NCBI RefSeq assembly: GCF_004634425.1
Contig: NZ_SBJL01000001.1
Coordinates: 97,001 to 161,000 of the forward strand
Source of the DNA: Vitreimonas flagellata
GTDB taxonomy: Bacteria; Pseudomonadota; Alphaproteobacteria; Caulobacterales; Aquidulcibacteraceae
Direction of reading: 5' to 3'
DNA: 64,000 nt
Shown here: positions 1 through 64,000 of the stretch, piece by piece
How positions within the stretch are numbered: position 1 is the stretch's first letter
Layout of the letters: the number at the start of each line of letters is the position of its first letter
Program-made: the position numbers and the translations under genes
Notes under the pieces: generated by a model
Seen by the model: only the letters and a program-made list of their open reading frames with translations
The model's database searches: none
Told to the model about the DNA's origin: nothing

Positions 1-2793
1 GGCCGGTAGGCTCAACGTGTCGCGATAAGCGTCCACGTAGTTGAAAGTGAGCGCGGCGCCGGTTTGTACGCCCTGCCAGGCCAAAGTGGCGCGGCCGCGA
101 AGGTCTACCGGCCCATTCAAAGTGTTGAGCGCGCTCACTGGCGCCGCTCCCGGCGCCAACGTGGTCTCATACTGCAGCATGTTGCTGGCGGCCAAGGTCA
201 GCGAGATATGCCCAATGTCGGTCTCAAAAGTGTAGGCCGCAGAGAGATCGATGCCGCGCACGCGCAGTGCCGATAGATTGACCAGGCGCCGGTCGACGAT
301 GACCTCAACGCCGTCAGCGGGCAGCACGCCGAATGGGGGCGGTCCGAGCGCCAAAAATTCGGATATGAGCTGAGGCGATGGATCGCGGTAGATGATGCTT
401 TCGAAGCCGGCAGGATTGCGCAGGATCGCAAACGTGCCGCCCGCCGAGGTGATGCGGTCGGCGAAATCTATGTCGTAGTACGTCGCCGAGAGCGTAAAGC
501 CCGCGCCGAGTTCGACGTCGAAGCCTGCGGTCCAACTCTCCGCCTGTTCGGGACGCAATTCGCGATTGGCGCCGGCAATAGCCAAGACCCCGGTCGAGCC
601 GTTGTCTGCGAGTGGGTCCTGTGCGGCGCTCGCCGTGAGATACGAGATCGCTGTGCCGCCCAGCAATTGATCGAACAACGGCCCCTTGAAGGATTGGCCC
701 CAAGAGGCGCGGAGCGCGAAGGCTTCGGATAAGGCCCAGCGGACGCCGACGCGGGGCGTAGTCGATGCGCCATAGTCGCTCGCGTCCTCACGCCGGGCTG
801 ACGCCGACAGCGTGAGGGCATGCACAAGCGGCACGCCGTTATCGGGCGCAATCAGAGGCAGGTATAATTCGGCGAAAACAGCATCGACTGTGCGTGCGCC
901 AGGGTCCTGAATGAATTGATCGGCGACACCTGACGCATGGTCTTCGAAACGCGAAATCGAAAAGCGTTCGCGGCGTTGTTCGACGCCGAAGGCGGCGCGG
1001 ATCGGACCGCCAGGCAAGGCCCAGAGCGGGCCATCCACAGTGACGCCGTAGCTCGTGACCCGGCCTTCGCTTTCGGTGGCGATGTCGAATGTAAGGCCCG
1101 CCAGCACGGCCGCGTTTGTATTGGAGCCGTCTGCAAAGGGATTGAAGGCGGTGTTCAGGTTGCCGCTGGCGAGCGACGGGGCAATGTTTGCGGAGTCGAA
1201 GAAGTTTTCATTGTCGATGGACTCGCGGCTTTGCGAGTGGGTGAGGGAAGCCGACAGTGTCCAATCGTTTGGAAGCGCGATGTCGCCAGTAAATGCCGCC
1301 GAGTAAGCTTGCGATCGGCTGACGTTGCGCACCGGCCCCAAGTCGGGGCCGAAGAAGTACGCGATCGTAAGCGGTCCCTGGCCCAGGAATAAATTGTTCA
1401 GCTGCCGATAGGCGTTTGACTCCGGCACGACGATATTGGCGAAGAGTTGCTCTCGCTCGAGGTATGCCTCACGATCTGTCGCGATGAGATCGGCGCTGAG
1501 CGTAAGAACCGAACTCACATCTTGTTGCGCACTTACAAAGATCGAGTGGCTCGTCTGCTCAGGCAACAGCCAGGCGCCCTCATTGAGTTCGTTGAGGTTC
1601 AGCACCCCTGGGATGAGGTCGGCCGCAGTCAAAGACGTACCGTCTTGACCTTCCGGGATGGCGAGCGAAACCGGCGTCGCGCCGATGCGGATAATGTTGC
1701 CCGGATTGGCGAGCGTACGCGAGAAATTGGAGCCTTCGGGACGGAAGTCGGAGCTTGCCAAGAAATCGCGGTCGTCGATGTCGAGTTCGCGGCGATCACG
1801 ATAATCGTAGGCGGCGGTCAAGCGCCCGCTGTTCCAGTCGAAGCCGAACAATTGCGAGAAGCCTACGCCTTCGGCGCCGCCTTGCGATGTGCCGGTGACA
1901 TAGCCTCGCGTTTCAGCGCCCTCGAAGCTGTCATTGAGGATGATGTTGACGACGCCCCCGACCGCATCCGAGCCATAGGTGGCCGAGGCCCCGTCGGCTA
2001 AAACTTCGATGCGCTCTACAGCCGCGAGCGGAATGATTGAGACATCCACGTAATTGCCGACGCCTGCGGGCGCGAGCCGACGGCCGTTGACGAGGGTCAG
2101 TGTTGCGTCGGCGCCTAAGCCTCGCAAATCGATGGTCGAGCCGTAAGAAAAGTTGCTGCGCGCGTTGAGCGAGCCTTCCACCGTTCCTTCATTTTGGCTG
2201 CCAGCAAAATTCTGCGGCAAAGTCTGCAACGCGTCCTGCAGCGTCAAGCGCCCGGTGGCGTCCAGATCTTCGCGGCTGAGTTCGATCAAATTCGAACCGG
2301 CGGGCGCGGCGCCTCGGATGCGTGTGCCGGTGACAACGATCTCTTCGTCCGCCTCAACGTCGGGCGCCTCCGCGTTGGCGTTCGCTTCGGCGCGAACGCG
2401 CGTGTCACCGTTCGCGCGGCCGGGCTGGGGGCTCTGATCTTGCTCCAGCGAAAGCGTATTTATGGGCGTAATCTCGCCCCGGACATTGGAGTTGGAAAGC
2501 AACTGAGACAGCGCTTCTTCGCGCGTGAAGCGGCCGCGCACTGCTGGCGAAAATTGGCCCGCAAAGCGATCTGCTGGTACAAGCGTGCTCAATCCGGATT
2601 GTTGCGCGTAAAGCGCCAGCGCGCTGGAGAGGGGCTGAGCCGGGATGTTGTATTCGATCCGGGTTTCGCCAGCGAGCGAAGCGCCGTTGGTCTGAGCGCG
2701 TGCGTCAGGCGCAAACGCAAATGGCGACACGCCCAATAACAGTCCGGCAACCCAGTGCGAAACGCGCTCCGCGCGCTTGACGGTTTTGGTCAA
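1..2793 (-). CDS. TonB-dependent outer-membrane receptor with N-terminal STN signalling domain (partial)
   Basis: FecA-type receptor whose 3' end lies outside the window, so no stop is seen in about 931 codons. The start is a TTG at 2791-2793 preceded by GGAGGTGAGC; the only upstream in-frame ATG meets a stop at once. A signal peptide (about residues 1-34, ending FAPDARAQ) is followed by an STN domain (about 45-95, IPAQPLSSALALYAQQSG) that contacts FecR in this family. The plug follows, with a TonB-box-like EEIVVTGTR and an LRGLGADATLTLVNGRR motif, then a long barrel. It is the third gene of a sigma/FecR/receptor unit, so it should both import a TonB-dependent substrate and signal its presence. 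The substrate cannot be read from the sequence; metal-chelate or siderophore is plausible but inferred. Confidence 0.93.
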   Translation of the reverse strand, partial: MTKTVKRAERVSHWVAGLLLGVSPFAFAPDARAQTNGASLAGETRIEYNIPAQPLSSALALYAQQSGLSTLVPADRFAGQFSPAVRGRFTREEALSQLLSNSNVRGEITPINTLSLEQDQSPQPGRANGDTRVRAEANANAEAPDVEADEEIVVTGTRIRGAAPAGSNLIELSREDLDATGRLTLQDALQTLPQNFAGSQNEGTVEGSLNARSNFSYGSTIDLRGLGADATLTLVNGRRLAPAGVGNYVDVSIIPLAAVERIEVLADGASATYGSDAVGGVVNIILNDSFEGAETRGYVTGTSQGGAEGVGFSQLFGFDWNSGRLTAAYDYRDRRELDIDDRDFLASSDFRPEGSNFSRTLANPGNIIRIGATPVSLAIPEGQDGTSLTAADLIPGVLNLNELNEGAWLLPEQTSHSIFVSAQQDVSSVLTLSADLIATDREAYLEREQLFANIVVPESNAYRQLNNLFLGQGPLTIAYFFGPDLGPVRNVSRSQAYSAAFTGDIALPNDWTLSASLTHSQSRESIDNENFFDSANIAPSLASGNLNTAFNPFADGSNTNAAVLAGLTFDIATESEGRVTSYGVTVDGPLWALPGGPIRAAFGVEQRRERFSISRFEDHASGVADQFIQDPGARTVDAVFAELYLPLIAPDNGVPLVHALTLSASARREDASDYGASTTPRVGVRWALSEAFALRASWGQSFKGPLFDQLLGGTAISYLTASAAQDPLADNGSTGVLAIAGANRELRPEQAESWTAGFDVELGAGFTLSATYYDIDFADRITSAGGTFAILRNPAGFESIIYRDPSPQLISEFLALGPPPFGVLPADGVEVIVDRRLVNLSALRVRGIDLSAAYTFETDIGHISLTLAASNMLQYETTLAPGAAPVSALNTLNGPVDLRGRATLAWQGVQTGAALTFNYVDAYRDTLSLPA

Positions 2794-2889
2794 GCTCACC
2801 TCCCCTTGGACCGCATGCTCGGTCTTCAAGAAGGGGAGACGAACGGGCTTGGCAAAAACGACAACGACGGAGAAGTTTTTCTCACGCGC

Positions 2890-3861
2890 TCAATCAGAGT
2901 GCAGCACGATCACGCCGTCGGCGCGCCGATCGGCGCTAACCCCGACATTGTTTTCAAGCAGAGCCAGAAACGCTTCAACGTCGTCCCCCGCGACGTATCC
3001 CGCGAGACGCACCTGCGCGGTCGCGGTGTCGGCGAATGCGAAGCGCACGCCCGAAAAGCGCGTCACCTCGGCTGCTGCTTCGCGCAAGGATTGGCCGTCG
3101 AGCGCCACCATGCGGTCGCGCCACACCAGCCGGCGATCCAGGGCGTCCCGCGCCAGGACTGAAACGGTGGGAGCGCCCCCGCCAAGCTCGATCTCCTGAT
3201 CGGCTGAAGCCGCTACGCTGTTGTCCGGTGAGAACAGCATCTCGCGCCGCGCTTCGACCCGTCCGCTCAGCACCGTGGTGATAGCCGCATCAGGTCCGAG
3301 GCGCACGACGAACGAGGTCCCGAGCACGCGGATTTCTCCGAACTTGGTCGTCACGACGAAGGGCCGAGAGGCGTCGTGCGCAACATTAAAGAGCGCCACG
3401 CCTTCTTCGAAATCCACGTGGCGTTCATCGCCCTCAAGACTCGCCCGCAGCCGCGCGCCAGGCGCCATTTCGATCGTGGTGCCGTCGCTTAACCGCACTA
3501 GGCGCTCCTGTTCCGGCGCCGTGGCATAGACGGCGCCCGGCTCGTCCCGAAGCGGGCTTAGCGGTGAGATGACGAACAAGGCGAGAGCGGCCGCTGCCGA
3601 GAGCGCGACCATCGCGATCGGCCGAACTGGGACCTTTGTTCTCCGACGGCCAATCTCGTGTCCGACGGGTTCTGTCGCTAAGACGGCATCGATCTTGTCG
3701 GCTGTCGCCGAGACCGCGTCATAGGCGCGCTTATGCTGTTCGTCCGCGGCAAGCCAAGCCTGGAACGCGTCGATGTCTTGGCGGCTGACGCGGGGCTCGT
3801 CCAAGACCACGAGCCAATGCGCGGCCTCCAATTCGGCCTGTGTTGGCTCGCGGTGGGGCAT
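2890..3861 (-). CDS. FecR-family anti-sigma regulator
   Basis: Inner-membrane protein of 323 aa that in Fec-type systems relays the signal from the receptor STN domain to the ECF sigma. The N-terminal DUF4880-like segment (about 8-50, with LVVLDEPRVSRQDIDAFQAW) is cytoplasmic. One transmembrane helix lies around residues 82-102. The FecR domain follows (about 115-210, RLSDGTTIEMAPGARL and FGEIRVLGTSFVVR), then a C-terminal STN-like segment (ALDGQSLREAAAEVTRFSG). It sits 11 bp downstream of the sigma gene and 96 bp upstream of the receptor, the usual fecI-fecR-fecA order. The family call is secure; the inducing ligand is unknown. Confidence 0.93.
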   Translation of the reverse strand: MPHREPTQAELEAAHWLVVLDEPRVSRQDIDAFQAWLAADEQHKRAYDAVSATADKIDAVLATEPVGHEIGRRRTKVPVRPIAMVALSAAAALALFVISPLSPLRDEPGAVYATAPEQERLVRLSDGTTIEMAPGARLRASLEGDERHVDFEEGVALFNVAHDASRPFVVTTKFGEIRVLGTSFVVRLGPDAAITTVLSGRVEARREMLFSPDNSVAASADQEIELGGGAPTVSVLARDALDRRLVWRDRMVALDGQSLREAAAEVTRFSGVRFAFADTATAQVRLAGYVAGDDVEAFLALLENNVGVSADRRADGVIVLHSD

Positions 3862-3872
3862 GGCGATCTGTC

Positions 3873-4391
3873 TTAAGGCGCCGAAGCGCCGCCGTCAGCG
3901 GCGGTGAGCCTGGCGTGACAAAAAGCGATGGCCCTCAAGACGAGCCGTTGCACCTGACGCTCGCTCACGCCAAGCGCCGCAGCGACCTCGGCAGGCGGCA
4001 ACAGTTCAACCCGGCGCATCAGCAGCGCCTTGCGCTCAAGTTCCGGTAGCGCCGCGATCGCCGCACGCAGGGCTGCTGCCTCCTCAGCGGCAATGCAATG
4101 ATCCTCGGGGCTAGGCGCGTTCGCAGCAGCCGGCACAAGATCAATGCTCGCGACGGCGCGATAGGGCGCTGCCTTGTGCCTTCGAAGCGCATCTACCGCC
4201 ATATTTTTGGCCGTCTGGAATAAAAAGGCGCGTGGCGAAACGATCTGTCTGGCGTCCACCGCGCAGAGCTTCAGGAAGGCGTCTTGCGCAATGTCGTCTG
4301 GCGACACAACGCGCCCAAATGAACGCAGAAAGCGCCGAAGTCCTGAAGACTCCGCGCGGAAGAAACGAACAAGATCGGGCGGAGGCGCCAT
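3873..4391 (-). CDS. ECF RNA polymerase sigma factor (FecI-like)
   Basis: Sigma factor of 172 aa with regions 2 and 4. Region 2 carries VVSPDDIAQDAFLKLCA and RAFLFQTAKNMAVDALRR; region 4 carries LPELERKALLMRRVELLPPAEVAAALGVSERQVQRLV. I start it at the ATG at 4389-4391, beginning MAPPPDLVRFF. A longer reading to 4472 exists but adds a non-family N-terminus. It lies directly upstream of fecR and a TonB receptor, so it is expected to transcribe the receptor gene after a surface signal. The FecI subgroup is inferred from neighbours. Confidence 0.9.
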   Translation of the reverse strand: MAPPPDLVRFFRAESSGLRRFLRSFGRVVSPDDIAQDAFLKLCAVDARQIVSPRAFLFQTAKNMAVDALRRHKAAPYRAVASIDLVPAAANAPSPEDHCIAAEEAAALRAAIAALPELERKALLMRRVELLPPAEVAAALGVSERQVQRLVLRAIAFCHARLTAADGGASAP

Positions 4392-4392
4392 G

Positions 4393-4737
4393 TTAAGCAA
4401 CGCCCCGCAATGCGATTGCTTTCGCGGCGTCCCCGCATATACGTGCACACTTGTGGTCGAATGGGATGCCATCGCCGTCTACAAAGAACGCGGCTTCGAA
4501 TGGCCCCTGGCAAAGAATTGTGGTCAATTCCAAGGAAGCGCTTGGCGCCTTGTCTACGAACCGCAGGAGGATGGACCGGCGTCCGTCATCTATGAGCGCG
4601 ACGTCTGTGTGATCCCCAAGATCCGAACAGACAGAGGCAAGCGGACGCAAACCAAACGCATCAAGCGACGCCACAAGTTTCACCTGCTGCTCAGTAAAGT
4701 TGAGCTGATCGCAAACGGCGGCTCGCGTCGAATACAT
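4393..4737 (-). CDS. Hypothetical protein upstream of the ECF sigma gene
   Basis: Open frame of 114 aa that I do not recognise. It ends one base before the ATG of the sigma gene, which suggests translational coupling. Codons look ordinary rather than antisense-like, and the product is soluble and mixed in composition (for example FVDGDGIPFDH and LDAFGLRPLASVCSDLGDH). It has no signal peptide, membrane helix or clear motif. Its start lies inside the box shared with the downstream XRE genes, so its promoter region would overlap theirs. If it is not real, 4392-4783 is a 390-bp intergenic region. Existence is moderately supported; function is unknown. Confidence 0.4.
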   Translation of the reverse strand: MYSTRAAVCDQLNFTEQQVKLVASLDAFGLRPLASVCSDLGDHTDVALIDDGRRSILLRFVDKAPSASLELTTILCQGPFEAAFFVDGDGIPFDHKCARICGDAAKAIALRGVA

Positions 4738-4754
4738 ACTATAGACGATAACAT
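4729..4754 (+). promoter_or_regulatory. Duplicated AT-rich box upstream of first XRE gene (copy 1)
   Basis: A 26-bp element containing CGAATACATA and ATAG-N2-GATAACAT lies upstream of the ATG at 4784. 23 of 26 positions match the box at 5043-5068, and both copies end exactly 29 bp before their ATG. Its low GC stands out in this GC-rich DNA. It may be a promoter core or an operator for the XRE proteins. Confidence 0.6.
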
Positions 4755-4783
4755 CAAAGTTTGTGGCGCGTCACGCTTTCGCC

Positions 4784-5023
4784 ATGGACGTGCGTGCGCT
4801 GGTTGGGCGCAACTTTAGGCGACTCCGACTAAGGGCAGACCTCACCCAAGAGGATGTCCAAGAACGCGCGGGCTTTTCTCAGCAATATGTGAGTGAGCTT
4901 GAGAACGGAAAGTGTAATCCTGAACTTGAAACATTGTTTGGGTTAGCAAAGGCCGTAGGCGCCTCGGCGGTAGACTTGGTGACAATGGACGAGGTCGCCG
5001 TTCGGGAGCTCAAGCTCAAGTAA
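4784..5023 (+). CDS. Small XRE-family helix-turn-helix regulator (copy 1)
   Basis: 79-aa DNA-binding protein that is nearly all one HTH_3/Cro-CI domain (LTQEDVQERAGFSQQYVSEL then NGKCNPELETLFGLAKAVG). I start at the ATG at 4784 (MDVRALVGRNF), because this aligns with the second copy at 5098 (MDMRALVGRNF). An in-frame ATG at 4763 would add seven residues. It ends with a short charged tail. The close paralogue 75 bp downstream and the matching upstream boxes point to tandem duplication of gene plus control region. Targets are unknown; autoregulation is likely. Confidence 0.85.
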   Translation: MDVRALVGRNFRRLRLRADLTQEDVQERAGFSQQYVSELENGKCNPELETLFGLAKAVGASAVDLVTMDEVAVRELKLK

Positions 5024-5042
5024 TCGGCCTGCCCGGCGAGCA

Positions 5043-5068
5043 CGAATACATAATATAGTAGATAACAT
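5043..5068 (+). promoter_or_regulatory. Duplicated AT-rich box upstream of second XRE gene (copy 2)
   Basis: Second copy of the 26-bp element (CGAATACATA then ATAG-N2-GATAACAT). It matches the copy at 4729-4754 at 23 of 26 positions and has the same 29-bp spacing to its ATG at 5098. Conservation of sequence and spacing in otherwise different intergenic DNA supports a functional regulatory site. Confidence 0.6.
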
Positions 5069-5097
5069 TATAGTGCGTAGCGCGCGAGGCATGCTGC

Positions 5098-5334
5098 ATG
5101 GATATGCGCGCGCTCGTGGGGCGCAACTTTGCACGCATCAGACGAGAGAAAGGGCTGACCCAGGAGCAGGTCGAGGAACGATCAGGCTTCAGCCAGCAGT
5201 ACATAAGCGATCTGGAGCAGGGCAAACGCAACCCGACAATCGTCACCTTGTATGAACTCTCGCAGGCCCTGGGCGTCTCACACGTCGATCTAGTGACACC
5301 GGATGCCGCGGCTAAGTCGCGGAAGAGGCGGTAG
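5098..5334 (+). CDS. Small XRE-family helix-turn-helix regulator (copy 2)
   Basis: 78-aa Cro/CI-type DNA-binding protein (MDMRALVGRNFARIRREKG, LTQEQVEERSGFSQQYISDL, GKRNPTIVTLYELSQALG). It is clearly paralogous to the gene at 4784-5023 along its whole length and ends in a basic tail (AKSRKRR). It belongs to the type of short stand-alone XRE repressors common in alphaproteobacteria. Downstream is a non-coding stretch with a GC-rich hairpin. No partner gene is adjacent, so a toxin-antitoxin role is not supported. Confidence 0.87.
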   Translation: MDMRALVGRNFARIRREKGLTQEQVEERSGFSQQYISDLEQGKRNPTIVTLYELSQALGVSHVDLVTPDAAAKSRKRR

Positions 5335-5612
5335 CCTCAGGGTTCGCCGCCCAACGGGCTGAGACGGCACAGCCGGCTCAGCGCGAAGCGCAAGAGCCTG
5401 GCGCGCCGAAGGCGCGCGAGGCCCTGAAAATCTCCCTTGAAGGCGGCAGAAGCACGCGAGGGCTCTGCGCAGCAATAAGTCTGCATCTGGCGGCGTTTCA
5501 GGCCGTTCGCGCCGGGGTCAAGAGAGTCACACCGGTAGACGTCTCAGGGCGCGATGGTTGTGCCCGCGTTGCACAGCGCGGGCGCCTCTATCTCTTTCGC
5601 GCGTGGTGTGGA
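5335..5612. other. Non-coding stretch with a small GC hairpin
   Basis: No convincing gene. A perfect 7-bp stem with a three-base loop (GCGCGCC-GAA-GGCGCGC) lies at 5401-5417. It has no T tract, so it is at best a weak terminator for the XRE gene. An open frame without a start codon runs rightward from about 5426 into the tRNA; I do not consider it a gene. Confidence 0.4.
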
Positions 5613-5686
5613 GGCCGCCCAAGTGATTTGAACACTTGACCTCCGCATTACGAATGCGGCGCTCTTACCAGCTGAGCTAAGGCGGC
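5613..5686 (-). tRNA. tRNA-Thr (anticodon CGU)
   Basis: 74-nt cloverleaf read on the minus strand. Acceptor GCCGCCT pairs with GGGCGGC with one T-G pair. The D arm is GCTC/GAGC, the anticodon stem CCGCA/TGCGG with loop TTCGTAA, and the T arm AAGTG-TTCAAAT-CACTT. Anticodon CGT with T33 gives threonine. The base after the acceptor is C followed by TCCA, so a standard CCA end is not encoded in this register. An alternative 7-bp acceptor shifted by one (GGCCGCC/GGCGGCC, then TCCA) is also possible. Confidence 0.93.
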
Positions 5687-5710
5687 CCTGTCGTGGATAG
5701 CGGTTATTTC

Positions 5711-6487
5711 TTACTGGCGGGCGGCTTCGACCTCGGCGCGCACGAGATCGTATAATTGCTGCGGACCGAAACTTGGCAGCGGCCTTTCGTTGACAAAGAA
5801 AGTGGGCGTTCCCCTGACGCCAAGCGCCGTCGCATCGGCGATGTCTTGTCTGAGCACGGCGGTGATTGCGGGCGCCATCATTCCCGATCGCGCTTGCGTC
5901 ACATCAAGACCCGCGCCTGCGGCGACGGTCCAAGCCCTTTCTAGTTGCGGGTTGCCGTGAACAGCCCATTGCGGCTGTTCGACGAACAAAGCCTCCAGCA
6001 CCGGCTCGAAAACATTCTGCCGCCGCGCCGTTTCCAGAATGCGCACCGCCTCGTCGGAGCCTTCGTGCAAGGGCGTGTAGCGCAGCACCAAGCGTACCTC
6101 GTTGGGATATTGCGCCATGATCTGCTTCACGATCGGATGGAAGGCGCGGCAGGCTTCACAAGAAGGATCAAAGAATTCAACGATCGTCACGGGTGCGTTA
6201 GCGGGCCCGATCACCGGAGAATGACGCCGCACATAGACGTTCCATGTTGGAGCGGGCACTGACGCGCTTGCTGCTGGGGCTTCGCCATCGGCGGAGGCCG
6301 CTCCAGTATCGGTGGCGCTGCCGGTTGGCGCATCAGGCGCTGCATCAATCGGCGCCGCGATCGGCGCCTGCGGCGGCGCGAAGTCAATGGTGGCGTCTTC
6401 GCCGGCGCCTCGAAAGAAAAAGGCTGCCAGCGCAAAGAGCGCGAGCGCGCCGGCGGCGATGGCAATGACGATGGTGCGTCTGTTCAC
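5711..6487 (-). CDS. DsbA-family thiol:disulfide oxidoreductase, membrane-anchored
   Basis: 258-aa periplasmic thioredoxin-fold protein. Translation starts at the GTG at 6485-6487, behind GGAGG, and overlaps the stop of the DsbB gene (GTGA). An N-terminal helix (about residues 4-24) is followed by a low-complexity Ala/Pro linker (about 30-75) and the catalytic domain. That domain has FFDPSCEACRAFHP (CxxC) and the cis-Pro region RGTPTFFVNERPLP. Known family role: donate disulfides to exported proteins. It forms a translationally coupled trio with dsbB and a methyltransferase. A longer reading to 6799 overlaps dsbB and is not used. Confidence 0.9.
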   Translation of the reverse strand: MNRRTIVIAIAAGALALFALAAFFFRGAGEDATIDFAPPQAPIAAPIDAAPDAPTGSATDTGAASADGEAPAASASVPAPTWNVYVRRHSPVIGPANAPVTIVEFFDPSCEACRAFHPIVKQIMAQYPNEVRLVLRYTPLHEGSDEAVRILETARRQNVFEPVLEALFVEQPQWAVHGNPQLERAWTVAAGAGLDVTQARSGMMAPAITAVLRQDIADATALGVRGTPTFFVNERPLPSFGPQQLYDLVRAEVEAARQ

Positions 6488-6945
6488 GATGACCTCCGGC
6501 GAACAAATATGAGGAGAACGACGATTGCCGAAAATGCGGCGAGTGAAAGAGCTGGAATCGATAGCCATCCGAAGAGCGTCATGGCGGCGCTGGAGCAGGA
6601 TGGTCCCGCCCCGCACTGAACGATCGGTTCTTGGATGAGGCCGACTTGGAGGAGGGTGTGATAGAGCGCGACCAACCCGCCGATCGCGGCCAGCGGCAGT
6701 GCGTAACGCCAGACGCCAGCATCGGAGCGGATGCACGCGACTAAGAGAATGATGGCGAGCGGAAACATGAAGGCGCGCTGGAACCAGCACAGATAACACG
6801 GCGCCTGACCCAAGACCTCACCGATGAACAAGGCCCCGAGGCTTGCGCAAAGCGCGATCAGCCAGGCTGCGAGCAGCAGCCACCATGAGCTGCGATCTTC
6901 GGCGTGCGGCGCGCTCGCCGGTCGGTTCGTCTCAAGGTGCGTCAT
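6484..6945 (-). CDS. dsbB: DsbB-like disulfide bond formation protein
   Basis: 153-aa inner-membrane quinone-linked oxidase for DsbA. Four membrane helices are visible. The first cysteine pair is in QAPCYLCWFQR and the second in VQCGAGPSC, matching the two redox pairs of DsbB. The start is the ATG at 6945, whose ATGA overlaps the stop of the methyltransferase gene; twelve extra upstream codons are ignored. Its gene overlaps the partner dsbA-like gene, so both are probably made together. The likely job is refolding or oxidising Cys-rich exported metal proteins encoded nearby. Confidence 0.92.
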   Translation of the reverse strand: MTHLETNRPASAPHAEDRSSWWLLLAAWLIALCASLGALFIGEVLGQAPCYLCWFQRAFMFPLAIILLVACIRSDAGVWRYALPLAAIGGLVALYHTLLQVGLIQEPIVQCGAGPSCSSAAMTLFGWLSIPALSLAAFSAIVVLLIFVRRRSS

Positions 6946-7655
6946 GGCTCGTGCTTCCGTGCAAGCACCGCCAACGTCCAACCGAAACCCGCTTTCGCAA
7001 GCGCCTTCTCCAGGCCGCGCCCGAACACGGCGCGCAACACGCGCTTTGCCTGTAAGCCCGCGATCACACGCATCGGGCCTCGATTGGCGGCCGGCGTGAG
7101 CGTCTCGATCGTGAGAAGCTCGAAATGAGGCGCTAGCAGCGCTTTGAGTTCGTCGCGGTTAAACCATCGGCGCAGGTGTCCAGGCTGTTGCGGCGCCACC
7201 GTGTTGAATTTCTCGAGCACCGGCCGGTTTTGCGTCGCCAGCATCAAATATCCGCCGGGATGCAGAAGTGCGCTGAGCTTGGCGATAAAGGCGTCGTGGT
7301 CTTCGACATGGGAGAGCACTTCAAGACTGACGACAACGTCGAACTGTTCCTCGAAGTCGAGCGCCATGAAGTCGCCGGCGATAAACTTCACATCCGGCAC
7401 GCGCCCTCGCGCCCGCGCCAGAACTTCATCCGACAGATCTGTTGCGGTCACCTGGCCGAATTGTTTGAGCGCGGGACAAAGCCAGCCCGCGCCGCAGCCG
7501 ACCTCCAGGATGCTGAGGTCGGTTCGGCCTAAATTGGAAAGCCAACGGAAAACGGCGTCGCGCTGATCCAGCGATACATCGCTCAGTCTCTGCTCGCGAT
7601 GGGACGCGTTCCATTCGTTCCAATAGCTGCGCTGCAACTCGATCGGCTGGTTCAC
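6942..7655 (-). CDS. Class I SAM-dependent methyltransferase (UbiG/type-11 like)
   Basis: 237-aa cytoplasmic methyltransferase with motif I LEVGCGAGWLCPALKQFG, then TATDLSDEV, FDVVVSLEVLSHVEDH and HPGGYLMLATQNRPV. It starts at a GTG at 7653-7655 preceded by AGGGGAG. A full-length paralogue lies at 57073-57783, sharing SYWNEWNA/AYWNDWNA N-termini and the same C-terminal block. Here it is coupled to dsbB and dsbA; there it is followed by a DUF411 gene. The substrate is unknown. Confidence 0.87.
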   Translation of the reverse strand: MNQPIELQRSYWNEWNASHREQRLSDVSLDQRDAVFRWLSNLGRTDLSILEVGCGAGWLCPALKQFGQVTATDLSDEVLARARGRVPDVKFIAGDFMALDFEEQFDVVVSLEVLSHVEDHDAFIAKLSALLHPGGYLMLATQNRPVLEKFNTVAPQQPGHLRRWFNRDELKALLAPHFELLTIETLTPAANRGPMRVIAGLQAKRVLRAVFGRGLEKALAKAGFGWTLAVLARKHEP

Positions 7656-7668
7656 TGGATTGGCTCCC

Positions 7669-8061
7669 CTAATCGTGTCGCGCGCCGGGCTCGACGCTGA
7701 TGCGCACGCGAACAATTTGCGCCGTCGGGTCCGGCGCGAGTTCGACATGGACCGCACTTGAGGAGCGGTCGCGCACCGAGAGCGGGTCGTTCCAGCCGCC
7801 TTCGGTCAGCCCGAGGCTCGCGCCATTGGCGTCGAACGTCTCGACATGAAGATGCGCGTTGATGAGGCCGGCCCGGCCTGTCTCGCGGCGCGCCCAGCCA
7901 TGAACATAAGCGCGCCCATCGGCGCGGCGTTCGAGGTCAAAGCCGCGAAGGCGGACTTTGTGGCCGCTTATCAATTCGACAGCGGCTTCCGGCGCCGACG
8001 CTTGCGCGGCTGCCGAACCTGCAACGAGCAGGGCGGCCAGAAAAATCGAGACTGCTTTCAT
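7669..8061 (-). CDS. Secreted hypothetical protein
   Basis: 130-aa protein with a clear signal peptide (MKAVSIFLAALLVAGSAAAQ), then a mature domain rich in beta-type segments (SGHKVRLRGFDLERRADGRA, INAHLHVETFDANG, VRVRISVEPG). The ATG at 8061 is chosen because it opens the signal peptide. I do not recognise the family. It lies between a copC-like gene and the methyltransferase/dsb unit, on the same strand, so it is probably part of the metal operon. Confidence 0.75.
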   Translation of the reverse strand: MKAVSIFLAALLVAGSAAAQASAPEAAVELISGHKVRLRGFDLERRADGRAYVHGWARRETGRAGLINAHLHVETFDANGASLGLTEGGWNDPLSVRDRSSSAVHVELAPDPTAQIVRVRISVEPGARHD

Positions 8062-8127
8062 GTGTGCCCCCGTGGTGAGGTGAGCCGGCGGCGCCAACGC
8101 CATGCGTCAGCGCCGCCAGCCCGTGGT

Positions 8128-8480
8128 TTATTGGATGGTGAAGTGCAGCGTGCCTTCCATGGCATGGCCGTCGCCGGTGGCGGTCCAGTGCACTTCATAG
8201 GCGCCCGATCCGAGCGCCGGCAGCGGAATGGAATAGCTCGCCGTCGCCGCCCCTGGCGGCGTGAACGTCACCGGAATGGCGGTGTGTCCGGGCCATGCAA
8301 TTGCACTTGGGTCAACACCACGGCGTGCTCGAACGTCAGCGACAGCGCCGATGGCGCCGCCGCAAGCACCGCATCGTCGGCCGGCGCCGATTGCACTTCG
8401 GCGTTGTCGCCGTGCGTCTCCTGCGCCAGCGCGGGCGTCGCGCAAAGCGCCAATGCGGCGGCGAGAATGAGACGTTTCAT
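8128..8480 (-). pseudogene. copC: CopC-like copper resistance protein, frameshifted
   Basis: The ATG at 8480 (behind GGAGGAC) opens a signal peptide (MKRLILAAALALCATPALAQ). A CopC domain start follows (DDAVLAAAPSALSLTFEHAV, then VLTQVQLHGPDT). The frame stops near 8268, while another frame carries the exact continuation AIPVTFTPPG ... YEVHWTATGDGHAMEGTLHF, ending at 8128. One missing base around 8282-8292 explains this; restoring an A would give GAC-ACA-ACC-GCC. CopC proteins bind periplasmic copper. The gene is either inactive or carries a sequencing error. Confidence 0.82.
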
Positions 8481-8536
8481 GTCGTCCTCCTTGGTTGACC
8501 CAGCACCTGTGTTGATGAATCGAGGGGCGAGGCTGC

Positions 8537-9169
8537 TCATGCATCGATCTCCTCATGTTGGTCGGACGCCGCAGGCAGCACACTGGCAGGATCGGCAAGA
8601 GCGCCGTTCTCTCGCATCTCGACATGGACATGGTTGGTGATGCCGCGCGGATAGCGTGCGCTTAGATCCTGCGCGCGCCCGATCGGTTCACCCGCGCGCA
8701 CGACGACGCCGAGTTGAACCGTGGGCCCGACATAGAGCACCCGCACGTCGCGCGTTTGATCTTCGCTTGTGAGTTCGACGTAGCGATAACGCTCGTCGCC
8801 GCGATAGGCGAAGCCGATGCGCTGCACGATGCCGGTGATCGGGGCGCGCACCACTTCGCCGGGCTCGGCAACATAGTCAGCGCCGCGATGGCGGCGTGCG
8901 CCGCCGCCGCGCGAGGCCCCGAAGGCGCCCGCGCCATAGACATCCTCACCACGCAGCGAATGACCCGTTGGGTTCACCAGTTCCGGGGCTGGCGCCGGTA
9001 AAGTGTATGTCGCCTTGGTGGCCTCGGGCGCTGTCGCAAAGGCTTGCGCCGCCAGTCCAGCGCCGACGCATCCTGCCAACGACACCGCCGCAATGGTTAT
9101 CGCGGCCGCGCCCGGGGGGGCCGGGAAAGTGACGCGGCCGCGCCGCCTTGCATGAGAGGATGGGCTCAT
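8537..9169 (-). CDS. M23-family peptidase-like lipoprotein
   Basis: 210-aa envelope protein. The ATG at 9169 overlaps the stop of the ATPase gene (ATGA). The N-terminus contains a lipobox (SLAGC). The C-terminal LytM/M23 domain shows the zinc ligands HRGAD (H-x3-D) and NHVHVEM (HxH), so the peptidoglycan endopeptidase site looks intact. It sits in the czc/ATPase block and may remodel the wall for efflux complexes; that role is inference. Confidence 0.85.
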   Translation of the reverse strand: MSPSSHARRRGRVTFPAPPGAAAITIAAVSLAGCVGAGLAAQAFATAPEATKATYTLPAPAPELVNPTGHSLRGEDVYGAGAFGASRGGGARRHRGADYVAEPGEVVRAPITGIVQRIGFAYRGDERYRYVELTSEDQTRDVRVLYVGPTVQLGVVVRAGEPIGRAQDLSARYPRGITNHVHVEMRENGALADPASVLPAASDQHEEIDA

Positions 9170-11589
9170 GTGGCGGGGTCCTTGTAGGCGAGCAATCGCA
9201 GTGCGTTGGCGACGACGATGAGCGTTGAGCCCTCGTGGAAAATGATCGCCGCGCCGATCTGCAGGCCAAAGATCGTGGAAGGGATGAGCACGGCGACGAC
9301 GCCCAGGCTCACCCAAAGATTTTGCCGGATGATGCTGGTGGTTTGCCGGCTGAGGCCCACCGCGAACGGCAAGTGCTTGAGATCGTCCGCCATCAAGGCG
9401 ACATCGGCGGTTTCAAGCGCCACGTCTGAGCCCGCAGCCCCCATGGCGACGCCGACATTGGCGTTGGCGAGTGCGGGCGCATCGTTGACGCCGTCGCCGA
9501 TCATGGCCACGCCGCCTGGCTCAACCTTGAGCGTGTTGATCGCCGCGACTTTCTCATCGGGCATCAGCGCGCCGAACGCCTGATCAAGGCCGATGCTGCC
9601 TGCAACCGCGTCGGCGACGCGCTGATTGTCGCCGCTCAGCATGACGACGCGCCGGATGCCGAGACGCCGGAGTCGTTCGACCGTCGCCTTCGCTGCTGGG
9701 CGCTCGGTGTCCATGACGCCGAGCACACCCAGATAGCGGGCGCCGCGCCGCACCACCATGACGGTGCGCCCTGACGATTCCAGGTTGGTGACGATGAGCC
9801 GAAGCTCGTTCGGCATCGGAGCGGGACCAGTCTCGAAGAGACCCGGCTTGCCGATCTGCACGACAGCGCCGTCGATGCGGCCCTGAATGCCTTTGCCGGT
9901 GATGCTCTCGACCGCTTCAGCGCGCGGCACGGGCGCCTCACCCAAACGTTCGCCGCCGTCACGCACGATCGCGCCCGCGAGGGGATGGTCGCTGCTGCGT
10001 TCGATCGCCACGGTGACGGCGAGCAATTCTTCTTCGGTGACGCCGAAGAGGGGCTTCACATCAGTCAGATAGGGTTTGCCCTCAGTCAGCGTGCCGGTCT
10101 TGTCGAAAGCAATGGCGCTGACGCGCCCGAGTGCTTCAAGCGCTGCGCCGCCTTTGACCAGGACGCCGCCGCGCGCGGCGCGTGCAACGCCGCTCAGCAC
10201 GGCACTCGGCACCGAGATGGCGAGCGCGCAAGGGCTTGCGGCCACCAGCACCGCCATGGCGCGATAAAAGCTGTCGGCGAACGGCTCGTCGACCACGACC
10301 CAGGCGAACATGAGCGCGCCGACCAAGGCGAGCACGCACGGCACGAAAATGCGCTCGAACTTGTCGGTGAAATTCTGTGTCGGCGAACGCTGCGATTCCG
10401 CTTCCGCCACCAGCGTGACGATGCGCGCGAGCATGCTCTCGGTGGCGAGACGCGACACGCGCACATCGATTGCGCCCGCGCCATTGATCGCGCCCGCGAA
10501 CACCCGGTGCTGCGCCGGCGCCTTGGCGAAGTCGGGGTAAGCATCAGCGCTGGCGGCGGCTTGCTTTTCCACCGGCGCGCTCTCGCCCGTGATCGGCGCT
10601 TCGTTGACTGCGCTTTCGCCGGCGATCACCACGCCATCTGCCGGCAGGCGCTCATTGGGCCAGACCATGATGATGTCGCCGATCTTCAGGTCCGCGACGG
10701 CCACCTCTTCGACGGTGTCGCCGCGCCGCAATTGAGCGCGTTCGGGCGTTAGCTGTCCAAGCGCTTCGATCGCCTTCTTGGCGCGCCCCATCGCCCAATT
10801 CTCCAGCGCATGACCTAAGCTGAAGAGAAAGAGGAGGAGCGCCCCTTCGGCCCAAGCGCCGAGCAGAGCCGCGCCAATGGCCGCCACCAGCATGAGGGAG
10901 TCGATGCGAAACTGCCGCCGGCGCAGATTGTCGAACGCCTCACGCGTCGTGAAATAACCGCCCAGCAGGTAAGCGCCGATGAAGGCGACCAGCGGCAGCA
11001 TCTCTATGCCAGCGCGTTCGGCGAGCCACCCGGCGGCAAGCGCTGCCCCAGAGCCCAATGCGAAAATGAGCTCGCTGCGTTCGCCGAACGGTCCGCCATG
11101 CGCGTGATCATGAGCTTTGCCGGTCTCATGAGTGTGCGAAGCGCTGGTCTTGGCGGACGTGGCGTCGCTTTCAAGCAGCGCAAGCACGCGCGCGTCGTCG
11201 AGCGATTTGGGATCAAATTCGATCAGCGCTTCACCGCTATCGAACTCGTCGACATTGATGACGCCTTTGGCTTCGCGCAGCCGAGCCAGTCTTTGCTTGG
11301 GCTTGTCTGCGGGCAACGCCAGCGTGACGTGACCGCGGTGGCGACCAACTTGCGCGCCCATTTGCGCGGCCGTCGCGCGCACTTTGGCTGGCGTGGTGCG
11401 CGCGGGGTCGTAATGGACACAGATCTTTAGCGGTCCGCGGTTGGCGTCGTTGACGACATGCGCTTGACTGACCGCGGCGATGGTTTGAACGCGCTTAGTG
11501 AGGTCAAGCGCGCAGCGTTGGCAGCGCCCAGCTGAGGGTGAGCGCAACAAGCCGCCGACGTCGATACGTTCTTTCTTGGCGTTGGCCAT
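9166..11589 (-). CDS. P1B-4-type heavy-metal P-type ATPase
   Basis: 807-aa inner-membrane pump. The membrane ion-site motif is SPCALAISVPSAVLS (about residue 452) rather than CPC. The last helix carries HEGSTLIVVANALRLL (about 785); SPC plus HEG(S/G)T marks the P1B-4 group (Co/Zn/Fe type). Catalytic DKTGTLTEG (about 494), phosphatase ITGES and hinge GDGVNDAPA are intact. The N-terminus has a divergent HMA-like module with CQRC (about 23-26), a second one without Cys, and a His-rich linker (HTHETGKAHDHAHGG). It lies between dsbA-like and M23 genes in the czc block. The exact metal is uncertain: Co, Zn or Fe. Confidence 0.93.
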   Translation of the reverse strand: MANAKKERIDVGGLLRSPSAGRCQRCALDLTKRVQTIAAVSQAHVVNDANRGPLKICVHYDPARTTPAKVRATAAQMGAQVGRHRGHVTLALPADKPKQRLARLREAKGVINVDEFDSGEALIEFDPKSLDDARVLALLESDATSAKTSASHTHETGKAHDHAHGGPFGERSELIFALGSGAALAAGWLAERAGIEMLPLVAFIGAYLLGGYFTTREAFDNLRRRQFRIDSLMLVAAIGAALLGAWAEGALLLFLFSLGHALENWAMGRAKKAIEALGQLTPERAQLRRGDTVEEVAVADLKIGDIIMVWPNERLPADGVVIAGESAVNEAPITGESAPVEKQAAASADAYPDFAKAPAQHRVFAGAINGAGAIDVRVSRLATESMLARIVTLVAEAESQRSPTQNFTDKFERIFVPCVLALVGALMFAWVVVDEPFADSFYRAMAVLVAASPCALAISVPSAVLSGVARAARGGVLVKGGAALEALGRVSAIAFDKTGTLTEGKPYLTDVKPLFGVTEEELLAVTVAIERSSDHPLAGAIVRDGGERLGEAPVPRAEAVESITGKGIQGRIDGAVVQIGKPGLFETGPAPMPNELRLIVTNLESSGRTVMVVRRGARYLGVLGVMDTERPAAKATVERLRRLGIRRVVMLSGDNQRVADAVAGSIGLDQAFGALMPDEKVAAINTLKVEPGGVAMIGDGVNDAPALANANVGVAMGAAGSDVALETADVALMADDLKHLPFAVGLSRQTTSIIRQNLWVSLGVVAVLIPSTIFGLQIGAAIIFHEGSTLIVVANALRLLAYKDPAT

Positions 11590-11613
11590 GAGTTGCGCCC
11601 CGTCCCCCCGCGT

Positions 11614-12234
11614 CTAAAGCCGCGCCAGGCGCGCATCGAGCATGCGCACCATGCCGTCGGGCGTCTGGAAGGCGTGATCCTCGTCGAGCGCGCCGTCGAA
11701 CAGGAACGAGGGCGTGTGGTTGACGCCCAGCGCCATGGCGCCTTCGATGCTGCGTTGGATGCGCTGGACGCCTTGTGGGTCGTTCAAGCAGGCGAGGATC
11801 TGTGCTTGGGATAATCCCCATTCGCCGCCGGCCGCGAGCAGTGCATCGCGTACGCCGCCCAGCGTGCCTGCGCCGAGTATCGCGCTCTGGCGCTCAAACA
11901 GAATGCCGACCCGGCGGAGATATTCGTCCGGGCTCGCGCGCTCGCAGCGCGCCAACTGGAACATCGCCAGGGCGACGGCAGGGGGCGGCGTCGCCATCTC
12001 GCGCAAGGTGAAACGAACGCGGCCCGTATCGATGTAGCGCGCCTTCAGCGCCGTCCAGTTGGCGAGATGAAATTGCGCGCAATGAGGGCACGTCATCGAG
12101 GCGTATTCGGTGAGGTGGAGCGGGGCTGACTCCGACCCAATGGTCATGTTGTCCGATGATTGCGCGTAGGCCCAAGCCGGCGCGCTTGTCGCGGCGGCTG
12201 CCGTGATGAGGAAGCGGCGGCGATGAGGCGTCAT
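11614..12234 (-). CDS. DsbA-like thioredoxin-fold protein with twin-arginine-like signal
   Basis: 206-aa exported protein. The N-terminus TPHRRRFLITAAAATSAPAWA resembles a Tat or Sec signal. The catalytic motif is SMTCPHCAQFHLANW (CPHC, as in DsbA), and cis-Pro lies in NHTPSFLFDGA. It belongs to the thioredoxin_4 group. Its start overlaps the stop of the AhpD-like gene and it lies 24 bp upstream of the ATPase gene. With two Dsb systems within 7 kb, periplasmic thiol management looks central to this island. Confidence 0.87.
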   Translation of the reverse strand: MTPHRRRFLITAAAATSAPAWAYAQSSDNMTIGSESAPLHLTEYASMTCPHCAQFHLANWTALKARYIDTGRVRFTLREMATPPPAVALAMFQLARCERASPDEYLRRVGILFERQSAILGAGTLGGVRDALLAAGGEWGLSQAQILACLNDPQGVQRIQRSIEGAMALGVNHTPSFLFDGALDEDHAFQTPDGMVRMLDARLARL

Positions 12235-12761
12235 GGCGCAGCGCTCTCGATGGCGATGACGGCGGCGACCGCGCTTATGACGGCGGCGATCCGCAACGCA
12301 GCTTGGACGCGCTCAAGCGTTACGTTGCGCTTGTGCAGCTCGGCTTCATGGACATTGAGACAAACGCCGCATTGACGCACGGCGGAAACGGCAAGCGCCC
12401 AGAGTTCGAAGTCGATCTTGTCGACGTCTTTCTGCGAGAGCGCCGTCATGGCGAGGCCGGGCTGTTGGCCGCGATAATCGTGATTGTTGAGCTGATTGAC
12501 CGCCGAATAATAGACCGTGTTCATCGCCATGATGGTTGCGGCGGACTTGGCGGCATTGCGCGCGGCGGGCGTCAGCCGGGCGGACGCCTCGCTTTCGAGC
12601 GCGGCGATGAGACGTGCTTGGCCGGTGGCGTAGGCGCAGGCGAGAAAGCAGCCCCACTTCTGCTGTTCGCTCAAGAGCTGCTCTTCGCTCAGCGTGATCA
12701 AATTGTGCTTTTGATCGGCGGCGTAGGCGGGAAGTGCATCGCGAAGGGATTGCAACGACAT
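12231..12761 (-). CDS. AhpD-like / carboxymuconolactone decarboxylase-family protein
   Basis: 176-aa cytoplasmic, all-helical protein. The redox centre SAVRQCGVCLNVHE (CxxC followed by His) is that of AhpD alkylhydroperoxidases. The start is taken at the ATG at 12761 (MSLQSLRDALPAY), which is the family N-terminus; an upstream ATG at 12809 adds 16 non-family residues. It is coupled to the DsbA-like gene by a 4-bp overlap. The likely role is peroxide or thiol stress defence accompanying metal exposure. Confidence 0.88.
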   Translation of the reverse strand: MSLQSLRDALPAYAADQKHNLITLSEEQLLSEQQKWGCFLACAYATGQARLIAALESEASARLTPAARNAAKSAATIMAMNTVYYSAVNQLNNHDYRGQQPGLAMTALSQKDVDKIDFELWALAVSAVRQCGVCLNVHEAELHKRNVTLERVQAALRIAAVISAVAAVIAIESAAP

Positions 12762-12769
12762 AGGGTAAC

Positions 12770-13186
12770 CTACCTTTCCAAACGAGGGGTCGCGGAGGGC
12801 GCCGCGCACGTGGCGCGGCGCACCGGAAAACGCGCGGCGCCGACAACGCCGTCATTGAAGGCGACGCGCAGCATGATCGAGCGCGCCGTGATGGGGCGCG
12901 GCGCATCCGCCATCATCAAGCCTGGCGCCGCGGGCAAGAGCGTGACGGCTTCGACGCCGCGCGCGGAGGCGAAGGACGCGCTCGCCGTCGCATCAAGCGG
13001 CGCGCCCGACTCATCGTGCAGGCGCACCTCGATGCGCTGCGCGCGCACCGCGAGTTCGATTTCGCCGCGTCCGATCTGACGAACAAAGCCGCCGCAATGG
13101 CCGGCCCCGGACGCCGCCGCCGGCTCTGCGGCCGCGCTGAGAAGCGCAACCGCCAACGCGGCGAAAAGCGGCGAGAGCCGGCTCAT
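12770..13186 (-). CDS. Periplasmic hypothetical protein coupled to czcA
   Basis: 138-aa protein with a signal peptide (MSRLSPLFAALAVALLSAAA) and one beta-type domain (IELAVRAQRIEVRLHDESG, ITARSIMLRVAFNDG). Two cysteines lie at opposite ends of the mature chain (AGHCGGF and RATCAAP). Its start overlaps the czcA stop, so it is translated with the pump. I do not recognise a named family; an accessory metal-binding role is inferred from position. Confidence 0.75.
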   Translation of the reverse strand: MSRLSPLFAALAVALLSAAAEPAAASGAGHCGGFVRQIGRGEIELAVRAQRIEVRLHDESGAPLDATASASFASARGVEAVTLLPAAPGLMMADAPRPITARSIMLRVAFNDGVVGAARFPVRRATCAAPSATPRLER

Positions 13187-16100
13187 TCGGCTTGCGCCGG
13201 AGCTGCGCCGCCGCCTGAATAGGCGGTCGGCATCTCGCCTTCGCGCAATTGATGGCCGCTCTTCAGCATCAGACGGCAGATCGCCGGCAGCACAAAGAGC
13301 GTGAGCAGCGTTGCGGTGATGAGGCCGCCGATGACGACGGTGGCCAGAGGCTTTTGCACTTCAGCGCCGGTGCCGTGCGCGATCGCCATCGGCACAAACC
13401 CGATGGCTGGCACAATGCCGGTCATCAACACGGCGCGGAACTTCTCGATCATGCCTTCGCGGATGGCCTCGTCGACAGGCATGCCGAGGTCGAGGCGGCT
13501 GTTGATGCTGGTCATGACGACGAGGCCATTCAGCACCGCGACACCGGCAAGACAGATGAAGCCAACCGCGGCCGAGATCGAGAACGGCATGCCGGTCAGG
13601 AAGAGGGTGTAGACCCCGCCCGCCAGCGCCAGCGGCACGGCGGTGAACACAGCGCCCGCAGCGCGGAAAGTGCCTAGCGCCATATAGAGAATGCCGAAGA
13701 TCAAGACAAAGCAGGCCGGCACGATGAGCGACATGCGTTGCGAAGCCGATTGCAGGTTCTCGAACTGGCCGCCCCAATCGAGATACGCCCCGGTCGGCAG
13801 GGTCACTTCATCGCGCACGCGGCGCTGCGCCTCGGTGACGAATGAGCCCAAGTCACGGCCGCGCACGTTCGCTTGCACGACCACGCGGCGGCTGCCGTTT
13901 TCGCGGCTGACCTGATTGAGGCCCTCCGAGAAGGTGAAGGTCGCAACTTCGCGAAGTGGAATGGAGGCGCGAGGTCCGTTCTCGGTTTCCGGCAGCATCA
14001 CAGGCAATGCGCCGACGGCGTCGAGATCGTCCCGCACGGCTTCGGGCAAACGCACGACGACGTCGAAGCGGCGATCGCCTTCGAAGACGAGTCCGGCTTC
14101 GCGTCCGCCCATCGCCGTCGCCACCGTGTCGGTGACGTCCTGCAATGAGAGGCCATAGCGGGCGATGGCGTCACGGTCGAAGCGAACATCGAGCGTCGGG
14201 AAACCACCGGTCTGTTCGACCTTGACGTCTGCGGCGCCATCGATCGACTGCAGCACCGCAGCGATCCGTCCGGCCGCTTGGCTCATTTCGGTGAGATCTT
14301 CCCCGTAGAGCTTGATCGCCACGTCGCCGCGGACGCCGGCGATGAGTTCGTTGAACCGCATCTGGATCGGCTGGGTGAATTCATAGGAATTGCCGATGAG
14401 CTGCGAGAGCCTCGCTTCCATGCGCGCGATCAGCTCAGCCTTCGGCTCGTTCGGGTTCGGCCATTCCGAGCGCGGCTTCAAGATCACAAACGAGTCTGAG
14501 ATGTTCACCGGCATCGGGTCCGACGCCACTTCCGCCGTGCCGGTCTTAGAGAACACGAAGGCGACCTCGGGAAACTCTGAGATGATCTGCTCGACGCGCG
14601 CTTGCATGGCGGTCGATTGCTGCAGCGAGGTCGATGGGATGCGCACCGCCTGGATGGCGATGTCCTGTTCATCGAGCTGCGGGATGAATTCGCGACCCAG
14701 GGTGAAGAAGAGCGCCCCCGCGATTGCGAAGACGGCGATGCCGCCGGCGATCACGGTCTTTGGCTTGCGCAGCGAATAATCGAGACCCGGCTGATAGCGG
14801 TTGCGTGCGACCTCGATCGCCTTGACCTCCTTTTCGGCGACCTTGCCGCGAATGAGCAGCGCCACCATCGCCGGCACAAAGGTCAGCGACAGGATGAATG
14901 CCGCCGCCAACGCCAACATCAACGTGATCGCCATCGGCGAGAACATCTTGCCTTCGACGCCCGAGAAGGTGAGCAGCGGCGCGAAAACGAGAAAGATGAT
15001 CATCTGACCAAAGATGGTCGGCTTGATCATCTCGCGGCCGGCTTCGAGCGTCTCATGGAGACGCTCTGGAAGGGTCAGCAGCCGGCCTTCGTGATGCTGA
15101 CGTTCCGACAATCGCCTCAGGCAATTTTCGATGATGATGACCGAGCCATCGACGATGAGGCCGAAGTCGAGCGCGCCAAGGCTCATAAGATTGCCGGAGA
15201 CGCCAAAGACATTCATGCCGATCGACGTCATCAGCATCGACAGCGGAATGATGAGTGTCGCGATTAACGCCGCGCGGATATTGCCGAGCAGCAGGAAGAG
15301 TACGACCGCCACCAGCAGCGCGCCCTCGGCGAGGTTGCGCTCGACCGTGGCGATCGTGGCGTTCACAAGCTTAGATCGATCATAGACGACTTCGGCGACG
15401 ATGCCGGGCGGCAAAGTCTGGGTGATTTGCTGAAGCCGCTCGGCCGCGGCGGCGGCAACTGTGCGGCTATTGCCGCCCGTCAGCATCAAGACCGTGCCGA
15501 CGACAACCTCGCGTCCGCTTTCGGTAGCCGCGCCGGTGCGCAGATCGCCGCCGACGCTTACATTGGCGACGTCGCGCACGGTGATCGGCACGCCGTCGCG
15601 TGTGGCGACGACAGCCTCGGAAATTTCTTCCAGCGTGCGAATGCGCGCATCGGCGCGCACAAGGAACGACTCGCCGCCTTGTTGGATGAAGTTCGCGCCA
15701 ACGGAAAGATTGGCGCGGTCAAGCGCTTCGGCGAGTTCGGAAAAGGAGATGCCATAAGCGGAGAGCGCGCCCGCCTCGGGTTCGACCACGTACTGCTTTT
15801 CATAGCCGCCGATCGAGTCGATGCCCGCCACGCCGCCAACTGAGCGCATTTGCGGACGGATCATCCAATCCTGGATCGTGCGCAGATATCCAGCTTGCGA
15901 CACCGGATCGGTGAGCCGCTCGCCCTCGACCGTGAGATAGGCGCCGTCGGGCTGCCAGCCGGGCTGGCCTGCTTCAACGCGTGCGCCCTCGGCATTGGGA
16001 TCGGCATAGTGCACCGTCCACATCAGAACTTCGCCAAGGCCGGTTGAAATTGGCCCCATTTGCGGCTCGACGCCTTCGGGCAAGCTTTCGCGCGCTTGGG

Positions 16101-16443
16101 TCAGCCGTTCGGCCACTTGCTGGCGGGCGAAATAGATATCGACGCTGTCGTTGAAAACAACGGTGACCTGACTGAAGCCGTTGCGCGAGATCGAGCGCGT
16201 GTTCTGCAATCCCACGATGCCCGACATCGCGGTTTCGACTGGATAGGTGACCAGCCGCTCGACATCGAGGGGACCGAACGACGGCGCGACCGTATTGATC
16301 TGCACTTGCCGGTTGGTGATGTCGGGCACCGCGTCGATCGGCAGACGCATGATGTTGTAGACGCCGATGCCGGCGACGATGAGGACGATCGCCATGACGG
16401 CCCAGCGGGCTCTGACGGCGAGTTCGATAAGGCGGCTGATCAT
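13183..16443 (-). CDS. czcA: CzcA-type RND heavy-metal efflux pump
   Basis: 1086-aa inner-membrane RND proton antiporter that drives periplasmic divalent cations (Zn, Co, Cd in this subgroup) through CzcBC. It starts MISRLIELAVRARW with 12 membrane helices in two sets. The helix-4 proton-relay motif DFGLIVDGSVIIIEN (about residue 425) is the CzcA/HME1 form, distinct from the GAMVDAA form of CusA. Length matches the family. Gene order czcC-B-A plus accessory gene is compact, with 4-bp overlaps or short gaps. Confidence 0.95.
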   Translation of the reverse strand: MISRLIELAVRARWAVMAIVLIVAGIGVYNIMRLPIDAVPDITNRQVQINTVAPSFGPLDVERLVTYPVETAMSGIVGLQNTRSISRNGFSQVTVVFNDSVDIYFARQQVAERLTQARESLPEGVEPQMGPISTGLGEVLMWTVHYADPNAEGARVEAGQPGWQPDGAYLTVEGERLTDPVSQAGYLRTIQDWMIRPQMRSVGGVAGIDSIGGYEKQYVVEPEAGALSAYGISFSELAEALDRANLSVGANFIQQGGESFLVRADARIRTLEEISEAVVATRDGVPITVRDVANVSVGGDLRTGAATESGREVVVGTVLMLTGGNSRTVAAAAAERLQQITQTLPPGIVAEVVYDRSKLVNATIATVERNLAEGALLVAVVLFLLLGNIRAALIATLIIPLSMLMTSIGMNVFGVSGNLMSLGALDFGLIVDGSVIIIENCLRRLSERQHHEGRLLTLPERLHETLEAGREMIKPTIFGQMIIFLVFAPLLTFSGVEGKMFSPMAITLMLALAAAFILSLTFVPAMVALLIRGKVAEKEVKAIEVARNRYQPGLDYSLRKPKTVIAGGIAVFAIAGALFFTLGREFIPQLDEQDIAIQAVRIPSTSLQQSTAMQARVEQIISEFPEVAFVFSKTGTAEVASDPMPVNISDSFVILKPRSEWPNPNEPKAELIARMEARLSQLIGNSYEFTQPIQMRFNELIAGVRGDVAIKLYGEDLTEMSQAAGRIAAVLQSIDGAADVKVEQTGGFPTLDVRFDRDAIARYGLSLQDVTDTVATAMGGREAGLVFEGDRRFDVVVRLPEAVRDDLDAVGALPVMLPETENGPRASIPLREVATFTFSEGLNQVSRENGSRRVVVQANVRGRDLGSFVTEAQRRVRDEVTLPTGAYLDWGGQFENLQSASQRMSLIVPACFVLIFGILYMALGTFRAAGAVFTAVPLALAGGVYTLFLTGMPFSISAAVGFICLAGVAVLNGLVVMTSINSRLDLGMPVDEAIREGMIEKFRAVLMTGIVPAIGFVPMAIAHGTGAEVQKPLATVVIGGLITATLLTLFVLPAICRLMLKSGHQLREGEMPTAYSGGGAAPAQAE

Positions 16444-16480
16444 GTGTGTAGGATCCGGTCGGGATTGAAGAGGGGCGGTC

Positions 16481-17488
16481 TCAGTGGTCGTGCGAGGCGG
16501 AGCCCTTGCCGATCTCGGCCTTCACCAAGAAGGCGTTTTCGGAGACGTAGGCTTCGCCGGCCGCGAGGCCCGAGAGGATCTCAACTTGCGTTGCACCGGT
16601 TCGTCCCAGTGTGACTGGCCGCGCTTCGTAAGTGTCTTCCGACACGCGCACGAAGACGACGCTTCTGCCTTCGACCGTCTGCACCGCGTCACGCGGCACT
16701 GCGACCGCCGCTTGTTGTGCGGCCGTCACGACCGCGCCGCGCACGGCCATGCCGGGACGCAGCGACGAGCCTTGCGCGGCCGTCAGCGGCGCGCGCGCGA
16801 TCAAAGTTTGGCTGTGTGCGTCGGCGGTTGGCAGGACGCTCGCAATCTGGGCTTCGACGCGCGTGGCTCCATCGAGACCGGTGATGAAGACGCGTTGCCC
16901 GGCGCTTATGCGGCCGATGTCGCGTGTGGCGACATTGAGTTCGGCTTGCAGGCGCGAAAGATCGCCGACCACGAAAAGCGGCTGATCGCTCGTCACATCG
17001 CCGATATTGGTCTGCCGGTCGAGCACCACGCCCGCGATTGGCGTGCCGACAGCGTAAGTCTGAAGGCTCTCGGCGCTTTCGACCCGCGCCAAGGTTTCCC
17101 CGCGCCGGACGCTATCGCCGACGTTGCGCAGAACCGCGCGAACAGGCCCAGGATAAGGCGCATGCACTTCAGCGCGCGCCGAAGGCTGTAGCATGATGCG
17201 GCCTGTCAGGTTGAGCGTTTCCTCGATTGCCCCAGGCCCCGCGGTCGCGACGACAATGCCGGAAGTCTCTGCCGCCTCGACCGGAATGGTGACGCGCTCT
17301 GCGGCGCCTTCCTCGCCTTCGGCGTGACCTTCTTCGCCCTCTTCATGGGCTTCTTCGCCTTCCTCGTGGCCGGCCTCGGCGGCGGGCTGTTCGGACTCAG
17401 CTTCGCCCGCGCCGCAACCGGCGAGACCAAGCGCTAGAACCAGCGCGATAGGGGCGAACGCGGCAGACTTCATTCTGAAGGTGTTCAT
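16481..17488 (-). CDS. czcB: CzcB-type RND periplasmic adaptor lipoprotein
   Basis: 335-aa membrane-fusion protein. A lipobox is visible (ALGLAGCGAG, Cys25). It is followed by an acidic, His-containing repeat (units of GHEEGEEAHEEGEEGHAEGE) that could bind zinc or cobalt. The HlyD core then follows: YPGPVRAVLRNVGDSVRRGE barrel-sandwich, YAVGTPIAGVVLDRQTNIGD lipoyl half and a beta-barrel. The C-terminus SASHDH adds another His cluster. Its 4-bp overlap with czcC and 37-bp gap to czcA mark one operon. Confidence 0.94.
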   Translation of the reverse strand: MNTFRMKSAAFAPIALVLALGLAGCGAGEAESEQPAAEAGHEEGEEAHEEGEEGHAEGEEGAAERVTIPVEAAETSGIVVATAGPGAIEETLNLTGRIMLQPSARAEVHAPYPGPVRAVLRNVGDSVRRGETLARVESAESLQTYAVGTPIAGVVLDRQTNIGDVTSDQPLFVVGDLSRLQAELNVATRDIGRISAGQRVFITGLDGATRVEAQIASVLPTADAHSQTLIARAPLTAAQGSSLRPGMAVRGAVVTAAQQAAVAVPRDAVQTVEGRSVVFVRVSEDTYEARPVTLGRTGATQVEILSGLAAGEAYVSENAFLVKAEIGKGSASHDH

Positions 17489-18795
17489 TGGTGTTGCTCC
17501 TCGAAGGGCAGCGCTTCCCCGAAGCGCGCCGTGAGGCGGTCAAGTGCTGCCTCGTTGTTATGGAAAGAACGCAGGGCTTCGACGCGCGCTTGGCGCGCGT
17601 CTGAGAGCGCGCGCTGAGCGTCGAGGACGTCGAGATAGGAAAAGGCGCCGCGATTGTAGCCGTCTTGCGCCAAAGAGAGCGCGCGTTCGGCTTGCGGGAT
17701 GACATCCTCTTCGGTTGATTGCACCGCGGCCGCATCGGTCGCGATTGCGCGTTCAAGCGCTGCATATTCCCGCGAAAGCGTGCGCCGTCCCGCTTCCAGC
17801 TCCAGTTCCGCGCGCCGCTGCTCGGCGCGGGCGCGCGCGACCGAGCCTTGATTGCGGTCGAACACGCCAAGCGGGATCGACACGCCGGCGACCAGCGCGC
17901 CTTCGCCGTCGCGATCCTCGAACCTTCTATAGCCAAGACTGAGTGTCGGATTCTGCCAGGAGAGCGACCGCTCCACGCTGAGCGCCGCGCCCGAGCGGTC
18001 GCGCTCTGCCGCGAGCCGCGCGATATCAGGGCTCGCATCACCTAACGCATCGTGTTCGTGATCTCGTGCGCGCGGCAATGCAAAATCCGCGGACACCAGG
18101 CTGAAGCCATCGTCGCCGCCAAAGTAAGATGCAAGGCGGGCGCGGGCTGTTGCGGCTTCGGAGCGCGCGCGCGTGAGCGCGATACGCGCTTCCGACAAGC
18201 CTGCTTCGGCGCGTGCGCCCGCCATCAATGGATCGCGCGCAGCAGCCACCCGGCGTGCTACCGACGTGCTGAGCGCTTCCGCGGTGGCCAGACGCTCTTC
18301 GGCAATCGTCACCAGCTCTTCTGCTGCGAGCGCGTCGTAGTAGGCGGTCTGAACATCGCGCGCGAGATCGAGACCGCGCAGAATGCGGTCGAGTTCCGCG
18401 CCGTGAAGTTCGCGATCGGCAAGGCGGATGCGAGCGCCGCGCCGGCCGCCGAGCTCGACTTCTTGCGAAAGTGAGAAGGTCGTCTCCGCGCCGCTGAAGC
18501 CGCGTAGATCGCCGCGGCCATTGAAGTTCTCAACCTCGGCGTCGAGGGTTGGATTGGGGCGGACGCGGGCTTGTTGCGCCCCGCCTTGCGCCGCCTCGAC
18601 GCCCGCGCCCGCGGCGCTGAGGCCCGGATCGGATTGGAGCGCGCGCTCGATGGCGCTCGCCATCGTAAGCGGCGCACGCTCCTGAGCGAGCGCGGGCGGC
18701 GCGATGAGGGGCGCTGCGATCGCGCTGAGAGAAACGGTGGCGACATAGCGCAGAATGCGCGCCGAACGCCGTCTTGAACGGTGTGAATCGAGCAT
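17485..18795 (-). CDS. czcC: CzcC-type outer-membrane efflux channel
   Basis: 436-aa TolC-family protein with a signal peptide ending PPALAQE. Two OEP repeats follow, with LQSDPGLSAAGAGVEAAQGG and VRPNPTLDAEVENFNG in the first and QNPTLSLGYRR and RGAFSYLDVLDAQRALSDA in the second. It forms the trimeric channel for CzcA/CzcB. It is the first czc structural gene, 54 bp after a small secreted gene. Confidence 0.93.
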   Translation of the reverse strand: MLDSHRSRRRSARILRYVATVSLSAIAAPLIAPPALAQERAPLTMASAIERALQSDPGLSAAGAGVEAAQGGAQQARVRPNPTLDAEVENFNGRGDLRGFSGAETTFSLSQEVELGGRRGARIRLADRELHGAELDRILRGLDLARDVQTAYYDALAAEELVTIAEERLATAEALSTSVARRVAAARDPLMAGARAEAGLSEARIALTRARSEAATARARLASYFGGDDGFSLVSADFALPRARDHEHDALGDASPDIARLAAERDRSGAALSVERSLSWQNPTLSLGYRRFEDRDGEGALVAGVSIPLGVFDRNQGSVARARAEQRRAELELEAGRRTLSREYAALERAIATDAAAVQSTEEDVIPQAERALSLAQDGYNRGAFSYLDVLDAQRALSDARQARVEALRSFHNNEAALDRLTARFGEALPFEEQHQ

Positions 18796-18849
18796 GAAAA
18801 GTCCGCGATGCGTGAAAAGTCACGCGCCGCAGACAAGCCCACGGCGCGT

Positions 18850-19212
18850 TTAGACGATCGCGGTAGCTTTTGGTGGTCGCTCGAGACCTTCAGGCGCGTG
18901 CGAAAGCGCCGCCTCTACGCTGAGCGGCACACGCACGCGAAGCGATGGTTGCGCGAGGACTGCGGTATTGTGCATCACAGGCGCGACACTGCTGGTGTGC
19001 GCCGCGCAGCAATGATGCGCCGGTTGGAACGGCCCGTCCGGATACTGGTCCTGATCAGAAGACGGCTGGACTTGATCGGCGCCATTGACGGCGTCGAAAG
19101 TTATCGCCGCTTGGGCCAAGTCAGCCGCGGCATGAGCAGGCGAGGCTTCTTCGAACATGACGAAAGCGAGCAGCGCGATGCAGAGCATCGCGACCCAGCG
19201 CCTCCAGTTCAT
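18850..19212 (-). CDS. Small secreted His/Cys protein upstream of czcC (CzcI-like position)
   Basis: 120-aa protein beginning MNWRRWVAMLCIALLAFVMF, a signal peptide ending SPAHA. The mature part contains QPAHHCCAAHTSS, a dense His/Cys patch suited to metal binding, and an otherwise low-complexity sequence. An ATG nine codons upstream is also in frame. Position just before czcCBA matches CzcI, a small regulator found in some czc operons, but similarity cannot be judged without a search. Similar small Cys-rich secreted genes lie at 30956 and 40097. Confidence 0.7.
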   Translation of the reverse strand: MNWRRWVAMLCIALLAFVMFEEASPAHAAADLAQAAITFDAVNGADQVQPSSDQDQYPDGPFQPAHHCCAAHTSSVAPVMHNTAVLAQPSLRVRVPLSVEAALSHAPEGLERPPKATAIV

Positions 19213-19235
19213 GTCACCCGAAGCTTGCACCTGCT

Positions 19236-19560
19236 TCACCCTTGAACGACCGCAGACGATTCGCGGCGAGCTTGGCTATATACAGCCCATGACCCACTGA
19301 CGAACAGTAAACACATGATGGCGCCCACAGCGAAGTCAGGCCAGGGCGATCGTGTCGCAGCCGTCGCGGCAGCTGCGAGTATGACCAAAATGTTGCCGAA
19401 GATGTTGCGCGATGCACACCGAGCGAAGGTTGGCGTCGATGTGCCGAAAGCCAAGTAACATTATAACGGCGCCATGATTCACCGCTGAAGCGAACGCCGA
19501 TGAACCATCGGTTCTAACGCGGGCACGCTGAATTCCTTCGTGAGTGGTCAGCTTGCTAAT
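19236..19560 (-). pseudogene. Remnant of a cation diffusion facilitator (CDF) transporter
   Basis: Two adjoining minus-strand frames together resemble the C-terminal third of a CDF permease. The first gives ASAVNHGAVIMLLGFRHIDA then NLRSV (compare the family's DANMRSVW block). The second gives SRNIFGNILVILAAAATA then WPDFAVGAIMCLLFVSGSW. The frame break is near 19425-19435 and the N-terminal two-thirds is missing. It lies immediately downstream of the merR gene. A replaced or deleted transporter is likely; an intact CDF gene is now at 21925. Confidence 0.6.
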
Positions 19561-19562
19561 TC

Positions 19563-19979
19563 TTAGTCGTGGTTGCGCGTGCAGAGGCCGTGATCGCTCA
19601 GCGACTCTATAATCCGGCACTCGCTTGCGGGCCCGCCTGCACACGCGACGATCATGCGCGAAAGTTCCTGTTCGAGTGCGCGCAATTGCTCGATGCGCTG
19701 ACGCACGGTCTCGAGATTCTTCGACGCGATCCGGTCGGCGTCGCCGCACGGGCGGTGAGGGTGATCGGCGAGGTCCAACAGAGAGCGTATATCGGTGAGT
19801 TCAAACCCCAACGTGCGGGCATGGCGCACGAAGCTGAGCCGGCGGACGTCGGCGTCGGCATAAAGTCGGCGACCGCTTTGCGTGCGGGGAGGCGTACGAA
19901 CCAGGCCTTCCTGCTCGTAAAAGCGGATGGTCGGGACCTTCAGGCCGGTTTTTTTCGCAACTTTGCCGATACTTAGCAT
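19563..19979 (-). CDS. MerR-family heavy-metal regulator (ZntR/PbrR/CadR-like)
   Basis: 138-aa activator. The N-terminal winged helix is LSIGKVAKKTGLKVPTIRFY. The dimerisation helix ends in a metal loop with Cys78 (HRPCGD), Cys113 (VACAGG) and Cys121 (SECRII), the three-Cys layout of Zn/Cd/Pb sensors. It is transcribed away from the operon at 20044, and the intervening 64 bp hold a classic MerR operator-promoter. Expected action: untwist that promoter when Pb, Cd or Zn is bound. Choice among the three metals is not possible from sequence alone. Confidence 0.92.
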   Translation of the reverse strand: MLSIGKVAKKTGLKVPTIRFYEQEGLVRTPPRTQSGRRLYADADVRRLSFVRHARTLGFELTDIRSLLDLADHPHRPCGDADRIASKNLETVRQRIEQLRALEQELSRMIVACAGGPASECRIIESLSDHGLCTRNHD

Positions 19980-19985
19980 TGGGGC

Positions 19986-20016
19986 TTGATCCTCTAGTCA
20001 CTAGAGGATGTAGACC
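19986..20016 (+). promoter_or_regulatory. MerR-type promoter/operator with 19-bp spacer
   Basis: -35 TTGATC (19986-19991) and -10 TAGACC (20011-20016) are separated by 19 bp, the over-long spacer that MerR activators require. A perfect dyad ATCCTCTAG-N3-CTAGAGGAT (19989-20009) fills the spacer and resembles PbrR/CadR/ZntR operators. It lies between the divergent regulator gene and the operon starting at 20044 and reads into that operon. Confidence 0.92.
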
Positions 20017-20043
20017 ACGGGGCGTTGGTTTGCGAGAGTTTCG

Positions 20044-20682
20044 ATGCCTCCGTCCTGGATCCCATTTGTAGTTCTGAGCCTCATTATCGCCTGGTCGGCC
20101 CTTCGGCTCTGGCTGGTCACCCGCCAGTCCGGCGTCAGCGCCTATGGCTTCGGCCGCCAAGCCGCCATTCAAGGTGTGGCTGAACGGCTCTGGCGGCTCG
20201 CCGTATTGGCGGCGCTCGCCCTATCGGCGGTCGCTTGGCTCGCACCCGATTTGGAGGCCGCGCTAGGCCGGCCGGACTGGGCTTTGTTCGCGCCCCTGCG
20301 CTGGGTGTCGGCCATCTTGTTCGTCGCCGCGCTCGCGATCATCGCCGTTGCACAGATTCAGATGGGCGCCTCTTGGCGAGTTGGCGTGCCGAAAGAAGGG
20401 CCCGGCGAACTCGTCTCTCGCGGTCTCTTCGCCTGGTCGCGCAATCCGATTTTCGTAGGTTTGCTCGCGGCGCTCGCGGCGTTGTTGCTGTGGAGCCCCA
20501 CCGTAATGAGCGCCGCGGTTCTCGCTGGCGCGTGGACGCTGACGCTCGTGCAAGTGCGCATTGAGGAAGAGGCGCTGCGCGAGAAGCACGGCGACCGATA
20601 CGAACTTTATGCCGCAAGAGTAGGGCGCTGGTTCGGGCGTCGCGCGCTTCCATGGGCAGGCTCTGGGAGAGTTTCCCCATGA
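20044..20682 (+). CDS. ICMT/PEMT-family membrane methyltransferase
   Basis: 212-aa integral membrane protein with five or six helices. The conserved SAM-binding C-terminal region is visible: LVSRGLFAWSRNPIFVG and RIEEEALREKHGDRYELYAA. Isoprenylcysteine carboxyl methyltransferase-like proteins often accompany bacterial metal genes, but their substrate there is unknown. First gene of the MerR-controlled operon, 28 bp after the -10. The next gene overlaps by 4 bp. Confidence 0.85.
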   Translation: MPPSWIPFVVLSLIIAWSALRLWLVTRQSGVSAYGFGRQAAIQGVAERLWRLAVLAALALSAVAWLAPDLEAALGRPDWALFAPLRWVSAILFVAALAIIAVAQIQMGASWRVGVPKEGPGELVSRGLFAWSRNPIFVGLLAALAALLLWSPTVMSAAVLAGAWTLTLVQVRIEEEALREKHGDRYELYAARVGRWFGRRALPWAGSGRVSP

Positions 20683-21161
20683 GCAGTCCCACGATAACTG
20701 GGCGGCTCACACAGCTCGTGTTCATTCCTGCGCTGGTTGCGCTTGATCTCGTTACGAAGGGCTGGGCGCGAACCGAACTGCGCTACGAAGAACCGATCGA
20801 GGTCTTGCCGTTTTTGAATTTGACGCTGGGTTACAATCGCGGCGTCGCGTTCGGACTGCTGAACGACGCAGGCAGCCTTGTTGTGTTGCTGGTCACCGCC
20901 GCGATCAGCCTCATGTTCGGCGTCTGGTTTTGGCGCGAACCGCGAGCGCTCACCCGCCTCGGACTAGCGTTCGTGTTGGGGGGTGCGCTCGGCAATTTCT
21001 TCGACCGGTTGTCGCGCGGCGAAGTCACCGATTTTCTCGATTTGCATCTGCTGGCGCGTCATTGGCCAGCGTTCAACCTGGCCGACGCAGCAATCACATG
21101 CGGGGCTGTGATGCTGGTCATCGACATGCTGCGCGCTCGCAAGGAGCACCCCATCCAATGA
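20679..21161 (+). CDS. lspA: Lipoprotein signal peptidase (signal peptidase II)
   Basis: 160-aa inner-membrane aspartyl protease that cleaves prolipoproteins. The start is the ATG at 20679, overlapping the ICMT stop. Four membrane helices are seen. Catalytic Asp residues are in GNFFDRLSRGEVTDFLDLH (about residue 108) and FNLADAAI (about 134), close to Asp114 and Asp141 of E. coli. The conserved YNRGVAFGLL motif is intact. An lspA (pbrC) inside a MerR-controlled metal operon recalls the pbr lead operon of Cupriavidus. An lnt gene ends the same operon. Confidence 0.94.
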   Translation: MSSPTITGRLTQLVFIPALVALDLVTKGWARTELRYEEPIEVLPFLNLTLGYNRGVAFGLLNDAGSLVVLLVTAAISLMFGVWFWREPRALTRLGLAFVLGGALGNFFDRLSRGEVTDFLDLHLLARHWPAFNLADAAITCGAVMLVIDMLRARKEHPIQ

Positions 21162-21817
21162 GTAATGATAGGACATTTACGCCAGCAGCGGGACGCGCCG
21201 AGTGGACGCCTTTCTATGATTTCGCCATCGCTCTGCTGACGCGCGAGCGGCGTTGGCGTTCTGCTCTGCTGCGCCAGACCGCGCCTGCCCCAGGTGATCG
21301 CATTCTGGATGTTGGATGCGGCACTGGAACCTTCGCCGTGATGCTGAAGCGGGCTGAGCCCGGCGCGCACCTTGTCGGTCTTGATCCCGATGCGGACGTG
21401 CTCGTAAGGGCGCGCGCCAAGGCCGCCAAAGCCGCCGCAGAAGTGGCGTTTCGACAAGGTTTCGCACGTGATGCGGACGCTGACGCGGGGCGCTTCACGA
21501 AAGTCGTCTCCAGCCTCGTGTTCCACCAAGTGCCATTGGAGGAAAAGCGCGCCGGTTTTGCTGCGATCGGGCGCGCCCTGCGCCCCGGCGGGACCCTGCA
21601 TGTCGCCGATTATGGACTACAGCGCACGCCGCTGATGCGCGCCGCGTTTCGGCAGATCCAAAAGCTCGACGGCTTCGACAATACCGAGCCGAACGCGCGT
21701 GGCGTTCTGCCGGAGCTGATGCGCGAGGCGGGGTTCGCGGCGGTGGAGGAAACGCAGGTCATTGCGACTGTCACGGGGTCGATTTCGATTTATCGCGCTC
21801 AACGCGCAGACGTCTAG
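21158..21817 (+). CDS. Class I SAM-dependent methyltransferase
   Basis: 219-aa cytoplasmic enzyme with motif I ILDVGCGTGTFAVMLKRAEP, then LVGLDPDADVLVRARAKA, VVSSLVFHQVPLEEK and LRPGGTLHVADYG. It starts at the ATG at 21158, overlapping the lspA stop. The substrate is not evident; ubiquinone/arsenite-type relatives share the fold, but the Cys residues of arsenite methylases are absent. It is part of the MerR operon. Confidence 0.86.
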   Translation: MSNDRTFTPAAGRAEWTPFYDFAIALLTRERRWRSALLRQTAPAPGDRILDVGCGTGTFAVMLKRAEPGAHLVGLDPDADVLVRARAKAAKAAAEVAFRQGFARDADADAGRFTKVVSSLVFHQVPLEEKRAGFAAIGRALRPGGTLHVADYGLQRTPLMRAAFRQIQKLDGFDNTEPNARGVLPELMREAGFAAVEETQVIATVTGSISIYRAQRADV

Positions 21818-21924
21818 CGCACGTTCTCGCACCATGGAGGATCGCCTTGTGCTGATGAATTCGGTTGAGAAGGCCGCGATAAACCATCTTGTCGCCGGCG
21901 CCGCCGAAACAGTGGAGCTGCGCC

Positions 21925-22524
21925 GTGAGCGATGATGAAAGCTACGAGGCCGTGACGGCGCAACAGCGGCGAACGTTGTGGATCGTGCTCGGCCTCAATT
22001 TGTTGCTTGTTGTTGTGATGGGAGGAGCCGGCGTTTGGTCGGACTCCAGCGCTCTGATCGCCAACGCTCTCGATAACGCTTCCGACGCTGGCGTGTATGC
22101 ACTAAGCTTGTTCGCCGTCGGCCGTTCGCTCAATTGGAAGCGAGGCGCGGCGGGCGCTTCTGGCGTGCTGTTGATCCTCTTCGGCCTCGGCGTTGTCGCC
22201 GACACCGTGCGCCGGTTCCTGACCGGATCGGAGCCGATCGGCGCCACGATGATGATCGTCGCTTTGTTTGCGGGCGCCATCAATCTCCTGTGCGTATGGC
22301 TGCTCGGCCGGTTGAAAAAGAAGGAAGTGCATTTGCGCGCCGCCGAGACCTTCAGCTTCAACGATTTCATTTCCAACGGCGGCGTGCTGGTCGCCGGTGG
22401 GCTGGTGATTTGGCTCGGGCAGCGCTGGCCCGACCTTGTCGTGGGGCTGTTGGTGGCCCTGGTCGCGATCAAAGGCGGCATCGACATCATCGGCGACGCA
22501 CGCCGGACCAAGGACGAAGATTGA
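21925..22524 (+). CDS. Cation diffusion facilitator family transporter, divergent metal site
   Basis: 199-aa inner-membrane protein with about six helices and no C-terminal cytoplasmic domain, so shorter than usual CDF proteins (about 300 aa). It starts at a GTG at 21925, preceded by GTGGAG. The helix-2 site reads SALIANALDNASDAG (DxxxD instead of the common HxxxD). The helix-5 site reads FSFNDFISNGGVL, keeping Asp but lacking the usual His four residues earlier. Such changes usually alter metal preference. It lies directly upstream of the P-type ATPase gene. Confidence 0.83.
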   Translation: MSDDESYEAVTAQQRRTLWIVLGLNLLLVVVMGGAGVWSDSSALIANALDNASDAGVYALSLFAVGRSLNWKRGAAGASGVLLILFGLGVVADTVRRFLTGSEPIGATMMIVALFAGAINLLCVWLLGRLKKKEVHLRAAETFSFNDFISNGGVLVAGGLVIWLGQRWPDLVVGLLVALVAIKGGIDIIGDARRTKDED

Positions 22525-22556
22525 AACGCGCCAATAACACGACAGGTGGCCAATCA

Positions 22557-25055
22557 ATGTCGGTAACGAATCTCACCGGGGACGATGTCGGCGCCGGCCG
22601 GCGCTTCAAGGTGACGGGCCTCGATTGTCAAAACGAAGTGCGCGCGCTCAAAGCGGCGGTGGGACCGCTTGCCGGCGGCGACGACAAGCTTTCGTTCGAC
22701 ACCAAAGCCGGATGGATGGAGATCGCACCTGGCGTGAGCGCGTCCGACGATGCGATCGAGGCCGCGGTGGCGACCACCGGTATGAAAGCGGCCTTGTGGC
22801 CTCGCGAGGAGGAGGCGGCCGCGTGTCATAGCTGCGTTAGCGACGAGGCGCTGACCTCGCCCGTACCGGCCAGCGCGTCCGGAGCATTAGTTCTCAAAAT
22901 TCATGGCATGGATTGCGGCGACGAGGTCGCCACGCTGAAGCGCGAACTCTTAAGCGTCGTCGCCGAAGAGAGACTTTCCTTCGATCTCATCAACGGCCGC
23001 ATGTCAGTTGCAGGGTCTCCGGACGCAGAGCTTATAACGCGCATCGAGCGTGCGGTCGCCAGCACGGGTATGAGCGCAGAAGTGTGGAGCGAGGGCGCCG
23101 TAGGTGAAGGCGCTGCTCTTGAAGCGCGCAGGCGCAAGATGCAGTCGCGGCTGACCGCCGCGAGCGGCGTCCTGACCGTGGTTGGGCTCGCTATTCACGC
23201 CGCTGTCGCCGGCGATCTCGTGTCGGCTTTGAGCGAGACACCAGGCGGGTCGCCGCCGCCGCCGCTGCCTGCCGTCATCGCGTATGCCGGCGCCATTCTC
23301 TGCGGCGCGCGCTACGTGGCGCCCAAGGCGCTGCTCGCTGCACGCCGCCTGCGACCTGATATGAACCTCTTGATGGTCGTGGCCGTCGCCGGCGCAGTCG
23401 CCATCGGCCAATGGTTTGAGGCCGCGACCGTGTCGTTTCTGTTCGCGCTGGCGTTGGCGCTGGAGGCGTGGAGCCTTGGACGCGCCCGACGCGCAGTGGC
23501 GGCGCTGATGGAGCTGGCGCCTAACATCGCCACGGTGCAGGACGCCAGCGGCGCAGAGCGCGAAGTTGCAGCGAGCGAGGTGGGCATCGGCGCGCACATC
23601 ATCGTGCGTCCGGGCGAGCGCATGCCGCTCGACGGGCGCGTTGTCGCCGGCGAAAGCGAAGTGAACCAAGCGCCCATCACCGGCGAAAGCGTCCCGGTTC
23701 CGGTGTCGCCTGGGGCTATTGTCTATGCTGGCACAATCAACGGCGAAGGCGCGCTCGAAGTCGAGACGACGAAGGCGGCGGGCGACACCACGCTCGCGCG
23801 CATCATTCGTATGGTCGGGTCCGCTCACAGCCGGCGCGCGCCCACCGAGCAATGGGTGGAAAGCTTCGCGCGCATTTACACGCCAATCGTGATGGCGCTT
23901 GCGGTTTTAGTGCTGCTCGTCCCGCCGCTGTTGTTCAGTGGCGCTTGGGACGTATGGTTCTATCGGGCGCTGGTGCTGCTTGTGATCGCTTGCCCGTGCG
24001 CATTGGTGATCTCGACGCCGGTGAGCGTCGTCGCAGGGCTCGCCGGCGCGGCTAAGCAGGGCGTCCTAATCAAGGGCGGCGTGCATCTGGAGACGCCAGC
24101 AAAACTCCGCGCCATCGCCATGGATAAGACCGGGACGCTGACTGAGGGCCGCCCCCATGTCGTCGAGATCGCGGCCTTCGATGGGCGCAGTCCGGAGGCG
24201 CTTCTGAGCTTGGCCGCGGCGCTGGAGGCGCGTAGCGAGCATCCCCTGGCGAAAGCCATCTTGGCCAAAGCAGCCGAGCAAAACGTGCAATTCTCGCCGG
24301 GCCAAGGCGTTCAAGCGATACGGGGCAAAGGCGTGATCGGCCGTGTGGCAGATCGGGACGCGTGGCTCGGCTCGCGCGCCTTCCTCGAAGAGCGTGCGGC
24401 TTCTGCAAACAACACAGAGGCATTGGCGCGTGCGGGCGCCCTTGCTGTCGCCGGCCGAACCGTGGTCGCCGTCGGCGACGGGAAAAGCGTCTGGGGCTTG
24501 ATCGCGGTCGCCGATGCGGTGCGGCCCGAAGCAAGAAAGATCGTCGCCGCCCTGCACGCGGCCGGCATCGAGCGCGTGGTCATGCTCACTGGCGACAATA
24601 GGGCGACAGCCGAGCGCATAGCCGGCGAAACCGGCGTCGATGAAGTTCAAGCCGAACTTCTACCCGAACATAAGGTCGCGGCGGTGGAGGCGCTGGTCTC
24701 ACGTTATGGCGCGGTGGCGATGATTGGCGACGGCGTCAACGACGCCCCGGCGATGGCGCGTGCGAACCTCGGCGTGGCCATGGGCGCGATCGGCTCGGAT
24801 GCCGCAATCGAAACCGCGGACATCGCGTTGATGCAGGACGACCTCTCACGTCTGCCGTGGGTCATCGGTCATTCAAGGGCGACGCTTGGAATTATCCGCC
24901 AGAACATCGCCTTCTCGATCGGCGTCAAAGCCGTATTCACGGTGTTGACGGTGTTGGGCGCCGCGTCGCTGTGGGGCGCCATCGCCGCAGACGTCGGCGC
25001 CTCTCTCCTTGTCGTGTTGAACGGCCTTCGCCTTCTCAACCGCGAGCAAGCTTGA
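22557..25055 (+). CDS. zntA: Zn/Cd/Pb-type P1B-2 P-type ATPase (ZntA-like)
   Basis: 832-aa efflux ATPase starting at the ATG at 22557 (MSVTNLTGDDVGAG). Two N-terminal HMA domains have altered binding loops: GLDCQNEV (about 20-30) and GMDCGDEV (about 120), each with a single Cys plus acidic residue instead of GMxCxxC, a form seen in Zn/Pb pumps. Membrane motif IACPCALVIS is about residue 480, with DKTGTLTEG about 523 and GDGVNDAPA. The last helix reads ADVGASLLVVLNGLRLL, typical of ZntA. Member of the MerR operon, so induced by the same metal it exports. Confidence 0.94.
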   Translation: MSVTNLTGDDVGAGRRFKVTGLDCQNEVRALKAAVGPLAGGDDKLSFDTKAGWMEIAPGVSASDDAIEAAVATTGMKAALWPREEEAAACHSCVSDEALTSPVPASASGALVLKIHGMDCGDEVATLKRELLSVVAEERLSFDLINGRMSVAGSPDAELITRIERAVASTGMSAEVWSEGAVGEGAALEARRRKMQSRLTAASGVLTVVGLAIHAAVAGDLVSALSETPGGSPPPPLPAVIAYAGAILCGARYVAPKALLAARRLRPDMNLLMVVAVAGAVAIGQWFEAATVSFLFALALALEAWSLGRARRAVAALMELAPNIATVQDASGAEREVAASEVGIGAHIIVRPGERMPLDGRVVAGESEVNQAPITGESVPVPVSPGAIVYAGTINGEGALEVETTKAAGDTTLARIIRMVGSAHSRRAPTEQWVESFARIYTPIVMALAVLVLLVPPLLFSGAWDVWFYRALVLLVIACPCALVISTPVSVVAGLAGAAKQGVLIKGGVHLETPAKLRAIAMDKTGTLTEGRPHVVEIAAFDGRSPEALLSLAAALEARSEHPLAKAILAKAAEQNVQFSPGQGVQAIRGKGVIGRVADRDAWLGSRAFLEERAASANNTEALARAGALAVAGRTVVAVGDGKSVWGLIAVADAVRPEARKIVAALHAAGIERVVMLTGDNRATAERIAGETGVDEVQAELLPEHKVAAVEALVSRYGAVAMIGDGVNDAPAMARANLGVAMGAIGSDAAIETADIALMQDDLSRLPWVIGHSRATLGIIRQNIAFSIGVKAVFTVLTVLGAASLWGAIAADVGASLLVVLNGLRLLNREQA

Positions 25056-25098
25056 AAGTGTTCAAGCCGGCGCGCCGCCGACAGCCAGGAGAAGACAT

Positions 25099-26475
25099 GT
25101 GAGCGAGAACACACTGTCCCTGCTCTTGGACGCACGTAATGCGATGAAGCAAGGCCCGGAAGCCATCGCTGCACGCCAGCGGATGCACCTTCGCGACGCG
25201 GTCGCACATGCACGCGCACATTCGCGCTACTATCGCGAACTCTACAAAGATCTTCCCGACGGCATCGACGACCCCTTTCGTTTGCCGATCACCAACAAGA
25301 AGGCGCTGATGGCGCGGTTCGATGACTGGGTGACCGATCCCGAGGCGACATTCGAGAAGGCGCGCGCCTTCGCTGAGCGCGAAGATGCGATCGGGGAAAA
25401 ATTCCTCGGTCGCTACACGTTGGCGACAACGTCCGGCACCACCGGAACACGCGGCGTCTTCCTCCTCGATGATAGCACCATGGCGGTCACCCAGGCTATA
25501 GCCTACCGCATGCTGAGTTCGTGGCTTGGCTTTGGCGACGTCATGAAGCTCGTCGGCGGCGGCGGGCGCACCTCGATGGTGATGGCGACCGGCGGGCACT
25601 TCGCTTCCGCCGTCGCCGCGGCGCGCTTGCGAAAGGGGCGCGCGGCCAAGGCCGTGCAGGTCATCTCGGTGCACATGCCGATGGCGGAACTGGTCGAGCG
25701 CCTCAATCAGCACCGCCCGCTTTTGGTTGCGCCTTACGCCAGTATCGCCGCGTTGCTCGCCGATGAGCAGCAGGCCGGCCGACTACGCATCAAACCGGCG
25801 CTGCTCGCGCTCTCGGCGGAAGGGTTGCCCCAGCGCGAATACGATCGGATCGCAGAAACGTTCAAGTGCAAAGTCGGCAACAGCTACGCAGCTACCGAAG
25901 TGACATTCCTGAGCTATAGCTGCGAGCATCATTGGCTGCATGTGAATGCCGACTGGGTTGCGTTTGAACCTGTCGACGCTGAGCACCGGCTGGTGGCGCC
26001 GGGCGTTCACTCACACACAGTCCTTGTCAGCAATCTCGCCAATCGCGTGCAGCCGATCCTCCGTTACGATCTTGGCGACAGCATCATCATGCGCCCTGAT
26101 CCGTGTCCTTGCGGGAATCCGCTGCCGGCCATCCAAGTCAAAGGGCGATCCGCCGAGGTGCTCAATCTCGCCAACGAGCGCGGCGAGCGCGTGGCGCTGC
26201 CGCCGCTCCTCTTCGGCACAATCGTTGATCGGACCCCGGGCGTTGAGCGCTTTCAGATTGTGCAAACTGGCCCAGCCGAATTGCGCATCAGGCTTTCGAC
26301 GATTGCCGATGAGAATCCGGATTTCGTTTGGCGCGCCGTGCGCGGCCAAATCGCCAACGTGCTTGCCCAGCATGGCCTCGCGCACGTGCGCGTCGAACGC
26401 GGCGAAGAAGCGCCCGAACAATCGGCGGGGGGAAAATATCGCCAGATCATTCCACTCGCGCGGGAGGCGGGGTGA
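25099..26475 (+). CDS. PaaK/CapK-like adenylate-forming enzyme
   Basis: 458-aa cytoplasmic protein of the phenylacetate-CoA ligase-like group. It starts at the GTG at 25099 after an AGGAGA. The ATP-binding P-loop is LATTSGTTGTRGVF (about 110), followed by NSYAATEVTFLSYSC and RYDLGDSIIMRPDPCPCG, and a C-terminal mini-domain. The closest named families are coenzyme F390 synthetase and CapK-like enzymes, whose substrates vary. Why it lies in a metal operon is unclear. Its stop overlaps the lnt start, so the two are co-translated; an envelope-acyl role is one possibility. Confidence 0.82.
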   Translation: MSENTLSLLLDARNAMKQGPEAIAARQRMHLRDAVAHARAHSRYYRELYKDLPDGIDDPFRLPITNKKALMARFDDWVTDPEATFEKARAFAEREDAIGEKFLGRYTLATTSGTTGTRGVFLLDDSTMAVTQAIAYRMLSSWLGFGDVMKLVGGGGRTSMVMATGGHFASAVAAARLRKGRAAKAVQVISVHMPMAELVERLNQHRPLLVAPYASIAALLADEQQAGRLRIKPALLALSAEGLPQREYDRIAETFKCKVGNSYAATEVTFLSYSCEHHWLHVNADWVAFEPVDAEHRLVAPGVHSHTVLVSNLANRVQPILRYDLGDSIIMRPDPCPCGNPLPAIQVKGRSAEVLNLANERGERVALPPLLFGTIVDRTPGVERFQIVQTGPAELRIRLSTIADENPDFVWRAVRGQIANVLAQHGLAHVRVERGEEAPEQSAGGKYRQIIPLAREAG

Positions 26476-28052
26476 ACGCCGAACGGGAGAATCTTCCAAA
26501 GGTTTGGCTTGAGCGTGGCGCCGCGGCGATGGCCGGCGCCATAGCGACTCTGGGGCATGCGCCGTTCCATGTCGTGGCCCTTTATGTGATCGCCATCGTT
26601 ATTCTCGTTCGGCTGCTCGATCGGGCAGCCCTTCGCCCGAAGCGCATCGCGGCGGCGTTCGCCCTAGGCTGGTGTTTCGCCATCGGGCACTTCGCCACCG
26701 GCCTTCATTGGATCTCTTCGGCGTTTCTCTATGATTTCGGCGTATGGGGACCGCTTTTCGGCGGCGCCGCTATCCTGCTTCTAGCCGCGCTGCTTGCGTG
26801 CTTTTGGGGCTTGGGCTCTGCGCTGGCGATGATGCTGTGGACCAGCGACATGCGCCGCGTGCCGATCTTTGCGGCGGCTGTCGCGTTGTCGGAATGGCTG
26901 CGCGGAAATGCCTTCACAGGATTTCCGTGGCTGTTGCCCGGTTATGTTTGGCCGCCCGGCGAACCGATGTCACAGCTCGCCTCTCTCGTGGGCGTCTATG
27001 GACTGTCGGCGCTCACGTTGCTGCTGGCGGCCTCGCCGGCTGTCCTCTTTGATGCCGGGATAAAGCCGTTACGGCGCCTCGCTCCCGTCCTCGCCGTCGC
27101 GCTGGTGTTTGCTCCCTCGTGGGCATGGGGCTGGCGGCGTCTCGCCGAGCCAACGCCTCGTGCTCTGGACCTGCCCGTCGTGCGCGTCGCCGATTCCGGT
27201 ATGAGCCAAGCTGACAAGTGGGCCGAACGGCCTGACCAGGAATGGCGCGTGGTGCAGCGTTACCTTGAAGCCAGCGGCTCGGCGAACGAGGCCGACATCG
27301 TCATCTGGCCGGAAGGCGCCATCCCGTCGGTGAATTCATACGCGCTCGAAAACGAAGCGCTCCTGGATGCGCTCGCCGCCGCCATGGGAGAGCGCGCGCT
27401 TGTGCTGGGGCTGACGCGCAGGGAGCCGCGGGGAGAGCGCTTCGTCCATTACAATTCTGCTGTCGTCATCAATGGCGCCAGCGGCGCGGCGGAAATCGTG
27501 GACATCTATGACAAGCATCGGCTCGTGCCGTTCGGCGAATACATCCCGTTCTGGCGGCTGGTCAGCGGTTTCAACATTGCGCCGCTGCAGCGGATCGGGG
27601 CGGGCTTCGAGCCGGGCGCGCGAGCGCCGCGGCGGATAATGCTCGCGAATGCGCCGGCCGCGACCATCCTCATCTGCTATGAGGCGATCTTTCCGGGCCT
27701 CGCGCCCGCTGGCGATGATCGGCCGGGCTGGATCATCTCGGTGACCAACGACGCTTGGTTTGGCAACGGGGTCGGCCCATCGCAACACTTCGCCATTGCG
27801 CGCTACCGTGCGATCGAAAGCGGATTGCCAATAGCAAGAGCCGCATCGGGCGGCGTTTCAGCGATTGTGGACCCGCAGGGACGCGTGATCGATGCAAATC
27901 GGGGCGCGGGTTACGCTGAAGCACGGCTTCCCGCACCGCTCCCCGTCACGGTCTATGCGCGTTTTGGGCTGGCGGCGAGCGCGTTGGTCGCTCTAGTGCT
28001 TGCGCTGCTGAGACTTGCTCTTCCAAGGCCTCACCGGCACGCATGTGGTTAA
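26472..28052 (+). CDS. lnt: Apolipoprotein N-acyltransferase
   Basis: 526-aa inner-membrane enzyme that adds the third acyl chain to lipoproteins. It starts at a GTG overlapping the previous stop (GTGA). About seven membrane helices precede a nitrilase-type domain. The catalytic triad is present: Glu in IWPEGAIPS (about 280), Lys in YDKHRLVPFGEY (about 348), Cys in ICYEAIFPG (about 402). Spacing fits E. coli Lnt. It is the last gene of the MerR operon that also contains lspA. Whether it is the cell's only lnt copy or a dedicated extra copy cannot be told here. Confidence 0.94.
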   Translation: MNAERENLPKVWLERGAAAMAGAIATLGHAPFHVVALYVIAIVILVRLLDRAALRPKRIAAAFALGWCFAIGHFATGLHWISSAFLYDFGVWGPLFGGAAILLLAALLACFWGLGSALAMMLWTSDMRRVPIFAAAVALSEWLRGNAFTGFPWLLPGYVWPPGEPMSQLASLVGVYGLSALTLLLAASPAVLFDAGIKPLRRLAPVLAVALVFAPSWAWGWRRLAEPTPRALDLPVVRVADSGMSQADKWAERPDQEWRVVQRYLEASGSANEADIVIWPEGAIPSVNSYALENEALLDALAAAMGERALVLGLTRREPRGERFVHYNSAVVINGASGAAEIVDIYDKHRLVPFGEYIPFWRLVSGFNIAPLQRIGAGFEPGARAPRRIMLANAPAATILICYEAIFPGLAPAGDDRPGWIISVTNDAWFGNGVGPSQHFAIARYRAIESGLPIARAASGGVSAIVDPQGRVIDANRGAGYAEARLPAPLPVTVYARFGLAASALVALVLALLRLALPRPHRHACG

Positions 28053-28267
28053 TTCGCTGCAACCAGGTGCGCCGCGTTGACGAATTAAAGAGCGTTGGAC
28101 CAGTATTGTGGAGTTCATGTGCCTGCTCTGGCGCACCCTAGTTTGAAGGGCGGCGACGGCGAGCGCTCGCGCACTGGTATGTTTGCCGATGTTTCCGCGG
28201 GAGGAAAACCTAGGGTCCGGCGGAGGCTTTACTCGAGGTCGCGCCTCCCAATTCGGGCGCGAGCGCG
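28053..28267. other. Intergenic DNA with long-looped inverted repeat
   Basis: No gene seen apart from the read-through of the broken gene at 28268-28555. An 8-bp inverted repeat TTAATTCG / CGAATTAA lies at 28049-28056 and 28081-28088, straddling the lnt stop. The 24-bp loop and lack of a T tract make it a weak terminator candidate. Confidence 0.35.
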
Positions 28268-28555
28268 CAGGCGGCTCGCACGGCGTGCCTGTACGCGCCA
28301 TGGCCGCGCGATTGCAGCGATCGCGCAACTCGATGTCGTTGGCGAAGCGCGATACTGAGCAAGCAATCGCCGGCAGTGATTGACGAGCGCCCGGATGCCA
28401 GGGTTCTGCCGCGGAGCGTGGCTCACGCCGCACGGATATCTCGCGATCTGGACCGCAGAAGGGGTCCGCGGAAAACCCGGATGGTTCGGTTTGTGGTGCG
28501 CCCAAGCAGGTTGGGCCGTCAGCATAACCGCCAGGGCGATGGCGTAAACGCGCAT
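28268..28555 (-). pseudogene. Broken member of the small secreted HHKPNH family
   Basis: The ATG at 28555 (after GGAGAACC) opens a signal peptide ending QPAWA, followed by HHKPNH and conserved Cys42 and Cys61, as in the intact genes at 39181 and 40488. The frame is then lost. The continuation NDIELRDRCNRAAMARTG, with Cys81 and Cys93 at family spacing, lies in another frame. One missing A near 28339-28343 (AAA reduced to AA) explains it. The repaired frame also lacks the family stop and runs on to 27993. It lies upstream of nothing obvious and is probably dead. Confidence 0.78.
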
Positions 28556-28638
28556 GATGGTTCTCCTCGTGGGCGAGGCAATGAAGCCCCCTTACCATTG
28601 GCTTCGGTGTCGAAGCCCGAGGAGATACGCGCGCGGCG

Positions 28639-29274
28639 TCACCATTTGAGGGCGCGGCCGATCACGAGCGCTCCCACCGCAGCGCAGAACAGGATCGCGG
28701 CGATGTACCAGCTCGCAACGTAGAGCGCGGAATCCATTGGACAGCAGTTTGCGTATGCTATGGCGGCGAGACTTCCTGACAAAGCGCCTATCGTTGCGCC
28801 GGCCAATGTCAGGCGCGTAGCGCCGAGGCCGCGCACGGCCACGAAAAGGGCGGCGGCGATGGGGATCGCGAGCAGCGGAATACGATAGAGGCATTCGGGA
28901 ACACCCCCGCCAAGCCATGAACTCATGCGCGCCTCCGCGGGGGTGACCAGAAACGCGGTGAACGCGATCGCCACGCTAGCTGCTGCAAACAAGATCGCAG
29001 GGAGCGCCGCATGGCGCGCGCGCGTATTGGGCCGCGCGAGTTCCAAGAGGAGCGGCGCGGCGGCGGCCGCGGCTGCAAGTCCAAATCCGACTTTCAGAAG
29101 AACCGCGACCAACGCGCTGTCGAAATCGGCGCGCACGCCGAACATGACGGTCATCAAGACGAGGGAGAGAAGGAGGCCGGCGCCTGCGGCGAACACGACG
29201 CGTCGTTCGACGACGCCGCGCCGGGCGGGCCCCGCGTCGCGCGCGAGCGCTTCGACCAATTGATCGGTCTTCAT
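28639..29274 (-). CDS. NrsF-like (DUF1109) membrane anti-sigma factor
   Basis: 211-aa inner-membrane protein with six helices. Conserved cysteines are at C128 (PECLYRIPLL) and C177-C178 (ANCCPMDSAL), close to the two cysteines that in Caulobacter NrsF sense chromium/cadmium stress and control SigF. The start is the ATG at 29274, overlapping the sigma stop (ATGA). Family knowledge: oxidation or metal binding at these residues frees the sigma. The assignment rests on the DUF1109 architecture plus the sigma partner. Confidence 0.88.
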   Translation of the reverse strand: MKTDQLVEALARDAGPARRGVVERRVVFAAGAGLLLSLVLMTVMFGVRADFDSALVAVLLKVGFGLAAAAAAAPLLLELARPNTRARHAALPAILFAAASVAIAFTAFLVTPAEARMSSWLGGGVPECLYRIPLLAIPIAAALFVAVRGLGATRLTLAGATIGALSGSLAAIAYANCCPMDSALYVASWYIAAILFCAAVGALVIGRALKW

Positions 29275-29819
29275 GAGGCTTCTTCCTTGACGAGGGCCAT
29301 CAACTTTCTGAGGCCACGATGGATGCTGATTTTGACGTCGGCCTCCGAAACGCCCATGCGCTGGGCCGCTTCCTTGGCGGTGCAATCCTCAAGTTTGACG
29401 AGGCGTATGGCTGTGCTTTGCTTCACCGGCAGATGCTTCAGCAAGGCGTCGATGTCGCGCGCTGGGTCGGCGGCGTCGGCAGCCTCCTCCGAGAAGAGGT
29501 CGGCGACATTGTCGACCGGTATGAATTCCCGCGACGCCGGCGTCCGGCGCAGATGATCGACCAGCTTATAGCGCGCGATTGCGTAAACCCACGCTGTGAT
29601 CGGGCGTCTCCGATCGTAGCTCTCGCGGTGAAGATGGATTGCAAGCAGGGTTTCTTGCACCAGATCCTCTGCCTGAGCAGGATCGTGGATCGCGAGCTTG
29701 CGGCGAAAAAAGGCGCGGAAGAGCCCCGTTAGGCTGTCGAGGAATTGCCGGTAGGCGCCGTTGTCGCCATCAAGGCCTCTCGCCATCAGATCGTGCAGTT
29801 TGGTTTCGTAGGCGCTCAC
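29271..29819 (-). CDS. ECF sigma factor (SigF-like, partner of NrsF)
   Basis: 182-aa sigma starting at a GTG at 29817-29819 (VSAYETKLHDLM), with GGGGGA upstream. Region 2 shows HDPAQAEDLVQETLLAIHLH and ITAWVYAIARYKLVDHLRR; region 4 shows LPVKQSTAIRLVKLEDCTAK then EAAQRMGVSEADVKISIHRG. Coupled to the nrsF-like gene. A longer frame to 30146 is rejected because its extra N-terminus has no sigma character. It is divergent from the large copper operon at 30202; whether it drives that operon is unknown. Confidence 0.9.
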   Translation of the reverse strand: MSAYETKLHDLMARGLDGDNGAYRQFLDSLTGLFRAFFRRKLAIHDPAQAEDLVQETLLAIHLHRESYDRRRPITAWVYAIARYKLVDHLRRTPASREFIPVDNVADLFSEEAADAADPARDIDALLKHLPVKQSTAIRLVKLEDCTAKEAAQRMGVSEADVKISIHRGLRKLMALVKEEAS

Positions 29820-30201
29820 GCGACTTGTTCCCCCTCTCGCGCGGGCTAGGCGGTCGCTGTGACCTTCGCCGGACGCAATTCTTATCGCACGCGCTGATCG
29901 CCGTCTCAGCCCGTCGCTACCCGCCGGCGTCCATCCAGGGTAGGGGGCGGGGAACGCGGCCCAGGTCAGAGTTGAAATGGCGGCCATTCCCCAATGGCTT
30001 CGAAAGCGCGGCGCAAATCGATACGGGCCGGGAATGAGAAATTCCCGGATGTCTGCGCCATTGCTTAGCTCGCGAGATGAAGGCGCGACCTGGCGCCGCG
30101 CCCGGGACGCCTCAATGATGAATCGCCTGCTCGCCGTATCGTTCACCGTCCTCGTTCCGAACCCCTTGGTAGCAAGCCCCGCTGGGTGTTCGGAGAGAGA
30201 G

Positions 30202-30495
30202 ATGAGCGTTGATGCTTCAGATCGTAACTCGGCGCAGGCGTCCTCCTGTCATGGCGAGCAGTCCGGCCGTTCGGGCAAACGGCCGAATAGGCTCTGGATC
30301 GTCGCGGGTGTCGCCGTTGGTGCGATCGCACTAGGCGTCGCCGTCGATCGGCAATGGCTCTCGCTTGGCGCACTGACGCCGCTCATCCTCTCACTTCCAT
30401 GCGCGATCTTGATGTTCATGTGCATGCGGGGGATGAACCGCAGCGCCGGCGCAGACAACAACGGCCAAAGCGACGACCGCTCCGCCCCGCGCTGA
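30202..30495 (+). CDS. Small membrane protein (DUF2933-like)
   Basis: 97-aa protein with two helices near the C-terminus (LWIVAGVAVGAIALGVAV and LTPLILSLPCAILMFMCMRG). The pattern of a Pro-Cys membrane segment followed by a Met/Arg-rich end resembles DUF2933 proteins of copper operons, but I cannot confirm it. I start at the ATG at 30202, which has a strong GGAGAGAG. An in-frame ATG at 30115 would add a hydrophobic, signal-like segment. First gene of the plus-strand copper block. Confidence 0.65.
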   Translation: MSVDASDRNSAQASSCHGEQSGRSGKRPNRLWIVAGVAVGAIALGVAVDRQWLSLGALTPLILSLPCAILMFMCMRGMNRSAGADNNGQSDDRSAPR

Positions 30496-30533
30496 ACGGC
30501 TGGTTCGAACCCTTCGAGCAACAGAGACATTTG

Positions 30534-30884
30534 ATGCGCAAGAGCATGACCATCTTCGCCACCATCGCCGCGGTCGCCGTCGCTCCGCTACCGGCCTTCG
30601 CCCATCACAACACCAGCCATTCCATTGCAGCAGGGAGCGCGGGGCAGCACCGCATGAGCGCAGCGCCTTGCGCAGCGCACGAAGGCGCCGGCGTTGTCAC
30701 GGCGGTCGGCGGCAACGAGATCACGCTCCGCCACGAGCCGATCGCGTCAATGAATTGGCCGGCGATGAACATGACGTTCCAGGCGCAATCACCGGCGTTG
30801 CTGGAGGGCCTGCGCGCTGGCGATCACGTCCGATTCCAGGAGAGTGGCTCCGGTCAAGTGATCGATCAGATTGTTAAGCAATGA
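30534..30884 (+). CDS. cusF: CusF-domain periplasmic copper-binding protein
   Basis: 116-aa protein with a signal peptide predicted to end PAFA, leaving a mature N-terminus of HHNTSH. The CusF domain starts at GAGVVTAVGGNEITLRHEP. It contains the copper site H..EPIASMNWPAMNM (His, Trp, two Met as in E. coli CusF), then GLRAGDHVRFQ. It passes Cu(I) or Ag(I) to the Cus pump. It is one of five CusF-type domains in the window, here placed ahead of cusCBA. Confidence 0.92.
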   Translation: MRKSMTIFATIAAVAVAPLPAFAHHNTSHSIAAGSAGQHRMSAAPCAAHEGAGVVTAVGGNEITLRHEPIASMNWPAMNMTFQAQSPALLEGLRAGDHVRFQESGSGQVIDQIVKQ

Positions 30885-30955
30885 TGTCGGCGGCGAAGGT
30901 CACCATGGGTGCTCGCGTTGACGTCTTGTCGACCAATCTGCACTATCTTAATCCC

Positions 30956-31300
30956 ATGCGTCGGGTCTGGATCACCATCCTTGTTGCGTTCGCCTTGACG
31001 GCGAGCGGCGTGGCCAATGCGATGGCTGCGCAGGACTGCCCCATGCAATCGGCGGCGGGTGCGGCGGTGCATGATTGCTGCCCCGAGAACCAACAGCCGT
31101 CCAAGCCGGACCAAGATCAGCACGATATGGACGGCTGCCTGATGGGCATGGCTTGTCGCGCTGGTCCAGTCGCTGGGCCTTTCGTTGCGCCGGTTCGCCT
31201 GCCGATTGCTGTGATCTCGGTTTCAGAGCCGATCATCAGCGAGCCAGCTGCGCCAAGCGGCCCGCTCCAACAACTCTTCCGACCACCGCGAACCACCTGA
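30956..31300 (+). CDS. Small secreted Cys/Met-rich protein
   Basis: 114-aa protein with a signal peptide (MRRVWITILVAFALTASGVA). The mature N-terminal half carries QDCPMQSA, HDCCPENQQ and MDGCLMGMACR, a cluster of Cys, Met and His. The C-terminal half is Pro-rich without motif. The start is the ATG at 30956; the frame is open upstream to 30881. Position between cusF and cusC suggests periplasmic copper handling. Similar in style to the genes at 18850 and 40097. Confidence 0.7.
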   Translation: MRRVWITILVAFALTASGVANAMAAQDCPMQSAAGAAVHDCCPENQQPSKPDQDQHDMDGCLMGMACRAGPVAGPFVAPVRLPIAVISVSEPIISEPAAPSGPLQQLFRPPRTT

Positions 31301-31369
31301 CACCGGATTAACGTGCTCGCGCGGATAGCGCGCGCGCGTGGGCCTGTCCCATTTTCCTTGGAGTCAGAC

Positions 31370-32611
31370 ATGCGCAAGGCATGGCTTTTCATCTGCGCGA
31401 TCGGCTTATCGCCGGCGTACGGACAAGACCTGAGCTTCTCCGATGCGGTCGCCCAGGCGAGCGTCGAGGGCCCGACCATTGAGGCGGGTGAGGCCCGCGT
31501 TGAAGCAGCGCGGCGCGAGCGGCGTGCGGCCGGCAGATTGCCCGATCCAGAACTCGTACTCGCCTACGACAACGTCCCCATCACCGGTCCCGATCGGTTG
31601 CGTCTCAATCGCGACGAGATGACGATGAGCCGCGTCGGCATCATGCAGGAGATGCCGAGCGGCGCCGAAAGGGGCGCTCAGCGCGCTGTCGCCGACGCCA
31701 ACATAGAACGTGCCAATGCTGGCCTCGACATTGCGCGGCTGGAAGCACGGCTCGGCGCGGCGGATGCTTGGATCAAACTCTACTACGCAGAGCGCCGCCT
31801 GGCGGTGCTCGCCCGCTTGACGACGGAGGCCGGCGCTTCAGCGGAAGCTGCACGCGCTCGCCTGGCCGCAGGTGCTGCCGGCGTCGACGATGCGCTGGCC
31901 GCCGAAGTTGAGGCCGCGCGCGTCGAAGACCGCGAGGAGGAAGCGCGATCTGCGGTGGTGTCGGCTCGCGCGGGACTGAGGCGCTGGATCGGCGCCGCGG
32001 CGGACGAGCCCATCGCGGAAACAGCGCCCGCATTTGCGATCGATCCGGTTTTTTTGCGCGAGCATATTCGCCATCATCCCGCGCTTGCGGCGTTCGGCGC
32101 AGAGCGCGCCGGCGCCGAAGCGGACCTTCGCCGTGCACGCGCAGAGCGTTGGCCGGATTGGTCCTGGGAAGTCTCCTATGGGCGCCGCTCCCCCGAACTC
32201 GAAGACATGGCCTCGGTCGAATTGCGTGTTGGCCTGCCGCTGCTCCAGCCCTGGCGGCAGGGACCGGTCATCGATGCGCGCCGCGCCGAGGTGCGACGCG
32301 TCGGCGCCGAACGCGCCGCGGTCGAGCGCGAACATCTGGCCATGCTCGAGGCGGGCTTGGCCGAGTACGAGGCCGCTGCCGCCAACCTCGCGCGCGCTCG
32401 CGGCACGCGCCTGCCGCGCGCACGCCAGCGCGCCGAAGCGGCCGTCGCCGCCTATGGCGCCGGAACCTCGACGATCGCCACGCTCATCTTGGCGCGCGGT
32501 CAGGCTCTCGAAGCCGAGATGGACGTTATCGATCTTGAGGAGCGCGTAGCGGCCTTGGGGGCCGCGCTCACGTTGCAATATTCGGGGCAATATTCTGGAG
32601 CCCAGCCATGA
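31370..32611 (+). CDS. cusC: CusC-type outer-membrane efflux channel
   Basis: 413-aa TolC-family protein. The start at 31370 gives a signal peptide (MRKAWLFICAIGLSPAYGQD), preceded by TTGGAG. OEP-domain helices are recognisable (EAGEARVEAARRERRAAGRL, AGTSTIATLILARGQALEAE). It lacks an obvious lipobox. Its stop overlaps the start of the adaptor gene by 4 bp, so it forms the exit duct of the adjacent copper pump. Confidence 0.9.
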   Translation: MRKAWLFICAIGLSPAYGQDLSFSDAVAQASVEGPTIEAGEARVEAARRERRAAGRLPDPELVLAYDNVPITGPDRLRLNRDEMTMSRVGIMQEMPSGAERGAQRAVADANIERANAGLDIARLEARLGAADAWIKLYYAERRLAVLARLTTEAGASAEAARARLAAGAAGVDDALAAEVEAARVEDREEEARSAVVSARAGLRRWIGAAADEPIAETAPAFAIDPVFLREHIRHHPALAAFGAERAGAEADLRRARAERWPDWSWEVSYGRRSPELEDMASVELRVGLPLLQPWRQGPVIDARRAEVRRVGAERAAVEREHLAMLEAGLAEYEAAAANLARARGTRLPRARQRAEAAVAAYGAGTSTIATLILARGQALEAEMDVIDLEERVAALGAALTLQYSGQYSGAQP

Positions 32612-34082
32612 GCGAAGAGGCCAAACCCCGCGTCCCACGCATCGCGCTTGTTGCGGCCGGCGTCGTTATCGTTGCTCTCGTCGCCGCAGGCGGCGGCTAT
32701 TGGGCTGGAACCCAGCGCGACGGCGGAGCCGCTTCGAGCGCAGAATCGGGGCGTCCTATTCTCTATTGGTACGATCCGATGATCCCCAACGAACGCTATC
32801 CGGGGCCGGGCAGATCGTCCATGAACATGGAGCTTATTCCACGCTACGCGGATGAAGCGTCCTCGGAGGCTGGCGTGCGCATTGATCCTGGCGTGGCGCA
32901 AAATCTCGGCGTGCGCCTCGCCACCGTCGAGCGCGCCTCGCTCGCGCGATCCGTCACGGCTGCCGGCGTCATCTCCTTCAACGAGCGCAACGTCGCCATC
33001 GTGCAAGCGCGCGCGAGCGGCTTCGTCGAACGCGCGCATGCACGCGCCGTCGGTGACGTCGTGCGCACCGGCGCGCCCATCGTCGACATCCGCGTGCCGG
33101 AATGGACCGCTGCGCAGGCGGAGTATCTCGCGGTTAGAGGCATGGGCGGCGATATCGCGCAAGCTGCGCGCAGGCGTCTCGCCATGCTCGGCATGCCAGC
33201 CTCGCTGATCGAGCGCGTTGAGCGAGAGGGCGCGCCTCGCCCGGTCTTTACGGTGACCGCACCAATCACCGGAGCGGTTACCTCGCTCGATGTGCGCCAG
33301 GGCATGACCGTCATGCAGGGCGCGCCGCTCGCCACCATCAGCGGATTGTCACCGGTTTGGCTCGTTGTCTCCGTGCCGCAAGGCGATGCGGCCGCAGCGC
33401 AACCAGGGGGGCGTGCGACGGCTAGGCTGGCCGCTTATCCCGGCGAAACTTTTTCCGGGCGCATTGAGAATGTGCTCCCGGCCGCAAACCCGGCGACGCG
33501 CACCATCGAGGTGCGCATCGCGCTCGCAAATCGTGACGGGCGGTTGCGGCCCGGCATGACGGCGGACGTTGAGATCGAAGCTGCAAACGCCCGCCCGGTG
33601 CTTGTCGTGCCGATGGAAGCAGTCATTCGGACGGGAACGCGCACGATGGTGATCGTCGCCAATGAAGGCGGCTATGCGCCGACAGAAGTCGCGCTCGGAC
33701 GCCAGAGCGGCGACGTGGTCGAAATACGCACCGGCCTCAACGAAGGACAGCGCGTCGTTGCCTCTGGCCAGTTCTTGATCGACTCCGAGGCGAACCTGTC
33801 GGGCGTCTTGGAACGCCTCCAAGCGTCAAGCGAAAGAGGAGATGAGCAACCGGCTTCGTTCCACACCGCATCGGGGCGCGTCACGGCCCTCACGAACACG
33901 AGCGTTACGATCGCGCACGGCGCAGTCGCTAGCCTCGGTTGGCCGGCCATGTCGATGCAGTTCACCTTGGCGCGACCCGAACTTGCGAGAGACCTTCGCG
34001 TGGGTGACCAGGTGGCGTTCCGCTTCCGGCAAAGCGGCGAGGCCTACGTCGTTGACGAGATCAGCAAGACCGGGGCGCCGCA

Positions 34083-34086
<4 letters not shown>
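32608..34086 (+). CDS. cusB: CusB-type adaptor with heavy-metal-binding domain and fused CusF domain
   Basis: 492-aa periplasmic adaptor. In order: an N-terminal membrane anchor (about 12-34); a heavy-metal-binding segment (about 50-80, [17 protein letters not shown] with SSMNMELIP); the HlyD/CusB core (about 90-400); and a C-terminal CusF domain (about 415-490, [16 protein letters not shown] and [11 protein letters not shown]). The fusion would tether a copper chaperone directly to the pump. It overlaps cusC and cusA by 4 bp each. Confidence 0.93.
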
Positions 34087-37264
<3,178 letters not shown>

Positions 37265-37268
<4 letters not shown>

Positions 37269-37633
37269 AGGGAAAAATCTTTGCGGTGGTTGCTGCGGCA
37301 TCGCTGGCCTTGGCCGTAGCTGCCTGTTCGCCGCCAAGTTCTTCAACGGGCCAAGCGCCCGCTGCGGAAGAGAAGATGAGCGAGATGCCGGCGCCGGCGC
37401 AAGCGAGCGGCCCGATACGCTCCACCGGCGTGGTGACCCAGGTCGATGCTGCCGCGGGCACGATCACCTTCAATCACGAAGCCATTCCGGCGATCAGCTG
37501 GCCGGCGATGACCATGCAATTCCAGGCGGAGGATCCAGCGATCCTGCAGGGCATAGCCGTCGGAGATAATGTGATGTTCGAGGTCAAGAGCGCAACGGAA
37601 ACGGGCGTCGTCACCATGGTCCAGCAGCAGTGA
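37265..37633 (+). CDS. CusF-domain lipoprotein
   Basis: 122-aa lipoprotein (lipobox AVAACSPP, Cys21) with a flexible linker, then a CusF domain: [20 protein letters not shown] and [15 protein letters not shown] with the copper-site His, Trp and two Met, then [12 protein letters not shown]. Its start overlaps the cusA stop. As a lipid-anchored chaperone it would depend on the lspA/lnt pathway encoded in this window. Confidence 0.92.
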
Positions 37634-37697
37634 CCGGTCGGCCGCCGTCTGCGCGGTGCAGGCGGCGGCGTTGCTCGAACCGGAGGAGATTGCTCAA

Positions 37698-38186
37698 GTG
37701 AACAAGCTCACATGGAACCGGCGGCTGTGGCTGCTTGGCTCGGCTGGCGTTGGCTCAGCGATGCTCTTCGGCGTTTCAGGCCATGCTCAGCAGCAGGCGC
37801 CAGTCTATGATCTGCGCGTGAGCCGCGACGCGGGTTGCGGCTGCTGTCATGCTTGGGCTGAAGCGATGCGGAGATCGGGCTCGTTCCGCACGAGCTTGAC
37901 CGACGAGCCCGACATGGCGGCGCTGAAGCGTCGTCTCGGCGTGCCGGACGATTTAACCTCCTGTCATACAGGCGTGGTCGAAGGCTATGTGATCGAAGGC
38001 CACGTGCCCGTCGGGGACGTGTTACGGCTTCTACGCGAACGGCCGGCCAATGTTCGTGGTCTGGCGGTTCCGGGCATGCCGCGCGGTTCGCCGGGGATGG
38101 AGACGCCCGACGGTGCCCGCGATCGCTTTGTCGTTTTTGCATTCGAGCGCAACGGCGCGCGGCGTGCTTTCGCCACTCACGGCTGA
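37698..38186 (+). CDS. DUF411 metal-binding protein
   Basis: 162-aa exported protein. The start is a GTG at 37698 behind GGAGGAG; another GTG at 37656 lacks such a site. After the signal region the DUF411 core shows SRDAGCGCCHAWAEAMRRSG, DDLTSCHTGVVEGYVIEGHV and GMPRGSPGMETPDG, with conserved Cys and His. Family members occur in copper islands. A paralogue lies at 57803. It lies between the CusF lipoprotein and copB. Confidence 0.9.
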   Translation: MNKLTWNRRLWLLGSAGVGSAMLFGVSGHAQQQAPVYDLRVSRDAGCGCCHAWAEAMRRSGSFRTSLTDEPDMAALKRRLGVPDDLTSCHTGVVEGYVIEGHVPVGDVLRLLRERPANVRGLAVPGMPRGSPGMETPDGARDRFVVFAFERNGARRAFATHG

Positions 38187-38202
38187 AAGGGCCGGTATTG
38201 TC

Positions 38203-38955
38203 ATGAAGATCGAACACGCCGTGCTGGCCGGCGCGATCTGGACCATGAGCGCGTCCGCCGCAGCACAGGCGCCGCCTGAACCGGAAGCGCCGGTCGAAGC
38301 AGAAGCGCCGACCGAGACAAGCGATAGTGGGATCTATGCGAACGGCGCGCTCGATCAGTTTGAGTTCGGCTTTGGGCAGGACGAGGAGTTTCGCTGGGAG
38401 GGTGAGGTCTGGGCGGGAAGCTTCAAGCACAGACTGTGGCTCCGAAGCGAAGGGCGGATCGACAGCGAGGGCGACGTGCGCAACGGCCGTCTCGACGTGC
38501 TTTACGATCATCCGATCAGCGCCTTCTTCGACATTCAGGCGGGCCTGCGCTACGACCTCGATACTCTGCCGGGGCGCACATGGGCCGCGTTCGGCGTCGA
38601 GGGCCACGTTCCTCATCTCTTCAAAGGTTGGGCCACGGCTTACGTGGGCGAGGAGGGTCGCGCCGCGCTGGCGCTGCGTGCGTCCTATGATCGCCTGCTC
38701 GCCGAAAGGCTCACGCTGCAGCCCGAAATCAAGCTCAACTTCTATTCCGAGGATGATCCGGAGCGGCGCATCGGCTCGGGTCTCTCCGACATCAACGCGG
38801 AGCTTCGTCTGCGATATGAACTCACGGATCGCGCGGCGCCCTATATCGGCGTCGGTTATCGGCGAAGGTTCGGCGACACTGCCGATTTCGCACGCGCCGC
38901 TGGCGAACGCGCAGAGGACACTCGCCTAGTAATAGGCGTAAGCAGCTGGTTTTGA
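38203..38955 (+). CDS. copB: Copper resistance protein CopB (outer membrane), short form
   Basis: 250-aa protein: signal peptide (about 1-22), a short acidic/Pro linker, then the CopB barrel (EFRWEGEVWAGSFKHRLWLR, DIQAGLRYDLDTLPGRTW, ending LVIGVSSWF with terminal Phe). It lacks the Met/His-rich N-terminal repeats present in the paralogue at 50358-51536. CopB binds or exports copper at the outer membrane; the mechanism is not settled. Confidence 0.9.
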   Translation: MKIEHAVLAGAIWTMSASAAAQAPPEPEAPVEAEAPTETSDSGIYANGALDQFEFGFGQDEEFRWEGEVWAGSFKHRLWLRSEGRIDSEGDVRNGRLDVLYDHPISAFFDIQAGLRYDLDTLPGRTWAAFGVEGHVPHLFKGWATAYVGEEGRAALALRASYDRLLAERLTLQPEIKLNFYSEDDPERRIGSGLSDINAELRLRYELTDRAAPYIGVGYRRRFGDTADFARAAGERAEDTRLVIGVSSWF

Positions 38956-39180
38956 GGCGCGATATCCAGCGTCGCACGTCAGCTGTTTCGCGCCGCTCGA
39001 ATTCGCAGGTGCAAGAGGCGCCTGTTCGAGCGACGCGTGGAGATGATGCTCCCCTCTCGATCGCGAGGAATCCGCCTTCACCATGTATCGTTCGAACGCG
39101 AGGTCGCGAAGTCATCTCTAGGAACGTCAGGTCGGCCAAAAGGCGTCGCCTCGGCTGCTTGACCAGTTGGAGTTTGGACG

Positions 39181-39468
39181 ATGCGTATTCTTCTTCTCGC
39201 GATCCCGATGGCGCTTCTGGCTCAGCCCGCTTGGGCGCACCACAAGCCCAACCACGGGGACTTTTTCGGGGAGCGTCCGGTCGCCACCCGTGCGGCGCCC
39301 CATCCCTGCGGCGGCGTCAGCAATAGCCCGCACGAAAACGCGGCGCTGCAGGCGATGGCGCATCGCTGCCGCCGTCTTGTCGAGCAAGTGCGCGCCTCGC
39401 CCAACGACGCTGCGCTGCGCGAACGCTGCGACCGTCTTTCTGGCGCGTTGACGGGCCGGCGCTGTTAA
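39181..39468 (+). CDS. Small secreted HHKPNH four-Cys protein (copy A)
   Basis: 95-aa protein of a family I cannot name. The signal peptide ends QPAWA, so signal peptidase I would leave His as residue 1 of mature HHKPNHGDFF. Cysteines lie at 43, 63, 83 and 95, the last being the C-terminal residue. The middle is helical and basic (MAHRCRRLVEQVRASPND). Near-identical layout occurs at 40488 and, broken, at 28555. The position among copper genes suggests metal binding; a Cu(II) site using the N-terminal His is a hypothesis. Confidence 0.8.
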   Translation: MRILLLAIPMALLAQPAWAHHKPNHGDFFGERPVATRAAPHPCGGVSNSPHENAALQAMAHRCRRLVEQVRASPNDAALRERCDRLSGALTGRRC

Positions 39469-39686
39469 CGCGCCGCCGACGCGACGAGGGTTCGGCCGCG
39501 CGATTGGTCAAGGCCGCGGGTGGAACTGCCTCTATCGAGCTTTGTTGGGCTGAAGGAAAAGTCCGAACGATGCAGGCCCAAGATTTGAAGGAGTGAGCGC
39601 AAGATTGCATGCTCATAGTCCGGCCCACGGCAAGCGCGGAGTGTTCACTCCAACACAGACCAGATCACCCAGAGGGGAAGTTGACG

Positions 39687-40032
39687 ATGAACGGCTCTTA
39701 TTGTTCCGATCGCCTTGCTCGCTGCTGCATGCTCGCCGCCAGCATAGCGAGAACCGGCTAAGGCGGATGCGGGAATGAACATGGAAGCGTCAGCGCCAGC
39801 GGCGGCAGGGGCGGTCACCGGCGCCGGCACAGTGACGCAGGTCGACGCGGCGGCCGGCACCATCACGATCAATCACGGCGCCATCGAAGCGATCAGCTGG
39901 CCTGCGATGACGATGCAATTCACCGCCGAAAACCCAGCTATCCTGCGGGGCGTCGCCGTTGGTGATCACGTCCGGTTTGAACTGAAGAGTGCTGCGGAAA
40001 ACACCGTGGTGGTGGTGGTCACCAAAGACTAG
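39687..40032 (+). pseudogene. CusF-domain lipoprotein gene with damaged 5' end
   Basis: An intact CusF domain is encoded from 39775 (MNMEASAPAA, then [45 protein letters not shown]). In the same frame upstream lies a lipoprotein signal, TALIVPIALLAAACSPPA, followed by TAG at 39745-39747. That signal is one base out of frame with the ATG at 39687, which has AGAGGGGAAG upstream. One extra A after the ATG and one nonsense change would explain this. Translation from 39775 would give an 85-aa unexported protein. It closely resembles the lipoprotein at 37265. Confidence 0.75.
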
Positions 40033-40096
40033 CCCGTCAAGCGTGCGGGGAAAAACAGGACGCCGCGCATCAACAGTAGAGGGTGGACGAACCCTG

Positions 40097-40405
40097 ATGC
40101 GGATTTTCGCGCTCCTGCTGTTGAGCTTTGTATTCGTCGCGACGATGACACCGCGACCACCGCTCGCCTTTGGCGCAGATATGAGTTCTCCTTGCGCGTC
40201 GATGGACGGTATGGCCGGCGAGGTTTGTCGGGAGCGCGCACAGATGTGCTCCGTGTGCTGCACCGTCACATGCAGCGTAACCGCTGCGCCATTAGGCACA
40301 GCGCGCGCTTTTGGCTCGGCGCCGCGTTCACGGGTTGAACCGTCGCCCTCGGAACCGCTCCATAGCTTTCATCGATCGCGAGACCCTCCAGTGCCCCGCA
40401 AATAA
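40097..40405 (+). CDS. Small secreted Cys/Met-rich protein
   Basis: 102-aa protein with a signal peptide (MRIFALLLLSFVFVATM). The mature part carries ADMSSPCASMDGMAGEVCRE and QMCSVCCTVTCSV, six Cys with several Met, then a basic Pro/Ser-rich tail. The start is the ATG at 40097. No family recognised. It lies between a cusF-like and an HHKPNH gene, so metal binding is likely. Compare the gene at 30956. Confidence 0.68.
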   Translation: MRIFALLLLSFVFVATMTPRPPLAFGADMSSPCASMDGMAGEVCRERAQMCSVCCTVTCSVTAAPLGTARAFGSAPRSRVEPSPSEPLHSFHRSRDPPVPRK

Positions 40406-40487
40406 AGTTGGCCAATGGAAGCAAGGCGCCCAGCGGCGTCGCTTTGGAGCGCACACACGTCAATCACACACATTCAAGAGGATCAAT

Positions 40488-40775
40488 ATGCGTATGCTTC
40501 TTCTAGCCGGGGCCTTTGCGCTGGTCGCATCGCCAGCGTTTGCCCATCACAAACCAAACCATTCCAGCTTTACATCGCGCACCCAGGTCGCCGCGGTCGC
40601 CCGCGACCCCTGTCAAGCTGGACATCGATACCGCCAAGTCGGTGGTCAGAATCAGTTGGCGCAGCGCTGTCGCGAACTTCGCGAGGCGCTGCGTCCGGCG
40701 CCAGAAGACGAGACGCTTCGCACGCGCTGCGATGCTGCAGCGCAAGCCTTAAGTGGGCGTGCTTGCGACGATTGA
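40488..40775 (+). CDS. Small secreted HHKPNH four-Cys protein (copy B)
   Basis: 95-aa paralogue of the gene at 39181: signal peptide ending SPAFA, then mature HHKPNHSSFT. Cysteines at 42, 61, 81 and 93 keep the same spacing (x18-19, x19, x11). A helical middle (QRCRELREALRPAPEDETLR) and terminal CDD follow. The ATG at 40488 follows AAGAGGATCAAT. Sequence outside the signal, HHKPNH and Cys positions has diverged, indicating an old duplication under constraint. Confidence 0.8.
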   Translation: MRMLLLAGAFALVASPAFAHHKPNHSSFTSRTQVAAVARDPCQAGHRYRQVGGQNQLAQRCRELREALRPAPEDETLRTRCDAAAQALSGRACDD

Positions 40776-40869
40776 TTAATGCCAGTGGGGACCGGCGTTG
40801 CTGCGCCGGCCACCTAATTGGAAAGCGGATAGAAACAGCGGCTCTTGCATTGTCTGCACCGCTAGGGTG

Positions 40870-41487
40870 TCAACTGGGCAAGAGTCGCTGAAGCTCCGCG
40901 ATCTCACGAGTCTGCTTTTCTATCGTCTGGCGCGCCATGGCGATGACCATTTCATTGCCGGCCGAGGTCACCGCGATGTTGGCCATCGCGACCGCGCCGC
41001 GGTGATGTTCAATCATTTTACGCAACCAGGTTTCAGAGACATTCGCCCCCCTGGCTGCCATCATTTGCCGACTCATTTGCTGCTCGGCCGCCATGTAGGC
41101 ATCGGGACTACCCGTACCTTGCACGCCTTGGAGCATGCTCTGAAGCTCAGCCACGTCGCGCTGTTGATCTGCAGCGGTCATACGGGCCCGCTCGGCTACG
41201 GCTGGCTCCACATTGGGTTGAGACAATAAGAGTTCGCTGAGGGAGATGGCGCCGCGGTGATGCTCAATCATCTTGAGCATCCAGGTGTCGGCGGCGCTCG
41301 CGCCCTCCGCGGCGGCCATGCGCTCGTTCATTGCGGTCTCGGCAGGCATGTAGATGTCGCTTGCGCTCTGTTGGCTGGCTTGCTGATTTTCGCCTTCCGC
41401 CATCGACTGCCCGGTGTCCTGGCCGCCGCAGCCCGCAAGCAAGCTCGCCATGATGGCGAACGCCGCTGTAGTTGAAAAGATTCGCAT
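40870..41487 (-). CDS. DUF305 lipoprotein with tandem domains
   Basis: 205-aa lipoprotein (lipobox SLLAGCGG). Two DUF305 (ferritin-like, copper-associated) repeats each contain a KMIEHHRGA motif (about residues 72 and 161), separated by a Gln/Met-rich stretch (YMAAEQQMSRQMMAARG). DUF305 proteins are common in copper islands; a metal-binding role is suggested but not proven. Convergent with the HHKPNH gene at 40488. Confidence 0.9.
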   Translation of the reverse strand: MRIFSTTAAFAIMASLLAGCGGQDTGQSMAEGENQQASQQSASDIYMPAETAMNERMAAAEGASAADTWMLKMIEHHRGAISLSELLLSQPNVEPAVAERARMTAADQQRDVAELQSMLQGVQGTGSPDAYMAAEQQMSRQMMAARGANVSETWLRKMIEHHRGAVAMANIAVTSAGNEMVIAMARQTIEKQTREIAELQRLLPS

Positions 41488-41527
41488 TTTGGATGCTCCT
41501 GTGACTTAAACTATGGGGCGACGCGTC

Positions 41528-41938
41528 TCAGTGCTGCGCGGTGATCGAACCAGCGGCGCTCTTGCACGCAGCCTCGCAGCGCCGGCATGATTCAGCGCAG
41601 ATCGCGCAATGCTCCATATGCTTTGCGTGGCGCTCGCACTCGTCGGCACAGCGCGCGCATGCCTCTTCGCACGCATTTAGCGCCGCTATAAGGACGCTCT
41701 CGTTGGTTCCGGTTCGCCGCGAGGCAAATCGCCCGGTCGCCTCGCAAATGTCGGCGCAGTCGAGATTGAGGCGGATGCACTGGCGCAATTGCAGCACCAT
41801 GTCTTCGCCGAGGCACGCGTCGGCGCAAGCCGTACACGATTGGGCGCAATCAAAACATTCTTCAATACAGCGTATGAGTGCGTCGTTGCTCGGTCCGCTG
41901 ACCTGCGGGTGGGATGAAATCATCTGCTGGGCATGCAT
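41528..41938 (-). CDS. Cys-rich four-helix-bundle copper storage protein (Csp-like, DUF326)
   Basis: 136-aa protein with 18 cysteines spaced along four helices ([47 protein letters not shown]). This is the Csp pattern in which Cys line the bundle core and store many Cu(I) ions. No signal peptide is seen ([15 protein letters not shown]), so it resembles the cytosolic Csp3 type. It lies between the DUF305 lipoprotein and the outer-membrane protein genes on the same strand. Confidence 0.92.
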
Positions 41939-41973
41939 AAAAAGTTCTCCTGGTGTTGGCCCCCCACATGTTG

Positions 41974-43143
41974 CTAGCCGATCCGAAGCCTCACGAAGGC
42001 CATGGCGCCGTCCTGGTCGCCGTCATAGGAAGGCTCCAATTCATCCGGAACGAAGTTGTGGCTGTAGAGCGCGCCGACACCGACGGTGACATTGTCGCGG
42101 ATCCGAAAATCGCGAAGCGCGCCGAGGGAAGCCTTGGCGACGGTATAGACTTCCCCGGGTGCGAGATCATGCGATTCCACTTGTTCTGCGCGTCCGAAAA
42201 AAGTCCAATCGCGATTGGGTCGATACGCGGTCTCGATCGCGAGACCTGTCAGAGCGTTCTCGTCCGTCGGGTCCTTCGCGCCGTAAGCGACCGTTGTGGA
42301 CCACCAGCTCTCTTCTCCGAGCGGCATGGTATAGATGGCGCTTAACGACCAACGGGTTTCGTCGATCTCGGGCTCTAGTTGTTCGGGGCTTTCGAGATCC
42401 GCCCAAGACGCTTGCAACGCTAGCCGTTCAGTTGGATTCCAGCTGAGGCGCACCGATGTCGAGTCGAATTGCGGTTCATCGAAGTCGTAGCGGTCCTCGT
42501 CAGGTTCACGACCCGTGAATTGGGACGCCTCAATGCGCCAATCGCCACGCGTATAACCCGCTGTCAGCACGCCGAACGTAATGTGGGTGGAATCGAACCA
42601 ATGATGGGTGATCGGGGCTTCGGGGCTATCGAGGGCCGACAACCGATGCATGAACGCGGGCGGGCCGAACGCTGGTTCGCCTGGATAGCCCAGATAGACG
42701 AATGCGCTCTCGCGAGCCGATAGACGATAGGAATAGGAGCCCGAGAGCTCCATAAACAATTCATGTGGGTGTTGGCGGTCGACAAGAGGCGTAACGCCAT
42801 CAGCCGTTTCTCCGGACGCGAGCAGGAGAGGATAGCCATCGCGGCCCATGAAAGGATCGGGAGAAAGCATGACGCGTAGATTGAGCCGACCGTTAGCGCC
42901 GACGTCACGTCGCGCCGATCCCATCAGCATGCCCGACACGAATGCCTTCTCATCGCCGCGTGGCCCGTCCTGCCAATCATAGACGCCGTTCAGCATGACA
43001 TGGCCCATCAACGTCCACTCGCCGCGTTCAAACATTTGACCCATGTGCTCGCTCGTGTCGGGCTGCCAAGACGTGCCTGAGGCTTCACGCGACATGGGAT
43101 AGGGGCCGAGTACGCCTTGCATGCTGCTCATCTGATGATCCAT
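41974..43143 (-). CDS. Outer-membrane beta-barrel-like protein of copper islands, missing its signal peptide
   Basis: 389-aa product with barrel-like alternation ([40 protein letters not shown], ending in VRLRIG). It opens [20 protein letters not shown] without an export signal. The signal peptide and linker are encoded immediately upstream in another frame (43128-43379), overlapping by 16 bp. One lost A in CAAATGG near 43137 would join them into a single preprotein of about 470 aa. As it stands the product would probably stay in the cytoplasm unless frames are bridged. Family function unknown. Confidence 0.8.
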
Positions 43144-43379
43144 TGCGACATCTCGCTCGGCATTGGCGTCAGCATCGGCTCTGTTGCGGAATCAGTGGCG
43201 GGCGTTTCGCTCGGCGGCAGGGGTTCAGTCGGTTGCGGAGGAGGAGCTTCGGCCTCTGCTGCGGTCGCTGCAGGTGCGCTTGACTGCGTAGTCGCCGGTG
43301 TATGGCTTTGATGCTGTGCGGCGGCCGTGGGCGCGAAGAGTATGAAAACGGCGGCCGAGAATATGAGATGAATGCGCAT
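43128..43379 (-). CDS. Signal peptide and linker of the outer-membrane protein, in a separate frame
   Basis: 83-aa frame: signal peptide (MRIHLIFSAAVFILFAPTAA, cleavage after TAAA), then a Pro/Ala/Thr-rich linker ending [11 protein letters not shown]. It matches no stand-alone family and makes sense as the 5' part of the gene at 41974-43143. The ATG at 43379 follows GGAGGTTCCCCC in reverse orientation. Treat both pieces as one gene with a frame break. Confidence 0.7.
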   Translation of the reverse strand: MRIHLIFSAAVFILFAPTAAAQHQSHTPATTQSSAPAATAAEAEAPPPQPTEPLPPSETPATDSATEPMLTPMPSEMSQWIIR

Positions 43380-43631
43380 TGGAGGTTCCCCCTCGAACTT
43401 TGATCAACGGGGATAAACGCATCTCGTTCCGCACAATGTCGCCAAAAGCCTTTTTAAATCGGGCTTTTTGAACGAGCGACCTTACGCACATCTTTCTTAT
43501 ACGCAGCGCATTCGCCGATCACGCATGAATGCCCAAATAGCGATGTTTCGGGAACGGTCGCGCACAGTGCGCTGTTTCGCGATAGGCTGTCACGCGCGGA
43601 TTAACATGAGTTAGTTGAAGAAAGAGTGGCC

Positions 43632-44096
43632 ATGACTATGCAACATGACAAGCACAACCCTTATCCGCGTTTGGCGTGGATGGCGGGTCTTTCCTTCATC
43701 GCTATGTACATCTTGATGTACGCAATGGTTGACCGCTTCTCGAGCGTTTATCCCAATCTCAACCAGGCCTACATGGCCGCTTTGATGGCCGCGCCAATGG
43801 TTGCGATTGAAATCGTCCTGATGTCTTCGATGTATCCGAACAAGCGAACCAACATGCTCGTTCTAGGGGGCAGCGCTCTCGTTTTGCTTGGCGCTTTTTG
43901 GGCGATAAGAGATCAGGCCGCGATTGGGGATGACGAGTTCTTGCGCTCGATGATTCCCCACCATTCGGGCGCTATTCTCATGTGTCAGCAGGCGTCGATC
44001 ACCGACGAAGAAATCCGTCAATTGTGCGCGGGCATCGTTTCCAGTCAGCGCCAAGAGATCGAAACTATGAAGCAGATGCTAGATCGCCGCGACTAA
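43632..44096 (+). CDS. Membrane-anchored DUF305 protein
   Basis: 154-aa protein. It starts at the ATG at 43632 (MTMQHDKHNPYPR); a GTG two codons earlier is possible. Three membrane helices (FIAMYILMYAMV, AAPMVAIEIVLM, LGGSALVLLGAF) are followed by a periplasmic or cytoplasmic DUF305 part with MIPHHSGAILMCQQAS. This TM-plus-DUF305 arrangement is frequent near copper genes. The preceding 250 bp (43380-43631) holds no other gene. Confidence 0.88.
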   Translation: MTMQHDKHNPYPRLAWMAGLSFIAMYILMYAMVDRFSSVYPNLNQAYMAALMAAPMVAIEIVLMSSMYPNKRTNMLVLGGSALVLLGAFWAIRDQAAIGDDEFLRSMIPHHSGAILMCQQASITDEEIRQLCAGIVSSQRQEIETMKQMLDRRD

Positions 44097-44100
44097 CGAT

Positions 44101-45297
44101 CTACCGGAGCAAGTGTTCGTCCAAGAAGGCAAAGGTCACCCGCCAGTCCTCGTCGGTTATGCCATGGACGCCGTCGCGGACCACAAAGCGCGGCGCTGAC
44201 GCGCCCAAAAGATCGAACACCGGGCGCGCGCCCGCGGCTGCTCGATAGGCGCCGCCGGGATCAGCCCAGCTATCTCTTCTTGTATGAGCCAGAAGAAGCG
44301 GGCGAGGTGCGATGAGCGCTAGGAGGTCGTGTTGATCTACAGGCGGTGGCGACGTGGCATACGCGCTGAAGCGGCGAGAAAACCAATGCGGGTAGCCGCG
44401 CGTGATCGCGCTCACGCTCTCGCCGCTGCGATGCGATGTGAGCGCATCGCCGCCGCGGCCGGATTGAAACGCCAGAACCGCGTCAATCCTTGGGTCGGTA
44501 GCGCCCGCAAGCAAAGCCACTTTGCCGAAACGCGATTGTCCCCACGCAATTATGCGGTCTTGGTCCAAGCGCTGGTCGGCTTCCAAAACATCTATCACAC
44601 GGGCATGCACCCAGGCCCAGGCGGCGATCGCACCTTCCGCGTCAAGTGAGGAGAGCGCAGGCTGGGCGTCCGGCGGGTGATCCGGCACGACATCGCCGCC
44701 ATAAAACATCGCGACCGCATAGCCCCGCTCAGCAAGGCTTCGAAACGGCGGCCCTAGCATCCACTCCCCGAACACGGCCCGATGGAAGGGGTCGAACACG
44801 CCGTACCGGCAGGGGAATGGGTAGTAGAGAAGTGGTGCGTCAATCGCTGCAGGGCGGCCTGGGAACGCAGCTTGGTTGCCGCAGAAGTTTTGCATGACAA
44901 TGACGGGCGCCGGCGTCTCGCGCCGCGGCAACACCAAAACGAGATTGAAACGTGCGCGTCCTGCAACCTCGATCTCGATCTGCTCGACGCCTTCAATGCC
45001 GCCGGCGTCAACCGCTGAAATCATGCGCCGTTGCACAACCATCGCGGGCGCGTCCGCTGGCATTGGTCCATACACTTCTGACTGCAACGCGCCCAGAATT
45101 TCGACGCGCCGCTGCCGCCACGCTTCGGCGGTCAAGACAGGTTCGCCGTGTCCTCGCGCAAGCGCTGAAGGTGCGTTGCTGCTCAAGACAGGCCGATCTA
45201 GTCGCACACTGCGGTACGGGCCCAGGGTAAAGAGCCAAGCCAGCAGTAATAACAATGCGGTCGCGGCGAGAGCAGCGCCCAATAAGGCGTATCGCAT
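44101..45297 (-). CDS. Alpha/beta-hydrolase, CE15 glucuronoyl-esterase-like
   Basis: 398-aa protein with an N-terminal membrane or signal helix (LLGAALAATALLLLLAWLF). The nucleophile elbow IAWGQSRFGKVALLAGATDP corresponds to the GCSRxGK motif of CE15 esterases. Downstream SGRGGDALTSHRSGE and a late His (RDGVHGITDEDW) could complete the triad. Start: ATG at 45297, directly after an in-frame GTG. It has no evident link to metals and is convergent with the DUF305 gene. Specificity is uncertain. Confidence 0.78.
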   Translation of the reverse strand: MRYALLGAALAATALLLLLAWLFTLGPYRSVRLDRPVLSSNAPSALARGHGEPVLTAEAWRQRRVEILGALQSEVYGPMPADAPAMVVQRRMISAVDAGGIEGVEQIEIEVAGRARFNLVLVLPRRETPAPVIVMQNFCGNQAAFPGRPAAIDAPLLYYPFPCRYGVFDPFHRAVFGEWMLGPPFRSLAERGYAVAMFYGGDVVPDHPPDAQPALSSLDAEGAIAAWAWVHARVIDVLEADQRLDQDRIIAWGQSRFGKVALLAGATDPRIDAVLAFQSGRGGDALTSHRSGESVSAITRGYPHWFSRRFSAYATSPPPVDQHDLLALIAPRPLLLAHTRRDSWADPGGAYRAAAGARPVFDLLGASAPRFVVRDGVHGITDEDWRVTFAFLDEHLLR

Positions 45298-45501
45298 CAC
45301 GTGCGCCCAATCCGTTCAAAGAGTCGCGCGCGTTACGAGCCGCACGACTTCGTCGCGACAATCGTCTATAAAATTATACGCATCGATCTTTGAAATCCCG
45401 CAGCGCGACGGCGAAGAATCTTGGGACAAGATTCAAACTCGGAATGTCGGACGGCCATGCTTGTGGCCGTGTGCGACGCAATGCATGTTCAGTTCGATGG
45501 G

Positions 45502-45573
45502 GCCGCCCTAGCTCAGTGGTAGAGCAGCGCAGCTGTAATGCGAAGGTCGGGTGTTCGAATCACCTGGGCGGCC
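45502..45573 (+). tRNA. tRNA-Thr (anticodon UGU), atypical anticodon loop
   Basis: 72-nt cloverleaf. Acceptor GCCGCCC pairs with GGGCGGC; the D arm is GCTC-AGTGGTA-GAGC. The anticodon stem GCGCA/TGCGA has one G-A mismatch at its base. The loop is GCTGTAA, variable region AGGTC, T arm GGGTG-TTCGAAT-CACCT. The anticodon reads TGT (Thr), but position 33 is C where U is almost universal and position 32 is G. Discriminator C is followed by TCCA, as in the other tRNA of the window. It may be a mutated or specialised copy. Confidence 0.85.
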
Positions 45574-45672
45574 TCCACCCCATTGAGTGTCGCTGCTCGT
45601 GCATACATTGCACCGCGGAGAGTAGAGCGTCTCGCTGCGGATTTGCCCTTACTTACGTGCATCGATCAAAAA

Positions 45673-47196
45673 TCAGCGCCGCCCTGTGGGTTCGGAGCTT
45701 TGCCGACGCAGCAGACGGGGAAGTTCGGTCCCGACAAGACCCACGGTGTCGCTCAGCGCGGCGCGGCCGCGTCTAAACAAGACAATCGTACTCCATGAGA
45801 TCGCGTAAGCAAGGATCAGGCTGACAACGAGCTGCGTGAAGTCGCTCGTAAACGTCAAACGCTGCACAAAGTGGAGGGCGGCAAATGCTGTTGCGGCGCC
45901 CGCCGCAAAGGGGGCGGCGGTGAGATAAAGATCGCTCAACCGGATGGGGCCGCGCCGTGTGGCCCACCACCAAAGCGCGGGCATGCGCACGAAGAGATCG
46001 CTCAACGCGAATGCGGCCGCGACACCAACCGCGCCCCAGCGCAGTCCCACCACGAACGCAGTGACGCTGGTGAGCGTGCTGAAGGCGCTCCAGGCCAAGT
46101 AATCGCGCATCCGCGCCTGGCTGATGAACAAAAGGTCCATCGACATGCTGACGGGGCGGTGCAGCGCCGCAAGGGTGAGCCAAGCAAAGATCGGCGCGGC
46201 CGGCGCCCATTGGGCGCCAAGCACAAACGGCACGAGCACCGGCGCGGTGGCGCCGACCGCGACGACGCCGGGTGTCAGGAACAACATGAGCTGACGGATG
46301 ACGCGAAGATATGCGTAGCGGTAGCGTTCACCGTCGTCGTTGAGCCTTGAGAGGATGGGCAACAGCAATTGCTGCAGCAAGGTGTTGATGCGTTGGATCG
46401 GGATAATCGCAAGCTTGTTGCCGCGATCGTAGAAGCCAAGCTGCGCGCCGCCGACATACCGGCCAATGAGAACGCTGTCGGCCTCGCGCGCCATCACGGT
46501 TGCGCCTTCCGCGACCATGATGGCGGCGCCAAACTTGTAGAAGCGAAAGAGGCCCCGGAACGAGGGCGCTTCGCGAGGGATCCAGCCGACGCCCAGCCAC
46601 ACCCCAAGAAGACTGACCAATTGTTGAACGCCAAATCCCAGGACAAGCGCCCAATAGCCCGCGCCCAAGAGCGCCGCGATTAAGCTCGCGGCAAAGCCAA
46701 GCGCCATGCCCAAAGCGCCGATCATTGCAACCCAGCCAAACTTCATTTGCCGATTGAGCAGCGCTTCGTGGACATTGGTGAGGCCGGTCAAGATCAAGAA
46801 GATTGATGACACCGCCGCGACTGCGCCCGCGCGCGGGTCGTTGTAAAAGTCAGAAACGAACGGAGACGCACCAAGCATGAGCGCTGCGGCGGCACAGCCA
46901 GCTAAAGCCGTGATCCAGAAGAGCCCGCTCACTTGGTCGCGCCGAAGCGAGGGCGCCTGGATTAGGGCTTGGCCTATGCCGAAATTGAGGATGAGCGCCG
47001 AAATCGAAACGAGAGGATCGATCATGGCGTAGACGCCATAATCGATCGGCTGCAACAGACGGGGCAAAATGAGAAGTGACGCCGCTTGAAACGGCAGCTT
47101 CAAGCATTGCGCGATGCCGATAGCGAGGGCGCCATTGACGGCATGGGTTTGCATCGACGCATGCTTCGCCTCAAAAATCGGATCTCCGCTGCTCAT
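45673..47196 (-). CDS. Polysaccharide flippase (Wzx/MATE-like)
   Basis: 507-aa integral membrane protein with about 12-14 helices. N-terminal LLILPRLLQPIDYGVYAMID and GFYDRGNKLAIIPIQRINTL match Polysacc_synt flippases that move lipid-linked sugars across the inner membrane. The start is taken at the ATG at 47196 (MSSGDPIFEAKHASM); 18 upstream codons are possible. The neighbouring methyltransferase and the pyruvyl transferase at 58281 are other surface-polysaccharide-type genes. A role in capsule or exopolysaccharide is inferred. Confidence 0.88.
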   Translation of the reverse strand: MSSGDPIFEAKHASMQTHAVNGALAIGIAQCLKLPFQAASLLILPRLLQPIDYGVYAMIDPLVSISALILNFGIGQALIQAPSLRRDQVSGLFWITALAGCAAAALMLGASPFVSDFYNDPRAGAVAAVSSIFLILTGLTNVHEALLNRQMKFGWVAMIGALGMALGFAASLIAALLGAGYWALVLGFGVQQLVSLLGVWLGVGWIPREAPSFRGLFRFYKFGAAIMVAEGATVMAREADSVLIGRYVGGAQLGFYDRGNKLAIIPIQRINTLLQQLLLPILSRLNDDGERYRYAYLRVIRQLMLFLTPGVVAVGATAPVLVPFVLGAQWAPAAPIFAWLTLAALHRPVSMSMDLLFISQARMRDYLAWSAFSTLTSVTAFVVGLRWGAVGVAAAFALSDLFVRMPALWWWATRRGPIRLSDLYLTAAPFAAGAATAFAALHFVQRLTFTSDFTQLVVSLILAYAISWSTIVLFRRGRAALSDTVGLVGTELPRLLRRQSSEPTGRR

Positions 47197-47432
47197 GCTT
47201 TCCCGCCGCCAAGCGAGCTTGGGAATCTGCAACCACCACCAGATGAGCATAGCGCGACAAGCCGCCCAAACGCGTCGGCCCTAACGCCGCCGCCGTTATC
47301 GCTGGCGTTGGGGTCATCGGCTGTTGGCACCAGCTTCTCGCCCTCGTTTAAGAACGCAATCGTCATCAGGCACGCCGATCCAGACCCGCCGTTGCGTCGA
47401 TGTGTTATCGCAGCCCGCCGAGGGAGTATTGC

Positions 47433-48059
47433 TCAGTGCGATTGCTTTTGCGCCAGCAAGATAAGCGCAGCAGCTGGATCGGATGCCACATCGCCAAGCA
47501 ACGAAGGCATGACAGCTTTGTCTACAAGCTGGAAGCTCGCGCCGAGCACCGCGCCCCAATCCTCGGTTTCGTTGAAGGCCTGATGTGTCGGGGGACTCCA
47601 CACGAACCAGCCGCCGTCAGCAAGTATGTCGGCGATGCTGGCGCAGAAGCGGAAAAAATCGCTAGGTAATGTGGGCGCATTGAGCGCCAGCGCGACGCTG
47701 AAACCATCTTTGCTGCGAGGCGAGGGGACGCCACCTGTTACGTACCTAGGCAGCAAGCGATCGTTCCTGTCGCCCGCGTGATACTCGCCTCGCGCGAGCG
47801 CGCGAATCCCAAGCGAGCGTCCAACATCGCCATCATCGATTCCGCTTACGGGCCCATAGGCTGTGAGGCGTCCCGCAAGCCAGCCGCCCCCGCAACCGAT
47901 ATCGAGGATATCGACACTGAGCGGCTGCAGCCGAGCGAGCCAGTCGAGCGTTATCGATCCGGTCCAAATCTCAACGTCGGCCGAACGCCGCTTTCCCCGA
48001 TACGAAGCAGAATAGTCGCGATACGCCGCACGCAGAGCGCCGAACGCATCGTCGTTCAT
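47433..48059 (-). CDS. SAM-dependent methyltransferase-like protein
   Basis: 208-aa cytoplasmic protein with motif I VDILDIGCGGGWLAGRLTAY and later SVALALNAPTLPSDFFRFCA and ILADGGWFVWSPP. The start is the ATG at 48059, touching the stop of the DUF2231 gene. Sequence beyond motif I is divergent, so the substrate is unknown. The 236 bp downstream (47197-47432), before the flippase start, contain no gene I can support. Confidence 0.78.
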   Translation of the reverse strand: MNDDAFGALRAAYRDYSASYRGKRRSADVEIWTGSITLDWLARLQPLSVDILDIGCGGGWLAGRLTAYGPVSGIDDGDVGRSLGIRALARGEYHAGDRNDRLLPRYVTGGVPSPRSKDGFSVALALNAPTLPSDFFRFCASIADILADGGWFVWSPPTHQAFNETEDWGAVLGASFQLVDKAVMPSLLGDVASDPAAALILLAQKQSH

Positions 48060-48745
48060 CAGAACGCCAAGTGTCCGGCGCCGTGTGTCACTTCCGCGCC
48101 AAGATAGGCCTGAGCGAGGATCACCAGCACACTCAAAGCTAGGACTGTTTCGTAGAAGCGGCTGCCTTGGCGAACGGCGGCCTCGTCAACCGGTTTTTTG
48201 AGCCACCAAACGAAGGCGATGAGGAACGGGATCGCGGTGCCGATCCACCGGTGCAGAACAAGCGCGGATTCATCATCAGCCGCAGGAAGACCTGCATTGG
48301 CCCAACCCAATGGCGCGGCGGCAAAAGCGCCGAGCGTGGCCACAGCAAGCAAGATCTTATTGCTGGCCGCGTAGATGGGCTTGCGACGGATGGCGGCCAT
48401 CGCTTCCAAGAATGCGACGGTAAGCAGCAAGGCGATGGGAAAATGGATGACGGCTGGGTGCCACACGCCAAGCCAGCGTATGATCCTGCCTGACATGGTG
48501 GTTGGGCGGGCATCATGATCCATCATCATACCGCCCGCGCCTTCAGCGGTCGGCCATGTCATTTCGCCGGGCTGCATCGCGCCCATGTCGTGTTCGGGTG
48601 CGGCCTGCGATGCGTCGGTTTGCGCTGCTTGCGGGGGATGTTGCTCGCCGCTGTGAGCGAAAGAGATTTGTGGGGTTAGCAGCAGTAGCGAAAACGCCAC
48701 GGCCAGCACTGCCGCAATGCGGACCATCGACTTCGTGTTCGCCAT
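48059..48745 (-). CDS. DUF2231-type membrane protein with Met/His-rich N-terminus
   Basis: 228-aa protein. A signal-like N-terminus ends ISFAHSGEQH, followed by a Met/His/Asp-rich stretch (APEHDMGAMQPGEMTWP and GGMMMDHDARP). Four membrane helices follow, starting GVWHPAVIHFPIALLLTVAF, the DUF2231 hallmark. Late His residues (LHRWIG, VTHGAGH) may bind haem or copper. It follows the CusF gene by 67 bp, so it probably belongs to the same ECF-driven transcript. Confidence 0.87.
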   Translation of the reverse strand: MANTKSMVRIAAVLAVAFSLLLLTPQISFAHSGEQHPPQAAQTDASQAAPEHDMGAMQPGEMTWPTAEGAGGMMMDHDARPTTMSGRIIRWLGVWHPAVIHFPIALLLTVAFLEAMAAIRRKPIYAASNKILLAVATLGAFAAAPLGWANAGLPAADDESALVLHRWIGTAIPFLIAFVWWLKKPVDEAAVRQGSRFYETVLALSVLVILAQAYLGAEVTHGAGHLAF

Positions 48746-48812
48746 ATTCTTCCCCTCAAAGGCCCGCGCCGCACGAGCCTTAGCTGCGTGCGGCGCTCGC
48801 TTCCGTTTCGAA

Positions 48813-49145
48813 TCAAAGCACGTGGATTTCCGTCACCATCGGACGGCCGTTGTCGTTCATCAGCTCAAAATGAACACGCTGGCCGACGCTGACGCCTTGC
48901 AAGACGGCGGCGGAATGCACGCGGAAAGTCATCGTCATTGCTGGCCAGCCGAGGCTCGCGATCGGGCCGTGATTGAGGGTGACGGTGCCGGCCTGCGCAT
49001 CAAGGGCGGTCACCGTTCCCTCACCCTCGGCGGTTTGCGGCACCGCCTGATGGTTTTCTCCCTGATGGGCGAGGGCTGGCGCGGCCATAGCGAAGCTTGA
49101 CGCCAACGCCGCAGCAATCGCGGTGACCAGAAGTTTGCGTTTCAT
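48813..49145 (-). CDS. CusF-domain periplasmic copper-binding protein
   Basis: 110-aa protein: signal peptide (MKRKLLVTAIAAALASSFAM, ending PALA), mature start HQGENH, then the CusF domain (GTVTALDAQAGTVTLNHG, SLGWPAMTMTFRV, GVSVGQRVHFEL) with all four copper ligands. It has its own ECF-type promoter 43 bp upstream, at the 3' end of the PepSY gene. Confidence 0.92.
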   Translation of the reverse strand: MKRKLLVTAIAAALASSFAMAAPALAHQGENHQAVPQTAEGEGTVTALDAQAGTVTLNHGPIASLGWPAMTMTFRVHSAAVLQGVSVGQRVHFELMNDNGRPMVTEIHVL

Positions 49146-49188
49146 GTAAATTCTCCGTTCGTGAGCGTCGGGGCCGCTCACATCCTTC

Positions 49189-49216
49189 AATACGCGCGCG
49201 GCTTGCCAATCCCTCA
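49189..49216 (-). promoter_or_regulatory. ECF-type promoter upstream of cusF/DUF2231
   Basis: Read on the minus strand: TGAGGGAT (49216-49209), 14 bp, CGTATT (49194-49189), then 43 bp to the ATG. The same hexamer and octamer at identical spacing lie upstream of the copA oxidase gene and the anti-sigma/sensor/sigma operon. It overlaps the last codons of the PepSY gene. Confidence 0.8.
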
Positions 49217-49954
49217 GCTGTCCGCTGCGGCGCTGGCCGTCGGCCCGTTCTTGCGCCGGCGCCCGCCGCCGAACCGGATGCGGTAGGGGATGAGCACGAT
49301 GCCGGCGATGACCGACAAAAGCGTGATAGCGGTCACGATGATGATAAGAGGATGATTGAAATCCTCGTGGTTTTGCCAGTCCATGATGTGGAGCGCCCAC
49401 AACGTGTCATAGAGCCGCCAAATATCGGAGCGGCGCGCGGTGACAGCGCCAGTATTGGCGGCGACATAAACCGCCAAGCCGCCATCTGCGAATTGGGCCC
49501 GCCACGCAGGCAGGGCGCCACGATATTCTGAACTTTCGGTCTCGATCAGCTCGACCCGCGTAGGCGCCGAGGCGAGCGTTACGTGACCTCGCGCAACCGC
49601 AGTGGCGGCCTCAGCATCGAGCGGCGACAGCTGTCGAAACGTGGCGGCCTCAAAGAGTGCTGGCGGGCCGTCTGCGAACTCGGCGACGATGACTTGCCCG
49701 AGCGTGGGACGCGTCTCGATAGTCAACTTGATGGGGGCTCTGCCTTGTGCGTCGCGGAGCCCGCCTAAAGCCGGCCCATCGGCGATGGCGAGCGGAGACG
49801 CCGTCTCAGGCGGGCGTATCAAATGCTCGCTGCGGATCTGCTCGATCGGGATGATCGTAAAGAAGAGTCCGCTGACAACCCAAAAGACAATCTGCACCCC
49901 GACCAGGAGCGCAAGCCATTTATGTACAAAAGACGCCAAACGCGCGAGATTCAC
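49214..49954 (-). CDS. PepSY-domain membrane protein
   Basis: 246-aa protein starting MNLARLASFVHKWLALLVGV, with an N-terminal helix, a periplasmic region (about 35-185) containing PepSY-like segments, and a second helix near the C-terminus (HPLIIIVTAITLLSVIAGIV). His residues in LHIMDWQNHEDFNHP flank this helix, as in PepSY_TM/iron-uptake reductase-like proteins of metal clusters. A transport or reductase-accessory role is plausible. Downstream of the copA/copB genes. Confidence 0.82.
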   Translation of the reverse strand: MNLARLASFVHKWLALLVGVQIVFWVVSGLFFTIIPIEQIRSEHLIRPPETASPLAIADGPALGGLRDAQGRAPIKLTIETRPTLGQVIVAEFADGPPALFEAATFRQLSPLDAEAATAVARGHVTLASAPTRVELIETESSEYRGALPAWRAQFADGGLAVYVAANTGAVTARRSDIWRLYDTLWALHIMDWQNHEDFNHPLIIIVTAITLLSVIAGIVLIPYRIRFGGGRRRKNGPTASAAADS

Positions 49955-50031
49955 GATGTCCCCCCCCAGGTGTTCGTAGTTCTATGTCGCCCGCGGCGCT
50001 GCGCGTGCGGCGGAGCTGACTACTGCGCTGA

Positions 50032-50334
50032 TTACTGCCCCGGCGGATGCTCCATATTAGGCATGTCCGACATGTCGTGATCGGGCGTAGTTGGCGCGGG
50101 CGCGGGGGTAGGTGCAGGCGTGGGCTCAGCGCGGGGCCGCCGTGGCGCCGGCGTGCTCGGTGCGGGCGTTGCCGCCGGTTCGGTCGCGGGCGCCGTCTCT
50201 GCCGTTTGCGGCGCGGCAGGCGCGGGCTCTTGTGTCGTCACAGTGTCAGTTGGCGGGGATGCATCTTGATTGGCCGCTGGCTGGCATGCCGCAAGCGCGG
50301 CGGCGGCGAGAGCAACGATCGCGAATTTTCTCAT
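50032..50334 (-). CDS. Pro-rich lipoprotein with Met-rich tail
   Basis: 100-aa lipoprotein: MRKFAIVALAAAALAACQPA (Cys17), then a long Ala/Pro/Thr/Glu linker without structure, ending HDMSDMPNMEHPPGQ, a short Met/His/Asp tail suited to Cu(I). No catalytic domain. The start at 50334 is chosen for the signal; nine upstream codons are in frame. It follows copB by 23 bp in the ECF-driven copper operon. Confidence 0.78.
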   Translation of the reverse strand: MRKFAIVALAAAALAACQPAANQDASPPTDTVTTQEPAPAAPQTAETAPATEPAATPAPSTPAPRRPRAEPTPAPTPAPAPTTPDHDMSDMPNMEHPPGQ

Positions 50335-50357
50335 TGTCGATTTCCTTCTGGAGTTGT

Positions 50358-51536
50358 TCAAAACCAGGCGCGGATGCCCAAGACCAAACGGGTGTCTTCC
50401 GCGTCTTCGCCTCTCGCTTCAACGTAATCGCGCGTGTCCCCGAAGCTGCTTGACCACTCGATCCCGACATAAGGTGCGAATTCGCGTCGGATTTCGTAGC
50501 GCAAGCGCACGCCCAGTTCTGCGTTCGTGAGGCCAGCGCCCGTTGCAAGTTCGGGAACGTCCTCGGCCGAAAAGTCGATCTCGGCGCGCGGCTGCAGAAT
50601 GAGGCGCTGGGTTAAACGCAGATCGTATTCGGCTTCAGCGCGTGCGCTCAACTCGCCTTCATTGGACAAGAATGCCGCGACATCGACCTCGAACCAATAG
50701 GGCGCAAGACCTTGCACCCCGACGACAAGATCGGTGCGATCAGCGTCGGGTGTATAACGCTGGCGGACGCCCGCTTGGAAGTCAAAGTAGGGCGTGAATG
50801 CGCGACTGTAGAGCGCTTCAATTTCGCCGCTTTCCAGTTCGCCGTTGATGGCGCCTTCGCCCTCGCTCTTCCACCAGAAGCGGTTGATGTCGCCGCCATA
50901 CCAGCCCTGTGCGTCCCAGACATAGCCGTCCGCGCCATCGCCGAACGTCGCCTCAAGACGATCGAGAATGACGACACTGGTGCGGATGTCGCCATTCTCA
51001 ACCAGCAATTGCTCGCGCGCGGCAGCCATTTGCTGAGCATCGAAGTAAAGATCGGCCGCGTGCGCGGGGCCTGCGCCTGCAGCAGCCGGAGGAGGCGGCT
51101 CGGGTGGTCGCCCCGCATTGTCGGCGCTGGTCTCCACATTGGGCATCATCGTCATGCCAGTCATGTCTTGACCGGCCTCGCTTGGGGGCGTTTGCGGCCA
51201 GGCCATCTCGGGCATCGTCGACATGTCGTGTCCAGCATGTGGATCGGGCTGGGTCGCCTGCGGCATGGTCATGCCCGGCATGGTGTGGCCGGCGTGTGGA
51301 TCAGGCGTCGCTGACGGCATGGTCATGCCAGGCATGTCATGGGCCGGCGCCTGCGGATCGGGTTGTGTGGCCTGCGGCGCTGGCATCGTATGGCCTGCAT
51401 GCGGATCGACAGTTTGAGCCGGTTGCGCAGTCGCTGGAGGCGTTTGCTGGTGGGCGGAATGATCGCTTGTTTGCGCAAGCGCGGGGCTTGCGACCGCGAG
51501 CACAAGCGGGGTGAGGGTGGCGGCGAAAAATCTCAC
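50358..51536 (-). CDS. copB: Copper resistance protein CopB with Met/His-rich N-terminus
   Basis: 392-aa outer-membrane protein. After the signal peptide, about 100 residues repeat units such as DPHAGHTMPGMTMPQATQP and HDMPGMTMP, a Cu-binding Met/His region. The CopB barrel follows from about residue 165 (LYFDAQQMAAAREQLL, RFWWKSEGEGAINGELESGE) to the terminal GIRAWF. Its start overlaps the copA stop by 4 bp. Paralogous to the shorter CopB at 38203-38955. Confidence 0.93.
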   Translation of the reverse strand: MRFFAATLTPLVLAVASPALAQTSDHSAHQQTPPATAQPAQTVDPHAGHTMPAPQATQPDPQAPAHDMPGMTMPSATPDPHAGHTMPGMTMPQATQPDPHAGHDMSTMPEMAWPQTPPSEAGQDMTGMTMMPNVETSADNAGRPPEPPPPAAAGAGPAHAADLYFDAQQMAAAREQLLVENGDIRTSVVILDRLEATFGDGADGYVWDAQGWYGGDINRFWWKSEGEGAINGELESGEIEALYSRAFTPYFDFQAGVRQRYTPDADRTDLVVGVQGLAPYWFEVDVAAFLSNEGELSARAEAEYDLRLTQRLILQPRAEIDFSAEDVPELATGAGLTNAELGVRLRYEIRREFAPYVGIEWSSSFGDTRDYVEARGEDAEDTRLVLGIRAWF

Positions 51537-53359
51537 GAGACGTCTCCGTCAAGCGGACGGATGGTCACGACGTTGAACATGCCCGCATGCATGTGAAGCA
51601 AGAGGTGGCAATGAAACGCCCAATCGCCAGGATTATCGGCGGTGAGGTCGAAAGTCACCTTGCCGCCCGGCGCGACATTCACAGTGTGCTTCAAGGGCTG
51701 GTGACCGTCATGGCCGTTGACCAGTTCGAAGAAGTGGCCGTGGAGGTGAATGGGATGCGACATCATCGTGTCGTTGACCAGCGTCACGCGTACGCGCTCG
51801 TTTCGCTCAAACCGGATTGGTTCGACCAGTTCGCTGAAGCGGCGCCCGTCAAAGCCCCACATGAAACGTTCCATATTGCCGGTGAGGTGAATCTCCATCG
51901 TCCGGGAGGGCGCACGGCGGTCGCGATTGGGCGTCAGTGCGATGAGGTCGGTGTAGACGAGAACACGGTGATCGACGTTTTCGAGCCCCAGCGGGCGCTC
52001 GCCCATCCGGTTTTGCGGCATCGGCGAAATTGTTTGGACGCCGACGCCGACCGCCATGTCTGGCGGGGCGTTTTCTGGGTCGCGCATATTCATGGCACCC
52101 ATGTCCATACTCGAATGATCCATAGCGTTCGCGCCAGCGCCCATGTCGTGGTTCATCCCGGCCATGCCACTCATGTCCATGCCTGAGTGGTCCATACCGG
52201 GCATGGCGCCGGACATATCCATGCCGCCCATCCCGCCCATATCCATGCCCATGTCGCGCATGGTGAGATTTGGGACTTCGCGTAGTGGCGGGACCTCAGC
52301 GCTCATGCCAAGCCGTGGCGCCAAGGTGGCGCGGCCCATCCCGGAGCGGTCTATGGCTTCGGAGACAATCGTGTAAGCGCGGTCTTCGGTCGGTGTGACA
52401 ATGACGTCGTAGGTTTCAGCGACGGAAATTTGGAATTCATCGGTTTCGACAGGTCGCACGTTTTCGCCGTCGGCTTGGACGACGGTCATGGCGAGGCCCG
52501 GAATGCGCACGTTGAAGATCGACATCGCCGAGGCGTTGATGATGCGCAGCCGCACGCGCTCGCCGGGACGAAAGAGACCCGTCCAGTTTTCGTCAGGCCC
52601 ATGACCATTGATCAAATACGTGTAGGTTGAGCCGCTGACGTCGAGCACGTCGCGCGGGTCCATACGCATTTCAGCCCACATGCGCCGGTCGGCGGCGCTC
52701 ATCCGGTCTTCACCTGAAAGGAGGCCCGCCACCGTCGTTCGTTGATAATTGAAATAGCCGGGGCTTTGCTTCAGGCGCGCCAAGATCTGGTGCGGATGCA
52801 TGAAGCTCCAGTCCGACAAAACGAGCACATGTTCGCGGTCGTATTCGATCGGATCGCGCGAAGCCGGATCGATGATGATCGGTCCGTAATGGCCTAATGC
52901 TTCCTGCAGGCCTGAATGGCTATGATACCAAAACGTGCCCGCCTGAATGATCGGGAACTCATAGACGAAGGTTTCCCGCGGACGGATGCCCGGAAAGCTG
53001 ATCCCCGGCACGCCGTCCATTTGGAAGGGAAGCAGGATACCGTGCCAATGGATCGAAGTGTCTTCGTCGAGCGTGTTGGTGACGGCGAGGCGGACGTTTT
53101 GGCCTTCTCTCAACCGCAACAACGGGGCTGGCAGCGTGCCGTTGATGGTCACGGCGTGTCCGGTTCTCCCGCCCACCGTAAAAGGTGAGCGGCCGATGCT
53201 TAGCGCCACATCGGGGCCGGTGAAGGTGGTCATGGCCGGCGCGATGCCGGGCGAGCCCGTCTGGGCCCAAGCAGGAAGCACGCTCTCGAACGCCAGCCAG
53301 CCGGCTCCCACGCCCGCAGCCTTCAATAGCGATCGACGGTCGAGGGCCTTGCGCACCAT
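51533..53359 (-). CDS. copA: CopA-type periplasmic multicopper oxidase
   Basis: 608-aa Tat-exported oxidase (signal DRRSLLKAAGVGAGW) that oxidises Cu(I) and sequesters copper. Copper ligands are complete: IHWHGILLP (about 103), WYHSHSG (about 145), HPIHLHGHFFE (about 535) and HCHLLLHMHAGM (about 581). A Met/Asp/His-rich insert (about 365-425, for example GMDMGGMGGMDMSGAMPGMD) is typical of the PcoA/CopA branch. It is the first gene of an operon with copB, a lipoprotein and PepSY, with an ECF promoter 37 bp upstream. Confidence 0.95.
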   Translation of the reverse strand: MVRKALDRRSLLKAAGVGAGWLAFESVLPAWAQTGSPGIAPAMTTFTGPDVALSIGRSPFTVGGRTGHAVTINGTLPAPLLRLREGQNVRLAVTNTLDEDTSIHWHGILLPFQMDGVPGISFPGIRPRETFVYEFPIIQAGTFWYHSHSGLQEALGHYGPIIIDPASRDPIEYDREHVLVLSDWSFMHPHQILARLKQSPGYFNYQRTTVAGLLSGEDRMSAADRRMWAEMRMDPRDVLDVSGSTYTYLINGHGPDENWTGLFRPGERVRLRIINASAMSIFNVRIPGLAMTVVQADGENVRPVETDEFQISVAETYDVIVTPTEDRAYTIVSEAIDRSGMGRATLAPRLGMSAEVPPLREVPNLTMRDMGMDMGGMGGMDMSGAMPGMDHSGMDMSGMAGMNHDMGAGANAMDHSSMDMGAMNMRDPENAPPDMAVGVGVQTISPMPQNRMGERPLGLENVDHRVLVYTDLIALTPNRDRRAPSRTMEIHLTGNMERFMWGFDGRRFSELVEPIRFERNERVRVTLVNDTMMSHPIHLHGHFFELVNGHDGHQPLKHTVNVAPGGKVTFDLTADNPGDWAFHCHLLLHMHAGMFNVVTIRPLDGDVS

Positions 53360-53396
53360 GTTGCTCCACTCTGAGAAAAACCCGACAGTATCTTAG

Positions 53397-53424
53397 AATA
53401 CGCGCGCTTCGGCGCGATCCCTCA
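53397..53424 (-). promoter_or_regulatory. ECF-type promoter upstream of the copA oxidase operon
   Basis: Minus-strand TGAGGGAT (53424-53417), 14 bp, CGTATT (53402-53397), 37 bp before the copA start. Octamer and hexamer are identical to the site at 49189-49216 and spacing equals that at 56959-56986. Confidence 0.82.
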
Positions 53425-53452
53425 GCCCTTACGCCTGAGATTGGCGCCAGGA

Positions 53453-53480
53453 TGCGGGAAATCGGCAACCGGCGCGTAAA
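53453..53480 (+). promoter_or_regulatory. Possible weaker ECF-type promoter, divergent from copA
   Basis: TGCGGGAA, 14 bp, CGTAAA on the plus strand, 37 bp before the ATG at 53518. It keeps spacing and core GGG / CGTA of the stronger sites but differs at several bases. Listed as tentative. Confidence 0.35.
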
Positions 53481-53517
53481 CGCCAATAGATGCAGCACTG
53501 AAAAAGGGGAGGCGTGG

Positions 53518-53994
53518 ATGCTGAAGAAATTGATCGTCGTTTTTGTCGCGGCCTGGGCCATGGCGGGCGCGGCGGCGGCACAGCCCAGCGCCGACGAGGC
53601 GGCCGTGGAAGCGGTCCTCTCAGGTTACCGGCAAGCGGTTGAGGCCCGCGACGGCGAGGCGGCCGCACGCTACTTCTGGCCGGACTCGCAAGTCTTCGAG
53701 CAAGGCGGCGTCGAGGGCGATTTTGCCACCTACCTTGCTCACCACTTGGGGCCCGAACTGCTCGAAATCGCCAGCTTTGATTTTGACGGCCTTGAGACTG
53801 ACGTCGAAGTGGTGGGGGATCTCGCTTACGCCAGCGAAGTCTACACTTACGAAATCACGTTCCCTCAAGCCGCAGCCCGCGCGCCGATTTCACGTCGCGG
53901 AGTCGCCACCAGCGTGTTGCAGCGTCGCGGCGACGCGTGGCGTATCGTCGTCTATCATTCCTCCGCTCGTGCACCGCGGCCGCCAGCAAACTAA
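53518..53994 (+). CDS. Secreted NTF2/SnoaL-like protein
   Basis: 158-aa protein with a signal peptide (MLKKLIVVFVAAWAMAGAAA, cleavage before QPSADEA). An NTF2-like fold is suggested by AAVEAVLSGYRQAVEARDGE, RYFWPDSQVFEQGGVEGDFA, and VLQRRGDAWRIVVYHSSA at the end. The start is the ATG at 53518 after AAGGGGAGG. Members of this type are found beside copper oxidase genes, but their function is not known. Divergent from copA. Confidence 0.85.
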   Translation: MLKKLIVVFVAAWAMAGAAAAQPSADEAAVEAVLSGYRQAVEARDGEAAARYFWPDSQVFEQGGVEGDFATYLAHHLGPELLEIASFDFDGLETDVEVVGDLAYASEVYTYEITFPQAAARAPISRRGVATSVLQRRGDAWRIVVYHSSARAPRPPAN

Positions 53995-54023
53995 GGGCGA
54001 TCAGCGCTGCTCGTTTCGTGCGT

Positions 54024-54872
54024 TCACAAGCGGGCTCGGCGGGACCTGAACGCCGCCAGATGCTGGCGCCAAAAACCACGTGGGTAATCGGCGTCACGCA
54101 GACCTAATTCGTCGGCGGCGACGCCGCGGCGATCGTCATGCGCTGTTCCGAAGAGCCAATCCCAAATGAGCAAGACCTCGCCGAAATTGACTTGGGCGTC
54201 CTCGTAGTCACGCTTGTGGTGCCAGCGGTGCATCTCGGCGACGCCCAACAGGCGGCGGAATGGTCCGAGTGTGTAGTCGATATTGGCGTGCTGGAAAGCC
54301 AGATGCACCGGCAGAATCGCAAACCATGCGGCAAGCGCTGCCTGCGGCGCGCCAAGAACCGCCACAGCGACAAGTCCTGGCGTCGCCAGAAGGAGCGCGC
54401 TCACCAAATGGCGGCGCTCACCGTTCAGCCAATAGAGACGTTCGGGGCTGTGATGAGGCTGATGGAAACGCCAAAGAATTGCCGAGCGATGGCTCCAGCG
54501 ATGCATCCAATAGAGGCCGAAATCGATAACAATTCCGACGCCGAGAACGCTGGCCCAGAGTGGCCATGTGTTGGGCCAAAGTCCGCGTGACAGCGCCGCT
54601 GTGCTGAGCGGGTAGATGAAATGCACGCTCGCCTGAATAAGAGCCGCACCCATAAGATTATACTGGATGTCAGCCCAGAGATCGCCGTGGTTCTTGGTCC
54701 AGGCCTGCTGATATGGCGAGAGCCGCTCCAGTCCCCCAATCACAAGCGCGCCGGCAAGCGTCAGAATGGGTAGAGCAATGGCGGCGCCCGGCGAGGCGGC
54801 CAACGTCACGGCGCCAATAGATACGATCCCGATGATGAGCGGGTAAGCTAGATAGCGAACGGCAAGGCGCAT
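54024..54872 (-). CDS. Fatty acid hydroxylase / sterol desaturase-like membrane protein
   Basis: 282-aa membrane di-iron protein. His motifs appear in order: YWMHRWSHRS, RFHQPHHSPERLYW and MHRWHHKRD. Four or more helices. The start is the ATG at 54872 with AGGAGACC upstream; a longer reading into the AraC gene is rejected. It lies 58 bp after the AraC gene and may be the end of the ECF-controlled operon. Lipid modification under copper stress is a guess. Confidence 0.87.
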   Translation of the reverse strand: MRLAVRYLAYPLIIGIVSIGAVTLAASPGAAIALPILTLAGALVIGGLERLSPYQQAWTKNHGDLWADIQYNLMGAALIQASVHFIYPLSTAALSRGLWPNTWPLWASVLGVGIVIDFGLYWMHRWSHRSAILWRFHQPHHSPERLYWLNGERRHLVSALLLATPGLVAVAVLGAPQAALAAWFAILPVHLAFQHANIDYTLGPFRRLLGVAEMHRWHHKRDYEDAQVNFGEVLLIWDWLFGTAHDDRRGVAADELGLRDADYPRGFWRQHLAAFRSRRARL

Positions 54873-54930
54873 TGGGGTCTCCTCGCGTCCAAGTTGGCGA
54901 GGGCCGTCCCTTAAGGCTTGAACGAAACAG

Positions 54931-55671
54931 CTACATTTCGTCGAATTTGATCGCGCCCGTGATGGTGAGCGGGCTTGCGCCAAACATGCGCACGCAAGTC
55001 CGCGAGAAGTGAGCCGAGTCTGCAAAGCCGCCATGATGAGCGGCCTCGGTGAGCGAAAGGCCCTGGGCGACGCCGGTCATGGCGCGGCGGAGCTTTGACC
55101 AAAGCAGGAAAGACCGGATCGGCATCCCGATTTCATCGCGAAAAAGGTGCGCGGCGCGTGATTGCGAGAGATTGAGAGCGCGCGCGATTGCGCGCGCGTC
55201 AAGTGGCGCCTCGCTCTCGTGAAAGGCGGCGAGCGCTCTACCAATGCGAGCGTCGCGGGTTGGCGCAATCTCCGCCGCGCCCAACAAATGGGCTAGTCGC
55301 TCGGATGGATCGGCGTCTTCATCCGCGATCGAGGTTTCAACAATGGTGGCTAATTCTTCTGCTTGGACCGGGGACAGCACGCTGATCCGATCGCCGATTG
55401 CATGAGCGATCCGCCGCCCGGATGGGCTGTCGGGATCGACGTAGAGAAAGCTGCTGGGATATGCAGCCGTAGCGCGGTGGGCCAGGTTGGCGGGCGCCAC
55501 AAATCCTTGGCCGTGATGTTGCCCGCTTGCGTCCACGAGCAGAGCGTGGGGGCCAGCGAATGCTTGAATGGCGTGGTGGCTATGAAAGTCATTGTCGCCT
55601 GCAGCGCCCAGGAATGCGGCCCACCACGGCCCGATGCGTGCTGCGCCGCGCCATTGGGCGGCTTTATTCAT
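54931..55671 (-). CDS. AraC-family transcriptional regulator
   Basis: 246-aa regulator. The N-terminal half is cupin-like with several His (NDFHSHHAIQAFAGPHALLV), a possible ligand or metal sensor. The C-terminal half is a double HTH: ARAIARALNLSQSRAAHLF then SLTEAAHHGGFADSAHFSRT, followed by FGASPLTITG. Its start overlaps the sigma gene by 8 bp, so sensor, anti-sigma, sigma and AraC are co-expressed. Targets unknown. Confidence 0.87.
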   Translation of the reverse strand: MNKAAQWRGAARIGPWWAAFLGAAGDNDFHSHHAIQAFAGPHALLVDASGQHHGQGFVAPANLAHRATAAYPSSFLYVDPDSPSGRRIAHAIGDRISVLSPVQAEELATIVETSIADEDADPSERLAHLLGAAEIAPTRDARIGRALAAFHESEAPLDARAIARALNLSQSRAAHLFRDEIGMPIRSFLLWSKLRRAMTGVAQGLSLTEAAHHGGFADSAHFSRTCVRMFGASPLTITGAIKFDEM

Positions 55672-56224
55672 CGCGAAGCGCCCGTGCGAGAGCGACTTTG
55701 GCGCGGTAGACGCGCGTTTCGACCGCTTTGGTCGTCAAATTCAGCACGCGCGCCGCGTCATGATGGCTCATGCCGCTAATCGCCGTTAGCAGCAGTGGCT
55801 CTTTCAGACCCGCCGGCAAGGCTGCAATCGCGGAATCGAGCCGTGCAAGGTTGCGTTGCAAGGCTTCATCGCTTGAATCTGTTGTGGCGGCGATATCTGG
55901 GGATGTCTCGATACTTTCGGCGCCGAAGAAGAAGCGCCGGACGGCGCGGCGGCGGGCCCAGTCGCGGCATTTGTTGAGCGCGATCCGCTTGACCCACGCG
56001 GGAAATGGACGGTCCTTGTCATAACGAGCAAGCGCCAGCCAGGCAGCGGCAAACGCTTCCTGTGTGAGGTCATAGGCTTCGTCGGCGTCGGCGACATAGG
56101 AGCGCACGAACCGATAGACCTTCTCCTTGTGGCGGCGCATGAGCAGAGAAAATGCCGCCTCCTGACCGGCGAGCGCCGCGGCCACGAGCGAAGCGTCATC
56201 GCTTTCGGGCGATGGGACGCTCAT
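55664..56224 (-). CDS. ECF sigma factor (CnrH-like), likely driver of the copper regulon
   Basis: 186-aa sigma. Region 2: RRHKEKVYRFVRSYVADADE, AYDLTQEAFAAAWLALARYD, FPAWVKRIALNKCRDWARRR. Region 4: LPAGLKEPLLLTAISGMSHH, DAARVLNLTTKAVETRVYRA. It overlaps the CnrX-like gene upstream by 4 bp. Order anti-sigma, sensor, sigma matches cnrYXH of Cupriavidus. The recurring TGAGGGNT-N14-CGTANY promoters in the window, including one before its own operon, are its probable targets. Confidence 0.9.
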   Translation of the reverse strand: MSVPSPESDDASLVAAALAGQEAAFSLLMRRHKEKVYRFVRSYVADADEAYDLTQEAFAAAWLALARYDKDRPFPAWVKRIALNKCRDWARRRAVRRFFFGAESIETSPDIAATTDSSDEALQRNLARLDSAIAALPAGLKEPLLLTAISGMSHHDAARVLNLTTKAVETRVYRAKVALARALRDE

Positions 56225-56658
56225 TGCGGCTCGGTGGTCAACGCCTCAACGACGGTGTCGTCGAAAATCGCCTTCTGCTCATCGTTCAAGACCTCGCGCA
56301 TCGCAAACATGTGAGCGATGGTTTCGGTCTGCAGCCGTCCCATCGCACCATGAAATCTCTCGACGGCAGCGGCCACCCTTGGACCATTCTCGTGCTCTTC
56401 GCGGATGGCCGCGGCCAGTTCCGCGTTCGCGGAGCGCATTTCAAGTTCAAGCGCGTGCTTGCGGGCGGCGAATGCTGCCTCCAGCGTCTCAATTCTAGCG
56501 AGTTGATCGCCGCTCAACTCCAGCCGGTGATGCACGACATCGTGCATGGAGGGGGCGGGCGCAGGCGCTAGCGCCTTCATGCCTAACCAGACCCCGCCAA
56601 AGCCTGCCGCCAGCGCCACCAGGGCCGTCACCAAGATGGCCCGAACCGAAAGTTTCAA
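56221..56658 (-). CDS. CnrX/ZraP-like periplasmic heavy-metal sensor
   Basis: 145-aa protein with an N-terminal membrane anchor (VRAILVTALVALAAGFGGVW) and a helical periplasmic domain (SMHDVVHHRLELSGDQLARI, EERHEN-like EHENGPRVAAAVERFHGAMG). In CnrX, His and Glu residues of the first helices bind Ni or Co; here HDVVHH could serve. Coupled to the anti-sigma and sigma genes. A paralogue is at 63412. The neighbouring copper genes suggest Cu rather than Ni, which is inference. Confidence 0.87.
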   Translation of the reverse strand: MKLSVRAILVTALVALAAGFGGVWLGMKALAPAPAPSMHDVVHHRLELSGDQLARIETLEAAFAARKHALELEMRSANAELAAAIREEHENGPRVAAAVERFHGAMGRLQTETIAHMFAMREVLNDEQKAIFDDTVVEALTTEPQ

Positions 56659-56933
56659 CGATCATCCCCGAGCAATGTTGAGGGCGCATAAGCCGCGTGG
56701 ACCGCGAACGGCGAGAGGTCGCTTTCGGGGCGGGCCACGGCGCTGCCCGCGAACACGCCGAACGTGAGCATTACGGCTGCCAGACCCGCCTGCCAGCGCC
56801 AACCGCGCGTTTGTCCAACACGTATCCGCGCGCCTTCGATCCGGCCCCACACCCGAGGCTCCAGCTGATCGAGCCGGTGGTCAAGGGGACGGTCGCGAAG
56901 CGCTGACAGCAATCGTTCAAGATCAACGTTCAT
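56655..56933 (-). CDS. CnrY-like small membrane anti-sigma factor
   Basis: 92-aa protein. The N-terminal cytoplasmic part (MNVDLERLLSALRDRPLDHR) would hold the sigma. One helix (WQAGLAAVMLTFGVFAGSAV) and a short periplasmic tail (LSPFAVHAAYAPSTLLGDD) could contact the CnrX-like sensor. First gene of the operon, 25 bp downstream of an ECF-type promoter. Assignment rests on size, topology and order. The partial gene at the right edge has a related C-terminus. Confidence 0.8.
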   Translation of the reverse strand: MNVDLERLLSALRDRPLDHRLDQLEPRVWGRIEGARIRVGQTRGWRWQAGLAAVMLTFGVFAGSAVARPESDLSPFAVHAAYAPSTLLGDDR

Positions 56934-56958
56934 GGTCTCTAACTCTTGTTCCACCAGC

Positions 56959-56986
56959 AATACGCACGATTGCGCCGGAACCCTCA
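56959..56986 (-). promoter_or_regulatory. ECF-type promoter upstream of the cnrYX-sigma operon
   Basis: Minus-strand TGAGGGTT (56986-56979), 14 bp, CGTATT (56964-56959), 25 bp before the anti-sigma ATG. ECF operons usually transcribe themselves, so this is the best anchor for assigning the motif to the sigma at 55664-56224. Confidence 0.83.
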
Positions 56987-56999
56987 AGGGGCCTCTGCT

Positions 57000-57027
57000 T
57001 GAGGGGTTTGGACAGGCGCTGCGTAGC
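57000..57027 (+). promoter_or_regulatory. ECF-type promoter for the methyltransferase/DUF411 operon
   Basis: Plus-strand TGAGGGGT (57000-57007), 14 bp, CGTAGC (57022-57027), 46 bp before the ATG at 57073. It lies back-to-back with the site at 56959-56986, 13 bp apart, giving a divergent pair. Confidence 0.7.
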
Positions 57028-57072
57028 AAAAGGGAGGGGTGAGCAACCCTCAGGGCGAAGGAGCACGGGCTT

Positions 57073-57783
57073 ATGGATCAACCGATTGTTGTTCAGCAGG
57101 CGTACTGGAACGACTGGAACGCGGCCAAGAACGAGCGCCCGCTCTCTGACATTTCCGCCGATCAGCGCGAGTTGGTGGTGCAATGGCTGTCCGAGATTGG
57201 GCGCACCGACCTTAAAATTCTTGAGGTCGGATGTGGGGCAGGCTGGCTTTGCCCCTCGCTGAAGCCATTTGGAAAAGTCACCGCCACCGATCTCTCCGAC
57301 GCGGTGCTTCGCGGGGCGGCGGAGCGCGTCCCTGATGTTAAGTTCGTCGCCGGCGATTTCATGGAAGTCGACTTGGGGAGCGAACAGTTTGATGTGATCG
57401 TCAGCCTCGAAGTGCTGTCGCATGTGGCTGATCATCCGGCCTTCATGGGCAAACTCGCCAGCCTTTTGCGCCCAGGAGGGCTGCTGATGTTGGCCACGCA
57501 AAACCGTCCGGTGCTTGAGAAGCACAATATTGTACCGCCGCCCGCGCCAGAGCAATTGCGCAATTGGGTCGATCGCGATGAATTGACGGCGTTGCTGATG
57601 CCGCACTTTGAGATACGGCGACTGCGATCCATATCTGCTACGGCCAACAAGGGCTTTTATCGGCTCATTCTCGGGCGCAAAGCCAAGCGCGCTATGCGCA
57701 CAGTGTTTGGACGGAGCCTCGAAAACGCGATGGCGCGAGCGGGATTGGGTTGGACGCTCATTACGCTTGCGCGAAAACGCTGA
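57073..57783 (+). CDS. Class I SAM-dependent methyltransferase (paralogue of 6942-7655)
   Basis: 236-aa enzyme: MDQPIVVQQAYWNDWNAAKN, motif I LEVGCGAGWLCPSLKPFG, VTATDLSDAVLRGAAERVPD, SLEVLSHVADH and PGGLLMLATQNRPV, ending WTLITLARKR. It matches the minus-strand gene at 6942-7655 along its length. Heads a plus-strand operon with DUF411 and pyruvyl transferase genes, behind an ECF-type promoter. Substrate unknown. Confidence 0.88.
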   Translation: MDQPIVVQQAYWNDWNAAKNERPLSDISADQRELVVQWLSEIGRTDLKILEVGCGAGWLCPSLKPFGKVTATDLSDAVLRGAAERVPDVKFVAGDFMEVDLGSEQFDVIVSLEVLSHVADHPAFMGKLASLLRPGGLLMLATQNRPVLEKHNIVPPPAPEQLRNWVDRDELTALLMPHFEIRRLRSISATANKGFYRLILGRKAKRAMRTVFGRSLENAMARAGLGWTLITLARKR

Positions 57784-57802
57784 AGCAAAGTTAGGACAGC
57801 AT

Positions 57803-58270
57803 TTGAACCGCCGCGGACTTTTATCAACCACCATTTTGTTGCTCGCTGCCAGCGTGACGCCCGGCTGCGCGCAAGAGGTGCAAGCGACACCGATGCAGGT
57901 GCGGCGCGACGCCGGGTGCGGGTGTTGCGAAGTATGGACCCAGCAAATGGGGGCGAGCGGACGTTTTCGTACAACACTCGTCAACGAAGCGGATATGGGC
58001 GCGTTGAAGCGCCATCTGGGCGTGCCCGACGATCTTGCCTCATGTCATACCGCAGAGGTGGAAGGCTTTGTGATTGAAGGCCACGTGCCAGTGCGCGAAA
58101 TCATCCGGCTCATTGAAGACCGTCCGGCCGGCGTCCGAGGACTTGCGGTCGCCGGCATGCCCGCGGGTTCGCCCGGCATGGAAATGCCGGATGGGCGGCG
58201 CGACGCCTTCGATGTCGTAGCATTCGGCGCCGAACGGAGCGTGTTTGCGAGCTATCCCGCTTCGGCCTGA
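57803..58270 (+). CDS. DUF411 metal-binding protein (paralogue of 37698-38186)
   Basis: 155-aa exported protein starting at a TTG at 57803 with AGGA nine bases upstream. A signal peptide (LSTTILLLAASVTPGCAQE) is followed by the DUF411 core: RRDAGCGCCEVWTQQMGASG, LASCHTAEVEGFVIEGHVPV and GMPAGSPGMEMPDGRR. Cys and His positions agree with the paralogue. It lies 19 bp after the methyltransferase gene and shares its ECF-type promoter. Confidence 0.88.
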   Translation: MNRRGLLSTTILLLAASVTPGCAQEVQATPMQVRRDAGCGCCEVWTQQMGASGRFRTTLVNEADMGALKRHLGVPDDLASCHTAEVEGFVIEGHVPVREIIRLIEDRPAGVRGLAVAGMPAGSPGMEMPDGRRDAFDVVAFGAERSVFASYPASA

Positions 58271-58280
58271 TGCAGCACCG

Positions 58281-59444
58281 ATGAGCTGGCGGCGGCGCAT
58301 AGTTGTTTTTGGCGCTTATGGCGGTGGCAACTTTGGCAATGATGCGTGTTTCGAGGCCACGCTCGAATGGCTGCGCACAGCCTTCACCAATGCGTCGATC
58401 CTGGCTGTTTGCGTCGATCCGGAGCTCACATCAAAGCGATTTGGAATTCCGGCAGTTAGCTTGAGGTCTGCATCGGTCCTGCCGCGTTGGTTGGACACAT
58501 TGCTGCTGCGCCAGCCCAGCCTCTGGCTGAATTGGCTGGTCTGTCTTCGCGCGTTGAAGCGCTGTGATCTCTTGGTCGTCGCCGGCACCGGCGCCATTCA
58601 TGATTTCCGTGACCGCCCCTGGGGATGGCCCAGCCGCTTCTTGCGCTGGATACTTGCCGCGCGTCTACGCGGCGCATCCGTTTGGTTTGCCTGCGTTGGC
58701 GCGGGTCCGGTTCTCAACCCGGTCAGCCGATTGATGATGGTCTGGGCGGCAAAGCTCGCGGCCCGGCGCTGCTACCGTGACGAGAGCTCTCGGGCCTACA
58801 TGAGCGCGCGCGGGGTGGATGAAAGCCAGAGCCTGGTCACCGGCGATATCGCCTTCTTGCTGCCCGCGCCGACGCCAAACGATCGCGTCGTCGAACAAGC
58901 TGTCGTTGGCGTCGGTGTCATGAACTATCGAGGTTGGCGCACCAACGAAAAGGTCTATCGCGCCTACATCGAAAGCATCGCCCATCTTATCGAATGGCTG
59001 AAATTCAAGGAGCACAAGGTTCGCATTCTGATCGGTCAACGGCCGACTGATCTCATCGCCGTCGGCGATCTTGAAGCGCGCTTAGGCTATACGCTTATGA
59101 GCGATGCTGAGCGTCAAGTCCGCTCATATCAAGACATCTTGAGTGTGGTCGCCGACACTGATGTGGTCGTGGCGTCACGTTACCATGTGCAGATTGCCGC
59201 CCTCAAAATGCGCCGCCCGGTGCTCTCGATCAGCTATGGACCCATGAACGACGATTTGATGCGCGCCGCGGGGCTTGGCGAGTTCATTCATGACATCGAG
59301 CACATGGAACATCGCGCGCTCATTTTGCAGTGCGACCGACTGATCAATATGCGCGTTCACTACGCAAAGGCCGTGCAAACGGAAATCAAGGCATTGGAGA
59401 TGGGGCTGCATGAGCGACTGCGAGACTTCATTTCGCCTTCCTAA
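58281..59444 (+). CDS. Polysaccharide pyruvyl transferase-family protein
   Basis: 387-aa cytoplasmic protein: N-terminal VVFGAYGGGNFGNDACFEA, middle FACVGAGPVLNPVSRLMMVW, C-terminal VVVASRYHVQIAALKMRRPV followed by LSISYGP, the family layout for enzymes that add pyruvate ketals to surface polysaccharides. It starts at the ATG at 58281, 10 bp after the DUF411 gene. Its end overlaps the convergent cueR gene by 17 bp. Acidic pyruvyl groups could bind metal at the surface, but that is speculation. Confidence 0.87.
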   Translation: MSWRRRIVVFGAYGGGNFGNDACFEATLEWLRTAFTNASILAVCVDPELTSKRFGIPAVSLRSASVLPRWLDTLLLRQPSLWLNWLVCLRALKRCDLLVVAGTGAIHDFRDRPWGWPSRFLRWILAARLRGASVWFACVGAGPVLNPVSRLMMVWAAKLAARRCYRDESSRAYMSARGVDESQSLVTGDIAFLLPAPTPNDRVVEQAVVGVGVMNYRGWRTNEKVYRAYIESIAHLIEWLKFKEHKVRILIGQRPTDLIAVGDLEARLGYTLMSDAERQVRSYQDILSVVADTDVVVASRYHVQIAALKMRRPVLSISYGPMNDDLMRAAGLGEFIHDIEHMEHRALILQCDRLINMRVHYAKAVQTEIKALEMGLHERLRDFISPS

Positions 59445-59880
59445 TCCGGTTTGGCGCGCGTGTGGATTTCGTCGTGGGCGTGGAGGGGGCCGGCGTGGCC
59501 GCAAGGTCGTCGAGAATCGGGCACTCGGGACGATCGTCGCCGTGGCAGGCATGGACAAGCCGCTTCAGCGTCCGCGACACCGCTCGCATGTCCGCTATGC
59601 GGGCGTCGATGTCGGCCAGGTGCTTTTCAGCAAGGCGGCGCACCTCGCGCGAGGACCGGCGCCGGTTGCGCCAAAGCGTCAGCAACGAGGCGACCTCGTC
59701 AAGCGAGAAACCCAAATCCCTGGTCCGCCGGACGAACTGGAGCATCGCGACTTCCATGTCGCCATAGTCGCGATAGCCGTTGTCGCGACGGTCGGCCGCT
59801 TCAATGAGGCCTATGCTCTCATAATAGCGGATCATCTTCGCCGATACGCCCGATTGCTCGGCGGCCATGCTGATGTTCAT
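59428..59880 (-). CDS. cueR: CueR-type copper-responsive MerR regulator
   Basis: 150-aa regulator: MNISMAAEQSGVSAKMIRYY winged helix, coiled-coil, then the Cu(I) loop HACHGDDRPECPILDDL with Cys112 and Cys120, exactly as in CueR. A basic tail (about 130-150) is longer than in E. coli. Divergent from the copA ATPase gene, with a CueR-type operator in between. Confidence 0.94.
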   Translation of the reverse strand: MNISMAAEQSGVSAKMIRYYESIGLIEAADRRDNGYRDYGDMEVAMLQFVRRTRDLGFSLDEVASLLTLWRNRRRSSREVRRLAEKHLADIDARIADMRAVSRTLKRLVHACHGDDRPECPILDDLAATPAPSTPTTKSTRAPNRIRKAK

Positions 59881-59907
59881 TTGGAATTCGCTCGTGAATT
59901 TTTCCCG

Positions 59908-59938
59908 TTGACCTTCCCATTGTGGGAAGGTGCAGATT
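59908..59938 (+). promoter_or_regulatory. CueR operator-promoter of copA
   Basis: -35 TTGACC (59908-59913), 19-bp spacer, -10 CAGATT (59933-59938). The dyad ACCTTCCCA-N3-TGGGAAGGT (59911-59931) is the consensus CueR box. It reads into the Cu ATPase gene starting at 59985. Confidence 0.95.
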
Positions 59939-59984
59939 GCTTTTCAAGTCAAACCAGGAGCGCGAGCGCTCGCGTTAGTCAGCT

Positions 59985-62405
59985 ATGAACACCCACGACC
60001 ACAGCGACGATCATAAGAGCCATGCAGGCGCCGATAGCGCGCCGCGCGATCCCGTCTGCGGCATGACGCCTAAGCCTGACACGCCGCATCGGCTCATGCA
60101 CGCGGGCCAAGAGGTGTTGTTCTGCAGCGCTGGCTGCAAGGCCAAGTTCGAGGCTGACCCGACGAAATACACAAAACCCGCTGAAGAGCATGCTTACTGC
60201 GCGCAACCCGCCGTAGCGAGCGCCGGCGCTTCTTGCCATGGGCACGGACATAGGGTGCACGGGGCGCCTAGCGTCGATCTCAACACCGTTCCGGCGGGGT
60301 CGAAGTGGACCTGCCCGATGCATCCTGAAATCGTGCGCGCCGGTCCAGGCTCATGCCCAATCTGCGGCATGGCGCTTGAGCCGATGATGCCCAGCGCGGA
60401 CGCCGGACCCAATCCGGAACTGATCGACATGACGCGCCGCTTCTGGATCGGCGCTGCGCTCGCATTGCCGGTGTTAGCGCTCGAAATGGGCCGCCACTTC
60501 CTTGGTATCGATGGTTTCGTGCCGCCAGCTTGGAATGGTTGGCTGCAGTTCGCGCTGGCGAGCCCTGTCGTGCTGTGGGGCGGCTGGCCGTTCTTCGAGC
60601 GCGGCTGGGCCTCGCTCAAGACGCGCAATCTCAACATGTTCACTTTGATCGCGCTGGGGACCGGCGTGGCGTGGTCCTATAGCGTCATCGCTTTGCTAGC
60701 GCCCTCGCTTTTTCCGGCGGGGTTCCGCGACGCGCACGGCCTCGTGGCTGTCTACTTCGAGGCGGCCGCCGTGATCACTGTGCTTGTTCTGTTGGGTCAG
60801 GTGCTTGAGCTGCAAGCGCGCGAACGTACCGGCGGGGCCATTCGTGCACTGCTTGATCTTGCGCCCAAAACGGCGCGTCGTCTGCGTGACGGCGCCGAAG
60901 AAGAAATTCCGCTCGATCAGATCGTCGTGGGCGACCGCCTGCGCGTGCGTCCGGGTGAAAAAATCCCCGTCGACGCCATCGTGCTCGACGGTCGCTCTTC
61001 CATCGATGAATCCATGGTGACGGGCGAATCCATGCCGGTGACGCGGGAGGGCGGCGAGCGCGTGATCGGCGGGACCCTCAATCAAACCGGCGCATTGGTG
61101 ATCGAAGCCGATCGCGTCGGCGCTGACACAATGCTCTCACGCATCGTCCAGATGGTGGCCGAGGCCCAACGCTCGCGCGCTCCAATTCAGCGGCTAGCGG
61201 ACAAGGTTTCGGGCTGGTTTGTGCCGGCCGTTATTGGCGTCGCCGTGATCACCTTTTTGGTGTGGTGGGCCGTTGGTCCATCGCCGGCGTTGTCATACGG
61301 TCTGATCGCTGCGGTTTCGGTGTTGATCATTGCCTGTCCGTGTGCGCTCGGGCTCGCAACGCCCATGTCGATCATGCAGGGCGTGGGGCGCGGGGCGCGC
61401 GCGGGCGTCCTCATCAAGAACGCCGAAGCGTTGGAGCGGTTCGAGAAGGTTGATACGCTTGTGCTCGACAAGACCGGCACGCTGACCGAAGGCAAGCCGG
61501 CGGTGACAGCGATCCACACAGCTGTGGGCGGCGATCTCGACGAAACGCTGCGCCTTGCCGCAAGCCTTGAGAACCGCAGCGAACATCCCCTCGGCTTGGC
61601 TATTGTCGCCGCAGCGCAGGCGCGCGGCGTTGGGCTTGTCGAGCCTACAGAATTCGACTCGCCCACCGGCAAGGGCGTCCTCGGCGTCGTCGAGGGGCGC
61701 AATGTCGTGATTGGCGCCGAACGCTTTTTAGACGAGCAGGGCATCGACGCGTCGGGTTTGAAGAGCGAAGCGGACGCGGCGCGGCGCGACGGCGCGACCG
61801 CGATCTATGTTGCGATCGACACTGAGCTTGCTGGCCTATTTGCGATCGCCGATCCGGTGAAGGCGACGACGCCGGCGGCGCTTGAAGCTTTGCGGGCTCA
61901 AGGCATGCGGCTCGTCATGCTGACCGGCGACAATCGCACTACGGCCGAGGCGGTGGCGCGCGGCCTTGGCATCGATGAGATCGAGGCCGAAGTGCTGCCC
62001 CAGGACAAGTCGCAAATTGTCGAGCGGCTGAAGCGGGAAGGGCGCGTCGTGGCGATGGCGGGCGACGGCGTCAACGATGCGCCGGCTCTTGCGGCGGCCG
62101 ATGTTGGCATCGCCATGGGCGGTGGCACTGATGTGGCGATCGAGAGTGCGGGTGTGACACTGCTGCGCGGCGACCTTGGCGCCATTGTGCGCGCCCGCAT
62201 CATTTCGCGAGCGGTCATGCGCAACATCCGCCAAAACCTCGTCTTCGCGTTCGCCTACAACGTCGCGGGCATTCCGATCGCCGCAGGCGTCCTCTATCCG
62301 ATAACAGGGGCGCTGCTTTCGCCGATGATCGCAGCCATGGCGATGGCGTTATCGTCGGTTTCGGTGATTGCAAACTCTTTGCGTCTGGGCTCGTTACGGG
62401 TCTGA
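59985..62405 (+). CDS. copA: Cu(I)-exporting P1B-1 ATPase with YHS and heavy-metal-binding domains
   Basis: 806-aa pump. Instead of HMA domains the N-terminus has a His-rich start ([13 protein letters not shown]), a YHS domain (about 22-60, RDPVCGM and [13 protein letters not shown]) and a heavy-metal-binding domain (about 108-135, [20 protein letters not shown]). Membrane motif [12 protein letters not shown] is about residue 449, with DKTGTLTEG about 495 and GDGVNDAPA. The last helices carry [11 protein letters not shown] and [15 protein letters not shown], the P1B-1 Cu signature. CueR-controlled. Confidence 0.95.
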
Positions 62406-62424
62406 CTCCCGTTGTGGGTGGGGA

Positions 62425-62447
62425 GGGCGGCCGCGTGGCCGCCCTTT
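62425..62447 (+). terminator. Likely rho-independent terminator after the Cu ATPase gene
   Basis: An 8-bp perfect stem GGGCGGCC-GCGT-GGCCGCCC followed by TTT lies 19 bp after the stop. Stem strength is high but the T run is short. Confidence 0.6.
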
Positions 62448-62537
62448 GTGGCCGCGTAGCGGCCCCACTGGCTCCGTGGCGCTTGGCTTCCGCTTGGTTA
62501 GCCGCAACAGTGCCCTCCTGAAGAAGCGATCAATGCT

Positions 62538-63116
62538 ATGGCTGGGGACCCAAACGACTTGCCTGAAGCGGATGTGCGGCGCGCACTCGAAGAGGGCCTC
62601 GACAAGATCCGCGCGTACCTGCGCTCCAGGCTGGGCGATCCAAATCATGCCGACGAAGTGCTGCAGGCTTTTTGCGCCCGCGCCTTGGAGCGCGCCGGCG
62701 ATCTGAAAGAGGGCGGCGCGGCGCGTTCCTGGTTGTCGCGCGTGCTGGCGACAGCCATCGCCGATCACTATCGCGGTCTCGCTCGCCAGCGGGCGCGCGA
62801 AGCGCCAACCGAGGATCTGCGCTCTCTCGCTACCGAGGCAGAGACCGACAGCGTTGCTTGCGCATGTTTGCTGGCGCTTCTGGATGCTCTTTCGGCAAAT
62901 GACGCGGCGCTGATCAGAGCCATCGATATCGAGGGGCGAGATCGAGCGAGTGTCGCCGCGACCTTGGGTCTCAACTTGAATGCGCTGACCGTCCGCTTAC
63001 ACCGCGCGCGGGCGCGGCTACGAGCGCTGGTGCTGCGACTCTGCGCCGTGTGCGTCATCCACGGCTTTGGCGATTGCGAATGTCCGCCGCCCAACCCGGC
63101 GAGTGCCGAAGGTTGA
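62538..63116 (+). CDS. ECF-type sigma factor with Cys-rich C-terminal tail
   Basis: 192-aa sigma. Region 2 includes DPNHADEVLQAFCARALERA and ARSWLSRVLATAIADHYRGL; region 4 includes LSANDAALIRAIDIEGRDRA and SVAATLGLNLNALTVRLHRA. The tail CAVCVIHGFGDCEC (Cys169, Cys172, His175, Cys180, Cys182) is a compact metal-binding motif fused to the sigma. This suggests direct metal sensing without a separate anti-sigma, as in CorE-type sigmas. It follows the Cu ATPase terminator and converges with the second CnrX-like gene. Confidence 0.85.
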   Translation: MAGDPNDLPEADVRRALEEGLDKIRAYLRSRLGDPNHADEVLQAFCARALERAGDLKEGGAARSWLSRVLATAIADHYRGLARQRAREAPTEDLRSLATEAETDSVACACLLALLDALSANDAALIRAIDIEGRDRASVAATLGLNLNALTVRLHRARARLRALVLRLCAVCVIHGFGDCECPPPNPASAEG

Positions 63117-63411
63117 TAGCCAAGCGCTGAACGACATCGTTTTTGTCTGTCCCTCTTGGGTAGGCGAAAGACCACAAAATAATGGGCGAGCGGGGGCGTC
63201 CAATCGGTCGCGGAGGGGCTGCCTGTAATAATTGGGGCGCCGCAGCGTCCTGTCTCTCAAGGGGCGCCCCAAGCATGAACCAGGCTTTCCAGTGACGATG
63301 CAGTCTTACGAAAGCACGGGTGCGGGCCATTCTTCCGCGCCCGCTTCATTAAAGCCCATGCGCGCCGATCGCCATTCTTGGTTTCCTTCACGTCGCGAAA
63401 GCGGCGGCCGC
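63117..63411. other. Convergent intergenic region with 10-bp inverted repeat
   Basis: No gene supported in these 295 bp. A perfect inverted repeat TTGGGGCGCC (63232-63241) / GGCGCCCCAA (63263-63272) with a 21-bp loop lies between the converging sigma and CnrX-like genes. It could act as a bidirectional terminator or a protein-binding site. Confidence 0.5.
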
Positions 63412-63858
63412 TTATTCTTCGTCCACGCCGCGCAGCAATTCCTCGCGCACGATCATGTCGAACCGCGCCTGTTGATCGGCATTGAGCACAGCGCGCATTT
63501 CGAAGACGTGCGCGATAGCGTCTCTTTGGGTTTGGCCCATGGCGTTGTGAAACCGATCAATCGCTTGGCTGAGGCGCTCACTCTGGGCGTGATCCTCGGC
63601 CACTGCGGCAGCGATGTCGCGCGCGGCTGCGCGCAGCTCAGCGTCAAGGGCGCCCTTGCGCAGGGCGTAACCGGCTTCGATTGCTTCCAGACGCTGGTCC
63701 TGTTCAGGCGTCAGATCAAGTTCGCGATGGACCGCTGCATCGAGCGTGTCCCGATGGGCGTCGGAACGCGTGAGCATTGTCCCGACAAAGACGCCCCCCA
63801 GCCCAGAGCCGAACCCGACGAGTGCTGCGAGCGCCAGCAGCTTCCAAGTTTTCGGCAT
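63412..63858 (-). CDS. CnrX/ZraP-like periplasmic heavy-metal sensor (second copy)
   Basis: 148-aa protein paralogous to 56221-56658. N-terminal anchor (LLALAALVGFGSGLGGVFVG), then a helical periplasmic domain: LDAAVHRELDLTPEQDQRLE, AVAEDHAQSERLSQAIDRFH, NAMGQTQRDAIAHVFEMRAV. The ending REELLRGVDEE is acidic. It follows a CnrY-like gene, but no sigma gene follows on this strand, unlike the first copy. Confidence 0.87.
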   Translation of the reverse strand: MPKTWKLLALAALVGFGSGLGGVFVGTMLTRSDAHRDTLDAAVHRELDLTPEQDQRLEAIEAGYALRKGALDAELRAAARDIAAAVAEDHAQSERLSQAIDRFHNAMGQTQRDAIAHVFEMRAVLNADQQARFDMIVREELLRGVDEE

Positions 63859-63861
63859 GAC

Positions 63862-64000
63862 TTATCGGCCGAGCGCAGTGGCCGGCGCGTAGGGCTGATC
63901 GAGCGCAAACGGTCCAACATCGACCGCAACCGACGCGGTGGCCGTCGATACGCCGATGGCCGAGCTGACCAAAAGCACAAAGCCGCAGACGCCGGCCACG
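63862..64000 (-). CDS. CnrY-like anti-sigma, C-terminal part (partial at window edge)
   Basis: The last 45 codons of a minus-strand gene whose start is outside the window. A hydrophobic helix (VAGVCGFVLLVSSAIGVSTA) and tail (VGPFALDQPYAPATALGR) align with the end of the CnrY-like protein at 56655-56933 (LSPFAVHAAYAPSTLLGDD). It ends three bases before the CnrX-like start. The N-terminal sigma-binding part cannot be judged. Confidence 0.75.
   Translation of the reverse strand, partial: VAGVCGFVLLVSSAIGVSTATASVAVDVGPFALDQPYAPATALGR

Follow-up and report, generated by a model that had tools for sequence, protein, structure and literature searches.

We are confident that the sites described here are CnrH-type ECF promoters, at which a sigma factor released from a CnrYX pair would drive its own operon together with periplasmic copper defence, and that a paralogous set would act alike. 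Motif counts and conservation, homology to CnrH and NccX/CnrX, and likeness to promoters of Cupriavidus metallidurans, all read from sequence, point to a CnrH-type promoter set placed before periplasmic copper genes. This short, strictly spaced signal before copper-defence genes is very probably the switch that a regulator resembling a nickel sensor reads.

Promoter sites in the window and the genome

The window, i.e. the whole stretch of 64,000 nucleotides from Vitreimonas flagellata that was analysed, contains the following features.

48059..48745, minus: DUF2231 membrane protein (PF09990)
48813..49145, minus: CusF-like periplasmic copper-binding protein (PF11604)
49189..49216, minus: ECF promoter site TGAGGGAT-N14-CGTATT of the cusF/DUF2231 unit
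50358..51536, minus: copB-like gene, named CopB by context, without NCBIfam match
51533..53359, minus: copA, copper-resistance multicopper oxidase (TIGR01480, E 1.8e-249)
53397..53424, minus: ECF promoter site of copA-copB, exact match
53453..53480, plus: weaker site TGCGGG-N16-CGTA before the NTF2-like gene
53521..53994, plus: NTF2/SnoaL-like protein (DUF4440)
54931..55671, minus: AraC-family regulator, overlapping the sigma gene
55664..56224, minus: CnrH-like ECF sigma factor
56221..56658, minus: CnrX-like periplasmic metal sensor (PF13801)
56655..56933, minus: CnrY-like candidate anti-sigma factor, 92 aa
56959..56986, minus: ECF promoter site of the cnrY-cnrX-sigma operon, putatively autoregulatory, exact match
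57000..57027, plus: ECF promoter site of the divergent unit, CGTAGC form, exact match
57073..57783, plus: SAM-dependent methyltransferase
57608..58270, plus: ORF with DUF411 (PF04214), whose true start probably lies inside the ORF
58281..59444, plus: polysaccharide pyruvyl transferase (PF04230)

The four exact sites had been proposed in a first-pass annotation, and each matches its pattern at these coordinates and strands with no mismatch; CGTATT is common to three of them and the fourth reads CGTAGC. The window contains exactly these four matches, compared to none in 100 dinucleotide shuffles of it, and the genome (3,914,734 bases) contains five, compared to none for the reversed pattern. The deduced consensus comprises a -35 box TGAGGG(a)T, 16 bases between TGAGGG and CGTA, and a -10 box (T/C)GCGTAT. 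A genome scan, which the first-pass annotation had suggested and which was carried out by pattern, yielded seven matches to TGAGGG-N16-CGTA in 3.9 Mb and one for the reversed control. Four are the window sites, two belong to a paralogous sigma locus and one lies elsewhere, i.e. six of the seven are found at the two sigma/copper loci.

The window motif is genuine and far above chance expectation. Chance similarity in G+C-rich intergenic DNA might be argued from the scan with one mismatch, where matches stay at background level (15 in the genome, 16 in the control) and degenerate matches therefore carry no meaning alone. As a source of the exact sites, however, chance is refuted by the shuffles (none), the reversed controls (none or one), the fixed spacer and the conservation across genera, and we give it practically no credence.

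The start codons of cusF, copA, cnrY and the methyltransferase gene follow the end of the -10 box by 26-46 positions. If transcription starts 8 bases after this box, the leaders would measure 36, 30, 18 and 38 nt, respectively. The upstream ORF 49214-49954 ends with the TGA of the site at 49189..49216. The weaker site before the NTF2-like gene, also listed in the first-pass annotation, is present and differs from the proposed pattern at three positions. All seven relatives with an NTF2-like protein of 74% identity or more keep this site, and all seven more distant homologues (29-47%) lack it.

Conservation in relatives

The proposal of a shared ECF promoter motif is borne out by the 80 best relatives of the window sigma factor, where 169 exact sites occur in 75 loci and none in the control; five relatives have no exact site. 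All 169 have the 16-base spacer, and any other spacer from 8 to 24 gave 0-6 sites. Positions that were not selected by the search are conserved as well: among 157 distinct sites, G precedes CGTA in 95% and a pyrimidine precedes that G in 94%, T occupies position 8 in 78% and T follows CGTA in 68%. The link to copper oxidation genes also recurs. Copper genes of the copA, copB or cusF type are present at 74 of the 80 loci and copB-homologous ORFs in 70 of the 80 relatives, and an exact site lies no more than 200 bases upstream of 45 of 71 related copA genes (one-mismatch site at 8 others). Of the 85 operons with enough upstream sequence, 53 (49/77 of relatives) have an exact promoter with the 16-base spacer and 9 others a promoter with one mismatch. 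In a clade composed mostly of Hyphomonadaceae, the operon promoter is of the TGCGTG type. At the level of the order, genomes with the sigma factor (n=27) contain 4.81 sites each compared to 1.37 in the control, and those without it (n=73) 2.33 compared to 1.59, somewhat above control. Among the matches listed for sigma-bearing genomes, 48 of 96 lie more than 12 kb from a sigma gene. One genome (G054) has 15 matches and no sigma at E 1e-34.

Alternatively, the motif could be the operator of a classical transcription factor, either the AraC-type regulator of the operon, whose gene overlaps that of the sigma factor, or a CopR-like response regulator. However, just 13 of 89 loci, the window included, contain an AraC homologue while the motif was found in 75 of 80, and an operator for the AraC-type regulator was rejected on this basis. 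Besides, two unlike half-sites at fixed spacing with a start codon close by fit -35 and -10 boxes, and mapped CnrH promoters show the same layout. An operator is thus very improbable.

In three congeners with an orthologous sigma factor (89-97%) the four-site arrangement was compared with the window. All three have exact sites before cusF, before copA and before the operon, and two also have the divergent one before the methyltransferase gene; each cusF orthologue (91-97%) has its site about 46 bases upstream. When the three congeners and the window are compared, with the boxes themselves fixed by the search, at least one site set shows variation at 14 of 16 spacer columns; only positions 8 and 22 never change, and these are the positions that are conserved although the search did not select them. 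Two additional copA copies in these congeners (G077:C12, G033:C30) lack such a sigma gene nearby, and no exact site occurs on either contig. A further congener (G053) has a sigma factor of only 58% identity and lacks both cusF and the methyltransferase gene, and therefore provides no test of site decay without the sigma factor.

Sigma factors, sensor and anti-sigma factor

The first-pass annotation had named the sigma factor at 55664-56224 as the natural candidate by autoregulation and called the operon CnrYXH-like. Both views agree with our results, as the site before the operon recurs in relatives and the sigma factor is closest to CnrH among solved ECF sigma factors (4cxf, E 5.5e-34; next best 2.3e-19). 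CnrH belongs to group ECF20. The sensor is closest to NccX/CnrX, with NccX as best-scoring solved relative (4clv, E 4e-15). All five CnrX metal-ligand positions, which we take to include H42, H46, E63 and H119 of CnrX, are present in the window sensor as H39, H43, E60, H116 and M120. The CnrX ligand M123 is described in PMC7689651. This HHEHM set is kept in 81 of 89 aligned sensor rows, some of which are duplicates. The order anti-sigma factor, sensor, sigma factor is the same in the window, at the paralogous locus and on pMOL28. The CnrY-like protein gave no BLAST match to or alignment with CnrY; its size, single hydrophobic segment and position agree with a class II anti-sigma factor, and its C-terminus is conserved (S-x-F-A ... 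APSTLL).

The attribution to one sigma factor did not hold. The genome encodes a paralogous CnrY-CnrX-sigma set whose sigma factor (C1:1038554-1039090) is 63% identical to that of the window and near-identical in the segments likely to read DNA (NKCRDW.RRRAVR, KAVE.R.YRAK). Three more sites of the same type stand before the operon of this set, a copA-copB pair belonging to it and a small ORF rich in His and Met; one of the three deviates from TGAGGG-N16-CGTA by a single mismatch. Therefore, either sigma factor may read the sites, and the two sets probably overlap in their targets. The genome scan with one mismatch is informative only for two clustered sites at this locus. That the paralogue reads the sites mainly or equally, making one cross-regulated copper network of two systems, is a serious possibility that we rate below even. 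The near-identical segments and the three sites in its own locus speak for it. Against it, congener G077 keeps the four sites with the orthologue and a distant third sigma factor only, having no 58-63% paralogue at E 1e-34, and the paralogue is therefore not needed for site persistence. The third, more distant CnrH-like sigma factor (46%, C1:161431) lies just beyond the window end; it was rejected as owner of the exact sites, as only a two-mismatch CCAGGG-N16-CGTA is found upstream of it.

For the CnrH-type system we propose that the operon supplies the sigma factor together with an anti-sigma factor in the membrane and a metal sensor in the periplasm. Metal at the CnrX-type site would loosen CnrY and free the sigma factor, which would then switch on its own operon, the copA multicopper oxidase with copB, cusF and DUF411, as well as the methyltransferase/pyruvyl transferase unit and probably the NTF2-like gene. 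The paralogous set would use the same promoter type.

Inducing metal and comparison with known systems

Copper as inducer would follow from the target genes only; it does not follow from the sensor, since this keeps the nickel/cobalt ligand set. Nickel, cobalt or several metals may be sensed instead, with the copper genes under a general periplasmic metal alarm. The five conserved ligand positions favour this, as does Sphingobium sp. ba1, in which CopA, CopB and CopC are nickel-induced (PMC5557971); the word sigma is absent from the main text of that paper. However, the recurrent neighbours are copper genes (74/80 loci), and no RND nickel pump was found among the window targets searched against Pfam or NCBIfam. 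We regard this alternative as possible but lean against it.

The closest known system is CnrYXH of C. metallidurans pMOL28, which responds to nickel and cobalt. It shares with the window the gene order Y-X-H, a homologous sigma factor and sensor and the five ligand positions. It has one promoter ahead of the operon and another immediately behind the sigma gene, an arrangement also seen at the paralogous locus and in many relatives. The -10 CGTAT and the AGGGG-containing -35 box are common to both systems. At the cnrY and cnrC promoters CCGTATA lies 6-7 bases before the mapped starts (PMC9045368), with CAAGGGG or CGAGGGG upstream. In contrast, the -35 box is TGAGGG with spacer 16 in the window but CAAGGG/CGAGGG with spacer 17 in CnrYXH, and no relationship to CnrY can be recognised in the anti-sigma sequence. 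The CnrYXH target is the cnrCBA efflux pump, whereas copA-copB, cusF and others are the window targets; the site-bearing units adjacent to the operon are the copper genes and the methyltransferase/DUF411/pyruvyl transferase unit, and not an RND nickel/cobalt pump. Likewise, NccX is a nickel-cobalt-cadmium sensor, yet its relative stands here in a copper gene context.

Other ECF systems have been linked to copper. CorE of Myxococcus is copper-dependent and, as proposed here, controls a multicopper oxidase (PMC8999054, PMC10141476). It binds copper via its own Cys-rich C-terminal extension, whereas the window sigma factor (186 aa) ends after region 4 without such an extension and is accompanied by a separate CnrX-type sensor. 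SigF-NrsF of Caulobacter, an ECF system from the Alphaproteobacteria, also plays a role in copper tolerance, but it has another anti-sigma factor and a regulon of DUF692/DUF2282 and methionine-sulfoxide-reductase genes (PMC8224329). For the copper-responsive SigAb-AabA/AabB of Acinetobacter a CnrH/CnrY-like binding mode was modelled; the available part of that report names no CnrX-type sensor and places copA/copB in the indirect regulon (PMC12153292). In a literature search of partial coverage we recognised no description of a CnrYXH system that is linked to copper and uses this motif, and the main ECF classification (PMC7826278) may already include a group for which a similar motif is predicted.

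The occurrence of this arrangement in many related bacteria suggests a widespread, perhaps undescribed control of periplasmic copper defence; at least one conjugative plasmid, pSES220 of Sphingobium yanoikuyae SHJ with its three sites, carries the system. Tentatively, a CnrX-type sensor that keeps the nickel ligands unchanged might be the master switch of this defence across Sphingomonadales and Caulobacterales, with a regulon that also remodels cell-surface glycan by pyruvyl transferase, acyltransferases and methyltransferases. If so, metal stress would change the envelope besides oxidising copper. For a large group of environmental bacteria, our analysis links copAB-type copper resistance to a candidate regulator and to a precisely defined promoter code. 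It raises a question of metal selectivity, as a sensor with CnrX nickel/cobalt ligands appears to guard copper genes, and the motif would make much of the regulon readable directly from genomes.

Promoter motif in the window, the genome and related loci

The first-pass annotation had placed putative ECF promoters ahead of four units in the window, and all four sites were exact at the places described, with the motif TGAGGG-N16-CGTA.

49189-49216: site ahead of cusF/DUF2231
53397-53424: site ahead of copA-copB
56959-56986: site ahead of cnrY-cnrX-sigma
57000-57027: site ahead of the divergent methyltransferase/DUF411/pyruvyl transferase unit
55664-56224 (-): CnrH-like ECF sigma factor
56221-56658 (-): CnrX-like sensor
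56655-56933 (-): CnrY-like protein
53453-53480 (+): weak fifth site, before the NTF2-like gene 53521-53994 (+)

The stricter pattern of the annotation did not occur in 100 dinucleotide shuffles of the window. The genome scan it had proposed gave five exact matches versus none for the reversed control (whole assembly, 3,914,734 bases, 16 contigs), while TGAGGG-N16-CGTA was matched seven times genome-wide versus once for the control. With one mismatch allowed the count was 15 versus 16 in the control; therefore, we trust only sites that are exact or independently conserved. The seventh genome site (L128 1501-1526; G000:C1:189308-189333, minus) lies antisense, toward the 3' end of an ORF resembling, by eye, cyclopropane-fatty-acid synthase, with no clear gene after it, and possibly belongs to a small or antisense RNA. 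Two congeners have it as well: G058 is almost identical over the whole stretch, and in G033 conservation appears higher in the site and downstream of it than ahead of it. At window 59428-62405 an ORF that looks MerR-like by eye and a copper P-type ATPase gene are divergently oriented. This region holds no exact motif copy and seems to be a separate cytoplasmic copper circuit beside the sigma regulon.

Scanning of related loci, likewise suggested by the annotation, revealed 169 sites, spread over 75 of the 80 loci (904,897 bases), and none for the reversed pattern. These loci are the best 80 of 335 sigma relatives, picked by sigma similarity with near-duplicates included, and according to their titles belong mostly to Sphingomonadales and Caulobacterales. 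Each other spacer length from 8 to 24 gave 0-6 matches, compared with 169 for 16. Position statistics were based on 157 distinct sites out of 179 in 83 loci, three plasmid loci having been added. At positions not selected on, a G preceded CGTA in 95% and a pyrimidine preceded that G in 94% of the distinct sites, position 8 was T in 78%, and T followed CGTA in 68%. Of the 85 loci whose upstream sequence was long enough, 53 had an exact operon promoter, always with a spacer of 16 (49 of 77 when restricted to the 80 relatives), and nine others had one that was one mismatch off; a mostly Hyphomonadaceae group has a TGCGTG form. Copper genes of the copA, copB or cusF type were present in 74 of the 80 loci, and of 71 copA genes, 45 had an exact site no more than 200 bases upstream and eight others a one-mismatch site. 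At window 49214-49216 and at 12097-12099 of the paralogous locus L016, the preceding gene ends on the TGA of the -35 box, which serves as its stop codon. Among the relatives, 25 of 169 sites terminate a reading frame that is open for 150 codons or more; the TGAGG background is 5.9%.

The weak fifth site, also noted at first pass, reads TGCGGG-N16-CGTA in the window. All seven close relatives, taken as those whose NTF2-like protein shares at least 74% identity, have it too, at a distance of 36-42 bases from the ATG. One 74.5%-identical relative keeps it despite a diverged spacer, and it occurred in none of seven more distant NTF2-like homologues. The largely conserved intergenic region in close relatives weakens this argument; judged from sequence, the site is probably functional.

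Congeners and the order

Four further genomes of the genus were sampled. In three of them (G033, G058, G077) the sigma is orthologous (89-97%) and there are four exact sites, arranged as in the window, the site preceding cusF (91-97%), copA (93-96%) and the operon in each. In G033 and G058 the divergent site lies ahead of the methyltransferase gene. It is kept in G077 (C2:52706) with no methyltransferase homologue after it, and in a related record with the same sites (L038) a 302-aa ORF follows instead. The gene downstream of the divergent promoter seems exchangeable. Box invariance across congeners is by construction, since the sites came from an exact search; of the 16 spacer columns, 14 show variation in one or more site sets, and the invariant ones, positions 8 and 22, are those conserved in the wider set. 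Two other copA copies, G077:C12 (70%) and G033:C30 (51%), have no sigma of this kind in the vicinity, and their contigs had no exact site. In the fourth genome, G053, the sigma is only 58% identical, and its locus has two sites and a copA of 49%; this genome is without cusF and the methyltransferase gene and therefore cannot test site loss along with the sigma.

In 100 genomes of the order, with sigma presence set at E 1e-34 or better, the 27 sigma-bearing genomes had a mean of 4.81 motif matches versus 1.37 for the control, and the 73 others showed a slight excess (2.33 versus 1.59). Among the matches listed (96, from 19 of the 27), 48 lay within 12 kb of a sigma and the other half farther away. 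G054 had 15 matches and no sigma homologue at E 1e-34.

Relation to the CnrYXH system and paralogous sets

The best solved relative of the sigma is CnrH (4cxf, E 5.5e-34; next 2.3e-19), and those of the sensor are NccX (E 4e-15) and CnrX (1.5e-14). The window sensor has all five CnrX metal-ligand positions, as do 81 of the 89 rows of the alignment, in which duplicates are counted; the methionine ligand, described as required for signalling (PMC7689651), is kept in 83. On the C. metallidurans plasmid pMOL28, transcription of cnrY and cnrC is reported to start 23-25 bases ahead of each gene (PMC9045368). In both promoters CCGTATA stands 6-7 bases in front of the mapped start, and farther upstream lie CAAGGGG and CGAGGGG. 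The motif of the window closely resembles this CnrH promoter, and its spacer is shorter by one base. Similarity of the CnrY-like protein to CnrY was not detectable; its size, position and one hydrophobic segment fit CnrY. Five CnrY-like sequences (the window and four relatives) share a C-terminal S-x-F-A ... APSTLL, a segment that presumably lies in the periplasm and perhaps contacts the sensor.

The fifth exact match of the stricter pattern led to L016, and a third set spans the window end.

G000:C1:1027001-1044000, features 10438-14787: L016, CnrY-like, CnrX-like, sigma, then copA and copB
TGAGGGGTTTGCGGCCATAATGCGTATT: L016 site starting at the sigma-gene stop codon, ahead of copA
TGAGGGAAATCAACAGATGGCGCGTAAT: L016 site ahead of the cnrY-like gene
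GGAGGG-N16-CGTA (one mismatch): third L016 site, in the opposite direction, toward a small His/Met-rich ORF
Window 63412-63858: sensor of the third CnrYXH-like set; L037 5412-6973 (G000:C1:160412-161973)

The L016 sigma is 63% identical to the window sigma and nearly the same in the segments that should recognise the -10 and -35 boxes. The third sigma (46%) lies just past the window end, divergent from its CnrX- and CnrY-like genes; in its sensor, which is still within the window, Asp replaces the first His ligand, and the site nearest to this sigma has two mismatches. By eye, this set adjoins acetate kinase- and phosphoketolase-like ORFs. With these extra CnrH-like sigmas in the genome, assigning all sites to a single sigma, as first proposed, is not safe.

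Inducing metal and breadth of the regulon

By homology, metal would bind the periplasmic sensor and free the sigma, which would then act on the copper genes as well as on its own operon. The target genes would make copper the inducing metal; the sensor ligands resemble the nickel/cobalt site. Nickel was reported to induce CopA, CopB and CopC in Sphingobium sp. ba1 (PMC5557971). The component parts of the system are already known; a copper-linked CnrYXH variant with its promoter code was not found in the literature searched, which lay outside the central ECF classification.

Exact sites in relatives also precede copC, DUF305, Acyl_transf_3 acyltransferase and methyltransferase genes, an automatic and lenient assignment in which methyltransferase is a generic call. 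Eight of ten scanned representatives matched these families, the rest being one other protein and a CnrY-like ORF. In eight Caulobacter-type loci (L045, L051, L052, L062, L064, L069, L070, L074), the ORFs that follow exact sites carry, close to their start, MYPNDIRPLTSLRI or a near variant; the only one scanned, in L051, is an Acyl_transf_3 acyltransferase. Together with the window pyruvyl transferase, the acyltransferases and methyltransferases of the relatives hint that the regulon may include envelope remodelling.
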